The notes under the pieces were generated by a model. That model was given only the letters and a program-made list of their open reading frames with translations. It searched no databases and was not told the DNA's origin. Made by a program: the position numbers and the translations under genes. Of a stretch of DNA of 64,000 nt, positions 1 through 64,000 are shown piece by piece (within the stretch, counting starts at the first letter, position 1; the number at the start of each line of letters is the position of its first letter). This DNA is from Antedon bifida (Eukaryota > Echinodermata > Crinoidea > Comatulida > Antedonidae). The stretch lies in contig OY727099.1 in the NCBI GenBank assembly GCA_963402885.1, forward strand, positions 20,727,001-20,791,000, in the 5' to 3' direction.

Positions 1-3000
1 GTAAAACACCATCGATATCACTGAGATCATTATTGTTAATATATAGCTCTTGTAGTTCAACGTTATCTCTTACATCATAGGCTTTGATAACTGTATTCAT
101 TCTCTCACCTGATAGTTTACAATCATTCATGTAAAGTTTACGCAGTTGAGGTGATTTATGCAAGAAAGTACCCAGAAAAGTACCATTGATGTCACTGAAA
201 TCATTATTCCAAATATATAGCTCTTGTAGTTCATAATGATCTCCTGCGTCATAAGCTGTTATTATTGTATTCATTTTCTTGCCTGATAATTTACAATTAT
301 CCAAAGAAAGTGTTAGTAGTTTAGGAGACGTACTCAAAAAAGTACCCAATGAATTACCATCCATATCTCTCATATCATTATCTCCAATATAAAGCTCTTT
401 TAACTCAGACGTATATCCTCCATAAGATCTGATAACTTCATTTATTTGTTCTCCTGATAAATTGCAGCTATGCATTAAAAGTTTAATCAGTTTCGGACAC
501 TTACTCAAAAAAGTACCAAGTAAAGTACCTTCAATACTACTGAAATCATTACCCAACATATAAAGCTCCTGTAATTCTAACCCAACTCCTACATATCCCC
601 TCATCATTTTATTCATTATTTCACCTGATACTTTACAGTAAAACATGCTAAGAGTATGCAGCTTACGAGACCTACCCAAAAAAGTACCTAATAAAGTACC
701 ATTAATGTCACTGATGTCATTATTCCCAATATAAAGCTCTTGTAAATCTAAATTATTTTTATACACTGTCATTATTTCATTCATTACGAGCCCTGATAGT
801 TTGCAATCATGCATGACAAGTTTACTAAGTTTAGACGACTTATCCAACAATGTACCCACAAAAGTACCGTTAATGTCACTGAGGTCATTTTTCATACTTG
901 TACAATTTGGTAGTTCTAACTCTCTTTTGTGATATTCTCTTCTCGTTTCATTCATTAACGCAACAGGTATTTTATAATCCTTTGATTTTAGCATATCTAG
1001 CTTAGAGGATTTACTCAAGGATCTATCCATTATAGTACTATTGATGACACTGATATCACTATTGTCATGCATATCAATTATACATAATTTAGGAGAGTTA
1101 CAGTATCCATTGAATACAGTTCCTTGTATGCCACTGATATCATTCCCAATATTAAGCTCTTGTAATTGTAATTCATCACCTTTATATATTTCGAATATTT
1201 TATTCAATACATTACCGGATAATCTGCATGCATGTATGTCAAGTATACTCAGTTGAGAAGACTTACTCAAGAAATTGCCTAGTAAAGTACCATTAATGTC
1301 ATTGATATCATTATTCCCAATATTAAGCACTCGTATTTCTGTCTTATCTGCTATATACGCTCTCATCATTTTGTTCATTATGTCACCGGATAGTTTACAG
1401 TCATGCATATCAAGTTTAATCAGCTTATGACAATTACACAAGAAAGTACCAAGACGAGTACCATCAATGTCACTGAAATCATTTTTCTCAATACAAAGCT
1501 CTTGTAATTGTAACATACTACCTGAAGACACTTTCATCATATCATTCATTACATTACCTGTTAGTTTACAATCATGCATGTCAAGTCTAAGTAGCGTAGG
1601 AATATTAATCAAAAAAGTACCAAGTAATGTACCATTTGCGTCACAGAGATTATTTTCAGCTATATTGAACATTAACATCGTTGGCGTATCTCCCTCATTA
1701 TACTCACTAATGTCATTCAATACTTTACCTGATAGATTGCAATGCATCATTTCAAATGAAATATAAAAAGGGGACATTATCATTAAAGATTGCAGTAATT
1801 TGGGCTCGATGTTAATGAGATTATTATTGTTGATATTGAGGCTGTTTATTATCAACACGCCATCCATTTTAATCCACTCTCTAATCATGTCATTCATTAC
1901 TTCACCTGATAGATTGCAATTACGTATGTCGAGTGTATGTGTAAAAAAGTATGCAATGTGTGCAAGAGTTCTTCCTTTATCACATGGTAACGTATTACAA
2001 AATGTAGTCAAATCCCCCTCGTTAAGATTTAGGCAAGCCTGTTGCCTTATAAGATCTATAAAATGACAATCACTAACTTTGTTTGAACTAATAAATTCAA
2101 TAAATCTGGTTAATGATTTTGAAACAATAGGCATATACTTAGGTTGGTTGAAATCCAAACTGCCCATATAATCCGTTAAAGCCTCGTTTACACTATCATG
2201 ATGTTCATGTTTAACGAATTGCAAGTAATGTATCAACGAACGATAAGTTGCTATGTTTTCTGTAAGCCAATGCTTTAGAAATTTACCTGCATCAGCACCA
2301 AGAAAGCCAACTGAAAAAATGTTTGCCATAATTAAATGCGAACGTTCTGTTACTACCTTCCACTCAATTTCATTTGTCAAACATTTTCTTTTACAAACAA
2401 TGTATAAATAAAACCCGACTAATGCTTCTAGTATTAATTTATGCGTAGGAATGTACATTTGACAATCGGTTTTTAATTTTGTATCTAATGGTTTTTTATA
2501 AACAAATCCCAGTTCAAGGGCCAGCTTGTTATATTTCAACACATCGTTTTCTTTAATTGGAAGTCGATTTTCTTTTAAACTATCAAGCATACACTTTCCC
2601 AATGAAAACATTGCATCTTCATATTCTGTTGGAATATTTTCAAAACCAAATTTTAAATCAAAGCCTCTTTGATGTTTTGCAATGTATTGCTTCAATACAC
2701 AGCAAATGATTTGTTTAAAAACGTCAGCATTACTTAATGGAAGTGATTCAGTCTCTTCCCAAATAATACAAACTAAAATGAGTAACAAAGGATTTTTGCA
2801 CAATTCATGTGGAAAAATATTTTTTTCACTTTCTAATTTCTGTTTAAGGGCATTACGCAATTTTGGATCTTCAATATGATGTTCAATATACTTTCCAATG
2901 GTATCTTGGTTAAATCCTTTTACTGTCACATGTAAACCACACCTTCCTATGAATTCATCTGTGTTTTTTGATCTTGATGTAAGTAGCACAACACTCTTTC

Positions 3001-3567
3001 TTAATGTCTTACCCGTAAATAGATCTAACAAGCTATCCTTTTTACAACGTAATTCATCTAAACCATCTAATAACAACACAATGTTGTTAGCATGTTTGTC
3101 TACATATTTTCTAATTAACTTAGTTTCAAGATCGGTCTTCCAACTGAAGTCTTTTAGCTGTTTTTCGATCAAATCAAAAATAGTGTCGTGTTCTTCTAAA
3201 TCGCTAACGTTCAATAAAAATATAATTTTACCTTTAAACGGAATGGGTTCTTCAAGAGATGTGCTTTTGTATGCTAAATACTTTAATAAAGTAGTTTTAC
3301 CAATGCCAGCCTCACCATCTATGAGAACTTTACAACCACTTGCTGATTTGATAGTAGATAGTAATGCTGCGAGTGTTGTTTCACTAGTTGTGTGATTGGT
3401 GCCTTTCATATTGTTATATCCTATGATTTCCAAATCCAACTCAGTGAAGACGTCTTTAATGTCGACGGTGTGTCTGCTTATCATTATTGCTGCTGCAGGT
3501 GTAAATATCCTTTCACTTTCGAACAGTTCCTTTTGTTTTTTAAGCAGATATGATTTTATTTTTTTTG
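1..3567 (-). CDS. NLR-A main exon: NACHT-LRR receptor, C-terminus beyond the left edge
   Basis: Reading the minus strand from 3567 I find one frame open to base 1 (about 1,190 codons), so the exon continues outside the window. The intron ends TATTACAG at 3568 and the exon starts in phase 1. A NACHT NTPase follows: Walker A GEAGIGKT at about residue 84, Walker B LLLDGLDEL at about 164, then a sensor-like VVLLTSRS. A winged-helix/superhelical segment precedes about 12 double LRRs of roughly 57 residues, with consensus LQELYIGNNDISDINGTLLGT then a CKLSG half, like ribonuclease-inhibitor LRRs. By family knowledge the NACHT domain binds ATP and oligomerises when the LRRs sense ligand, in the cytosol. 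The frame is clearly homologous to NLR-B but its LRR units are more diverged from one another. I infer that its N-terminal DED lies on the exon at 20355-20906. No break is visible. Confidence 0.93.
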
Positions 3568-3817
3568 CTGTAATATAAAAAATATTAAATTATATTATTA
3601 CTTGGAAACCAATATTGTGTTGTTTATTCATTCGTTCGTTTATTCAACCAATCAACTTTTGTAACTTTTTATTTTTACTTGCATTGTTTTTCCTAATTAA
3701 ATATTATTTAAAGGGTAATGTGTTTCAGAGCCTCGGCTAGTTGCATAACCCATTTTTGTATAAAATACCATTTTTTTCCGTTTATTATGATAATTTAGGT
3801 TACACTTACACAGAATA

Positions 3818-3890
3818 AATTCTAAACTGCCCGGTGATATACTGAAATTTAATTAATTAATTTGTAACGACTCGAACCCGGAAAGATGAA
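3818..3890 (-). repeat. tRNA-derived SINE fragment
   Basis: It shares its 3' body (plus strand CGGTGATATACTGAAATTTA then AATTAATTAATTTG) with the SINE at 27341-27447. A B-box-like GGGTTCGAGTCG is readable on the minus strand. The 5' half is lost. Confidence 0.6.
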
Positions 3891-5331
3891 GGCATATTAT
3901 TTGATCTCTGGTGCGCGTGCGTACAATTGAGGGACTAGTGCTGTTCCGCCGTACCACGTCGAGAGTGTTAAAGAGTCGCTAAATATAGAGGTTTTTGCAA
4001 TTAAAATGCCATAAAAGCAATAAAAATAGTGAAAAGGGGGCAGAAATGATAACAAGATTAAAATGTACCTTCATAAGCGAAAGCAACATCAATGCTATTC
4101 TATAGATCTACGGGACACCTATAGGACCCAACAAAGCGTGGACCCCTTAATAGGAATTTCCCCCAAATAGGTATTGATCCGCGGCGTTTCTCTTCGTTTC
4201 TTTCAGAGTACCACCTGAATTAGGATGTCCTAATATACAGTATAGTACATTTCTAATAATATCTGTATATTACACAGCTAAAAGAGTACCCTTAGCAATT
4301 TCAATGACCAATCTCAATTCTATAATAATTCTAAATAATTAAAAACTGATTTCTTTCAAAGTTTTAACATGAATAGGCACTACAATAAAAGACATATCTA
4401 CAACATTCATATCAACTTTTAGCATTCGTTACCATGTAATGTTTTTTCACAGATTTCTTAGTCCAAAAGCACATACAGTAGGCCTATCTGCATACTTACA
4501 TACTTATTTTAAACAAAACAACTTGCATTATAAAGTGTTTTTTTTTTATCATTGGTGTAAACAACACAGTAATGAGTTCTGTTTAAAACAGAAAACAATT
4601 TAAAAAATGGAGTTTGGTTGATACTATTATTTTAAAAAGGGGTGTTTTTCAATTTAATTTTTTTTTATAAAAGTATACATCATAATCGAACCTATAACTT
4701 CCAAAGTGTTGTTTTTACTTAATTTATTTACTGTATTTTGATGGAAATGATAGGTTTATCAAAAAATCTAATTGTTTACCTTAGCAACTGTATCTATGCG
4801 TAACTAAGAAAAAGAAAAGGTAAAAAAAAATTCATGAATGCAAATAATTGATTGCATTCAAATAAGGTATGCCTACTAATAACCTACAAATTTTTATTTG
4901 TATAAAATTGATAGCCTATGAAAATTATCACAATATCTAAATTTGACATATAATATTACTATAACAACTGTTGCTATGCATAACTAAGGAAAAAATGTGG
5001 GGTTTTCATAAATACTATTAATAATTTATTACATAACACTTCTTCTGAATCCAACAATCGCATGAACAAGTCTGATTTTCTGCTTATATTATGATATATG
5101 TGACTATTTAATTAAAAGTTGTTTATTTTTGTTAATTTCTGCATTTATTTGTCTCATTTAATATTAAGTTTCTACTGTATACTTATTTGGAGCTCGATGC
5201 AGTATTCTTTTTTTTTCTTTTATTATCTTTTATTAATATCATCTAAACAAATTTTTATTTTATAGTAAAATTAGTAAAACCATCAAATTGACAAGGTAAA
5301 AATGATTAAAGTAATTTGAAAATACTAATTA

Positions 5332-5803
5332 AAGCCTGGTTTCCATAAAGCCCGGCGCACACTAGAGCTTCCGGCTGAGCCAACGGGCACGAGTAACACT
5401 TGCTTCACAGTGTGCGCCGGGGATTTCGTGAGGAATCGGCCACGCGTGCCGCTGAGGAAAATATCTATCGTGTTTAATATTTTTTGGCACGCGTGCCATT
5501 TTCCTCAAGTGTGCGCCGAACGTGAGCTTCCTGCTCACTAAAAAATTCCACTGCGCATGACATGTTCTGATTTATTATGATATTTCAGCGCGTGCTGTAT
5601 AGCGTAGTAAGTAATTATCCAATCAGAAAATCGCGTACTGAAGGCGTTTAGTGTGCGTCCGATAGAACGCGATCATAGTTTGCGGCAAATTTTTTAGTGA
5701 GCCAAGTGTTACTCGTGCCAGTTGGCTCAGCCGAAACCTCTAGTGTGCGCCGGGCTTAACATCGCTACACGACAGAGCGTAGCGATTTTATGGAAACGCT
5801 AGA
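5332..5803. mobile_element. Two nested MITE-like DNA elements
   Basis: The inner element, about 5348-5757, has terminal inverted repeats of 50 to 60 bp beginning AAGCCCGGCGCACACTAGAG and continuing through a GGCTGAGCCAAC motif. It sits inside a second, shorter inverted structure whose ends read CCTGGTTTCCATAA on the left and, in reverse, CTAGCGTTTCCATAA on the right. No coding capacity is seen, so both are nonautonomous. The superfamily is not determined. Confidence 0.7.
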
Positions 5804-6358
5804 ATTTATCGGGGATCTAGTACGCGAGCGCTAAATATTCTTTGGTACGCGTATACAAAATCGGCAAAGTTGAACATAGTAGTATCAAAGAATTTATAAC
5901 ACAAGAATCTCCTGTTCGTCTGAAGCGCGTAACAATTTCGAAAGGCATTGTGGGATAGAATAGAGCTAATGGGTGGCGCCATTGTGAGCCATGGAGTAGG
6001 GCGCCCGCATCAAATTAGAAAGTCAAAATCATACAGGGGATCTGCTAATAGTCTAGGGGTGGGGGGGGGGGGGTGGTAAAGTAATTGACTTCCTAGTTTG
6101 GAGGGGGCGCTGCTCCATGCTGTGAAATGGCGTCGCCCAGTTTGACCTTTTAACCCTGTACTTCTGATACTGTGTTTTGAATGCAAATTGAAGAACAGGA
6201 GATTCTTGTGTTATAAGTTCTTTGATAGTATATAAGGATGTCGTGGCATCTCTTAGATATTCGTGTCCACTCAGTTGATCTAGTATTGGTCTAGTGGCAC
6301 GTATCAATATATTCATTATCATTGAAGTTTGATTCAATTAAAACAAATGAATGTATAC

Positions 6359-6466
6359 CTTCTTTTGTTTTCCGTTTACGGTGTTTCGTTTTCCGTCTAC
6401 CTCGATGTCTTTTCTTTTTGGGTTTCGTTTCACTGCTACAACTGGAATCACTATTTGAATCGGAAT
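6359..6466 (-). CDS. NLR-A basic linker exon (copy 1), NLS-like
   Basis: On the minus strand a good acceptor (pyrimidine run, TTTTAG) precedes 108 nt that end GAAG followed by GTATAC. The exon enters and leaves in phase 1, the same phase as the DED-exon donor and the NACHT-exon acceptor, so it can be included or skipped without changing frame. It encodes 36 residues: a serine/aspartate start (SDSNSDSSCSSE) then KKKRHRGRRKTKHRKRK, which looks like a strong nuclear localisation or nucleic-acid/acidic-lipid binding cluster. It lies between the DED exon and the NACHT exon. Its use is inferred from splice signals and phase only; no transcript evidence is available. A near copy lies at 7915-7998. 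Confidence 0.68.
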
Positions 6467-6659
6467 CTAAAACAAAATATTAAAAAAATATTAATATTGC
6501 TTGTTTTTTTAATATTGGTAATAGGTAACAAACTGCCTAGCTTTTCATTTGGGTTAATATTCCGTTTACTACACCCATGGTTAATGTATTTCAATGAATG
6601 ATTAAAGATTTATTTTACCACTGAAAAATATTTTGTTATCCTTTTTTGTTGTTGAATAT

Positions 6660-6860
6660 GTCATTTTAATGTCACATAATAGTTATTCACTTTAACCAAA
6701 TGGGTTCTTTACCTGAAAAATCATAATTTAAAAGTATATATGTATATCAGACAATGAGTTTTTAGTTAAAAATTTCTACAGCAATTAATAACTTTGTCAT
6801 AACTACAAAATGTGTCTATTCAAAGTCATGTCTTTGGAGGGCAATACATCTTTACTTATT
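6660..6860. repeat. MITE family remnant (ends ..ACAATACATCTTTA type)
   Basis: It shares ATAATAGTTATTCACTTT and an end reading GGGCAATACATCTTTA with the better copy at 36437-36790. It is truncated and diverged. Confidence 0.45.
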
Positions 6861-6943
6861 TGTTTAAAAAAAATTGTAATGTTAATTGCTTTATCTTTAG
6901 GTATCAACTTTAAAATATTGATTCCAATTAATTTCTTAACTTA

Positions 6944-7210
6944 GTTACTAAACAACTTTGTGCGAAGATTGAAAATGATATTTTAACAGTATTTGCTAGT
7001 CGTAAGATAGGTGACACCTTAAACCCAAAAGAAATGAAACTCAGAATCATTAATTCACAATGCGTTGTGTACAAATTTCAATGTGGTTTGTGTGATGCAA
7101 ACTATGTCGGTTACACTTGCCGACACCTTTACAAACGCATTAATGAACATAACAAAAGTATTATAGGCGATCACCTAAAACAACATGGCATAACTGGTGA
7201 TATCTCATAA
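6944..7210 (+). mobile_element. Penelope-like element fragment: GIY-YIG endonuclease end
   Basis: The plus strand encodes about 88 residues, ending in TAA at 7208-7210, with KIGDTLNPKE, CVVYKFQCGLCDANYVGYTC and HLYKRINEHNKS. The CxxC-anYVGyT-R-L-RI-EH pattern is the C-terminal GIY-YIG nuclease of Penelope-like retroelements, which nicks target DNA during integration. Only this 3' coding end is present; the reverse transcriptase is absent, so it is a truncated relic. It sits in the NLR-A intron in antisense orientation to the gene, between the two duplicated basic exons. Confidence 0.78.
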
Positions 7211-7786
7211 TACTTTACTTATTTGGAGGTCGATGAAGTATCTGATTCTTTTTTCTTTAATTATCCTTAACTAATATCATCTAAAAAATACTTTTTGTAA
7301 AGTTAGTAAAACCACCAAATTGGCATTGTACACAGTATTAAGTAATTTGAAAATACTAACGAAATAGGTTCTCTAATTTTGTCACAAATAATAATAGTTA
7401 TTATTTATAGCGCCCAGCGTAGGTTTTCCCGGTTGGTTGTTATCTTCAGCTCGACGGTAACCCGTTTTAGTTGTTGACTTATTTATAATAACAATATTTA
7501 TTATTTTTAATTAATAATTATTTTCAATAAATATTATTGTGTTTGAAATAAAAAGCATAATAAAAAACAATAAAGCGTGTTTCTTCTTGAGTGAGCTTAC
7601 AGCCTTCTGACTAATAGTATCGAGAACATTGTTCGGGTTGCTCATTTTAGTAATAGGCTACGAACCCGGGTTTGAATAAGATATAAACACTTTCCTAACA
7701 CTAACGGGGTTGTTTTTGGCAGTGTAAAAGTAGTATATAGGTAAAAAACTGCCTTATTTTTAATCTTATTGATATGTTAACATATA

Positions 7787-8070
7787 AAGAGGTCGTGGTA
7801 TCTCTTAGATATTCGTGTCCACTCAGTTTAAAAGTCTATTATTGGTCTAGTGGTACCTATCAACTTATCAATTATTATTGAAATTTGATTCCATTAAAAC
7901 AAATGAATGTATACCTTCGTTTGTTTTCCGTTTACGGTTTTTCGTTTTCCGTCTACCTCGATGTCTTTTCTTTTTGGAATCACTGTTTGAATCGGAATCT
8001 AACAAAAAAATATAACAAAATATTAATATTGCTTGTTTTTTAAATATGTTTAATAGGTAACAAACTGCCT
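7787..8070 (-). repeat. Duplicated exon-plus-flank block (partner 6225-6500)
   Basis: Both intron flanks of the 7915-7998 exon match the flanks of the 6359-6466 exon. TCTTAGATATTCGTGTCCAC and ACAAATGAATGTATACCTTC occur in both, and both continue past the acceptor into similar AT-rich sequence ending near GGTAACAAACTGCCTAGCTT. The linker exon was therefore duplicated as a genomic block, not converged upon. Confidence 0.85.
7915..7998 (-). CDS. NLR-A basic linker exon (copy 2), NLS-like
   Basis: The layout matches the exon at 6359-6466. The acceptor is TTTGTTAG, and 84 nt in phase 1/1 end GAAG before GTATAC. It encodes 28 residues: SDSNSDS then KKKRHRGRRKTKNRKRKTNE. Compared with copy 1 it lacks 8 codons of the SSCSSETKP part, exactly in frame. 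Both copies keep splice sites, phase and basic cluster while the flanks have diverged, which argues for use as alternative or additive linkers. Function (nuclear targeting or charged tether) is inference. Confidence 0.65.
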
Positions 8071-8390
8071 AGCTTTGCTTATCCGGTGATCATTTATTCA
8101 AGTAAATCTATAAGTAATAAATAATATCAATAAAACCAGGTAAGGTAGGATGGAATTTAGATGAGATTTGAAAAACTGAAATAAATAAGCATTCACATAA
8201 TATAACGATTTTTATTATATTTGCCGCTATCAATTAAAAGGTTACCGTACTGATTTAAGTCGATAGTTTAGTAATCTAATGTTGGTGTAATGAGTTTTCG
8301 TTAGAAGATTGCAGAAAAGTTATAAGTATGCGGCAAGTTTCTAGTTTATTTACATATTGGTATAGTGCCACCATAATTTTTTTAACATAC

Positions 8391-8432
8391 CTTCAGTAAG
8401 TTTTCTTTTTGGTTCACTGCACAACCTGGAAT
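8391..8432 (-). CDS. NLR-A small linker exon (copy 3)
   Basis: These 42 nt on the minus strand lie between an acceptor AATTTAAG and a donor GAAG followed by GTATGT. The phase is 1/1, as for the other linker exons. It encodes 14 residues, including CSEPKRKLTE. It resembles the middle of copy 1 (CSSETKPKKK) with a much shorter basic part. The acceptor has a weak pyrimidine tract, so usage is less certain. Confidence 0.5.
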
Positions 8433-8879
8433 CTTAAATTTTCAAAAAGAAAAACTAATGCTATTACATAACTACTGTACTACATAGTCTATAAAATTGA
8501 GGAGTAATAACATTTATATAGCGCCAATTCCTAAAATATAAAAACCCTTTGCACGAGTTTAAATGTATATTACTTAGTAAATGCATCTATTTTGTTGACT
8601 TTCGACTGATAGGTATTTGGTACATAATACTGTTATTGAAGATTATCGGTCATTATCGCACAGTAGATTACAACAAACTGCCTTATTGTTTCTTTAGTTG
8701 ATTTTTATGCTTTATGGATTTCATCACATCTTTAGTTAATAAATACGCATGTGAAAATGTCTCAATCCAATCTGTTGATAGCCCATTATTGGTCAGGATT
8801 TCAACGTATTAATGTAATCATGACATTGAAGTTTAAACATTATTATTATTTTGTTATTATATTAAAATTATATTTAAAT

Positions 8880-8937
8880 CTTTCTCTTTTCCATTTAGGT
8901 TTACTGCTACAATAGGGAAAACTCTTTGAATAGGAAT
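8880..8937 (-). pseudogene. Decayed relative of the basic linker exon
   Basis: After an acceptor ATTTTAG on the minus strand, the sequence follows copy 1 codon by codon (SYSKSFPYCSSKPKWKRER against SDSNSDSSCSSETKPKKKR). The usual GAAG-GT donor is missing. An alternative phase-1 donor GTAAAC exists inside it, after about 33 nt. It is either a dead copy or one using the new donor. Confidence 0.45.
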
Positions 8938-9960
8938 CTAAAATGTTAAAAAAAAAAATAAATTCTTCCGAGTCAACAGTACTAAGGAAGAAACGTTTGT
9001 GTCTATGTGTTTCACTTAAATTAGTTTAGTAGTTTAGATCGGTCTGCCTCATAGGTTTATTGCATATGTGTTTGTGTAGGATGATCATGCAGCTAACGAT
9101 TTATGATCTACTTAGAGTACGTTTGTATTTAACGATTACCCAATTAGGTGTATGGTTTTCGGCCGGCCGGGGCGGACCCCTCTGGGATTCACCCAGAGGT
9201 ATTCAAGAAATAACTCAGAGAGGGCGCATGTCACAACAACATCACGTGACTATGCCATGATCAGTGTCGGCAAACCAAGCTAACACCACTACCTTAAAAA
9301 AGTGCGATGCTAACGCACGAAATGTTGGTAAGTTTCAACGTTTATTTTCACCTTCATGAAAAACGAAAATTTGATTTCAAAAATATTTTGGGAAGAAGAT
9401 GAATTTTTTCAATTTCAACCTCGTTATATTAGGTGTGGGGTTATTGTGTTCCAGGGCGAGGCATTCACTTCATAGCCGTCTTAACACGAGCACTATATAC
9501 TTTCGCTGAGCACAATTTCCCACCTCCACCCCTTACTCCATCCGTATTAGGACACGATTTCTGGAGTATTGCCTTTTTGGCACCTACTATCGAGCATTTA
9601 TCATTATATCATTTATATCTAACTTTATATGATTGATGTTAACTACGATGTTTAACTAATTTTAGCTTCCCGTTAAGTTATATCTATCTATGTCATCAAT
9701 TAATTTACTGTAAACAGATGTGATATTTATAAGTATCATCTGTACTTATAGCACAGGTATGCAATTAGCACCCTGTGTGATAACCACAGTATCCTGTGTA
9801 TAACCACGCCCAATATTACTAATCATTTTATACTAGTAGATTAGAATACGTTTAGTTACTTTCACTTGTACATTGAACATCGAACAATAAAGATCATATT
9901 ATTATTCAACTACGTCTCGTGTATATTTTAAAAGTTTACATTTACTAACAACACTACGGT
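8938..9960. other. Intron stretch without recognised gene
   Basis: Short open frames near 9060 and 9433 show no recognisable domain. The stretch from about 9719 has long-terminal-repeat-like composition with an AATAAA just before the Gypsy relic, but I cannot fix its ends. Confidence 0.4.
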
Positions 9961-11023
9961 ATTTTGATGTAAATAAAGATGTAGTTTTGAGTGTTGATAG
10001 CTGAAGCACCGGAACGGAGGTTGTAATATTACAAAATAATCCCCCTGTTGCTTATGCTTCTAAATCGCTAACGAAAACACAACAAAATTGGGCTCAAATT
10101 GAAAAAGAATTAGCCGAAATAGTGTAGTATTTGGATGTAAAGAATTCCATAACTATATTTTGGTCGCAAGATTATTGTGGAATCCGACCACAAACCACTG
10201 GAAGTAATTTTCAAAAAACCATTATATACCAGCCCAATGAGACTACAAAAAATGTTATTACAACTACAAAGATATGATCTAGAGGTTAAATATGTGAAAG
10301 GTAAACATTTTATGTAGCAGATGCTTTAAGCAGAAAGTATTGTATCTGAACCTGAGTCTAATGACGATATACCTGTATTCATGGTAAAATCGTTGCCCAT
10401 AACGAAAGAAAGGTTAATTGAGCTAAAAACAGAAACCAAAAATGATGATGAACTTGTAGTACTTAGACAACAGATACTAGCAGGTTGGTCAAACAAATGT
10501 AGTACAGTAGACAAACGAATTAAAAAATATTGGACATTCAGAGATGAATTAATAGTTGAAGGTGATATCCTATTTAAAGGAAATTTAAAGTAATTATTCC
10601 ACAAGGATTTAAGAAATATTTACTTGAAAAAATTCATAGAGCACATCAAGGTGTTGACAAATATAAAATGTTAGCTAAGGATGTTGTATTCTGGATAGGA
10701 ATGTCTTATAATATTACAAAATATGTTGAAAATTGTTTTATCTGTAATAAATTGAAACATAAGCAAACGAAAGAACCAATGATTGTTCCCAAAGCCGACT
10801 AGACCATGGCAAAGGGTTGGATCAGATTTATTTCATATTAATGGTAATGATTACATGTTGTTATTATTCTAGTTTTATTGAAGTGAATAAGTTGTCCACG
10901 CCAAGTGTCAAAATAATAGAAAACTGCAAACAGCATTTTGCTAGATATGGCATCCCAGATACATTTGTATGAGATAAGGGACCTCATTATCGTAGTGAGG
11001 AGTTTAAACACTTTTCTAAACAA

Positions 11024-11780
11024 GGCCAACAGCCATTAAGTCGCGTGCTACAATGCATAGTGATACCGGATCGACAGACAGACAGACCGACAGACAGACC
11101 GACCGACCGACATAGTGAACTATACTGACCGAAATTACTGAACATGTTTAAAAATGTTGAAATGTTTAAAAACATTTATATTTTTTTAATTTACACGTGC
11201 GTAGCCTGTCACTTTTGACGTGCTCGTATGACGTAATTTCGAGTTGAAAAGTAAGTCAAGAAAACAGAAATCGGGCAAAAAGAGTGCGCAATAACATTTA
11301 ACGCGCAGTGCGCGCGCAAAAATCTGCGCACTCATGGCAATTTTGTAAACGCTTAAAATTGCCTGAAACGTACTCTTATTTCATCGAAAATAAATTTTGA
11401 AAATTTTAAGCGCGCGTACGCATGCGTTACATGCGCTACGCACGTAATTGTATTGCCATATGATGATTTATGCCCTGAAATTGATGAGTACCAAATTTTA
11501 TTTAATTGTGATTCATGGTTGTGAAGATATGATTACAAACGTGATTTCGTTAAATCGTGCGTAGACCGCGTAATTTTTTATTGCGCACCGTGAAAACATA
11601 ACCACATCGATTCCTGGCCATAAGGAATATTCTGTGAAAAATTGACATAGCTAGATTAAACTGATATCAAGATAAGGTCAGAAAGCGATAAAACGCATAG
11701 TGATACCGGACCGACAGACAGACAGACAGACCAACCGACCGACATAGTGAACTATAGAGTCGCGTCCACGCGACTGAAAA
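11024..11780 (+). mobile_element. Helentron-like nonautonomous element (long form)
   Basis: It starts GGCCAACAGCCATTAAGTCG and has a (GACAGACC)n-type microsatellite block near each end, each followed by CATAGTGAACTATA. It finishes with a perfect hairpin AGTCGCGT-CC-ACGCGACT just before its 3' end. About 560 bp of CG-rich, noncoding middle separates the two blocks. The left end carries one arm of the terminal hairpin (AGTCGCGTG). There is no target duplication, and it sits between an A and a T in the interrupted fossil. These traits match the HINE/DINE-1 design (Helitron superfamily), known from family descriptions; the assignment is inference. Confidence 0.55.
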
Positions 11781-11973
11781 TATGGATTTGAACACAGTCT
11801 TCACCTCACTACCCAAAAAGTAACAGAAAAGCTGAAAAACAGTTCAAATAATGAAAAATGTAATTGTTAAAACACAAAAAGAAAAAGGTGATATATATTT
11901 GGCATTACTGAATTATAGAAATACACCAATTGATGGTATGGATGCAAGCCCAGCCCAATGCTGTTTCAAACAA

Positions 11974-12088
11974 GGCCAACAGCCATAAGTCGCGTGCTAA
12001 AACGCATAGTGATACCAGACCGACCGACCGACCGTCCGACCGACCGACCGACATAGTGAACTATAGAGTCGCGTCCACGCGACTAAAA
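11974..12088 (+). mobile_element. Helentron-like element, short form
   Basis: It has the same left end (GGCCAACAGCC), the same GACC/GACA microsatellite and the same terminal hairpin (12067-12084) as the long element, without the 560-bp middle. Part of the family therefore moves, or survives, as a minimal version of about 115 bp. Confidence 0.6.
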
Positions 12089-12165
12089 AGAACAAAAACA
12101 AATATTACAACAAATGAGTCAGTGTGGGAAACCGGAAGTACCGATAGGGGGATCTATACTGTAAT

Positions 12166-12400
12166 CATTCAGGGGTGACGGACATGCGCGATAGAATAAG
12201 TTTTGACCGGAGTATAAATAGCGGCCCGCACCGTGGGTACAGGTTGTGCATATCCATCGTGGCTGAGTAGAGGCAGTTACTATACTATTTAAATTATCAG
12301 TTATTCGTTTCCAGGTATGTTGTAATACTATATCATAGATTAAGATAATCAATTGTTGTATTTAGTCATGATAATGAATAGTATACTTGCCGATACAGTG
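12166..12400 (+). mobile_element. LTR-like segment (Gypsy family), with relative at 16754-16870
   Basis: It begins TGTAATCATTCAGGGG, contains GAGTATAAATAGCGGCC (a plausible TATA region), and shares TTATTCGTTTCCAGGTA and a CCGATACAGTGTG end with 16754-16870. I take both as remains of one LTR family. Exact ends are uncertain. Confidence 0.5.
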
Positions 12401-12419
12401 TGAACAAACCAATTAAATT

Positions 12420-12864
12420 AGAACTGCAAAACTAGAAGGGAAAGATTGGCATAAAGAGTTCTCAAATTTTCTATTTGTTTATCGGACAACGCCTCATGCG
12501 GTTACGGGGGAAAGGCCTGACGTGCTCCTTATGAAGCGTGAGCTAAGAGATAAATTACCTCAAATTAAATTTGATTGTAAACTTGTTGAATCCGATTGGG
12601 AAGAGATGGTTCGAGTGCGCGATATGTGTTGCAAAATGCGGCAAAAGCAATATGCAGATACAAAGCGTAGAGCTGTACCATCTGATGTACAACAGGGTGA
12701 TGAGGTAATGCTTAGGTTTAACCAGAAACCAAATAAATTGTGTTCACATTTTGAAGTTGATCTATAGGATGTTATAAGTAAAGAAGGTAGTGCTGTTATT
12801 TTGCAAAACACTAAATCTGTGGTAACTAAAATGAGAAATGTATCTCAGGTAAAAAAGTGAGGAT
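12420..12864 (+). mobile_element. Second Ty3/Gypsy fossil, integrase C-terminal part
   Basis: It encodes a recognisable late integrase stretch (FVYRTTPHAVTGERPDVL, then a QYADTKRRAVPSDVQQGDEV motif). It is cut at 12865 by a Tx1 LINE; the continuing flank after the LINE is at 16239. Broken fossil; number of breaks small but not zero. Confidence 0.75.
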
Positions 12865-13773
12865 AACAATGTATCATTTCGAAGGGGCAATAATTACCTT
12901 AGATTTTAAGAAGGCTTTTGATTCTATTAGTAGAGATTTTATGTTCAATGTTCTAGAAAAGTTTAACTTTGGAATGTTCTTTTGTAACTGGGTAAAAGTA
13001 TTATATAATAACGTTGAATGTGTCACAGTTAACAATGGTTGGGTTTCAAACAATTTTAAAATGGAAAGAGGTATTAGACAAGGTTGTCCTCTATCTGCTC
13101 TGTTATTAATTGTAGTGGTCGAAGTAATGGCATTTAGAATAAGAAACAAAGATGACTATAAGGGTATTAAACTTCCAAATATTGAAAATAACATAGAAGC
13201 TAGAATAAGCCAATTAGCCAATGATACTGTTTTGTATGTTGGTAATGACAAAAGTATTAAGTCAGAGCAGTCAGTGTAATTGAACTTTTTTGTGAAGTAT
13301 CTGGAATGACACTAAATAAAAAAAAACCAATGCTTTTTGGATTGGTAAATGGAAGAACAGAATAGATAGGCCTTTAGAATTAAATTGGGTAAAACACCTG
13401 ATCAAAGTTTTAGGCATATATGTAGAGTATAATACAGAAGAATGTACCAGAAAAAACTGGGATGTTAAATTAATAGAGCTAGAAAAGACTTTGAAACAAT
13501 GGAATGCTAGAAATCTCTCAATTTTTGGTAGAATAATAATCCTGAAAAGTCTTGCACTATCTAAATTAACATATGCTGCAAATATCACTGATGTTCCAAA
13601 ATATGTATATACACAAGTTACAAATCTAATATATAATTTTATTTGAACAATAAAAGGGAAAAGATAAAAAGAAAAACTCTAATTGGTGATAATGAGATGG
13701 GAGGCATTAAAATGCCTGATTTTACTCTTCATGTTAACGCACTCATGTGTGGCTGGTTAAAAAGAATTATGAA

Positions 13774-14722
13774 TGACTAGAGGGTTCGCTCGCTTCGCTC
13801 GCGCACCCTCTAGTGGGTGTACCCGAAGGGTTCTCGAAAACATGACCAACGCCTCTGGAAATTGAAGCCTGGGTGACACCTATGCATATTATGACTGATG
13901 AGTAATGCATGTTTTCTTTTTGATGCATATCTTGTTAATTTTGGAACAAAATGATCAAATAACAACTTTCGTAGCCTTCTTATATATCGGTCGTAGTAGA
14001 AACCATTTATAATTATAAATAGAGCAAGGAACAGAAATAATCGATAATATAAACAGTAAAGGTATTTCCCCGGTAGGCCTACCAGGCCTCCTATAGTAAC
14101 ATTGAATCGCACCTAAATTTGATTAAATGATTAATAAATAGCATAAATAAGTAGTTCAATTAGGCTTATTAAAACAAATTGTATTTCACGTAAAGTAAAG
14201 GCCTTTATAATTGATTAGTTGAATAATTATCTAAAACAAATAAATTGTAGTTCACGTAAAAGTAAAGGCCTTCAATAATAGTTAAATTACTAAAACAAAT
14301 TGTAGTTCACGTAAAGTAAATGCCTTTAATCAATATAATTGATTAGTTGAATATGTAAAACAAATTATAAATTGCAGTAGTTCACGATACGTTGAATCAC
14401 TAAAATATTTGTATTTAATATTGTAGTTCACGATACGTTGAACCACTAAAATATTTGTATTTAATATTGAATGTCGCCACCAACGGCCATTTTGCCCGGG
14501 AAGTGACGGACCCGGAAGCCAGTTAAACAACAGCGCGAGTGTGTGAAAATAACCCTGTGATATCCACAAATTTCGATAGGTAACGCTAAATTTTGTCGTT
14601 GTAAAAGACAAAAATGAAACAATAGCGTCGATGTGAAAACTAATGTTATCAAATCTACGTTTCGCGGTACATCTGAGATAGATAAGGTAGGTATCCAAGG
14701 CGGAGATTTGTACTGAAGTTTT
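13774..14722. mobile_element. Unclassified insert with a terminal hairpin inside the Tx1 LINE
   Basis: The LINE frame stops at KRIMND near 13773 and resumes as YVRINHNLYIDDG near 14723, so about 950 bp are inserted without an evident target duplication. At its left edge lies a 10-bp stem (ACTAGAGGGT / ACCCTCTAGT) around a loop rich in CGCTCGC repeats. Inside, AAACAAATTGTAGTTCACGTA-like motifs recur about five times between 14160 and 14430. No transposase is seen. A hairpin at one end with CTAG and no target duplication is Helitron-like; this is tentative. Confidence 0.5.
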
Positions 14723-15109
14723 TGCATTGTGCTCGCCTATGTCAGAATTAACCATAATTTATATATAGATGATGGTGCTAAATGGAAAAATATTCCAATG
14801 TATTATATTAAAAAAATATGTGATGTTAATGTTTTACTTAATATGTCATGTTATAGCATTATTGATGTTAATTCATATAAAATTCCACTGTTTTACAAAA
14901 ATATGATAAAAGCCTACATAAATTATAACAGAATCTCTAAAAAAAACCTGAAACTTATAACGATATAATGAATGAGCAACTGTGGGGAAACCACTACGTT
15001 AAACTAAAAAAAAAAATCGCTTTTCTACAAGCATTGGATTGACAGTGGCATTGTCAGTATTAAAGACATTGTTAATAAGAACACTTTTTTAACATCAAAC
15101 GAAATACTG

Positions 15110-15847
15110 GTGAAACTACAATGTAAAACAAACTGGTTAAATGAGTATTTGTGCATTATTAAGGCAATACCAATTCAATGGAAACGTATTATTAAGGAGG
15201 TAGATATTTTCAATTGTGAGGATAATGATGAGTTAGTTGGGACCAAATATGAGATTAATACTACGAAACTAATATACTCATGGTTTGTGAAAGAATATTT
15301 CATTATTCCAATGTCACAACTAAAATGGGAAGAGTACTTTAATAACAATATAGATTGGATAACATCTTGGTTACGGAAAGTATGTAAAATGAAAGATAAG
15401 AAACTAGCACAATTCAATTATAAGATGTTACATAGAATACTGCCTACCAACAAACGGCTTTATCAGTGGAAAGTTAAGGAAACACAAACGTGTGACAAAT
15501 GTGGAGAAATTGAAAATGAAAATCATTTGTTTTTTAGTTGTATATTTATTCAGAAATTTTGGAGGAAAATGCTTAGTATCTTTGTAAGTTTAAACCACAA
15601 TAATATAACATTTAAACAATTAATACTAGGAACGGGAGATAAGCTAATAGATTATATTTACACTTTTGCAGCATTTACTATTTATAGAATAAAAATGTTA
15701 TCAGCACTAAATAAGCCAGTGGGTAAATCGTTATGGAATTCATTTAAAAGCAATATGTTATATAACATTGAATGTGAAACATATAACAATAAAGAAACAA
15801 GTATAGAAAAATGGGTAGCTTTAAGAAATACTATTATGCTAATATAA
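15110..15847 (+). CDS. Tx1 LINE ORF2 C-terminal segment
   Basis: A 245-codon open frame carries the post-RT region, with a CxxCG...H.....C motif (CDKCGEIENENHLFFSC) followed by FW. This is the C-terminal cysteine/histidine domain of L1-Tx1 proteins, of uncertain role in RNA or target binding. It belongs to the LINE at 12880-16223; upstream frames are broken, so no complete protein can be made. Confidence 0.8.
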   Translation: MKLQCKTNWLNEYLCIIKAIPIQWKRIIKEVDIFNCEDNDELVGTKYEINTTKLIYSWFVKEYFIIPMSQLKWEEYFNNNIDWITSWLRKVCKMKDKKLAQFNYKMLHRILPTNKRLYQWKVKETQTCDKCGEIENENHLFFSCIFIQKFWRKMLSIFVSLNHNNITFKQLILGTGDKLIDYIYTFAAFTIYRIKMLSALNKPVGKSLWNSFKSNMLYNIECETYNNKETSIEKWVALRNTIMLI

Positions 15848-16238
15848 TTTCTAATTTGATACGATTATCAGAAAAGGAATTACTGTGATACGGGTTACTG
15901 GCGGTACTGAGCTATTATTGTTTTTTTATTTCTTTTTATCATGTATATAAATATATTGTATAATCCGGGTTGTTAAAAGAAAACAAACAAATGAAAATGT
16001 GTGAACTATTTTAAAACGGGATAGATGATAATGATGATCCTGTCAAGTGTATAGCAAAATATAAGAAAATTAATGAAAAAAGGAGTAATACAGAATTCAT
16101 ATATGTAAAAATGTTACTTATGAACTGTAGCGACATTTACAAGTTAAATAATACGATTTTATGTAATATGAGATAATATGAATGTGAATAAAAGTGGTGT
16201 TTGCGCCACAAAAGAGAAAAAAAAACAATGTATCATTT

Positions 16239-16751
16239 GATTCTAGTCAAGTAACTTGTAGTGGACAATAATGTACAAGATAATGTTGTAAATGTTAATA
16301 ATTCTGAGTATAATTCTGCTAAGGAGATTGTTGATCTGCCAGCTCTTGAGAAAACATTAGTTAATGAACCTGAACCCATCCCTGTACTTAGACGTTCATC
16401 TAGGGTTAGAAAGGCTCCAGATTATTTTGTACCTTAGTGCTAACTTGGAGGGTGATGTAGTGTTTACGTAGTTATTTATGTATAGCCTACTTGGTCTGTG
16501 AGTTGCTTTATTTGCATATTGGTCTGCAGCTGGCCAGTCCTTTATAATAACGAGGTATACAACGACACGGGGACAATAGCGTTGGATATAGATGCGATAC
16601 ATGCTAGTTAGCCGCCTACTGCACACAACGTTTGTTATATATGAATGTCAGAATACACTTGACTGGAACGTTTGTAAATATGAATGTGAAGATACAAATA
16701 AAAGCACTTGACTGGATTGTTTGAATACTGTTTCTTTATTTGGTATATCAC
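16239..16751 (+). mobile_element. Ty3/Gypsy fossil, 3' coding end plus probable LTR
   Basis: The coding end has a basic RRSSRVRKAPDY motif typical of Gypsy/Copia polyprotein C-termini, ending near 16438. A probable LTR follows at about 16457-16751, starting TGTAGTG and ending TATCACA, with AATAAA near 16698. It lies downstream of the LINE that split the fossil. Broken. Confidence 0.6.
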
Positions 16752-17257
16752 AAATAATTATCAGTTATTCGTTTCCAGGTACGTTGTAATACTATATCAT
16801 AGATTAAGATATATATACTCATATATATACTTATAATTGATGGTAGAATGACTCGCCGATACAGTGTGCGAGTTCGGATTCCAATATTGCGACCAATGTT
16901 GTGTTTTACATGTTTATTGATAGATTGAGCTGAATGGAGATGAAGGCTGAGTAAAGATGGGTATGCACCTCCAAAATTAACATCGTTTAATCCAGGTATA
17001 GATGTGGTTATCACTTGTTATATATAATTGATAATAATGTAACACTGATGCGATGTGTATGCATTTCACTAAAGATCATGTAATGAGTATAACAATGGTT
17101 AGCAAATGTGGATTATTATGTATGTTTGTTGTATTTATAGGGGTTTTTTCCAAGAGATGGCCGATTGTGGCTAATTGTAGTTTATATGTGATAAATGCCA
17201 GTGAATGTGAATATGAATAAATGAAATACTGAATGGAAATCAATGCTGCCTTCATAT

Positions 17258-17415
17258 GATTGTGTCCGACTGATCTCGAACTACCACTAAAACCTAAGTT
17301 AGTTGGAAATGTACACAATAAATTAGTAAGAAATCAACAGAAACCGAAGAAATACTTTGACAAAACTTTCAGGTCATTGACACCACTAAATAAGGTAACA
17401 GTAAGGACTCAAAAT
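17258..17415 (+). mobile_element. Short Gypsy integrase C-terminal relic
   Basis: The encoded stretch KKYFDKTFRSLTPLNKVTVR matches the usual Gypsy integrase tail pattern (YDKTA..LPPL..GD.VR). It is a small broken fragment that leads directly into a microsatellite. Confidence 0.6.
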
Positions 17416-17427
17416 AATAATAATTGC

Positions 17428-17516
17428 TGTCGCTGCCGCTGCCGCCGCCGTCGTCGTCGTTATTTATTATTATTACGGTATTATTATTATTATTATTATT
17501 ATTATCGTACTATTAT
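17428..17516. repeat. Compound trinucleotide microsatellite
   Basis: Runs of GCT/GCC/GTC grade into (TTA)n and (TAT)n. An open frame across it is only a by-product of the triplet repeat. Confidence 0.9.
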
Positions 17517-17863
17517 GTTAATGTAGAGAATGACTCGCCTTTTGTATGAAAGCACAATACTGTCATATTTTAGATGTAATTTAAAATTGGGTGCTTCTCT
17601 ATTTTGCGTCATTATTGAATAAAATTACATTTGACACTATATTTATTTCTGTGTTTTTGTGAAAGCCATTTGTCACAATAACATACACATGCAACTAGGT
17701 ATATAACAAATAAAATTGTTAACAGGCACTAACATGTAAACAACCGAACAGAAACATTTTGAAATGAGTGTTGGGCTTATGAGTTTGGTTTGGATTCTTT
17801 AATAACATAACTGATTCTAAAAGAAAAAATAATTTTAAGCATTTTATTCATTTCCATAATTAC

Positions 17864-17923
17864 CATTTACTCTTCTGGGGGTCGATGGCCTTTCTGCGTC
17901 TTCATCGTGGTCCTCATTATCAT
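17864..17923 (-). CDS. NLR-A acidic linker exon
   Basis: On the minus strand the acceptor GATTTCTAG is followed by 60 nt and the donor ATG-GTAATT, again in phase 1/1. It encodes 20 residues, starting DDNEDHDEDAE and ending PSTPRRVN: an acidic run then a proline/arginine tail with a possible TP phosphosite. It lies 2.4 kb downstream of the DED-exon donor and upstream of the basic exons. Spliced in order, the linker would read DED, acidic, basic, NACHT. Clean splice sites and matching phase support a real exon; usage is unproved. Confidence 0.6.
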
Positions 17924-18256
17924 CTAGAAATCAGAATAATTAAATTAAATGTGATATCTTACAAATTGAATATTTTAATTTGATAATAGCCTAAATTAAT
18001 CAAAACCGTTTTAGTTGAAGTCAATAGGCCTAAATAGGTCATTAGAAAATCATAATGGCTTATTGTTTAATGAAATATATTTTAATTGATTCAAAGCATA
18101 ACATTTAATATTCATTCATTCAATCTTTTATTTCGGAAACTCTGGTCCATAGAAAGTAAATTACATATAAATGAAATAAATAAAATAAACAAAATTACTA
18201 CTACCATCTCAGGATGGCATTCCATTGAAATCCAATTAAAAATAGTATTACTTTAC

Positions 18257-18512
18257 ATTAAAAGATGTATTGTTCCCCAAAAACATGAAAAATGAAGATT
18301 TGTAGTTTTGATAAAGTTAATCACTTAAAACGAAAACAAAATAATGTCTTCACTCATAAATCCAAAAATAAATTTGACTATTTTTTGCTTTAAATTACAT
18401 TAATTCGATCCAATTTTTGGTCAAAGTGGATAACTATTATGTGACATTATAATGGCTTAGTGTATTTAACGAAAACATTTTTAAGAATTGTTTTTCAGAC
18501 GGACAATTGCAT
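18257..18512. repeat. MITE copy (family of 36437-36790)
   Basis: It shares CCAAAAACATGAAAAATGAA, GATCCAATTTTTGGTCAAAG and ATAACTATTATGT with the copy at 36437. The left end reads TAAAAGATGTATTGTTCCCC. It is shorter through an internal loss. Confidence 0.7.
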
Positions 18513-18641
18513 GTTTCAACAAGCTTTTACTTTAAAGAAGAACATCACGCAAAACAAATACAATGCTATGACATAAGAAAACAATTGATGACATTCTCTA
18601 GAAAACTTTTCACAGTCGCTGATTCAGGAATTCAAGTCTGT

Positions 18642-18773
18642 TAGTGATACTGTGGAAAGGAACTGGCCACCCTACCACATAATGCCGAGGCTTAGTACAA
18701 TGAGCTCCTAACAGCTCATTCCCCTACGTTCAGAGAACACGGGACTCACCTTTACCTTTACTAGTGATACTGT
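18642..18773 (+). mobile_element. Short SINE-like insertion with 12-bp target duplication
   Basis: TAGTGATACTGT flanks a 108-bp body (18654-18761) on both sides exactly. The body runs GGAAAGGAACTGGCCACCCT through GAGCTCCTAACAGCTCATT, a small hairpin, to a CTTTACCTTTAC tail. A simple-repeat tail with a perfect duplication points to LINE-mobilised movement. No A/B box was recognised. Confidence 0.7.
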
Positions 18774-20354
18774 ACTTCAAATAATTAATTTAAGATAAAT
18801 GCTAAATTCAAACAATTCATAATTTCAAATTATTCAAGGATAACTTAAATTGATAGTTATATTGTTATTATTGTTATTATATAATTATTGATAGTTTATA
18901 TTATAGTTCAGTGAACTATGAACTATATTATCATAATTTAATGTTTAGTAACACGTATCAAAAGCCTTCACAAATTTACATTTAAATTAATTTGTATTAA
19001 ACACCATGAAGCTGTACGAGTTTAAATGTTTTCTGTATATTACTTATTTTATTTATTATTATGGTCCGAAATGGTTTTTTTAAAATTAGAAACAACCTAT
19101 TTAAAAAAATTCAATGCTAAATGATATATCCTACTAAGTTTAATATACAAATGAAAAAAAATGCTTAGCAAATATTTAATTTTCTTGATAATGATAACAC
19201 AACACTATTATCTATACATGTAATGCTTATTCTTTCATATAAAATACAATAAACATTTGTTTTTTATAATAATAGATTTGCCATCTGCCATCTAATACCA
19301 TGTATGATGATGATTAAAATGCACAGTTTATTTAGTGGCATCTTTCACATATACGCAGCATATTGTTAAACATGGTGGTTCTAAACTGGAACAATTTATT
19401 TTGTAGGCCTACGGTTTTCTTAATTATAACAGTTAAAATGACGAATAAAGACGACAGAGTCGTAATTCCGGTGGGATTCGGGGAGAGGCATATCTGCCCT
19501 TTTCAATTTAAAGTGATGTGGGTGCTAATTCTTAATTTACTTACAAATGATCTTTTGAATAGTAAAAGATATGGCTCAATTTCATATGTATTTTTAAATT
19601 TACAATAAATTAACTGACCGTTGATCAGTATACAAATGTTCCAAATTGTCAATACAATCTTACCAGAGATATACGCACTGTCAATCATAAAAATCAAGTT
19701 AAACAACAAAGAATAGGGAAACGAAAAGAACATGTCGAACAATCAAAAGACAAGCTAAAGAATAAAAAGACGTTCGCAAAATAGTACTAATTAGGCCTAA
19801 TTGTCAACGTTTGAGGCCAGTATTTATTTGTTCGTTGACTTTATTTTTCATTCTATTTTTTTTTAGTTTGTTCGTTGTTTTTTTGACATTGTTCTTTGTT
19901 TTAAATTTTAACATTTATGTAAATGCCGCCCAATTTCAAAGAACAGCAGCTGACCAAGAAAAGGCACGTTAAATATACAACTTCCATAATTTAAATCATT
20001 ATACAATCATCATCATGGTTCAGTGTTTACAGTACTGTGATTCACATTGACATGATCTTAACAGTTATTATATCCAATTTAAAATAAACACATTTAATAT
20101 AACACATTCAAACATAAATTACATAATAACGGTAAAATGATTAGAATAGATTTAATTTTGTGTTGCCATTGTAATTTTTGATAATTAATTGAATAAATAA
20201 AAGAAGCATACCGTTTGTGTTTATATTAAACCTGTTAATATTTTAATTAATATGTTTAAAGTAGGCCTAAATTGTATTTCAGCCCTACTTACAATGTTTA
20301 TTACAACATTAAAATAAATAATAAAATTAAGGATCGAAGAAATATATACTTTAC

Positions 20355-20906
20355 CTGTAGATTTACTCAGTAGGCCTAGTTCTTCCTGTGCTCGTTTTCC
20401 AAGAAGATTTGCAAACTCATTTAACTTTTCAGGTAAAATATCTTCCTTCTCCAAATGAAATATTACATCCCAGAGACGTGTATAATTAAACCTTTTAAGT
20501 TGATAATTTGCAGTAACCCTCTGTAATGCAGCAGGAGATTCTGATTGTATAACAGCATTAAAGAGTCGTTTTCGGTCTGACGACAATTTACTTTTGTCGG
20601 TATTTATAATATTGTTATCTTTCATATAATGAGTTACAAGACGTTCAGCTTCTTTTGGACCTGTGAGTGCTGTGATCTCCAACAACAGTTTGACATCATT
20701 ATGTGAGATAACACCACGGCCATCAAGTGTATTGAATAAATCATGTGCAATAATAGTTCCATCTGTAAGGTATGTTAGTGGTAAAATATCAAATAAGCAA
20801 AATTTCAGTAACTTGTAGTCTTCAGCTTCATAATGCTTACTGAGTTCAGCTTTCAACTCTCTAAACTTAATTTCAAGGTCTGACATTTTTCAAAGTACGT
20901 GTTGCT
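20355..20906 (-). CDS. NLR-A N-terminal exon: death effector domain
   Basis: The ATG at 20886 follows 20 nt of leader after an acceptor TTTTTGCAG, so at least one upstream 5' UTR exon exists. The exon has 532 coding nt and ends at a phase-1 donor ACAG-GTAAAG. Residues 8-90 form a DED: helix 2 has DYKLLKFCLFDILP, helix 5 VKLLLEITAL, and GPKEAERLV occupies the RxDL-like place. Residues about 115-172 form a second helical segment (LWDVIFHLEKEDILP...LLGKRAQEELGLLS) of unknown fold, perhaps a degenerate second DED. DEDs bind other DEDs (caspase-8-like, FADD-like). It is paralogous to 54149-54704. I infer splicing to the linker exons and to the NACHT exon at 3567. Confidence 0.82.
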
Positions 20907-21529
20907 CTGCAAAAACAAATGTTTAGAAATGTAATGCCAAAATAGTCACCGTCACCATTGTATGTCGTGTAGATGTAACAAAAATAAACGATAATTTAAC
21001 GAGTGCGGCAAACGTGTCTGAGCATATTATGTAGAGAGCTCTGCAAATTGTAAAATCAACGCAAAACGTAAACATAAACAAAAATACCATTAAAATCAAT
21101 GCAATTCGTAAAATATTTATGACGAAATATTATTCAAACGTTTAGAACCGCAAATCGTAAAAACAAACTCAAAATGTAAAAATCAACGCAATTCCTAATA
21201 TCTTTTTTAACGAAATGTATTTCAAAACGCGTTTTTTATTACGACATTGAGACCGTTTTATATGTTGGTTGACAATGGCGCAAAATACACCACCACATTT
21301 ACATTTTTAAATAATATGGACGATTTCCATCAATAGATAATTTGTACAAAATATTGAGAAACAATTATGCGATTATGATTGTATTAGTTTGGATCACACT
21401 TTATAAATATCAAACTTGTAGCTGTAATAATGTACATCAATAATGATGTTTAATAATAATTTAGTAATAATGGAAATATACTTCTAAATTCTACTGTACC
21501 ATAAGTTGAAATAAAACAACACTAACACC
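20907..21529. other. 5' flank/intron of NLR-A
   Basis: No coding or repeat feature is recognised beyond short AT-rich runs. The 5' UTR exon and promoter must lie here or further right, but no convincing TATA box or donor could be chosen. Confidence 0.4.
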
Positions 21530-24500
21530 TAGACCGGCAGCCCAGAGACATTTGGTTAGATGAGCTAGGTACCAATATCTGACTATTTAAGTGTGTTGGG
21601 GGTCACTTGAAGTCAATGAAAATGGGAGTCTGCCGTGTACCACCTGCTGCGTCTAGACCCAGGGGACCCCGAAAGGTGCTAAAAAATCGGCCCGGGTTAG
21701 ATGAGAGAGATACCACCTAATTTTACCACCATGGGATGCCCATTGGCATCCTTATACCAGTATCACAAACGACAGACTTTTTGTCTGCTGCAATAGGCCC
21801 GCCAGACCCCCCCCCCCCCCCCCGAAAGAGGGCCTAAAATGGGGATAGCATAGATGAGTGAGGTACCACTCAAAATTAATGCCAAATTAACAAGTTGTGT
21901 TCATACAACACTAAATGGATAACAACAGACTAATTGTCTGCTGCACCGCAAGTGCCAGACACCCTAAAGTTAGACTAGAGACCCCCCTTCCCTCAACTAG
22001 CCCGGCTTAGATATTGTAGATACCACCAGCAACCAATGTTATATGATTTAGCACATTGTAAGCAATACCAAATGACCTATTACAGACTATCTGTACACTG
22101 CCTTGGCCCTGGCAGACCCCTCTAAAGTTCGACTAGAGACCCCATTTACCCCAAGTGTAGCCTACCTTAGATATTGTAGATAACACCAGCAGCCAATGTT
22201 ATATGATTTAGCACATTGTAAGCAATACCAAATGACCTATTATAGGTACCTGCAACTTATGGTGACACGCCCCTTTTTGATGTCGCCAAAAAAGTGTGAC
22301 CTGATATTCAGATCGCGCTGAAGGTCCTTTTTTAAAAAAATCTTTAAAATTACTTCTGGTTGGATAATGATGACATTATTGGTACCAAAATGTCAACAGG
22401 GAGTTGTTCTACTGCTGGGAATTTTTTTTTTCTTTTTTCTGATGTTTATTTCATGAGTTACAACGATTCGAAAATATACCTCATTAAAACACGTCTTTTT
22501 TTCATAAAAAGTGAGTTAGTCCATTATTTTCATGTTTCAGTCCATATACTACATGCTATTACGATTATTTTGACATAAGTTTTGTGTATATTGATAGATG
22601 TTACAATGGAATTTTTAGATGTTGAAATTTTGTATTTTTTCCACATGTTTACCTAGGCCTAGCATAGCATAGGATGTAGTGTTACGCAGGGATGTATCTC
22701 CCTGGTTAAAGAATAGGCCTTTGACGGTCTATGTCGACTCCTTTGTATACATAATATTCACTCTAAATCACTCTAAATATGTTTTAAAAAGTAGGAAATA
22801 AAATAAAACAATGTTTGATTTATAACATTCAATTATGTTTTGGTACTAAAGTTGTTAGAATACAGCGATTTTAAAAGATTGCAAATAAATATTTTTTATT
22901 AATAACAATAACCCGTATGAATATTAGTACGCTAGGTTGTCAGTTTACAATGCGGCCAATCAGAGTGCGTGTTTTTACCCAAGCTGGTGTAGATTTGGGT
23001 GTGCAAGTATAGTATGTTTGTGAATATCAATTCGACTGAAAGACAATTTGTAATAATTGTCAGAGGGTAGGGAAAAAGTTGTTATAACGTAAATGGGTTT
23101 GGTTGTTGTTGAGAAGAGGTAGATTCATGTTTGGAAAAATAATAAATTTAAATAATAATTTTCAAACAATTTTTAAGAATATTGCACTTCATTGCCACAC
23201 TTTTTTTTTCTTATGCATTGAAATGCCTATACTGATTTTTTATGAAAAAAAAACATTTAAAAAATTATAAAAAATTACCATGTTGACGAATTTTAATTAT
23301 TTTTGTGTTATTAAATTTCTATTTTTTTTCTTCATTTTTTGATGTATGACTCGATCTGTTTCAATAAGTTTGAATTTTCATGTTAGGTACCTACCTATTA
23401 CCGACTATCTGTACACTGCTGCCTTTGCCCTGGCAGACCCCTCTAAAGTTCGACTAGAGACCCCATTTACCCCAAGTGTAGCCTACCTTAGATATTGTAG
23501 ATAACACCAGCAGCCAATGTTATATGATTTAGCAAATTGTAAGCAATACCAAATGGCCTATTACCAACTATCTGTGGGTGTGTAGAAAGCGACGACCTCG
23601 AATTGGACGACTCCAACGACCCGGGCGACCTCGAATTGGACGACCTAGAATTGGACGACCCATAACACGAAACCGACGACCCTTATAGCCTAGCCTAGCC
23701 TAGGCCCAAGTGTGGTATAACATCCCGAAGCCGAACATAGCCAAAGATATACCTTATATAATACTCGCAAGCAAACAATTGATTGAAAAAATACAGAAAT
23801 ATCGCCATTTGATACTGAATGTGTCGATACGAACAAACGAACAGATATGGAACGCCAAGAGTGCATCATTAAAACTGCATTCGACTCGATTAGCACACGA
23901 AATATCATAAACATGGCAAACCAGGTCAAAACGGCCCCTTTTTCAGCGGCGGCGTTGGCGTTCCATATCTGTTCGTTTGTTCGTGTCGACACATTCAGTA
24001 TCAAATGGCGATATTTCTGTATTTTTTCAATCAATTGCTTGCTTGCGATTATTATATAAGGTATGGTTTAAAGATCTTTGGCTATGTTCGGCTTCGGGAT
24101 GTTATACCACACTTAGGCCTAGGCTAGGCTAGGCTGTAGGGTCGTCGGTTTCGTGTTATGGGTCGTCCAATTCTAGGTCGTCCAATTCGAGGTCGCCCGG
24201 GTCGTTGGGGTCGTCCAATTCGAGGTCGTCGCTTTCTACACACCCACTATCGGTACACTGCTGCCTTGGCCCTGGCAGACCCCTCTAAAGTTCGACTAGA
24301 GACCCAAAACAACATGTTTAATTGAATAAAGTTTAACTTTAATCGAACTAACACAAAACAATTGAAAATATATCACATAAATGATGATAAAATGACCATT
24401 ACCATTCTAAAGGGAAAAATAGTTTAAGAGTTTCACTTAAAACTTATATAAGCCAAATATATAACAAGTACGGATTCGGGTAAATTTAGCATTCCTGCTA

Positions 24501-26376
24501 GATTTGTGAGGATCTGGAATTCCTTGCCTTTGGATGTCAAAGATACAGTCGTCTGTAACTCTTGGACCTATTTTAAGAGAAAACTTAGTAATCACCTTAA
24601 TCAAATTCATGATTGTAGTAACTTAATCTAAAATGATTTGATTAATTAATAGTGGGTAATTTTAAATGCTGTATATTATAATCCTAATCCTGTATTCATA
24701 TTTATATATATATAAATCCAAAGGCAAGTATAGCCTACCTTAGATATTGTAGAAAACACCAGCAGCAAAAAAAAAAGACCCAAAACAACATGTTTAATTG
24801 AATAAAGTTTAACTTTAATCGAACTAACACAAAATAATTGAAAATATATCACATCAATAACCATTCTAAAGGGAAAAACGGGAAAAATAGTTTTAGTTTT
24901 AGTTTAGTTTTTAGTTTAGTTATACTTAAACAAAATTAGTATAATCTTTTATAATAAGCATTGGGCTACAGTACTTGTTGAAAATATATTAATATACTCT
25001 TCTAATTAAGAATTTGGCTACAACTATAGTTTTTTACTAACAAATTGTTAATGTACATTATATATATAAATCACTTGCACTGATGAATGGTTAGTGTTGC
25101 CCGAAAGCTCTGCTAACTTTTCTGGCTGTTTTACTTTTCGGGTTTTTTTTCCATTGAGATCCAGCCACTGATACCCACAGCACTGTCATTTTTTCAGTAA
25201 TTTGCATTTGGATTTATATATAAAACAAAGAAATAAAAGGAAAACTTTCATTTTAAAGGTTATTTATTTAATACTACTGGGTTTGGTCAGAATTATGTTT
25301 AAATGTTAATAGTACATAATAACCACATTATGTTACAAATAATTATTATTATACTCTTCTAAAAAGCATTGGCCAACAGATCGTTTTTTTTTACTTAAAA
25401 TTGTTTGTACTGTACGGTAGGCCTATAAATAGTTCAGTATGTTGTACTGTAAGAAAAAGGAATTTAAAGTTACTTCTGTAAAACTACAGCGTTTAGTCAG
25501 TAAAATATGTCTTAGGTACATTCCAACGATATCATACGTTGAAAAGTTTTTATTATTTGGCTTATATAAGTTTTAAGTGAAACTCTTAAACTATTTTTCC
25601 CTTTATAATGGTAATGGTCATTTTATCGTCATTGATGTGATATATTTTCAATTCTTTTGTGTTAGTTCGATTAAATTTAAACTTTATTCAATTAAACATG
25701 TTGTTTTAGGGGTTTTTTTTTGCTGCTGGTGTTATCTACAATATCTAGGCTATACTTGGGGTAAATGGGGTCTCTAGTCGAACTTTAGAGGGGTCTGCCA
25801 GGGCCAAGGCAGCAGTGTACAGATAGACTGTAATAGGTCATTTGGTATTGTTTACAATGTGCTAAATCATATAACATTGTTTGCTGGTGGTATCTACAAA
25901 ATCTAAGCTGGGCTAGTTGGGGGAAGTGGGGTCTCTAGTCTAACTTTAGGGTGTCTGGTACTTGCGGTGCAGCAGACAATTAGTCTGTTGTTATCCATTT
26001 AGTGTTGTATGAACACAACTTGTTCATTTGGCATTAATTTTGAGTGGTACCTCACTCATCTATGCTATCCCCATTTTAGGCCCTCCAATCTCTCGGGGGT
26101 CTGGCGGGCCTATTGCAGCAGACAAAAAGTCTGTCGTTTGTGATACTGGTATAAGGATGCCAATGGGCATCCCATGGTGGTAACATTAGGTGGTATCTCT
26201 CTCATCTAACCTGGGCCGATTTTTTAGCACCTTTCGGGGTTCCCTGGGTCTAGACGCAGCAGGGGGTACCCGGCAGACTCCCATTTTCATTGATTTCAAG
26301 TGACCCCCAACACACTTAAATAGTCAGATATTGGTACCTAGCTCATCTAACCAAATGTCTCTGGACTGCCGGTCTA
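21530..26376. mobile_element. Long foldback DNA element with about 700-bp inverted arms
   Basis: The left end TAGACCGGCAGCCCAGAGAC at 21530 is repeated in reverse at 26376, and similarity continues for about 700 bp into each side (21530-22240 against 25730-26376). Both arms contain repeats of about 100 bp with the blocks GACCCCTCTAAAGTTCGACT, ATATGATTTAGCACATTGTA and CAATACCAAATGACCTATTA. The middle is composite. It has a possible 1.1 kb insert flanked by TAGGTACCT (22243-22251, 23384-23392), a palindromic element at 23567-24254, and a motif beginning AACATGTTTAATTGAATAAA twice direct (about 24325, 24785) and once inverted (about 25700). No transposase is found, so it is nonautonomous. Confidence 0.8.
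23567..24254. mobile_element. Palindromic MULE-like element with 9-bp target duplication
   Basis: ACTATCTGT (23567-23575) and ACTATCGGT (24246-24254) flank a 670-bp body, 23576-24245. Its ends are inverted repeats of about 280 bp starting GGGTGTGTAGAAAGCGACGA. The undisturbed target ACTATCTGTACACTG is found in sister repeats nearby, which proves the duplication. Each arm holds several copies of a TCGAATTGGACGAC-like motif, then GCCTAGCCTAGCCTAGGCC. Only about 100 bp of unique centre remain. A 9-bp duplication with very long inverted repeats is the Mutator-like pattern; no transposase is present. Confidence 0.85.
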
Positions 26377-26944
26377 ACTGGCCTCTACCCCTATGTCACG
26401 AACAAATTCCGTCTGAGTACGGATATTTAATATAATACAGTACTATATATGTTTAATATAACGCTTCGTGATAAGCGCTTAGTGTTTGTTGTTTAACTGA
26501 AAACTATTCATGGTTGTGATAATGTTAATACAATACTTTCTCTAAAATACTATCTAATTGTTGACTTATAGGCTGTAATTGACAGAATGCATTTTGTGTT
26601 TTGTGCAAAGTTTTAGCATAGCTAGATACATACTAAAATACTAACAGCAAACTCATAAATAAACTTATTTCTATTTTCTGTTTTGTCAGGTTTTACCTAT
26701 AATAATTTATTAAAGGAAGAAAATGTTTCACAAACAATATGGAACGTATACAAAACGGAACTTTCCAATTTTAATAAAATATGAACACGCATGTAACTTT
26801 ATCAAAGCTGAACAAAAATGGGCTAACGTAAAAGAAAAACTGTTAGACTTTTTAGTACGTTTTGATAGTTATAAATATATATCTATGCTCCTCCGTAATA
26901 CGACGAGGATGAAAAAGATTCACTATCCAATCGAAGATGAACAT
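26377..26944. other. Spacer with an unassigned short open frame
   Basis: The sequence from 26723 could encode about 74 residues after a fair acceptor (TTCTGTTTTGTCAG at 26690), and then runs into the Helentron-like repeat. No family is recognised. Confidence 0.3.
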
Positions 26945-27088
26945 GGCCAACAGCCATTAAGTCGCGTGCTACAATGCATAGTGATACCGGACCGACAGAC
27001 AGACCGACAGACAGACAGACAGACCGACCGACCAACCGACCGACCGACCGACATAGTGAACTATAGAGTCGCGTCCACGCGACTAAAA
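26945..27088 (+). mobile_element. Helentron-like element, short form
   Basis: It has the same GGCCAACAGCCATTAAGTCG start, GACA/GACC microsatellite, CATAGTGAACTATA and terminal hairpin (27067-27084) as the copies near 11-12 kb. It shares nothing in the flanks, so it is an independent insertion that defines the ends of the family. Confidence 0.65.
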
Positions 27089-27099
27089 ATACCATAAAA

Positions 27100-27215
27100 A
27101 CCCCAGTGGTCTAAAGGTTAAGAAAAATCTGCATATCAAGCAAACTGTTCCGGTTTCGAATTTCGATTTTAGCGACTTTTCCATCTTTATCGTTTTAAAT
27201 TTTTCTGTGCCTGTG
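27100..27215 (+). repeat. tRNA-derived SINE, diverged copy
   Basis: It has a GGTCTAAAGGTTAAG A-box-like stretch and a GGTTTCGAATTTCG B-box-like stretch around CTGCATATCAAGCA, then CATCTTTATCGTTTTAAATT. It is the same family as 27341-27447 but in the opposite orientation. Confidence 0.6.
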
Positions 27216-27340
27216 ATGAGTATATGTATAATATGTATATATATTTAATTGAATAGATATACAAATATTTATGTATAAAGTTATTTTAAGTCTTTTTATT
27301 GGTATAGATATATATATAAACACATTGGGCAAAGAACATT

Positions 27341-27447
27341 AATTCTAAACCGCCCGGTGATATACTGAAATTTAATTAATTAATTTGAAACGATAAAGAT
27401 GACCGCAACCGAGACTCGAACTCGGACCGCCTGCTTGATATGCAGAT
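27341..27447 (-). repeat. tRNA-derived SINE, well-preserved head
   Basis: On the minus strand a tRNA-like anticodon arm (TGC-ATATCAA-GCA) and a perfect T arm (CCGAG-TTCGAGT-CTCGG) lead into the SINE body CATCTTTATCGTTTCAAATT and end near TTTAGAATT. The tRNA 5' half is incomplete, so this is a SINE and not a tRNA gene. Confidence 0.7.
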
Positions 27448-28007
27448 GATATATATAAAGGTTTTACATCCGGGTATGAAGCGTCTCACATACACACAGA
27501 GCCAAAATACTATTTTTGACTTGCACAGTGTATGGACTCTAACCTTACGGTTTTCATTAAATAGATCATTCCATCCTATCCATTCTAAATACCTTATTTT
27601 TCAAACTTTTGCATTCTTCTTACTCATCTCATTCATTTTTGTCTTGGTGAAAAGGGAGGGTATTTTATATTCCTCCCCTGAGTTTATAGCCTCTCTACCC
27701 GAACACGAACACGAGCTTTATAGAATAATAATAACTGTCAAAAGTACGTTTTTAATCAATTGTTATCGTCTTTTATTAGGCATTTTGTTAATTATTTTAT
27801 ATATTTAAAATACTTTTTTTAAATGTAAAATAATGAATGCAATGTTTTTATTACAATTACTTTTAACATTGTAAGATATAAACGAGAGGAAAAAATATGT
27901 TTAAAAAATATAATATGTATAACAGAGTATGATAATAAAAGTGGGACGAACCACACAAAACAAAAAAAAGTTTCAGCATCCGATCAGCCAAATATTAGGG
28001 TCTGACA
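27448..28007. other. Spacer, no recognised feature
   Basis: An open frame at 27440-27808 has no recognisable domain and starts in SINE sequence. Confidence 0.4.
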
Positions 28008-29723
28008 TAGTATTCTAAACGTATACTGGATCTTAAATCATGCATATATCAAATTTCTCGCGCAAGCTACCTTAAATAATAGGCCTGCAAATTTGTGTGA
28101 TATACTGTAATAATTGATATAGAACTTGCTTGATTACTTTGCAGTATGAACAACAAAATATGTACAAATAAAATACCGGGCTCACTGTCAATGGTTATAA
28201 TAATAATAATCAACGATCAATGATTCACAATTTGTACGACTATTATTCAAATACAAGTAAAACATATTTTTCTAATTAGAACATTAAAACAGAATAAAAG
28301 TAACAGATCTTATTTACTAAAATTGCGATAAATCATCATCATTATTCATTAGACACGTTTCCTAAGACACGTTTCCTATATTTTTAAAGCAGACCAGCAT
28401 TAGCAGAAATCACATTTACGAATATGCGTCAACAAGTAAAACATCTTTCTTTTATGTTATCATTTCGGAATTCCCACTTTGTCAATGCATGCAAAAGATG
28501 AGGAAAGTTGTACAGTTTTATATTGTAGCGCGTGTACAACTATTTATCGTATCATACTAATAATCATAAACAATGCTATTGCTATAAATAATCGGACGTG
28601 AACATACTACAAATTCACTTAATTTAAGAAGAAATATATAGGCATATATATAAATTCAAATACACTTTAAAGAACTTAAATCATACCATATCAAAATATA
28701 TGCTCAGACCATTTCTTACTTCGTATAAGTCACTAACGCGTTAATGTGAGTAGGGGCCTACGAATAATACAACCAAACGATGATAATAATTAGCTTGTAG
28801 TGTTTATGTCATATTATGTATTTAGGTTCTAGCCGAAACATATTAATCTGTCTAATTATTAAAGCAGTGCTTTTCCCTAATAAATTAAAATTCACCAATA
28901 TAACGTTGGGGACGTGTCATGGTGTGCTCCACAAAATAAATGTAGTAAAGGGTCGTGGGCAAAACTGTCAGTATACCAATTCATGCATGCAGCCTTATTC
29001 AGAGAAAGGCGTAAGGTCTCAATGAATATATTGAGTAATTGAAAATGTTGAATATTGACCTAGGTTGGCTATACCCATTCCTCCAAATCATGTTTGAGTT
29101 TCTCTTTAGGGCGAGGTTTTTTTCCCCACATCATTACTTAACTTGCTGTTACACATTACGTGAATCATTTATTATTAAATAAAGTTTTTCTGTTTTCGTT
29201 TCACATTATTTTGTGTATGATACAATGCATTCTAAAATAAATAAATTAATTAAATTTAAAATTATCTAGATCGATTCTATATAATTTTATTTAGAAAATA
29301 ACTCAATTTCAGGATGTTAAGGGTCACTAATTTATCAGACAACTAAAAAAAAACCTTAGCAAAATCTTAGGCCACTAACCTCTTCCTGATGATGTAGAAT
29401 AACACGATCGTATAGTTTCTCTGTAACGTTAGCTTGCTACCAGGGAAGAGTGAGGAAATGAGTCTCACTCTTCCCTGTTTTGGTGGTTGCGTAGCGTATG
29501 CACAATATAATCCGTAGTTGACATCAACGGTTCTCAGATCTTAAATGATTCTGAACCCCTGATACTAAATACATACCCGTTATAGCATTGTAATAATCAC
29601 AATAATAGATTCAACCAATGAAATATAAGCAAACAAACAACAATAACAATATTTTAAAAGACCTGGATAGGATATAATAATGGTTGCTGAATACAAAGGC
29701 GTCAAACAGGTAACACGTTATGC
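28008..29723. repeat. Repeat unit A, near-identical to 30968-32675
   Basis: This block of about 1.7 kb is repeated 2,960 bp to the right with only a handful of base changes and 1-4 base indels seen by eye, which implies a recent duplication or conversion. It starts ATTCTAAACGTATACTGGAT and ends GTAACACGTTATGCT. It contains a 14-bp hairpin at 29441-29477. A 69-codon frame is identical in both copies, but its lack of any recognised domain makes it doubtful. Confidence 0.9.
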
Positions 29724-30967
29724 TTGTTGATTCGGCCAGCGTACTGTGATATTGAGTTTTCCTTTAGCTAGAGTTTGATTTAGTTTTAACTTTTTTTGAC
29801 GAGATGTATTGGTACGGTTTTTTTTAGTCATGTTATTGACTTTTATTTGTGTTTTCACAAACTGAAACTAATGTTTGGCCTTAACAACTAGTTAATTATG
29901 TAACAAGATTGTAATTAAACTACACCTTTTAAATGCTGAATTTTCTAGCTTTACAATCTAAAGCTTGGTTCCCACTAGGACGCAACGCAAAGACGTAACG
30001 CAACGCAAGGTGATTTGACCAATCACAAGCGATGGATTATTCGAACAGTCGAGTGTGATTGGTCAACTCGCTTGCGTTGCGTCGCTAGTGGGAACCACGC
30101 TTAATAATAAACAATAAAAATGTATGAAGTTTTGCGACACGCGAGTTTTTATAAAACCCTACTCTACGTGGTTAGTGTCAGTTTTTGACGTCACAAACTT
30201 TTAGGCGACAACGCTGTAGCATGGACCTATACATTTATAGGTTCATGGTGTAGTAATGGTAGCTAATCAATCTCTGACGTGGTATTAAAGTAATGTGTCT
30301 TAATCAGGCATATATAACTTGTCACGCAAAGTACTACAACTTGTTTTGGTATGTAAAACTAATACTCACAGCTTGCTTACTTTGCAAATAAATGATTTAA
30401 GCTATTTTGCTATTATACAGATGAAGACATTCTGTTTGGTAATCAGAGCATTAAAACAGAACAAACTAAAACATATCGTATTTACTTAGATTGTAGAACG
30501 AAAACAATATGTGTTTACCAAACTAAGTTGTATTAGTGAAAACAATCGACCTCTGACGTGGTAGTGGTCTCGTGTAAGTAATGCATCTTAATCAGGCATA
30601 GAACCTCTCACGCAAGGTATACAATTAGAGGCTTACAAACTGGTTTGTGTGAAGTAATAGAATACATTAAACTGGAACTTGCTTACTTAGCAAACTAGAA
30701 TCAAAAGTTTTTGACTATTACTTACATAGAGAATTTTGGTTTGCTAATTAACAGTAATAAAATGTATCGTACAATTACCCGATTCTTCACATACTACAAT
30801 ATTTTCCCAGTATAATAATGAGGTAATATAGTATCTCATCACATATGGTGCATACATGTATCAAGTAAGGTTATGGTATATGATAACCATAAATTCTAAA
30901 AATTCTCCGGATTTTTATAATCCAGAGGTTAGCAGGTCTGAAAAATATAAATACTCCCAAATGTTTT
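29724..30967. repeat. Rest of unit A: MITE plus two truncated unit starts
   Basis: A small palindromic MITE lies at 29961-30102 (CTTGGTTCCCACTAG...CTAGTGGGAACCACGCTT). Two further truncated copies of the unit start lie at about 30243-30480 and 30535-30780, each with a TCTGACGTGGTA / CACGCAA / CTTGCTTACTT(T/A)GCAAA order. I see no gene. Confidence 0.6.
29961..30102. mobile_element. Small palindromic MITE
   Basis: Ends read AAGCTTGGTTCCCACTAG and, inverted, AAGCGTGGTTCCCACTAG. Inside are CGCAACGCAAG and its inverse CTTGCGTTGCG, with CCAATCACA repeated in inverse. It is about 142 bp and noncoding. Confidence 0.75.
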
Positions 30968-32675
30968 AGTATTCTAAACGTATACTGGATCTTAAATCAT
31001 GCATATCAAATTTCTCGCGCAAGCTACCTTAAATAATAGGCCTGAAAATGTGTGTGATATACTGTAATAATTGATATAGAACTTGCTTGATTACTTTGCA
31101 GTATGAACAACAAAATATGTACAAATAAATACCGGGCTCACTGTCAATGGTTATAATAATAATAATCAACGATCAATGATTCACAATTTGTACGACTATT
31201 ATTCAAATACAAGTAAAACATATTTTTCTAATTAGAACATTAAAACAGAATAAAAGTAACAGATCTTATTTACTAAAATTGCGATAAATCATCATCATTA
31301 TTCATTAGACACGTTTCCTAAGACACGTTTCCTATATTTTTAAAGCAGACCAGCATTAGCAGAAATCACATTTACGAATATGCGTCAACAAGTAAAACAT
31401 CTTTCTTTTATGTTATCATTTCGGAATTCCCACTTTGTCAATGCATGCAAAAGATGAGGAAAGTTGTACAGTTTTATATTGTAGCGCGTGTACAACTATT
31501 TATCGTATCATACTAATAATCATAAACAATGCTATTGCTATAAATAATCGGACGTGAACATACTACAAATTCACTTAATTTGTAAAGAAGAAATATATAG
31601 GCATATATATAAATTCAAATACACTTTAAAGAACTTAAATCATACCATATCAAAATATATGCTCAGACCATTTCTTACTTCGTATAAGTCACTAACGCGT
31701 TAATGTGAGTAGGGGCCTACGAATAATACAACCAAACGATGATAATAATTAGCTTGTAGTGTTTATGTCATATTATGTATTTAGGTTCTAGCCGAAACAT
31801 ATTAATCTGTCTAATTATTAAAGCAGTGCTTTTCCCTAATAAATTAAAATTCACCAATATAACGTTGGGGACGTGTCATGGTGTGCTCCACAAAATAAAT
31901 GTAGTAAAGGGTCGTGGGCAAAACTGTCAGTATACCAATTCATGCATGCAGCCTTATTCAGAGAAAGGCGTAAGGTCTCAATGAATATATTGAGTAATTG
32001 AAAATGTTGAATATTGACCTAGGTTGGCTATACCCATTCCTCCAAATCATGTTTGAGTTTCTCTTTAGGGCGAGGTTTTTTTCCCCACATCATTACTTAA
32101 CTTGCTGTTACACATTACGTGAATCATTTATTATTAAATAAAGTTTTTCAGTTTTCGTTTCACATTATTTTGTGTATGATACAATGCATTCTAAAATAAA
32201 TAAATTAATTAAATTTAAAATTATCTAGATCGCTTCTATATAATTTTATTTAGAAAATAACTCAATTTCAGGATGTTAAGGGCCACTAATTTATCAGACA
32301 ACTTAAAAAAAACCTTAGCAAAATCTTAGGCCACTAACCTCTTCCTGATGATGTAGAATAACACGATCGTATAGTTTCTCTGTAACGTTAGCTTGCTACC
32401 AGGGAAGAGTGAGGAAATGAGTCTCACTCTTCCCTGTTTTGGTGGTTGCGTAGCGTATGCACAATATAATCCGTAGTTGACATCAACGGTTCTCAGATCT
32501 TAAATGATTCTGAACCCCTGATACTAAATACATACCCGTTATAGCATTGTAATAATCACAATAATAGATTCAACCAATGAAATATAAGCAAACAGACAAC
32601 AATAACAGGATTTTAAAAGACCTGGATATTAGGAGTTGCTGAATACAAAGGCGTCAAACAGGTAACACGTTATGC
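30968..32675. repeat. Repeat unit B, near-identical to 28008-29723
   Basis: This is the second copy of the 1.7 kb block, with the same hairpin at 32400-32436. After 32675 it continues into sequence shared with units C and D (GTCCATAAATGGTTTGTTAA, CAAGTATAAAATTGCTGCTG) that unit A lacks. Confidence 0.9.
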
Positions 32676-33379
32676 TGACCCCTATGTCCATAAATGGTTT
32701 GTTAACCTACCAAGATGGAAGTATAATAATGAATAAAACCACCCAATAGGAAGTATAACATTGCTGACGAATACACTGCAATACAGCAAAACCTGCTTGC
32801 GTACACCACTACTGTAATCAAATGACAGGACACTTTCCCTGACACTGAATTGTTGAACAAGGGTAATACAGTTGGCTAAGTCAAACAAACACACTTTAAT
32901 CACTTTGTTGGGTATAGAAATCTGAAATTGTCCACAATGTTTTAATGTAATACTGTAATACATAAATGTACTTTATTACCTCCATATCGTCAAACACATA
33001 GGGCCTGTACAACAAATGTAACCCATTTGTGTACTTTATAATACAATGAGCGTCCAACAATAATACACGAAATATTTTGATCAAGGGGAACGTTAACAAC
33101 AGATTTGGTAGGGCCTATCGTTTCCTTTCATAGACACATACCAGAATATTGCAGGGTTAATAAACTCTATCGTCACTGAAGAGTGGGATTCTATTGCATG
33201 ATTATATACAAAAATTAATGGTAATAATGAATAAAATCACCCAATAGCAAGTATAAAATTGCTGCTGACGAATAAACTGCAATACAGTAGAACATCCTTC
33301 CGTACACCACTAATCAAATGACAAGACACTTTCCCTGACACTGAATTTAACAAGGGGAAATACAGTACTCTTTTAACAT

Positions 33380-34318
33380 TTATTTATTTATTTATTCATT
33401 CAGGTATATAAAAAACATTGCAAAAAGCAGAACAAGTCTGAAATTATTGTAGTACAAATTATAAATCGCTCCTTAAAAAAGATAATATTTATACAGTAAA
33501 CATCAAAAAGTTATTTAAAACATAAAAAACAGTGCATCTTATTGGAGAGTTAAGCAGCTCAACAATAAGGTACAGTAGACCGTTTATATCTGTCGGTTTT
33601 ACATTTAGGCACTTCTAGATTACCACCATTGGATCTAAGATTTAATTTTCGCTTGCGGCAAAGAGGGAGCATATCCCTGTGCAAAGACGATTTTATGAGA
33701 CCCTGACCAAAGTAAAGAACCAGACTTTCCCTCCTTGCCGCAAGCGAAAGGAGTTCCTCTAAAGCTAAATCGTAAGATATATATTTTTTTCCCAGGATAG
33801 TTCTTAGGGCTCTCTTTTGAACAGCTTCAAATTGTTATGCTAATTTTTAGTAATTGCGCCATGCCACACAGGGCATGCATACTCGAGAATTTGTCTAATA
33901 TATAACAACAGAACACCTTGATCAGGTCATCCATAGACGCGCCAGACCTCCTAGTCATAAATAAAGCAAACATCTTTCGAGATGCCTTAGAAACTATATC
34001 TGTGACATGCATGTCCCATTTCATTTTATCCTGAATAGTAACCCATAACAATTTGAGGTTGCCAACACATTCAAGAATTGTATCGTTAAGGGTGAATGGC
34101 TAGAAATCACTGGCATTACGCAAAAAATTAAGTGTCATAACATGGCATTTAGACGGTTTAGGCAAACATATTATTAGCTTTACACCAGTCATCCAAATTA
34201 TCTAGGGAGACCTGTAAATAGGGATTATCGGTTTTTTTACAACTTCACCTAGATTGAGATCATCCACATACTTCCATCTTCTGCAGCTTCCCAGACTGGC
34301 ATCATTAATTAGGCCAAA
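33380..34318 (-). mobile_element. CR1-like LINE fragment with AACAT target duplication
   Basis: On the minus strand the reverse-transcriptase end is readable in pieces: YVDDLNLGEVVKK, LDDWCKANNM, WVTIQDKMKWDMHVTDIVSK, then RRSGASMDDL. The order and wording are those of CR1/L2-group RTs. The 3' end is an (ATAAATA)n-type tail, typical of CR1. AACAT lies on both sides (33375-33379, 34319-34323), and sister repeat units carry the uninterrupted site CTTTTAACATGTTGGCT. Several frame breaks and a truncated 5' end mark it as dead. Confidence 0.82.
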
Positions 34319-34323
34319 ACATG

Positions 34324-35016
34324 TTGGCTCAGTATCAAACGAATACCCTTTAATCACTTTTTTGTGTATAGAAATCTGAAATTGTCCACAATCTTCTAAT
34401 GTAATAGTACACAATGTACTTTATTATCTCAATATCGTCAAACACATAGGGCCTACGATATAGGCCTAATGTAATAACTCAAATGCAGCAAATTTAACCC
34501 TGCGTTTATTTTATGATACAAAGAATGTCCAACAGTAACACACGAAATATTTTGATCAAAAAGGAGTGGGGTTCTCTGATTATATAAAAAAGGTTGAATG
34601 ATTAAATGGAAGTAGAAAGCATTTTAAAAGAAAATAGTTGGTGCCCCATCTGTGACTAATACGCGATGATTCCACTCTTATCAAGCATGAAATACACCAA
34701 TAGCAAGGTGTTTATAAGTGACACATTTTGGTCCTTAAGATTCAAACTTTCTGAACAAAAGTAAGAATGAAAGAAGTAGGTTCTTATGTTTTTGTAGAAA
34801 AATAAAAAGTCGAAGATTCCAAGGTTTTGTTTATAAAGATTCCTAGTTTTTCCTAAACTATAATTCTAACGAAGCTTTAATATCACTGGTCAATTATATA
34901 CGTTATACCTTGTTTTATCAAAGTTTTACTACTAGAATTATTTAAATTAGAGGAGCTTGCTAGAAAACGGGCGGGAGAAAAGTGATATTAATGAAAGCAT
35001 AAGTCGACTACAGACG
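34324..35016. repeat. Remainder of unit B after the LINE insertion
   Basis: It continues with TATAGAAATCTGAAATTGTC, GTTGGTGCCCCATCTGTGAC and GGAGCTTGCTAGAAAACGGG, all of which recur in unit C (37195-38080). Confidence 0.75.
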
Positions 35017-38000
35017 TATTCGTATACTGTATCATGTAAATCATGCATATCAAACTTCTCACGCAAGGTACCTTAAATAATAGGCCTGCCAATCCTGTGG
35101 TGCTGTAATACAATTGATTTGAACTTGCTTGCTTACTTTGCAATATGAACAACAATAGCAAGAATGAAATCAAATACCAGGCTTACTGCTATGTGTCCAT
35201 AGTTATAGCAATTCACAATATTGAGCCACTATCATTCAAAAACAGACAAGATTGTTCTAATCAGAGCATTAAAACAGAATAAAAGAAACAGATCGTATTT
35301 ACTAAAATTGTGATAAATCATCATTATTAATCATTAGGCACGTTTCCTATATTTTTAAAAAGCAGACCAGCATTAAAAGATCAACGGCGGAAAGATAAAT
35401 AACATTCAAAAGTTTTATTTATAGTTAATTCTATAGAACTAGTTTTAAACGTTGAAAATATGAACATTTATAAAAAAAATTAAATCGCGAAATTATTATT
35501 TGAATCTGTAACAGGCAATTAGTATTATATGCATTTTTAATGTTTATACAAATTTTATTCTAAATGGAATACAAACAAACAATCAGTGGAATAGTAGACC
35601 TACTAGATAGTGATTAAGTTCGCTTTTGAGGATCCTGTCTCTGCCTGTTTTTGTTTGATGTTTCTCGAACTATTCTTTATCAGTCTTGTTCAGTGGTTAA
35701 TATCATTTCATTTACGTCTATTCGTCACATCTTTTATTTATGTTATTTCTTCGATGTTCCTACCGTGTGAAAACGACCAGTTTATTTTGTAGCATATGTG
35801 TACAATTGTTTCGTACTCTACTAATGATAACATTGCTATTGCTATCGAATAGGACGTGGACATACAAATTCAACAAAAGTGTATAGAAGAAATATATTAT
35901 TATAGGCCTAAATATTGTATACACTTATACACCTGTAGCCCACTTTGAATCACTCATGCGCCCTGTTAACATATGCTCAGACTTCGTGTACGCCAGGACG
36001 CGTTTAGTGTGATTACGAATATTACAACCGAGCAATGATTATTAATAATTAATAATTAGCTTGTAGTGCATGTCATATTAGGTATTTAGATTATGTAAGA
36101 GCTGAAACAATATATATATATATATATCTGTCGAATTATTAAAGCAATGTTTTCTCTAATAAAATTAATATTCACAAATATAGGCCTAACGTTAATAACG
36201 TGTTAGGCTGCGGTCGACAAACAAATGACGTGGTGTATGGTCGTGTGCAAATTTGTCAGTATGCCAATTCAGGCATGCAGCCTTTTTGAGAGAAAGAATA
36301 TATTGCGTAACTGAACATTTTTAGTATTGGCATGACCTAGGTTGGCTATACCCATTACTCCAAATCATCTACAGAAAAGTCTGAGTTTGAGTCTCACTTA
36401 GGGTGCGATTTTTTGTTTCCACTTATACTTAACTCATTTAAAGAAGTATTGTCCCCCAAAAACATGAAAAATGAAGATTAATTAAATCATACTTTGAATA
36501 TGTTATTTTGTAGTTTGTAATAAAGTTAATCACTTCCGTAGAAGAAACACACAAAATATAATGTTTTAACTTTTAAAATGACAAAATAAATGGTTAAAGT
36601 CAACCAAAAATCCATTGACTGGCAGCTTAATTGACCATTTTTTGCTTTAAATTTTTTTTTTCCCGGAAAATACATTTTTTTTCGATCCAATTTTTGGTCA
36701 AAGTGAATAACTATTATGTTACATTAAAATAGCATATTCAACAAAAATTTTGTTAAGAATTATTTTTGAGGGGGACAATACATCTTTAAATCATCATCAT
36801 TTATTAGTGAACAGAGTTTTTCTCTTTTCGTTTTACCTTAATATGTATGATACAATACATTCTAAATTAAATCAATGAAATACAAGAAAACAACAACAAC
36901 GATTTTAACAGACCTGGATATTAGGATATAATAATGGTTGCCGAATACAAAGATGTCAAACAGTTAACACGTTATTCTGACCGATATGTCCATAAATGGT
37001 TTGTTAAACGGAAGCAAGACGGAAGTATAATAATTAATAAAATGACCCAATAAGAAGTATAAAATTGCTGCTGACGAATAAACTACAATACAGTAGACCA
37101 CTAATCAGACGACAGAACACTTTCTCTGACACTGAATTGAACAAGGGCCAATACAGTACTCTTTTAACATGTTGGCTAATTCCTATCAAACAAACACACT
37201 TTAATCACTTTGTTGTGTATAGAAATCTGAAATTGTCTACAATGTTCTAATGTAACAATAAATAAATGCACGTTATTACCTCAATATCGTCAAATACATA
37301 GACCCGATGTAGCCTAATGTTAAAACAATCAATGCAACAAATTTAACCCCTGCGTGTACTTTATAATACAAAGAACGTCCAACAATAACACACGAATTAT
37401 TTTTAAAAGCAACGTTAACAACAGATTTGGTAAGAGCCTATAGTTTCCTTTTACAGACACATACCATAATATTCCATGGAGTGTAAACAAACTTTATCAT
37501 AACCGAAGAGTGGGGTTTCTCTTCCCTGATTATATAAAAAAGGTTGAATGATAAAATGGAGGTAGAAAGCATTTTAAAAGAAAATAGTTGGTGCCCCATC
37601 TGTGACCTACAGTAAGACTTAAGACTAATACGCGATGATTCTACTCTCATGAAACATAAAATACACCAATAGCAAGGTGTTTACAAAGTGCCACATTATG
37701 ATCCTTAAGATTCAAACTTTCTGAACAAAGAGTAAGAATGAAAGGAGTAGGTTCTTCGTTTTTGTAGTAATATCTACGAAACTAAAAAGTCGAAGATTCC
37801 AACGTTTTGTTTATAAAGATTCCAATCCTACGAAAATTTCATTTGAGAGACAAAATTGAGACTTTCTTGTTCAGCTACTATAAAAAGGAAAATCGTTGTG
37901 TTATGTGTGTGGGCGCCTTTTATAGTTTTTTCCCAAACTATAATTCTAACGAAGCTTTAATATTTCATTTCACTGATCAATATATACGTTAGATCTTGGT

Positions 38001-38119
38001 TTATCTAAGTTTTACTAATAGACCTAGAGACTACTACTACTAGAATTAGAATTAGAGGAGCTTGCTAGAAAACGGGCGGTTAAAAAATGATATTAATGAA
38101 AGCAAAGGTCGACTACTGA
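35017..38119. repeat. Repeat unit C, about 3.1 kb
   Basis: It is aligned with unit B throughout and with unit D for its first half. It carries an extra MITE (36437-36790). Sequence agreement with A/B is clearly lower than A with B, so C is an older copy. No convincing gene lies in it. Confidence 0.8.
36437..36790. mobile_element. MITE, best copy of the TTTAAAGA..GTATTGTCC family
   Basis: Terminal inverted repeats are TTTAAAGAAGTATTGTCCCC and, from the other end, TTTAAAGATGTATTGTCCCC. The body is noncoding, 354 bp, and interrupts unit C where unit D has none. Relatives are at 6660, 18257, 42095 and 53640. Confidence 0.82.
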
Positions 38120-39550
38120 CGTATTCGTATACTGTATCATGCAAATCAAGCATATCGAACTTCTCACGCAAAGTACCATATATAATAGCCCTGCCAATCA
38201 TGTGGTGCTGTAATACAATTGATATAGAACTTGCTTGCTTACTTTGCAATATGAACAACAATAGCAGGAATAAAACGTCTGAGGTACAAATCAAATACCA
38301 GGCTACTGATATAATAGTCCATGGCTATAGTAATTCACAATATTGAACGACTCTCTCATTCAGATACAGACTTTTTCTAATCAGAGCATTAAGACAGAAT
38401 AAAAGTAACAGATCTTATTTACTAAAATTGTGATAAATCATCATTATTAATCATTAGGCACGTTTCCTATATTTTAAAAAGCAGACCAGCATTAAAAGAT
38501 AACGGAAAGATAAGTCAAATTCAAAAGCTTTATTAGTTAATTATAGAACTAGTGGTTTTATACGTTGAAAATATAAACATTTATAAAGAAAAATAAAAAT
38601 CGTGAACTATTATTTGAATCCTATGTATTTAAAAAAAAAACAGACTAACATTAGCAGATTGTTTATTTGATTAATTAAAATGTATTCAACAATCATTTTC
38701 AACATTAATTAATAATTGACCTACTGGTTATGAACGTTAACACTATAATAATTAATTTGTAAGAAATTACTATTATTCGAATCTAGAAGAACATGCAACG
38801 AACAATTCTTTATCAGTCTGGATCAGTGGTTAATATCATTCCATTTACGTCTATTCGTCACATCTTTTATTTATGTTATCTTTTCGAAGTTCCTATCGTG
38901 TGAATGTATGAAAACGACCAGTTTATTTTGTAGCATATGTGTACAATTGTTTCGTACTAATGATAACATTGTTATTGCTATCGAATAGGACGTGGACATA
39001 CACATTCAACAAATGTGTATAGAAGAAATATATATAGGCCTAAATATTGTATTATATTATTTATTATACACTTATACACCTGTAGCCCACTTTGAATCAC
39101 TCATGCGCCCTGTTATGTGCTCGGACTTCGTGTAGGCCAGGACGCGTTTAGTATGACTTCGAATATTACAACCGAACAATGATAATCATAATTAGCTTGT
39201 AGTGCATGTGTCATTATAGGTATTCAGGAAACAATATTTGTCTGTCGTATTTATTAAAACAATGTTTTCGCTAATAAAATTAATATTCACCAATAAGCCT
39301 AACGTTAATGACGTGTTATGCTGCGGTCGACAAAATAAATACGTAGTACTGTATATATGGTCGTGTGCAAATTTGCCTGTATGCCAATTCATGCATGCAG
39401 CCTTATTGAGAGAATGAATATATTAACTGAACATTTATAATATTGACCTAGGTTGGCTATACCCATTACTCCAAATCATCCACAAAGAGTCTGAGTTTGA
39501 GTCTCACGCAGGGCGCGAGTTTTTGCTTCCACTTACTTTATTTACTTTAC
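38120..39550. repeat. Repeat unit D, first half only
   Basis: It follows unit C from GTATTCGTATACTGTATCAT to TTGACCTAGGTTGGCTATAC and the following leader, then stops at a palindrome. It holds an internal extra segment near 38620-38800. Confidence 0.78.
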
Positions 39551-39551
39551 T

Positions 39552-39594
39552 CATGGAGGAAAAAATATTTTAATAAATTATTTTTTCCTCCATG
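39552..39594. repeat. Perfect 16-bp hairpin at the end of unit D
   Basis: CATGGAGGAAAAAATA (39552-39567) pairs with 39579-39594 around an 11-base loop. It marks the boundary between the repeat array and the unrelated sequence downstream. Confidence 0.85.
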
Positions 39595-42500
39595 GTTAAT
39601 GCATAAATATAAGCTGTAGCTGTTATCCTTCAAGCAAATTGTTAAAGCTAGAAACAAATTGGAATTGTTGAAACTATATTTGCCAAGTATAATGAATATT
39701 GCATTTACAAAATAGACAAATAAGTAACAAAAATAAAAATATTAAAGCATATACATTTAAACATATCATTAATATATTAAACATCACATAATGAAGTCTA
39801 TATATTCGGACATACTGGCTTTTCTTTTCTTAAGTTTTATCTAAAATAAATTACAAAATACACAATTCTATGAATTTCGTCTTTAGAAACATTATGTTAA
39901 AAAAACTGGATCATATGTAAAACAGATGCTACATCTTTTATCCTGTAAAATTAATTTAAAAAAAACATTGTTTTGTGTTTGTCTCTGCACTTAAATACCC
40001 GATGAAAATTATACAGGAGCGTTGTATTAACACACTTATCCAGTGTCGATAAAGAGATTGCACTACACAAGGAAGAGCGAACTTACATTAAATGTCACTC
40101 TTGCCTGCTAAACAAAAACTGCGATCAAGTTTATCCATAATGTGTTTGATGATTAGCTATTATGTATACTTGTAACAAGTCTGTATTTAATTTTTTTGTT
40201 CTTTAAAAAAAATTTTAGTCGACCAGTCGGCGTTCCAATTTTTGTCTGAAAAATGATTATATATATATATTATAATGAAACACCATATGTGCCAACAAAT
40301 TTATCTTTTACTAATATTAAGTCGAAACACAGTCTAGTAGAACCTAGCCCAGCCACAATTGCCACATCATGACACCAACAACACAACGCGTCAGTAATCA
40401 TCAGCCTGTCCATAGTGCGCAAGAGTTTTTTCCGCACAAAGGTTCTGTAATGAAGATGATCTTGGTTAAAATTGATAGAAAATCGCTGTTGTTTTGCAAT
40501 GTTATAATAGGCATCGTATTCTTATAACTTACTACTACTTGATTCTAACAACTATTTATTTGTATATTTATGTGCATTCATTTGAATTTGAATAATATTT
40601 CTCGTTACTTTTTGATGCGAAAAAAAACACAATAAGAACTCAGAGATATTTGGATATAAATGTGCAAAGGAATTTGCCTAGTGGAATGCAATCTTGATAT
40701 TCATGAACTGTGGATGAATCTTTGATTTCTTACATGTGATACATTGTTTATAACGTTTATGTACGTAGTGAAGTATTGAGAGATGATCAGGATCATGTCT
40801 TAAAAAGCTAAAGATGATTTGGAGTGCACCCGACCATCAAAACATACAGTATTTACGGAAAAACAACATCGCTGCTTGTGTCGGAATACAGTCATTATTA
40901 TCACAACGCTGATTGGGTTGCGCTTATAATTCGACATGTTCTGTTGCTACTTCGTCGTGTGATCAAGATTTTGTTTCAGGGTATGTATTAACATTATTGA
41001 CCAATTTATATAATTAATATTAATTATACCGACTTTCTACAAGTCAGCTGATATTAAATCAATGCATGGAGCGGTGGCGTTGTGCTGGCTTGGTCATTGC
41101 CTGACAACTGACAGACCTAATTTAAATAGAATCTGTACGGGACTTTCGAGACGGGACAGTTACGTATCAGCAAGCTATAATTATCTAATGTGATTACAGA
41201 CTTTGTAAGTAATTAGCACTTCTTTGCTATGTACAATAATTGAATTGAGTACTGTAGTTATAATCGTTGCTATTATAATAATAATAATAAGGATGTAATA
41301 CACAATGATAGCATTATCGTGTATACTATTACCTGTTAGTTCGCCGTGATTAAACGTCTTTCTGTTACTGTACCGTTATAGTATACGTTGTATTTACTTT
41401 TCAAAGCCTATTGTCACGGTATAGAAAACGTTCAGCTGACATGTATTATAATAAGCGTATTGTGTATACTATTACGCTACGCCTGGAGCTAGTTCGACGT
41501 GATTAGACGTGTTTACGACACTTTACTGTTATAGTATACGTTGTATTTACCTCTCAAAGCTTATCGTCATCATCTTCATCATCATCATCATCATATTTCT
41601 GTATCTGTACATACGTTTGGTTTAATTTGCTTTATCTTAAACCACGACATGATTCGTATACAATTAACAATTTAACAACATTTTGTGCAATCATTTCAAT
41701 TTGTTTTATTATTATTATTATTCAATTATAGCTAATAATAAAGTATATACAAACAAATATTATTAAACATGAACAAACCACGACATGATTCGTATACATT
41801 TAACAGTTTAATATAATCGTGTGCAATCATTTCAATTTGTTTTTATTATAATTATTCAATCACAACTAATAATAAAGTATATACAAACAAACATTATTAA
41901 ACATGATGAACAAAATATGCCCATTAACACGGCATAAATGTAATGTAAACTTATTATTAGCTACTATACTGTACTACTACTAACTACTACTACTACTACT
42001 ATACTGTACTACTACTAACTACTACTACTATACTGTAGGCCCTACTAAAAGTGTGTTGTGCTACTTCATTTCGCGATAACTTATAAATCTATTCAAGATG
42101 TAATGTGCCCCCAAAAATGAAGATAAATAAAATCAGACTTTGACTTTAAATAGGCCATTTTGCAGTTTCATGTATAATAATAATTATAAATAATTGTGAT
42201 ATTAAAATGTCATATTCAACAACAAAAATAGAAAACAAAGTGTAGGTGATAATATCCTTAATAAGTACATAGGTCTAATTAAGCAATCTTAACAACTCAA
42301 AACTACGTATTGAATTTATTTTATTTTGATTTTATACTAACGTTTCTATAATGTGGATATTCGTTCAACAAACTACAATATATACATATTTTCCTTTAAC
42401 TACACATTGCTGTATTTTATACGATAACTTACATCCTTACTAATAGCTTATTCTTATTAACACGCAAGTTGTAAGATATTATTAATCTGAGATCTGTTTG

Positions 42501-43340
42501 TGAACAAAAGCATGAACAATTAATGAAAACTTAACTTAAATGTAGTAAAGTACTGTAATATATAGGTTGCTAATAAAATAATATTTCATAGAAATACTCT
42601 ATATAATGATTACTATTCAGCATAAAACACTAATATAACTATACTCAAATTTATACATTTTCGATATAATTATACACATATTCATTCTTATTGAATACAA
42701 GAAAAAAATAACAGCATTATCACTTTTTATATTACAATTTAATATAATAATTATATTTAATATAATAATTATATAGTTATATAATGTTATTATTCACAAT
42801 ATAATTGAACGTTTTACACATAGCAATTAGAAAATTTAAAACGACTGTAAACTGCAACTGTAAATAATCAAATTGAGGGCGTAGAAATATTTGTTTGTTA
42901 TTCACTTGAACGCGTCCATTCAATAACCCCTGGAGGCATTTGCAAGATTTATTTTCAGTTACGGTAATAATCGGTTAACTTTTATTTTTTATTCATATTA
43001 GCAAACACAAATTACATCAAAATCAATTAGAAGTTGTTTTCAGGTTTTCTATACGCCGTATTAGGCCTAATGCACAATCGTGTCAGCATTGAAAGCAACA
43101 AAACATCGAAAGATATTTATATCTGACTCCACAACTTCACGCCATGCATTCATGTCATTTTTTAAAAATCAAAATCGGTATTACTAGGCAATAGTATCGT
43201 AATGTTTGCCAGGAAGTAAAACATAAGATTGCACATTGTCAAACAAATTTGTCATGTTAAAATCATAGCAATTATCTGGTTTTTTTTAAGCCTATTCATT
43301 TTACTTAATGTTTAGAAAGTGTGATGAAGTGATAAAAGTA
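39595..43340. other. Spacer downstream of NLR-B: simple and tandem repeats only
   Basis: No gene is found. There are two diverged copies of a block of about 100 bp containing GTTATAGTATACGTTGTATT (near 41310-41400 and 41455-41570) and a TCATCATCATCA run near 41570. A tandem pair of about 130 bp lies at 41639-41905, followed by ACTACTACT runs near 41975 and a MITE remnant at 42095-42245. Confidence 0.6.
41639..41905. repeat. Tandem duplication, about 130 bp x 2
   Basis: ACCACGACATGATTCGTATA and AATAATAAAGTATATACAAA occur in both halves in the same order, with small differences. Confidence 0.9.
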
Positions 43341-43586
43341 TTAATTTAATGGGTATTTAATGTGTGTATCATGTATACCGAGCTGGTGGGTAAGTTCCTC
43401 TAACATATTAGACCAATCTAACCTCTCCATCCTCTTCATCAATTCAATTATAAAATCACTAAACAGTAAATTCACTCCAATTTCACTGTTGTGTTTACTC
43501 AAACAATACTGGTGAAAAGTATTCAGATTGATATTTGACAAAAACTGTTGCCCAAGGCTCTGTAAATCATCTAATGACGACGTTCT
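43341..43586 (-). CDS. In-frame extension beyond the NLR-B stop: possible C-terminal domain
   Basis: Directly after the TAG at 43587-43589 the same frame stays open for 81 codons to a TAA at 43341-43343. The conceptual peptide is well-composed and helix-like (QSLGQQFLSNINLNTFHQYC, FSDFIIELMKRMERLDWSNM, LEELTHQLG). This looks like real, until recently selected coding sequence, perhaps a small helical C-terminal domain after the LRRs. The TAG may be a recent null or length variant, an assembly or sequencing error, or a read-through stop. A 56-nt intron ending GATATAG is formally possible but very short for an animal. Confidence 0.5.
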   Translation of the reverse strand, partial: RTSSLDDLQSLGQQFLSNINLNTFHQYCLSKHNSEIGVNLLFSDFIIELMKRMERLDWSNMLEELTHQLGIHDTHIKYPLN

Positions 43587-46500
43587 CTATATCTCATTAA
43601 ACAAGTCAATCGAACGAATAATCATTTCTCTCTCATCGTCACTGATATCATTATTGTTAGTAAACAATTGCAATTCTTTGGGTTTAACTCTGATCAAGGC
43701 ATTCATTACATCATCTGATAGTTGGCAATTATTCATATCAAGTGTACGCAGTTTAGGAGAGTTATTCAGTAAAACACACAGTAGAATAGCGTCAATGTCA
43801 CTGAAGTAGTTATTCCCAACAGAAAGCTCATGTAATTGTAACTCGTCTCTTGCAAACGCTCTGATAATTTCATTCATTACATCACCCTGTAGTTTACAAT
43901 TATTCATGTTGAGTATACGCAGCTTAGACGAGTTATTCAAAGTACTTCCTAGTAATGTACCATCAATGTCACTGATATCATTATTTCCAATGTCAAGCAC
44001 TTGTAATCCGCTTGCATACATTCTACTTACAACGTTACATGGTAGTTTACAATTATTCAATTTAAGTACACATAGCTTTTGTGACTTATGTAATAAAGTA
44101 CAAAATAAAGTACCATCGATGTCACTAACATTATTATTGTTAACATGAAGCTCGTGTAATTTTAGCTCATCATTTGTATATACTTTGATCATTTTATTTA
44201 TAACGTCACCTGATATTTTACAATTAACCATGTAAAGCTTAAGCAGCTTAGAAGACTTACTTAAAAACGTACCAAGTAGAGAACCATCAACGTCACTTAT
44301 ATCATTATTAGCAATGGACAACACTTGTAATTCTGACTGATCTCTTGCATACGCATCCATTAATTTATTTATTACGTCACCTGATAGTTTGCAATAATGC
44401 ATGCGGAGATCACGCAACCTAGGAGACTTATCTAAGAAAGTACCCAATAATGAGCCACTAACGTCACTTATATCATTATTCGCAATGGACAACACTTGTA
44501 ATTCTGACTGATCTCTTGCATACGCATCCATCATTGCATTCATTACGTTACCTGATAGTTTGCAATAATGCATGCGGAGATCACGCAACCTAGGAGACTT
44601 ACCTAAGAAAGTACCCAACAATGAGCCACTAACGTCACTTATATCATTATTCGCAATGGACAACACTTGTAATTCTGACTGATCTCTTGCATACGCATCC
44701 ATTAATTTATTTATTACGTTACCTGATAGTTTGCAATCATACATGCGAAGACGACTCAACCTAGGTGACTTACCTAAGAAAGTACCCAGTAATGAGCCAT
44801 CGACGTCACTTATATCATTATTCGCAATGGACAACGATTGCAATTCCGACTGATCTCTTGCATACGCATCCATCATTGCATTCATTACGTTACCTGATAG
44901 TTTGCAATCATACATGCGAAGATTACGCAACCTAGTAGACTTACCTAAGAAAGTACCCAGTAATGAGCCATCGACGTCACTAATATCATTTTTCGCAATG
45001 GACAACGATTGCAATTCAGACTGATCTCTTGCATACGCATCCATCATTGCATTCATTACGTCACCTGATAGTTTGCAATCACGCATGCGAAGATCATGCA
45101 ACCTAGGAGACTTACCTAAGAAAGTACCCAGTAATGAGCCATCAACGCCACTTATATCATTATGTGCAATGGACAACACTTCTAATTCCAATTGATCTCT
45201 TGCATACGCATCCATCATTGCATTCATTACGTCACCTGATAGTTTGCAATCATCTATGTAAAGTTCAAGCAGCTTAGGAGACTTACCTAAGAAAGTACCC
45301 AGTAATGAGCCATCGACGTCACTAATATCATTTTTCGCAATGGACAACGATTGCAATTCAGACTGATCTCTTGCATACGCATCCATCATTGCATTCATTA
45401 CGTTACCTGATAGTTTGCAATCATGCATGTGAAGATTACTCAACCGATGAGACTTACCTAAGAAAGTACCCAGTAATGAGCCATCAATGTCACTTATATC
45501 ATTATTCGCAATGGACAACACTTGTAATTCCAACTGATCTTTTGCATACGCATCCAAAATTGTAATCATTACGTCACCTGATAGTTTGCAATCATCTATG
45601 TGAAGTTCAAGCAACTTAGAAGACTTACCTAAGAATGTACCCAGTAATGATCCATCAACGTCACTTATATCATTATTCGCAATGGACAACACTTCTAATT
45701 CCGACTGATCTCTTGCATACGCATCCAAAATTGTATTCATTACGTCACCTGATAGTTTGCAATCATGCATGTGAAGATTACTCAACCGAGGAGACTTACC
45801 TAAAAAAGTACCCAGTAATGAGCCATCAACGTCACTTATATCATTATTCGCAATGGACAACAATTGTAATTCCAACTGATCTTTTGCATAAGCATCCAAA
45901 ATTGTATTCATTACGTCACCTGATAGTTTGCAATCCTGCATGTGAAGATTACTCAACCGAGGAGACTTTCCTAAGAAAGTACCCAGTAATGAACCATCGA
46001 CGTCACTTATATCATTTTTCGCAATGGCCAACGATTGCAAATCCGACTGATCTCTTGCATACGCATCCATCATTGTATTCATTACGTCACCTGATAGTTT
46101 GCAATCATATATGTAAAGTTCAAGCAGCTTAGAAGACTTACTTAAGAACGTACCAAGTAGAGTACCATCAACGTCACTTATATCATTATTCGCAATGTAT
46201 AACACTTGTAATTCTGACTGATCTCTTTCATACGCATCCATTATTTTATTTATTACATCACCTGATAGTTTGCAATCATACATGCGAAGATCACGCAACC
46301 TAGAAAACTTACCTAAGAAAGTACCCAGTAATGAGCCATCGACGTCACTTATATCATTATTCGCAATAGACAACACTTGTAATTCTAACTGATCTCTTGC
46401 ATACGCATTCATTATTTTATTCAATACATCACCTGATAGTTTGCAATCATGCATGTCAAGTGTATGCAGCTTTGGAGACTTATTTAAGAAAGTACCCAGT

Positions 46501-49500
46501 AATGTACCATCAACGTCACTGATATCATTACTATAAATTGAGAGCACTTGTAAATCTATCTCATCTCCTGCATAGACTTTCATCATTTTATTCATGATAT
46601 CACCTGATAATTTGCAATTTTGCATGTAAAGTTTAAGTAAATTTGAAGACTTGTTCAATAAAGTACCAAGTAAATCACCATCAATGTTACTTATATCATT
46701 ATTCCCAAGATTAAGCAATTGCAGTTGTAACTCGTCTGAAGTTGCATATATTCTAATCATTTCATTAACTGTCTTCCCTGATAAGCTGCAATTGCACATG
46801 TTGAGTATATGGAGGTTAGGAGACCTACTCAAGTAAGTACCAAGTAAAACACCATCAACGTCTCTGATATCATTATTCCCAATATAAATATCTTGTAATT
46901 CTAAGTGATCTCTTGCATACGTATCCATCATTTTATTCAGTACGTCACCTGATAGTTTACAATCATGCATGACAAGTTTACTTAGTTGAGAAGACTTACG
47001 CACAAAAGAACCCAGTAAAGTACCATTGATGTCACTGATATCGTTTTTCATAAAATTGTAGTTTTGAAATTGGGACTCTCTTTTTGCATACACTCTGTCC
47101 ATTTCATTCATTACAGTATGATCCTTTATTTCGTCCATTTTTAGCTTGGAAGGTTTACTCAAGAATGTACCCAATGAAGTACCGTCAATTTTTCTGACGT
47201 AATTTTTCTCTTTATCAATTGCTTGCAATTGGGTCTCATCTGATGTATTGCCATCATGGAGATCATATATACGCAGCTTAGGAGAATTACTCCAGAAATT
47301 ACCAAATAAAAAACCGTCAATGTCACTGATATCTTGATTCCCAATATTAAGCTCTCGTAATTGCAGCTCATTTCTCTCATTCAATTTAATCATTAATTTA
47401 TTCAGTACTTCTCCTGATAGATTGCAATAATGCATGTCAAGTATACTCAGTTTAGGAGACTTACTTAAGAAAGTACCAAGTAAAGTACCATCAATGCCAC
47501 TGATATTGTTATTCCCAATATCAAGCACTTGCAAGCCTGACCTATTCGAGGGCAATTCATCTCTTATATACACTCTCATCATTTCATTCATTACGTCACC
47601 CGATAGTTTACAATCATGCATGTCAAGTTTTATTAGCCTATGAGCATTATTAAAGAAATATCCCAGAAGAGCACCATCAATTCCACTGATGTCATTTTTC
47701 TCAATACAAATCTCTTGTAATTCACCCCCAGTATAGACGTTTATCATTTTATTCATTATGTCACCTGATAGTTTGCAATCATGCATGTCAAGTGTTAGCA
47801 GCTGAGGAATTTTCCTTAAAAAATTACCTAGTGAAGTTCCATTTATGTCACTGAGATTGTTTTTAGCGATATTAAGCATACATATTTGTATATCTCCTTG
47901 AATGCTAATGTCATTCATTACTTTACCCAACAAATTACAATCAATCATCTCAAATGAAAGGTAAAGAGGGGCCGACATCATTAAGTTATGCAGTAATTTG
48001 GCATCAATGTTATTGAGATTATTTTGGCTGATTATAATACGTTTTAATTCCAGCTTATCACCCATTTTAAACCACTCATCAATCATACATTTTATTATAT
48101 CACATGACAGATTGCATTTATGTAGGTCAAGTGTGGATGTAAAGAAAAATGCAATGTGTGCAAGAATTTTACCTTTAATTTCAAATGATAATGTATTACA
48201 AAATGGTCTCAAATCAAGGTCATTAAGATCCATGCTACTGAGTTGCAATATACGATGTATAAAATGCTCATTTGAATTAGAATTCGGATTAAAGTGGGCA
48301 ATAACATATTTCAATGATTTTGAGACATCCGTATGTTGATTTAATCCTGAACTAACCATGTGCTGTTGTAATGCATCTGCCACAACAACACGATATTCAT
48401 CTTGAACATATTTCAAGTTAGTATGTATCAAATAACGATATGTTGATAAATGGTCTGTAAGCCAGTGCTTTAGGAATTTACCTGCATCAGCACCAAGAAA
48501 CCCGACTGCAAACATATTGGCCATTGTTAAATTCTTACAATCTGTTACTACATCCCACTCAATGCCCCTTGAATCTTTTTTACAAAGTGTGTATAAATAA
48601 AACCCTACTAGTGATTCTAGTATTAATTTGTGTGTAGGCATGTAAATTCCACTCTCAGGTTTAGATCTTGAACTTAATTTCTTTTCGTATACAAATCCTA
48701 GTTTAAGGGCCATGTCAACCATTTCTATATCTCCAGTAGCTTTCAAATCATTCTTTTTGATTGAAAGTTTATTTTGTTTCAAACTATCATACATACACTT
48801 TCCTAAGGAAGACATAGCATTTACAAATTCTATAGGAATATATTCAAATTCGATAATGTTGTCTTTATGTTCAATGGAATGGTTTGTATGTATGCTAAAT
48901 ACACAGCAACAATTTTGCTTTAAACGATCAAAAACGCTTTCTTCATTTTTAAGATCATTATTCGGGTGGCCATGCTTGGAAATGAATTGATTTATTATGC
49001 AGCGAAATATTTCTTTAAAAAGGTCGGCATAATTAGATGGAAGATTTGTTTTGTCTTCCCAAATATTACAAATTGAGAGAAGTATCAACGGATTTTTGCA
49101 CAATTCTAAAACGTTTTTGTCAGCCACTAATTTTTGCATAAGGTCATTCATCTTATCACGATTGTTAAAATGCTCAGAATGCTTCTCAATATACCTCCCA
49201 ATGCTATCTTTGTTAAAGCCTTTTACTGTCACTTGCACATCAGACTCTCTTATGAATGTATCTACGTCCACGTATTCGGATCTAGACGTAAGTAGTACAA
49301 CACTCTTTTCTAATGTTTTGCCCTTAAAAAGATCTATCAACGTATCATTTTGAACTCGTAATTCATCTAAACCATCTAATAATAACACAATTTTGTCATC
49401 ATGTTTGTCTACAAATTGCGTAATCAACTTTGAATCCTTTGGAAGTTTAGTTTTTAGATTGAAATCTTCCATATCCAGTTGGTTTTCAATCAGATGAAAG

Positions 49501-49865
49501 ATGCGGTTGCCTTCTTCTAAATCCCTTACATTAAATAAAAACACAATTTTACCTTTAAACGGAATTGGTTCTTCATCAGATGTGCTTTTGTTTGCTAAAT
49601 ACTTTAATAATGTTGTTTTACCAATACCAGCCTCACCATCTATCAGGACTTTACATGAAGATTTGGATTCTATACTGGTTAGAAATGATGACAGTGTTGT
49701 TGGCTGGCTGTCTTTCTCGTTTTTATTTCTTTTTAAAAGATCCAACTCAGTGAAGACTTTCATGCTAACAGTGTATTTTGGATTCATTGTTGACGGTGTA
49801 AATTCCTGATTTTCTTTCTGGCACAATGATTGTTGTCTGTCATGGAGATACTTTTCTATGATTCC
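43587..49865 (-). CDS. NLR-B main exon: giant NACHT-LRR receptor
   Basis: The exon starts in phase 1 after an acceptor TTTATTTGTTAG and stays open for about 2,092 codons. NACHT: Walker A GEAGIGKT at about residues 79-86, Walker B LLLDGLDE at 163-170, sensor VVLLTSRS at 191-198. A helical region ends with HKLILESLVGFYLY and GADAGKFLKHWL, both shared with NLR-A. About 26 double-LRR units of 57 residues follow from near residue 615 to the end, alternating a 28-residue half (LQVLSIANNDISDVDGSLLG) and a 29-residue half with CKLSGDVMN, as in ribonuclease-inhibitor-type LRRs. At about 54 LRRs it is far longer than usual NLRs. Joined to the DED exon it gives about 2,270 residues. NACHT motifs are intact, so it looks functional apart from the question at its 3' end. 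Confidence 0.95.
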   Translation of the reverse strand, partial: GIIEKYLHDRQQSLCQKENQEFTPSTMNPKYTVSMKVFTELDLLKRNKNEKDSQPTTLSSFLTSIESKSSCKVLIDGEAGIGKTTLLKYLANKSTSDEEPIPFKGKIVFLFNVRDLEEGNRIFHLIENQLDMEDFNLKTKLPKDSKLITQFVDKHDDKIVLLLDGLDELRVQNDTLIDLFKGKTLEKSVVLLTSRSEYVDVDTFIRESDVQVTVKGFNKDSIGRYIEKHSEHFNNRDKMNDLMQKLVADKNVLELCKNPLILLSICNIWEDKTNLPSNYADLFKEIFRCIINQFISKHGHPNNDLKNEESVFDRLKQNCCCVFSIHTNHSIEHKDNIIEFEYIPIEFVNAMSSLGKCMYDSLKQNKLSIKKNDLKATGDIEMVDMALKLGFVYEKKLSSRSKPESGIYMPTHKLILESLVGFYLYTLCKKDSRGIEWDVVTDCKNLTMANMFAVGFLGADAGKFLKHWLTDHLSTYRYLIHTNLKYVQDEYRVVVADALQQHMVSSGLNQHTDVSKSLKYVIAHFNPNSNSNEHFIHRILQLSSMDLNDLDLRPFCNTLSFEIKGKILAHIAFFFTSTLDLHKCNLSCDIIKCMIDEWFKMGDKLELKRIIISQNNLNNIDAKLLHNLMMSAPLYLSFEMIDCNLLGKVMNDISIQGDIQICMLNIAKNNLSDINGTSLGNFLRKIPQLLTLDMHDCKLSGDIMNKMINVYTGGELQEICIEKNDISGIDGALLGYFFNNAHRLIKLDMHDCKLSGDVMNEMMRVYIRDELPSNRSGLQVLDIGNNNISGIDGTLLGTFLSKSPKLSILDMHYCNLSGEVLNKLMIKLNERNELQLRELNIGNQDISDIDGFLFGNFWSNSPKLRIYDLHDGNTSDETQLQAIDKEKNYVRKIDGTSLGTFLSKPSKLKMDEIKDHTVMNEMDRVYAKRESQFQNYNFMKNDISDINGTLLGSFVRKSSQLSKLVMHDCKLSGDVLNKMMDTYARDHLELQDIYIGNNDIRDVDGVLLGTYLSRSPNLHILNMCNCSLSGKTVNEMIRIYATSDELQLQLLNLGNNDISNIDGDLLGTLLNKSSNLLKLYMQNCKLSGDIMNKMMKVYAGDEIDLQVLSIYSNDISDVDGTLLGTFLNKSPKLHTLDMHDCKLSGDVLNKIMNAYARDQLELQVLSIANNDISDVDGSLLGTFLGKFSRLRDLRMYDCKLSGDVINKIMDAYERDQSELQVLYIANNDISDVDGTLLGTFLSKSSKLLELYIYDCKLSGDVMNTMMDAYARDQSDLQSLAIAKNDISDVDGSLLGTFLGKSPRLSNLHMQDCKLSGDVMNTILDAYAKDQLELQLLSIANNDISDVDGSLLGTFLGKSPRLSNLHMHDCKLSGDVMNTILDAYARDQSELEVLSIANNDISDVDGSLLGTFLGKSSKLLELHIDDCKLSGDVMITILDAYAKDQLELQVLSIANNDISDIDGSLLGTFLGKSHRLSNLHMHDCKLSGNVMNAMMDAYARDQSELQSLSIAKNDISDVDGSLLGTFLGKSPKLLELYIDDCKLSGDVMNAMMDAYARDQLELEVLSIAHNDISGVDGSLLGTFLGKSPRLHDLRMRDCKLSGDVMNAMMDAYARDQSELQSLSIAKNDISDVDGSLLGTFLGKSTRLRNLRMYDCKLSGNVMNAMMDAYARDQSELQSLSIANNDISDVDGSLLGTFLGKSPRLSRLRMYDCKLSGNVINKLMDAYARDQSELQVLSIANNDISDVSGSLLGTFLGKSPRLRDLRMHYCKLSGNVMNAMMDAYARDQSELQVLSIANNDISDVSGSLLGTFLDKSPRLRDLRMHYCKLSGDVINKLMDAYARDQSELQVLSIANNDISDVDGSLLGTFLSKSSKLLKLYMVNCKISGDVINKMIKVYTNDELKLHELHVNNNNVSDIDGTLFCTLLHKSQKLCVLKLNNCKLPCNVVSRMYASGLQVLDIGNNDISDIDGTLLGSTLNNSSKLRILNMNNCKLQGDVMNEIIRAFARDELQLHELSVGNNYFSDIDAILLCVLLNNSPKLRTLDMNNCQLSDDVMNALIRVKPKELQLFTNNNDISDDEREMIIRSIDLFNEI
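44163..46385 (-). repeat. Homogenised array of 13 LRR-pair units, 171 bp each
   Basis: Units 11-23 of the NLR-B LRR region are nearly identical at DNA level and exactly 171 bp long, while units at both ends are diverged. Differences cluster in the residues next to the LxxLxI and LxxLxM strands (ANND/AKND/AHND; MYDC/MHDC/IDDC/MRDC/MHYC). Some variants recur two units apart (for example the ATTGCAATTCAGACTGATC type near 45012 and 45354), which suggests block duplication or conversion. Confidence 0.92.
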
Positions 49866-51289
49866 TAACAAATAAAAACTTATATATTAAAAAACATGTA
49901 CATTATATAGAACATTGTATACAGTTGAAGCAGTTTTAGAATGTTCATCTTTACTTGTTAAGCGTTGTAATATAAATAATAAAATTAAAGAACAATTGCA
50001 GTCTCCTTTTTATTTGTTTAGATCAAAATAATCATTATACGATTAAGAAAAAAAGCCTTACAGTTATTCAACATCATCAATTTTATTTAAAACAAATATG
50101 TACGACTTGTATCCTTTTAAACGATAAAGAGGTTCAATATTGATTTATTTGAACTAATGTCAGACGAGATGTGTGCTATTTATTTACACGAAATAACTTT
50201 AAAACGTAACATGTAAAACAATGATATTGGTAAACTGCATAATGTAATTATGCTTATAAAATAATGTTTATAAGACGAAAAAAAGATAATTAAGTGGCCT
50301 CCATCAGATAATTAAGTGGCGGTAATCGTTGGTAATCAATGTATAATTATTCTACAGAAATTTTCGGACTCATTCGGACGTTATTACTACTTAATACATA
50401 TATAGTATAGAGGTCACTGTGGTAATAGGCCAGAACCTAGAGTATTTTGTCTATAATTACAGATTCACTTTGGTAAGTAGGTACAGACTCTAGACCTACT
50501 TATCGATTTCAGCTAGACTTTTGATAAACAAAAGTAAGGAGGATTTATTATTTGGTGCGCGCCTATCTGCTGTTTTTTGCTGGATGGTCGTCGTCGGTTC
50601 TCCTGAACACACGCCCTTGTAGTTCGTTTTTGTTTTTATACAAACTGGGTGTTTAACCACTCTCCACACCATGCCCCTAAAATATTTGATGTGGGTATCG
50701 GTTTAGTTGCCGGTGTGTGACAGTAGCTGTGTGGGTGGGAGCTAGTACACTGGCGTAATCTCCTACTTTTCTCGAAAGATGTACTACTCATATGAGCTAG
50801 ATGTGTAACTGGACCTCCGGGTTATAGTCTTTATCTGAGAAGACTCGTTCTACCACAAGAACCATGTACCGAGTGAGCCTCAACCCTTGCCGATGTGTAA
50901 TGGCTATATATATATATTACGGCTGCACTGTCTTAAAACGCTTGGCCACTCACTCAGATAACGCCGCCACGCTATTTCTTATGACCATTTACAGACAAAA
51001 CGCGGACCTGACATGTGGTTGAGCGAAAACACGCCCACGATTACTATTGGTCCAGTCAATGTAGCAAAACAAGTTGGTATACCTAGACAAAATTAGAAAA
51101 TATTTTATTTTGTTTGTGAATATCTCTAAATACCTATCAGAACAACATATAAAAAATAAAAGATTAAAATAGAAGAAATCGCATTCAGGTAGTGTATAGG
51201 CCTAATGTAGGCAATCTAGAATCTCAGTCAAACAAATTAAAACAAATATTATTAACAAAAATTGAAAACACATGATGGGGATAAAATTC

Positions 51290-52400
51290 CACAAATCACG
51301 CCTCGGTCACATCTTGAGTACATATGCACATAGCTGAAATATGCAAATTAAGGGTAGAAATATAGGGTACCCATAGGACTTCAACCGCTTTGTATGTAGA
51401 GAGTTAATTTTTTTCTGCGCCGCCGCTTTAGCCAGCTATATCACCAGAGGACTACTCATTCAGAAGCTATAACAAGCGGAAGCTATAGTTCTAGAGGCTT
51501 ACATTTTTGGAAATGTGTAAACTAGGACGGGTCATGCTCAGATTACAAACCCCTAAGCACGTCTGGGAGAAGAGAGTCTATGAAAACATTTGCTGATAAA
51601 TACTGTATTATTGAGATGCATATAGACGGTAATCTGTATAATCTTTTTCAATGAATAATGACTTTATTCAATAAATACTGTAATTCGCCGTCAGATAATC
51701 ATTAAATTATGATCAAAACAGTCCATAGTAAAGTTTTTGTTTTTAATAGGATACAATTTGTTCATACTTGATTGTCTCTTTATACCATTTACTACTTGTT
51801 GACATCTAGGCTTGATGAAGTGACCCCAGACTTGACTTTAGAAATAGTTACAGAAATTGAGTCTGTTTAGACGTCTAACATTGGCTTTAATATTATTTAG
51901 ACATCAATTTTATTTAAATTCATCATCATCTTTAACAGATTCAGTATTTTTTATTTATTTATTCTGACATATCAAAGTATGAGTTCTTGTATTTTACTTC
52001 AAATACAAAAGTTATTCACTTTTGTAAAAAAAAAAATTATTCACCTTCATTTTAGTATCTATACTTTCACATTTATGATAAAGGAATGTAATTGCACAAA
52101 TCACACCTTGGAACATATGCACATTAACTGAAATATGCAAATTAAGGGTTAAAAATTGCCTCCAAAATGTAATGTTTGAATTTGGTAAAGATCTGACAAT
52201 AACTTTTTGAGTAATCCTGCTAACAAATGTAGAAACAAACACACCAACAAAAGCGATCGGCCAAATAACCTCTTGGCACTTTGGCGGAGGTAATTAGCTG
52301 AAATATGCAAATTAACTGAAATATGCAAATTAAAGGTAAAAATATAGGGCAACCATAGAACGCCAACAGCTAGTTGTAGTAACTTATTTTTTTCTGTAAA
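51290..52400. repeat. Dispersed repeat pair in the NLR-B intron
   Basis: The blocks around 51330-51420 and 52300-52400 share ACTGAAATATGCAAATTAA-type sequence, AAATATAGGG(T/C)A(A/C)CCATAG and a TTTTTTTCTG stretch. A third partial copy lies at 52110-52150. Confidence 0.7.
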
Positions 52401-52558
52401 TTCTTTTAAATATATATGTCTATAGATATGTGATGCCTGGTCCTATAGCATTTCGTTTACAGGGCCTGAATTCTTTATTGTAGTTCGGCTGTTAATGTCC
52501 AAGACTCGCATACTTACAGAACGATTAAGGTGTTTTTGTCTTTATAATATTTTTAGCT

Positions 52559-52975
52559 TTGTGGACAATAATGGTGGTTTGTGCTGCTCTTGCAATTGAT
52601 ATTGTTCTTGAGCCCTCTTCTTTGATTGTCAAACCAAGATATATGATGGTCTGGATCTACTTCTGTCTCATGTTGTATTTATTCATTGTTGTCCATAGTG
52701 CATCATGCCAACTCTGTCAACGGTTTTCTTTCATCTACAAAAGACTTAACCCTATCGGCGATCAGCCATTGTATTAGGTTAACAAGTTAACTTAGTTGGA
52801 AGTATGCCTCTGCAGAAGCAACTGCTTTGATCTATTGCCCCACTCCAGTGGCAGTTTGGACAACAATGGATATAGACAAAGGTGTCAACTTGAATCCAAA
52901 AGGATGTGGATATGTTCAAGCTAAGGATCATATTGAACCCTCCCAGCAGATTTACCATCACCAAATTCTCTTCTA
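52559..52975. other. Coding-like patch of unknown identity
   Basis: The plus strand has a frame of 72 codons from 52559 with hydrophobic runs (VVCAALAIDIVL, WIYFCLMLYLFIVV), and a second open stretch at about 52803-52976 (KYASAEATALIYCPTPVAVW). The minus strand of the first patch also reads protein-like (DRVKSFVDERKPLTELA, then a stop). I cannot name a family or decide the strand. A decayed repeat or retropseudogene is possible. Confidence 0.25.
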
Positions 52976-53639
52976 AAGGTTATTTAATGTGATTTCAAAA
53001 CTGACTGCAATACAAGGAACTTTAAGATGTTATGAGTCATAATCTTTTATAGGCCAAAATTGTTCATACATGGTCTGGTCTGATTATAAGGTTTCACTAA
53101 AATGCAGTTTTTTGTTCTTCTAACTATACATCTTTATCAAACTTCTCCCCTTGAAAAAATGGCAGCCAGTATAATTATATACCATCTTGAATTTTTAAAA
53201 GTTGAAACAATTATTTTTGAAACATCAAAGACACAAAAAAATGAAGGTCAAATTATTATAAATTTAAATTGGCCATATCAAAGTAATATTAAAGTTATTC
53301 ACTTTAAGTCGAAAATTTGAGCCAAAAATAACAATTTTACGTAATTAACAGCTACATTAATTTGATTACATTTCGTCTGTAAAATTGTCGCGAGCGAAAG
53401 TAAACAGAGATTTCAAACCATGAGTATACATTATGTATGATGCTAATTAGGATTGTTTACAACTCGTCACGGTTGAGAAGGTGTTTTCAAACAGATCGCA
53501 AAGAAATTTTATGATTATGCATACAGAGTAGCCAAATAAGAGCGTTGCATTATGAGATATGTTTTGATCGAAAACTTTGACTGGAAGTCAAAGTTATTTT
53601 TTAACCAAAAAACGTCTGTATTTCAGTTAAATGATTTTT

Positions 53640-53768
53640 TTTCCGACTAATTTTTGGTGAAAGTTAATAACTATTATGATACTTCAAAATGACCGACTTT
53701 TTTTCGAAATCTTTTTTTTTTTTTGTGGGGGGGGGGGGAATTTGACAAAGGGACAATACATCTTTAAA
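53640..53768. repeat. MITE end (family of 36437-36790)
   Basis: It contains TTTTTGGTGAAAGTTAATAAC and ends AAGGGACAATACATCTTTAA. The other end could not be placed. Confidence 0.5.
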
Positions 53769-54148
53769 CAAAATATATGTTTTAATGACTGTGGTTGAAC
53801 AAATATCGTATTCTTTAATATTCTTATTATTCTTTAATAGTATTATTTATTTTGGTAAAATTGAGAAAAAACAACCATTTTAGTTATATGCAAATTAGCA
53901 ATTTCTACATCTTCCAATTTTCTCCATTAGATGGGTCTTAAGAAGAATGTTCTAATTTTGTCCACGTCAAACCGTAGTTTGAACGGACTATCAAGCTACA
54001 CGGGTTTCTGTTTACCTGTATAGCTCGTTTGAGTAGATTGGCATTACTTAAGAAGTAAGAGAAACTACAAGTAAAAATAGAATTATAATTGTAAGTACAA
54101 CGTTGATATTCTACATTACAACAAACACAAAATGAATCAAATACATAC

Positions 54149-54704
54149 CAGCACTCAGTAGACCTAGTTCGTTCTGTGCACGTTTTCCAAGAAGACTTCC
54201 AAACTCATTTACCTTGTCTGGTAAAATTGTGTTGCTTTCTAATTTCAATACTACATCCCAGAGGCTAGTATAATTGAAATCTTCTAGTCGATAATAAGCA
54301 GTAACTCTCTTTAATGCAGCAGGAGATTCAGCTTGTCTGACAGCCCTAAACAGTCGTCTCCTGTATGATGACAACTTATTCTTTGCAACATGTTGAATAT
54401 TGTTGTCGTTCATATACTGGGTAACAAGACGTTCGGCATCCTTCGGACCTGTTAGCTTTGTAATCTCCAACAACAATGTGACATTGTGAGGTGTGATCAA
54501 ACCAGGACCACCAGTGCTATCGAGTTTATTGAATAAATTATGACCTATGTACTCCTCATTAGTAAGGTCTGCTAAATCCAAGTAATCAAGTAAGCAAAAT
54601 TTCAAAAACTTGTAGTGTTCACCTTCATATAGCTTACTGAGTTCAGTTTTCAAGTTGTTAAATTTTTCTTCAATTTCTGACATTTTTTCAAAGTGTGTGA
54701 TTGC
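54149..54704 (-). CDS. NLR-B N-terminal exon: death effector domain
   Basis: A 5' UTR intron ends TTTTTTGCAG at 54705. After 21 nt of leader the ATG at 54683 gives MSEIEEKF, aligning with MSDLEIKF of NLR-A, so this start is preferred over upstream non-ATG options. The exon has 535 coding nt and ends at a phase-1 donor GCTG-GTATGT, which joins the NACHT exon to read ...GLLSA-G-IIEKY. Residues 8-92 form a DED (HYKFLKFCLLDYLDL; VTLLLEITKL; GPKDAERLV). Residues about 118-175 repeat the second helical segment seen in NLR-A (SLWDVVLKLESNTILP, LLGKRAQNELGLL). It probably recruits DED partners when NACHT oligomerises. Confidence 0.86.
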
Positions 54705-55179
54705 CTGCAAAAAAAAAAAAAATCATAATTTACATCAGCAACATCATCATAATGTCTTGAATCGAAATTGCATGTCACATTTTACGTTTGTTATGCTGAT
54801 TGTATGCAAGGCCTTAATTGTTTATTTATTTGATAATTTCGTTTCTAACGGATGAGGTATTGATTAACGTCAAAAGTAATTGTCTCATTCTGTGATACCT
54901 GTTGCACTTTGTAATAACGTTTCGCAATATGTAAATATTGAGCTGTCGCACATTTGTAAAAATGAACGGTCCTATTCATGGCGCCCTTCTTCCGTAATAA
55001 TTTATATTGTTCAATTGTTCGACTTGAAATGAAACATGCAGTTATTTCAGTGCTTGTATACGATACATTTTGATTCTTACAAGATAGAATACCCGTTAGT
55101 TAACTAACCGTGTAGTATGAAAATAACATGTTAACAAAAATAAGGCGATGGAATAAAACCTCTGAACAATATAAAAATA
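54705..55179. other. 5' flank of the NLR-B DED exon
   Basis: Non-repetitive AT-rich sequence. The 5' UTR exon and promoter are expected in or beyond this stretch; none could be fixed. Confidence 0.4.
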
Positions 55180-56865
55180 CATCCCAATTCATACATATCG
55201 AACTTCTCACGCGAGGTACCTAATAATAGGCATGTAAATATTTGTGGTACTCATGCAATTGTTTGCTTACTTTGCAATATCAACAACAACAAACACAGGA
55301 TGAAACACCAGAGGAATAAATACAATGCCAGACGAATGCAGTGCAGCTATATTAATAACCAGTGATTCAACATATTGAAAGAATTTGTGTTGCTGCTATT
55401 CAGAGCATTAATACAGAACCAAATTAAGGGGTAATGTACTTTGAATTTAGTATTATTTATCTACTCTTTTACAAAAAGACAGGTTTTTAGACACTTTCAT
55501 ATTTAATTTAAGCAGGCCAGCATTACACTATTATTGAAACTTTTTACAATACTACAGTATGTTTCATACTGAAATTAAAATGTTTTATATGTATTTAAAA
55601 TTTATTGAGCAGAAACGATAATTCAAAAGCTTTTAAAAATAACATCTAATAATAGGCTGGTTCTAAAATGTTGGAAATTATTAATAACGAAATAATAACA
55701 TTTTAAATTAAAATCGTGAGCTATTCGAATTTTTAACAGGAAAGAGAATACTTTTTATTTTTCCATTTAGCTAGAGATGCAATCACAAGCGCTGGGTAAT
55801 TCGAACTGTCGCATCATTTGTCAATTCATAGCTTTAAAGGTAAAGTAACAATTATGCGTCCCGTTAAAACCTACTCATGAGCTTGATGTTTACATTTCTT
55901 ACTGTATCCTGTTTTTATCCAACCACAATAAATAACTCACTCTAGGAACACACAATTCAAGTCATACAGAAGAGTCTGAGTTTGTAGAGGTTGTTTTCTC
56001 AGAACTTAGCTTAACTTTTTATTGCTTATTACTGAACGTTTTGGAGATATTTTCTTTTCGTTTCACGTTAAAATACGCATGGTACAATTAAATTATAACT
56101 AAATAACTAATTTAGTAGTTTGGTATTATACTCAAACTTTTAGATATTCTAGATTGTATCCTATTTTAGTAGAAAAAATCACAATTTCATGACGTTAGGA
56201 AAATAAGCATTTAGCAAAATCTTAGCCTACTAACCTTTTAATGATGATGACGAATAACACAAGTATTGGCTTCTCTTTAACGTTAGCTTGCTACCAGAGA
56301 AGAGTGAAGAGATGAAACCAACTATTCCCTGTTTTGGTGATTGCGTGGTGTAAGCACAGTTATTAGGCCTACGTAGTTTACCATCAGTTCTCAGTTTTGA
56401 TTCTAAACCCGTTATACTGAATATAAATATACAACCATTGTAATAATAAACATAATAATAGACTCAGCCAATGAAAAGTAAGCAAGGAAACAACAATAAC
56501 ATGATTTGAAAACATGGATAGTAAAATGTTTTTAATACAATAGCGTCAAATAGCTAGCAGGTACTGCTACACCCTACGTGTTCATAATCGTTTTATGGAT
56601 TGGCTGACTAGTTTGAATAAATGAAATCACCAAATAACAAGTATAAAACTGCTGACGAATACATTGTAACACATGACTCTCCTTTAGTAAACCACAAATC
56701 AGATGACAGGACACTTTCTCTTACATTGGATTGAACAAGGGGCATTATCTCTGTTAACATTTTGGCCATCTCCTAACACCCATATTAAGGTTTTACTGAA
56801 TCTGAAATTGTCCACTATGATGTTCTAATATAATATACAATGTAGGCCTACTTTATGAAACTAAG
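55180..56865. repeat. Repeat unit E, diverged copy upstream of NLR-B
   Basis: It follows the order of units A-D (CGAACTTCTCACGCGAGGTA, TTGCTTACTTTGCAATAT, AACGTTAGCTTGCTACCAGA, AATGAAAAGTAAGCAAGGAA, AGTATAAAACTGCTGACGAA). The hairpin seen in A and B is decayed here. It is cut at 56866 by a Tx1 LINE and resumes at 63637. Confidence 0.75.
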
Positions 56866-57066
56866 TATCGAGAGATGGCGGTGTGCATTTCTCCAAGGAG
56901 ACGTTAGCTAACTAGCTCTTCAACGCCTTTCGTTAAAATATCGAATTTTGCTAGAATTTTGCTTTAAAAAAGATATATACAGGGTGCATTACCCTCAAAG
57001 AAAGCCTAAAGTAAAAAAGCATATTATTTTTTAGTGATTAATAGCCAGAATTAATACTTGTAAAAG

Positions 57067-57870
57067 ATGACGACTACGATAGCCGGTTTGGATGTCCCGC
57101 CAAAAGATCATGTGACCCAAGACTCGAATACGCAACTGGGCTACAATAAAGTGAATATGAAAGTACAGTATATGAAGTTAACATGACAGGAGATTCTTTT
57201 GTAGAAACCCAAGATATTTACAAGGCTATACTGAAATCCGTGAAAAGCCTAAATATTGTTGGTAGACCTATACAGCGTATCAAAAATCTATGGAGGATTT
57301 ATATAGGAACACATCAAGATAGGGTTTGCCTAATAACAACTGGGTTAAACCTAAGAGGTAGAAACGTTATTATTTATGATATAAAGCCATATCTGCCATA
57401 CGACACAGATGCTACTTGCATTATTGTTAAAGATCTGCCTTTATCTGTATCGGATGAAGAAATTAAAACAAGCCTTCTGCGTTTTAATTACAAAATACTG
57501 GGATCTATACAACGGATGAAACTGAGAGTTGACGGACAATTAACAAATTGCCTAAATGGAGACCGGGTACTATAAGCTGAAACCCAAGGTCTGTAAGCGT
57601 TTTAAACTTCAAAACGAGAATGTTTCACGATGGTCAAATAGATGAAAGAATTAAGTGCTCAAAATGCCTTAAAAATGGCCATAGTGCAAAAACATGTTCC
57701 AATAAGCTTGTCTGTAATGCCTGTGGTTTGGAGGGTCATAAAAAGAACCAATGTGGTGCAGAAAAGCTGTTACACAATGATTCGGGTGAAATTCTCATCT
57801 AAGAAATGTGGGAACGTGTCATAGAAAAAAGGCTCTGGACACTGATAGACCAGCTAAAGATAAAGATGAA
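57067..57870 (+). pseudogene. Tx1 LINE ORF1, N-terminal and zinc-knuckle part
   Basis: A start ATG at 57067 (MTTTIAGLDVPPKD) is followed by a frame change before 57183. From there 130 codons are open, including IVKDLPLSVSDEEIKTSLL, an RRM-like stretch. After another frame change two CCHC knuckles follow at about 57650-57770: CSKCLKNGHSAKTC and CNACGLEGHKKNQC. ORF1 proteins of this type bind the element RNA. It is broken by at least two frameshifts and by the nested LINE at 57873. Confidence 0.75.
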
Positions 57871-59883
57871 TCTTTTTTTTTTTTTTCTTTCCCTTTTCAG
57901 GGAATTTATTATTTCAATGTATATTGGCCTTTGGACCTAATACAAACAAATAAAAAATAACTATAACTTAAGATAATGGTTTCTTCTTTCAAAAGCAAAG
58001 TAGACGTATTTTCCTAAATTATAAGTAAAATTTGTTTTGGAAAGTAATAAACACGAATAAATCTTGGAATAAAACTTTTTCTTAAATCATTGTAAAATGT
58101 GCATTGCAAAATAAAATGATATTCATCCTCAATAATGTTCTTTTTACATAATTTACACGTTCTCTTATACCTTTCTACACCCTCCCATCTGCCCTTTTCA
58201 ATTTCTAGCTCTAATATCCCTAAACGTAACTTAGTTAATAATCTTCTTTGTTTAAAATTAATGATGTTGGTCAAGTGATAACTTAAACATATTTCTTTTT
58301 TATAAAGAGAAAAGAGCTTTAACTTATTATGTAAACTAAATTTTTGAATGCATTTTTGTTTTTCAATATCACATAAGCGCAACTTAAATTCTCTCAAAAA
58401 TAAACCTTTACTATTAACATATTGTTGTAACCATATATAACCAAAACCAGTAGAAAAAAGTAAGTGTTTGACCTGTTGTGCCCAACAATTCTCATTACGG
58501 TTAACTTTTCTAAGTTGAAACTCATAACACTTAAAAATGAATCTGTCATGATCTAAAGTAATAATATGTAACCAAAATCTTATAACTGTAACTAAACAAT
58601 CCAAAGAAAGCGGTAATCTACCTAACTCAGAAGTAACAGCGGCATTTGGTGCATTTTTCCCAACTTGCAATAAATATCTACAAAATTTAGTATGCGTTTT
58701 TTCAATAATGTTTATGCTATCTGACATTCCCCAGATTTCGCTTCCATACGTTAAAATAGGAAGTAATTTCACATCAAAAATATGGTTCCATGTATTAATT
58801 GGAAGAAAAGATAAGTTACGATAAATAAATGATTTTAAGCAGAATAAACTTTGATTTGCTTTTTGTTGATTATGTTGCATTGAGTTGTTCCATGTACCAT
58901 TTGAACTAAAAATAACACCAAGATAATTATACGAATTAACAATTTTTAATTGAATATTTTTATACTTCCATTTTTCGATGTTCCTTAAATTGCGGCCATT
59001 TTTAAAAACCATAATTTTGGATTTTGTAGTGTTTACAGTAAGTTTCCAAGTATCACAATAAAGTTCAAGTTTATTTATTAATTTTTGGAGACCTTTCACC
59101 GTATCACTAACAAGCACTAAGTCATCTGCATAAAGAAGATGATTCATATGACAATCTCCAATTTGAATGAAATCGTTTACCTGATTAAATATACCACTCA
59201 AATCATTAATGTAAATATTAAAGAGTAAAGATGACAACGGAGAACCTTGTTGTACTCCAATCGAACAATTAAAAGATGGACTAAGTTTGTTGCCAATTTT
59301 AACATGAGCAGATAAGTTTTGGTATAAGGAATTTATTATGTTTAACATTCTGCCTGAAACACCGATATATTTCAGCTTATGTAGTAAAAGTGTATGATTT
59401 ATAGAGTCAAAGGCACGTTTAAGATCAACAAAACAAACAAAAATCCTACCCCGCTTTTTATCTAAGTATTTAGAGATGACGGTATCTAAAATGAATATAT
59501 TATCTGTCGTTCTATATCCCTTACGAAAGCCTGCTTGTTCCTCATGAATTAACTTTTTACTATTTGTAAATTGTGTTAACCTAGAATTAAGAATATGTAA
59601 AAATATTTTTCTTAGGATTGGAATTAAAGAAATACCTCTATAATTTTCAGGTTTGTTTTTATCTCCATTTTTAAAAATTGGAACAATTAAGCTTGTTGCC
59701 CATTGTTTGGGAAATTTTCCAACTAAAAATATAGCGTTAAAAGAATTTTTAAAATATCAAAAATAATGTTGGGGGCGTTTAGCAAGAATTCAAAATTCAT
59801 TCCATCAATGCCGGGAGCTTTTCCACTATTTTGAGAATTAAATGCTCTATTTATTTCATCCAACGTTATGTCGTGGTTTAATC
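57869..59883 (-). mobile_element. Nested non-LTR retrotransposon, 5'-truncated
   Basis: It is flanked by AATC (57869-57872 and 59880-59883). On the minus strand it ends in a poly-A run, so the body is 57873-59879. It carries RT from motif 1 onward (ITLDEINRAFN, GKAPGIDGMNFEF, FVCFVDLKRAFDSINHTLLL), then VQQGSPLSSLLFNIYINDL, YADDLVLVSD and a C-terminal CKLCKK..E.H....C knuckle. The host ORF1 reads on across the site, showing a clean insertion. It is 5'-truncated, with no endonuclease. One frameshift is evident near 59750. Confidence 0.88.
58014..59745 (-). CDS. Reverse transcriptase of the nested LINE, mostly open
   Basis: The frame is open from about 59745 to the stop at 58014 (about 577 codons) with no internal ATG before 59348. 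It contains RT motifs through YADD (intact aspartates), a thumb region (NSYNYLGVIFSSNGTWN), a GSEIWG motif and the C-terminal cysteine knuckle. Clade is not certain; motif wording fits the Jockey/CR1/I assemblage and differs clearly from Tx1. Little decay suggests it is young compared with its host element. Confidence 0.78.
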
Positions 59884-60144
59884 AGTATCAGAGGAAAGTG
59901 AGGAGAGTGATGAAGATGACGATGAGGAAAGTGAGCCAACAAAGAAGAAACAAAAGAAACAAGGAAAGATAACAACTTTTATGAATGCTCCAGCTAGCTC
60001 CAGCGTAGGCCTTCAAGTGGTTAAAGAGAAAGAAAATAACAAGAAAGAAGAGGAACAAGCTGAACCAGAAATCTCACCCTCGATGCCGGGAACAAAAAGA
60101 AGACGCAAAGCAAGTAAAAGTAAGAATGACGGACAAAAGAAATA
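59884..60144 (+). pseudogene. Tx1 LINE ORF1, acidic/basic C-terminal tail
   Basis: It continues ORF1 after the nested LINE: an acidic run (SEESEESDEDDDEESE), then PTKKKQKKQGKITTF, and a lysine-rich end KRRRKASKSKNDGQKK with a TAA at 60142-60144. Charged tails of this kind may bind RNA or histones. Confidence 0.7.
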
Positions 60145-60356
60145 ATTTTGTAAACGCACCAACCTAAAAAGTGTATAATAGTATCTATGATATTACATAC
60201 TACAGATACCATTACAACAACCATTTTGTATGTATTTTAAGATCCACCGCATGTGTATTACAGTATGTGTATGTGGATACTATACTTTACATATAGACAA
60301 ATGAGTTATCTGTTTGGTGTATACAATTTAATTAATTTATCAGCTACAACATATAG

Positions 60357-61221
60357 ATGGATAAAGCAAGCATTAATTGGGTCTCTATAAACGTAAGAGG
60401 TTTACGTAACATAGATAAACAAAGGCAGATACATAGTTGGTGTCAAGACCAAAAGGCTGACATTTTACTTATACAAGAAAGACACCTTACACCTGACTTA
60501 TTTGACAAATTTAATTTAGTTTGGAACAGTACTTGCATACAGTACTGATTTTTCAATAATAATAATATTCTTAAATGAATTTAATTTTAAAATTACTAAC
60601 GAATGTATAGATAAAAATGGAAGATATATAATTCTAAATGTTGAAATTAATGGTAAAATGCATGTTTTTGTAAACGTATATGCTCCTAACAATTATAAAT
60701 TAAGAAGCTCATATTTCAGAGAGTTAAATGAGACCATTTTAGATATTGTTGACTTAAACAACGATATAATTATTATTATCGGTGGTGATTTCAATTGTAT
60801 TTTGGACAGAAAATGGGACCAAAAAACAGTAAAGACAGAAAAGATACATCTGTTTTTACACTTAAACATTTTATTAAAAAGCTTTATTTAAAAGATGCGT
60901 GGAGAAATAAAAACCCTGAAAAATTACAATATACCTAAGCGTAGGAAATCTAAGCAAATTTACAGACGGCTTGATTACTGGTTGACTTCTAAACAAGTTC
61001 TTGATCATGATGACATAATATCATGTGATATAAGACCAGCTATCTTGACAGATCATCAAGCAATTTCAATTAAAATAAGTTTTGATGAGTCCAAAAGAGG
61101 CCCAGGCTATTGGAAATTTAATAACAACCTATTGCAAAATACTGATTACCAAAACTATATTACAAATTTAATTAAAAAAACCCAAACCAATGAAAATATG
61201 ATGTGTTATGGAAAATATTAA
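60357..61221 (+). pseudogene. Tx1 LINE ORF2, AP-endonuclease region (broken)
   Basis: It starts MDKASINWVSINVRGLRNID at 60357. Endonuclease motifs are ADILLIQERH, VNVYAPN, GGDFNCILDRK, RRLDYWLTS and LTDHQAISI, in the order of apurinic-type LINE endonucleases. The frame is interrupted near 60546 and again near 60840-60900, so it is a pseudogene. Confidence 0.82.
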
Positions 61222-61639
61222 AGTCAAAATTAAAGACGTTTCAATCTACTATGGCAAAAAAATCAATAAAGAAAACAAATTAAAAAAATAAAACTACAAA
61301 AAGAAATAAAAAAACTAAATGATTCTTTATTAAATAATGATTGTGGTGCCAATGAGAGCATTGAAGCAAACATTTGAAAAAAAAAAAAAAAGCTGGAAAA
61401 TATTTATGATAATGAAACAAAAGGTGCATATATACGGCGAACGTAGCACTAAATATTTTCTCAGTCTGGAAAAAAATAAGGGGAAAAAAATCAAAACGAG
61501 AAGGGCATAGTACTAACAAAGACAAAGGAAATCTTTTGTGAGGAAGTTAGATTTTATAGGCATCTATATGCAAATAAGGGTATATCTCGTAAACAAATAA
61601 ACACTTACCTAGATAAATCAAATGTAACGAGTTTAACAG

Positions 61640-62480
61640 AAGAAGAAAATGGGATATGTGAAGGTATTGTCACACTAAATGAATGTACCAATGCAATTAA
61701 AAAAATGAAATTAAATAAAACTCCCGGAAGTTATGGCTTGGCCGTTGAGTTTTATTTACATTTCTGGGATGACATTAAACACATTGTTTGTGATATGACT
61801 CTAAATGCATGTTATTTTAACAATGAAATGAGTTATTCACAGAAACGTAAGCCTATTATACAAAACAGGTGATTGCTAGAAAACTGGCGTCCCATCACTT
61901 TATTAAACACAGACTACAAAAAGTTAACTCAAATTCTATGTATAAGACTTCATAAAGTAATTGAAAATGTAGTTGACAATGACCAAAAGGGGTACATTAA
62001 AGGACGTTTCGCTGGAGAAAACGTCCGTCTAATTAATGATATTCTGCATTATACAACAGAAAAACAAGTCGAAGGTGCTATTCTATCCCTTGATTTTAGA
62101 AAAGCCTTTGATTCTGTAAATAGAGATTTTATGTTTAAGGTACTAAACAAATTTAATTTTGGAGATTTCTTTTTAAAATGGGTAAATACAATTTATAGTA
62201 AAACTGAATGTGTTATTGTTAATAATGGTTAGATATCAGAAAGTTTTGAAATGGAATGCGGAATAAGACAGGGTTGTCCATTGTCGGCGTTACTCTTTAT
62301 TTTAGTAGTATAAATTATGGCGTGTAATATAAGAAAAGATAAATGCTGTAAAGGAATATCTCTACCTAACAATGATAATGGTGAGGAAGTTCACACTGTG
62401 CATCTGGCAGACAACACTGTACTCTTTGTGGGAAATGAAAAAAGTATAGAGAACCCTAAATATTGTAAATAAGTTTGGTA
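61640..62480 (+). pseudogene. Tx1 LINE ORF2, reverse transcriptase region (broken)
   Basis: Readable motifs are NKTPGSYGLAVEFYL, NWRPITLLNTDYKKLTQILC, KGYIKGRFAGENVRL, LDFRKAFDSVNRDFM and GIRQGCPLSALLFI, then LADNTVLFVGN in the catalytic box, where the second aspartate is asparagine. Stops interrupt it at 62230 and near 62310. It is homologous to 12880-13270. Confidence 0.82.
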
Positions 62481-63636
62481 AAGTGTCTGGTATGAATTTA
62501 AATTTAAAAAAAAACAAGGCTATGTTCTAAAGTGTTGTGTTGAATTTAATAATATGAATTATGAAGGTACAATTAACAAGTAGGCCTATAAGGAAGCGAT
62601 AAAGCAAAACTGATGGGGTAATAATTATATTAAGTATAGAAATAAACCACTATTCTTTAAGAACTGGATAGATGCAGGTTTTAATCAAATCGGAGATATA
62701 CTTATTTTCAATCGTCTAATGAAACATTATAGAAATAATTAAACAACTACGCATTAAGACAAACTGGATAGCTGAATATGCTACATTAACTAGAGCTATT
62801 CCAAAAGAATGGTTAGGTATAATCAAACATAATATACCAAATATGAACCAAAATATAAATGTGAATCTAGAATACAATATTAACAATATAATTAAGATGA
62901 CAACAAAATGTGTTTATTCTAACTTCGTTAATAATGTTTTTATTCCCCCGAAAAACATACTTAAATGGAATAACGTATTTAACGAAGATATTAAAGTGGT
63001 GTGATGTCTGGAAAAAAAGTGAAAAACGAAAAAACTAAAAAATTTGCCCAATTGAATTACAAATTACTACCTACAAATCTAAAACTGTATAACTGGAAAC
63101 TGAAAAATAATAGCATATGTAACAATTGTGGAGTCATTGAAGACGAAAAACATATGTTCTATTCTTGTAGACGTAATCAAATAGTATGGAATAAAAAAAA
63201 AGCTAGATAACAGCAGTAGCTCGTTTAAAGAACTCCTGTTAGGACGTAAATGTCAATTAAAAATCAATTGCACTCAATACTCATTTAAAACTGAACTTAA
63301 AAAACCTGTATGCCAGAATCCATGGATTCAGTTTAAATATATTTTAAAAGATATGAGCACACTAGGCATGTTAAAACCTATAAGTAGCATCCATATTTGT
63401 ATTTTAAAATGTATTATATCACGTACAAAATGAAGTGTACATTTTTATTTTTTTTTATATGCATATAAATCAAAACACTATGTATAAAGGTTAAAAGTGT
63501 AAAAATCAGAAAATATAACGAAAAAAGTAGAAAAAGGAAATTTAATGTACGAATATGAAATGTAAACGAAATATGTATGAAAGATTGAATGAATAAAAGT
63601 GGTGGTTAACCACAAAAGAGAGAAAAAAAATATCGA

Positions 63637-64000
63637 TACGATGTAAGCCTAGACTAATATGGTTATCAACTCAAATACAACATTTTAACCCTAGTGTGTA
63701 ATTGTCATTTAACAGATCGTACAAAAATAACACACGAATACTTTTGATCAGATTTAGTAGAGCCTATCGTTTCCTTTTATAGGCACATACCAGAATATTC
63801 CAGGGTTAACAAACTATGTCTGTCTGAAGGCAGAAGGAAACAATTATTTTAAAAGGAATTAGGTGGTACCACGTCTATCATCCCTTTTACAGTAAGATCT
63901 AAGACTATGATACAAGATGATGCTACTCTCACCAAACCAACGTAAATACACCATATCAAGGTGTTAATTTTACCCATTATGAGTCTAGGCCCTCCAAAAA
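63637..64000. repeat. Continuation of repeat unit E
   Basis: It resumes the unit order after the LINE: AACACACGAATACTTTTGAT, AGAGCCTATCGTTTCCTTTT, CACATACCAGAATATTCCAG. These are found in units B and C at 33065-33160 and 37385-37480. It runs off the right edge. Confidence 0.75.

Follow-up and report, generated by a model that had tools for sequence, protein, structure and literature searches.

Duplicated phase-1 mini-exons as candidate hinge modules of a tandem-DED-NACHT-LRR gene family in Antedon bifida

Two short, strongly basic exon candidates, A1 and A2, are best explained, with a probability of about 0.72, as hinge exons of a tandem-DED-NACHT-LRR gene whose linker is built from duplicated and lost mini-exons. 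This reading is borne by the anatomy of the gene, the homology of the exons, their intact splice sites and frames and a pattern that recurs throughout the family, all documented here at the level of the genomic sequence. The hinge exons are very probably spliced into the transcript, their inclusion could with equal probability be variable or constant, and a main role of the encoded alpha peptide as a nuclear-import signal is possible at somewhat less than even odds.

Architecture of the Two NLR Genes

The studied window, a stretch of 64,000 nucleotides (C12:20727001-20791000), carries two NLR genes, A and B, on its minus strand (Table 1); whole-genome searches covered 315.6 Mb. In a gap-free alignment with its best PDB chain (7o37_a), the COX1 encoded on contig C27 reads AAA at 4 of 4 Asn sites, ATA at 11 of 15 Ile sites and TGA at 6 of 6 Trp sites, in keeping with the echinoderm mitochondrial code; flatworms use this code as well, but the closeness of the match to vertebrate chains makes an echinoderm the likelier source. 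From position 3567 downward, the NACHT-LRR exon of gene A has a phase-1 start behind the acceptor TTACAG/CA, and its open frame measures 2286 aa in the genome. Pfam matches above cut-off were obtained for the NACHT domain of gene A (PF05729; 7e-18, 65.5 bits vs. a cut-off of 26.7) as well as for LRR_4 in the in-window part of gene A (2.9e-14) and in gene B (3.5e-66). The Pfam DED match of gene A stayed under the curated cut-off (E 1.4e-5, 25.7 bits vs. 35.9), so that the DED assignment relies on AlphaFold2 and Foldseek, and the DED-type exon of gene B gave no Pfam DED match at E <= 0.001. An AlphaFold2 model of the N-terminal exon of gene A, computed from an alignment of 30 rows consisting of own exons of the same genome, reached a pLDDT of 92.3. 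Its top Foldseek matches were the tandem DEDs of caspase-8/cFLIP (prob 1.00, TM 0.70, best E 3.6e-3), and no match of the model attained E <= 0.001. The N-terminal exon of gene A is, by this prediction, a tandem DED.

The initial annotation had described three minus-strand blocks between a DED exon with a phase-1 donor and a NACHT exon with a phase-1 acceptor. Coordinates, splice dinucleotides, phase 1/1 and peptides of all three were reproduced, and the flanking exons proved to be the tandem-DED and NACHT-LRR exons of gene A.

Table 1. Exons of genes A and B and hinge exon candidates of the gene family. Positions are those of the window; a slash marks an exon border.
Feature	Position	Strand	Description	Peptide
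Gene A, predicted tandem-DED exon, coding part	20355..20886	minus	phase-1 donor ACAG/GTAAAG	
Gene A, NACHT-LRR exon	2..3567	minus	continues past the low end of the window	
Alpha-type basic hinge exon A1	6359..6466	minus	108 nt, phase 1/1, TTTTAG/ATTCC...GAAG/GTATAC	DSDSNSDSSCSSETKPKKKRHRGRRKTKHRKRKTKE
Alpha-type basic hinge exon A2	7915..7998	minus	84 nt, phase 1/1, TTGTTAG/ATTCC...GAAG/GTATAC	DSDSNSDSKKKRHRGRRKTKNRKRKTNE
Block 3 (A3)	8391..8432	minus	42 nt, phase 1/1, TTTAAG/ATTCC...GAAG/GTATGT	DSRLCSEPKRKLTE
Alpha relic A4	about 8862..8943	minus	29 bits; acceptor and DSYSKS... start retained	
Gene A, beta-type acidic hinge exon candidate	17864..17923	minus	60 nt, phase 1-1	DDNEDHDEDAERPSTPRRVN
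Gene B (neighbour paralogue), DED-type exon, coding part	54149..54683	minus	phase-1 donor	
Gene B, NACHT-LRR exon	43587..49864	minus		
Beta type, gene P			acidic then basic	DSNDDHEEDVDRPSTSKRVIHRN
Beta type, gene C			acidic then basic	DGSCEDHEEDVEQSSIFR
Beta type, gene G (C10)			acidic then basic	DSEDDEDNRPSSSKKRK
Beta type, gene I (C8)			acidic then basic	ENVEDRASKSKKIVSRE
Gamma type			Pro/Thr-rich, 42-45 nt; P twice, J twice, E, K, F	
Delta type			genes E and P	
Exon type of 195-207 nt			C8, gene I and its twin M	

Several further features of the region and the family were noted. Open frames that by eye resemble reverse transcriptase/integrase pieces of retroelements lie within the DED-NACHT intron of gene A (window positions 12417-15847) and at positions 58014-59756 and 60520-62232. 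On the DNA level, the DED exon of gene A is 91% identical to that of paralogue J and 89% to that of paralogue C, whereas its NACHT region reaches only 72 and 77%, respectively, and N-terminal exons may have been exchanged or converted between these paralogues; the corresponding values for paralogue P are 77% (DED exon) and 76% (NACHT region). Six NACHT matches at C13:3619916-3689819, five of them equal-scoring and several about 3.1 kb apart, look like a recent tandem array.

Alpha Exons in Gene A and Its Paralogue P

A1 and A2 are identical in 81 of 84 aligned exon bases, differ in length by 24 nt in frame and sit inside longer duplicated stretches; they are homologous candidate exons, copies of each other. 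Block 3 had been presented as the equal of the other two, a view that does not hold: A3 combines a good donor with a poor acceptor tract, scores 11.7-15.7 bits against the alpha profiles with a match that covers part of it only, and looks like a truncated or decaying alpha copy. A4, one among four other alpha-like DNA copies of the gene A intron, is broken, and no donor was seen at the homologous place.

The alpha exons have the structural properties expected of cassette exons, namely symmetric phase, AG/GT ends and a length that is a multiple of three. However the four hinge blocks in gene A are combined, the reading frame stays open (16/16), which agrees with the earlier proposal of insertion without disturbance of either domain and makes optional inclusion plausible. 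The encoded segment would be an internal hinge and not, as first proposed, a tail.

Gene P (C12:21145002-21166987), located 0.4 Mb from gene A, contains the NACHT region that best matches that of gene A (61% identity). Three alpha exons of 108, 108 and 75 nt (P1, P2 and P3) lie between its DED exon (21145002) and its NACHT exon (21165617), two of them found with alpha DNA at C12:21157009 and 21158957 and the third at 21159437. That the same exon type is retained in the same intron corroborates the assignment of the blocks to a DED-NACHT-LRR gene. All five alpha exons (A1, A2, P1, P2, P3), i.e., five of seven alpha copies, have retained AG/GT ends, phase and frame. A whole-genome search with a 24-nt pattern and up to two mismatches returned six places, of which five are the alpha exons, each matched perfectly, and the sixth is a place on C11 with 1 mismatch; the reversed pattern, used as control, gives one. 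Two whole-genome searches, which more diverged copies could escape, found no further alpha copies beyond A and P. A dispersed repeat as the origin of alpha was rejected, since the exon together with 45 nt of downstream intron matches only A and P among the best-scoring candidates. The 20-kb DED-NACHT intron of gene P also carries several copies of intron stretches of gene E, an arrangement that appears as if introns of paralogues had been stacked in tandem.

A Wider Set of Candidate Hinge Exons

Alpha is one type among tiny putative phase 1-1 hinge exons that occur family-wide. As candidates we considered small, open phase-1 intervals bounded by AG..GT in the DED-NACHT introns of paralogues, and a candidate was termed recognised when, judged by reading, it had a homologue in another gene or twin. 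Within the sampled introns, to which all frequencies refer rather than to a genome-wide fraction, hinge exons were recognised in 15 of 23 completely read cases. Of the 11 complete introns in set 1, eight contain recognised ones (A, P, C, E, F, G, I and J), with none recognised in B, D and H. Set 2, twelve introns from C7, C8, C12 and C16 that were hand-picked for DED and NACHT matches close together and not drawn at random, contributed 7 of 12, or 5 of 10 when two introns with earlier profile hits (C7 9.686 Mb and C12 17.9 Mb) are left aside. The set 2 introns without a recognised hinge exon are those at C16:2.797 and at C7:33.75, 33.84, 33.87 and 34.14 Mb; C16:2.797 Mb and others hold candidates without homologue. 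Hinge exons were also recognised in genes K (C12:21.382-21.417 Mb) and M (C8:29.21 Mb), which were read partly and stand outside the 23.

The strongly basic, duplicated alpha type is confined to genes A and P. The acidic beta candidate of gene A, which the initial annotation had passed over, finds partners by similarity in paralogues P, C and G. By reading, S-x-S-K-[KR] is present in 7 of 11 beta-type exons. These eleven comprise the exons of A, P, C, G and I, a pair at C7:7.59 Mb, another pair at C7:9.78 Mb, and single exons at C7:9.686 Mb and C12:17.9 Mb; the paired exons are 60 nt long and acidic, then SKRRPE-like. The gamma profile R1 matches an NLR outside its training set at C7:9.688 Mb (E 2.9e-4, 64 sources), where a beta-like exon, GGSEDECNDGETSVSKRRLE, precedes the gamma match and both lie between DED and NACHT. 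Five tandem phase-1 exon candidates of 45-48 nt and of DxPGTSKQ type occupy the DED-NACHT interval at C8:33.24 Mb (33.242-33.244), and three of this type are found in the twin at C8:33.28 Mb (33.283-33.286).

Chance Controls

A filter for splice sites, open reading frame and NLS pattern returned four candidates in gene A (two exons with two ends each) vs. none in the reverse complement, two vs. two in P and two vs. one in I. As the reverse complements of P and I also score, this filter alone is weak evidence, and homology between genes combined with fewer indels than in the flanks is the stronger argument.

In a control, similar candidates were matched with one another for each of three phases and on either strand. 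The central part of the J intron (offset 4000-8700), which by reading resembles retroelement coding sequence, was excluded from the set 1 counts, and so was N5 at C14:11.987 Mb, a locus with listed candidates and LRR-coding sequence behind it. On the coding strand, set 1 yielded 26, 13 and 1 cross-gene locus pairs in phases 1, 0 and 2, the phase-0 pairs listed being intervals open in both frames, compared to 0, 1 and 4 on the opposite strand; without M, the recent twin of I, the counts are 24, 13 and 1 vs. 0, 1 and 3. Set 2, with within-gene pairs included, gave 50, 42 and 2 vs. 0, 1 and 1, a raw count in which recent twins and fragments of NACHT exons were still present. Removal of NACHT-exon starts left 48, 42 and 2 vs. 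0, 1 and 1, restriction to the ten unseen introns 39, 40 and 2 vs. 0, 1 and 1, and, among these, retention of one member per recent twin group 18, 16 and 0 vs. 0, 0 and 0. A coding-strand preference of candidate homology is thus well supported by these counts. They do not favour phase 1 over phase 0, and the assignment of phase 1 therefore rests on the phase in which the DED exon ends and the NACHT exon begins. The cleaned recount took strength from the phase argument and from the indel figure for alpha alone described below, but not from the evidence of strand and homology.

Substitutions, Indels and Splice Site Strength

In 10 pairs, 570 of 714 aligned bases are identical in the exons and 2096 of 2629 in the flanks, i.e., the two are equally alike with respect to substitutions. 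Indel events, on the other hand, are rarer in the exons (12 in 714 bases) than in the flanks (146 in 2629; p 7e-6), and this also applies to indels whose length is no multiple of three (7 vs. 117, p 2.6e-6). These p values are nominal because pairs share sequences, and the counts include non-alpha candidates chosen by a filter requiring open frames. Thirteen pairs were compared and ten summed, with A1-P2, A1-P3 and bA-bC omitted to limit reuse. For alpha exons alone, three pairs without P2-P3 have 1 indel per 300 vs. 41 per 797 bases (p 5e-5), and with P2-P3 as a fourth pair the figures become 8 in 405 and 63 in 1014 (p 0.001). When P3 is aligned, gaps that break the frame fall inside the exon, while its total length is still a multiple of three.

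The six pairs of A1, A2, P1 and P2 have dN/dS values of 0.52, 0.47, 0.94, 0.79, 2.75 and 0.70, the value of 2.75 belonging to A2-P2 with one synonymous change. Upon random redistribution, as few or fewer nonsynonymous changes arose in 30-85% of shuffles, for which reason dN/dS was rejected as evidence, and no selection on the residues of these four alpha exons is demonstrable by either approach. Fewer indels at equal substitution is the pattern of a coding spacer, in which the frame matters more than the residues.

Tolerated substitutions and few indels would also suit a plain spacer made of constitutive hinge exons, which would give every paralogue a hinge of set length and charge and let variation arise between genes and not between transcripts. 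The range of recognised hinge exons per paralogue, from none (B, D, H) up to the five in tandem at C8 33.24 Mb, points in the same direction, and we place this alternative only slightly short of an even chance. The exons themselves, however, are of a skippable kind. Symmetric exons with weaker donors can be skipped, and on a scale of 8 the alpha donors score 5, 5, 5, 6 and 5 compared to 6-7 for eleven DED donors (7 for A3 and 5-7 for other hinge exons), a slight weakness that mildly favours optional use of the alpha exons.

Basic Peptides and the Nuclear-Import Pattern

A bipartite NLS pattern consists of two basic clusters spaced by 10-12 residues. A1, A2, P1 and P2 fit KR-X10-12-K[KR][KR], P3 does not, and 6-9% of the shuffles of each of the four fitting peptides reach the pattern as well. 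The monopartite pattern K[KR].[KR] was rejected as evidence because 75-90% of A1, A2, P1 and P2 shuffles match it (6% for P3). Net charge amounts to +9 to +10 over 28-36 residues in A1, A2, P1 and P2 and to -1 in P3. Each alpha peptide contains one CK2-like site, the pattern of which is S/T-x-x-D/E. The best reading of alpha is that of a bipartite-NLS-like or polybasic module, and the sequence does not separate import from tethering.

Instead of mediating import, alpha might be a polybasic tether similar to that of NLRP3, which would bind acidic lipids or another polyanion or would position the effector in an oligomer. The strong positive charge of A1, A2, P1 and P2 is consistent with such a role, as is the altered oligomer state and membrane recruitment upon deletion of the NLRP3 linker exon between PYD and NACHT (excerpt of PMC13226650). 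We nevertheless regard it as rather unlikely. The bipartite spacing occurs in four of the five alpha exons despite their differing sequences, an argument tempered by the shuffles that attain it, and the KMKK motif of human NLRP3 is dispensable for TGN localisation (excerpt of PMC13226650), so that the NLRP3 precedent supports the linker more than the basic motif.

A Probable Modular Hinge

That the blocks are intronic relics of duplicated intron segments and that the transcript joins DED directly to NACHT is very improbable: equal substitution conservation in flanks and exons, two further, degraded alpha copies in gene A, decayed beta-like matches in P, E and A and the 8 of 23 introns without recognised hinge exon would agree with it, but indels are fewer than in the flanks, five of seven alpha copies are intact in splice sites and frames, homology is specific for the coding strand in two intron sets, and beta or gamma exons are spread over contigs C7, C8, C10, C12 and C14.

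With A1 and A2 as hinge exons, the linker between effector and NACHT would be assembled from tiny symmetric phase-1 exons that are gained and lost among paralogues, and such a modular charged hinge would set length, charge and probably location. The Ser/Asp-rich head of the alpha peptide may provide phosphorylation sites that could gate import, and the location of the receptor would depend on which hinge gets spliced in. Taken furthest, this would amount to an NLR family with a bank of interchangeable hinge exons, in which one gene gives rise to acidic, neutral and nuclear-targeting splice forms, one sensor operates in cytosol and nucleus, and alpha of A and P is the extreme case; we consider this full version speculative and, as it stands, unlikely. 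The effector-NACHT linker seems to be the fastest-rebuilt part of the receptor family, with tiny in-frame exons being duplicated and lost. If these exons are optional, they would offer a simple genetic route to several addresses or assembly states per sensor.

Comparison With Known Systems

Echinoderm NLRs with DED or death domain, an NLS in an animal NLR and NLRs that are modular by splicing are already known. Duplicated hinge or NLS mini-exons in NLRs were not found in a limited literature search, mainly of open-licence papers, and within the reach of that search an NLR family with a bank of duplicated mini-exons for its hinge is an apparently undescribed variation on these themes. The tandem DEDs of caspase-8/cFLIP share the predicted fold of the N-terminal exon of gene A at 17% identity for the top match; caspase-8 and cFLIP are devoid of NACHT-LRR. 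Among echinoderms, 24 of 53 NLRs of Chiridota heheva contain a DED or death domain (excerpt of PMC8913654).

NLRC5 and CIITA shuttle to the nucleus, NLRC5 with a bipartite NLS (121-122 and 132-134) upstream of NACHT and CIITA with an NLS at 141-159 in addition to 405-414 and 955-959 (excerpt of PMC7922096). Both resemble the genes studied here in having a basic stretch upstream of NACHT, and only its place is alike, so that these genes are not counted among the NLRC5/CIITA-type transactivators of MHC genes: NLRC5 and CIITA feature an aCARD or activation domain in place of the tandem DED, and the available excerpt of PMC7922096 does not mention duplicated NLS exons. An optional linker insert of 11 residues with KKRK confers nuclear localisation on CaMKII-delta, gated by Ser332 (excerpt of PMC3920101). 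This kinase is unrelated to the NLRs described here and the likeness consists in the basic linker insert.

Two further parallels concern NLRP3. Its LRR is encoded by modular exons for which alternative splicing has been shown (excerpt of PMC6642158), while the modularity reported here resides in the hinge. Exon 3 of NLRP3 is a single PYD-NACHT linker exon (residues 95-134) with the KMKK motif followed by a second polybasic region, and its experimental skipping results in a shortened protein that assembles and localises differently (excerpt of PMC13226650). Like the hinge exons of the family studied here, it is a small linker exon between an effector domain and NACHT. In NLRP3, as far as that excerpt goes, one exon next to a PYD serves in oligomer formation and at the membrane, whereas here a duplicated array follows a predicted tandem DED and a role in import is proposed.
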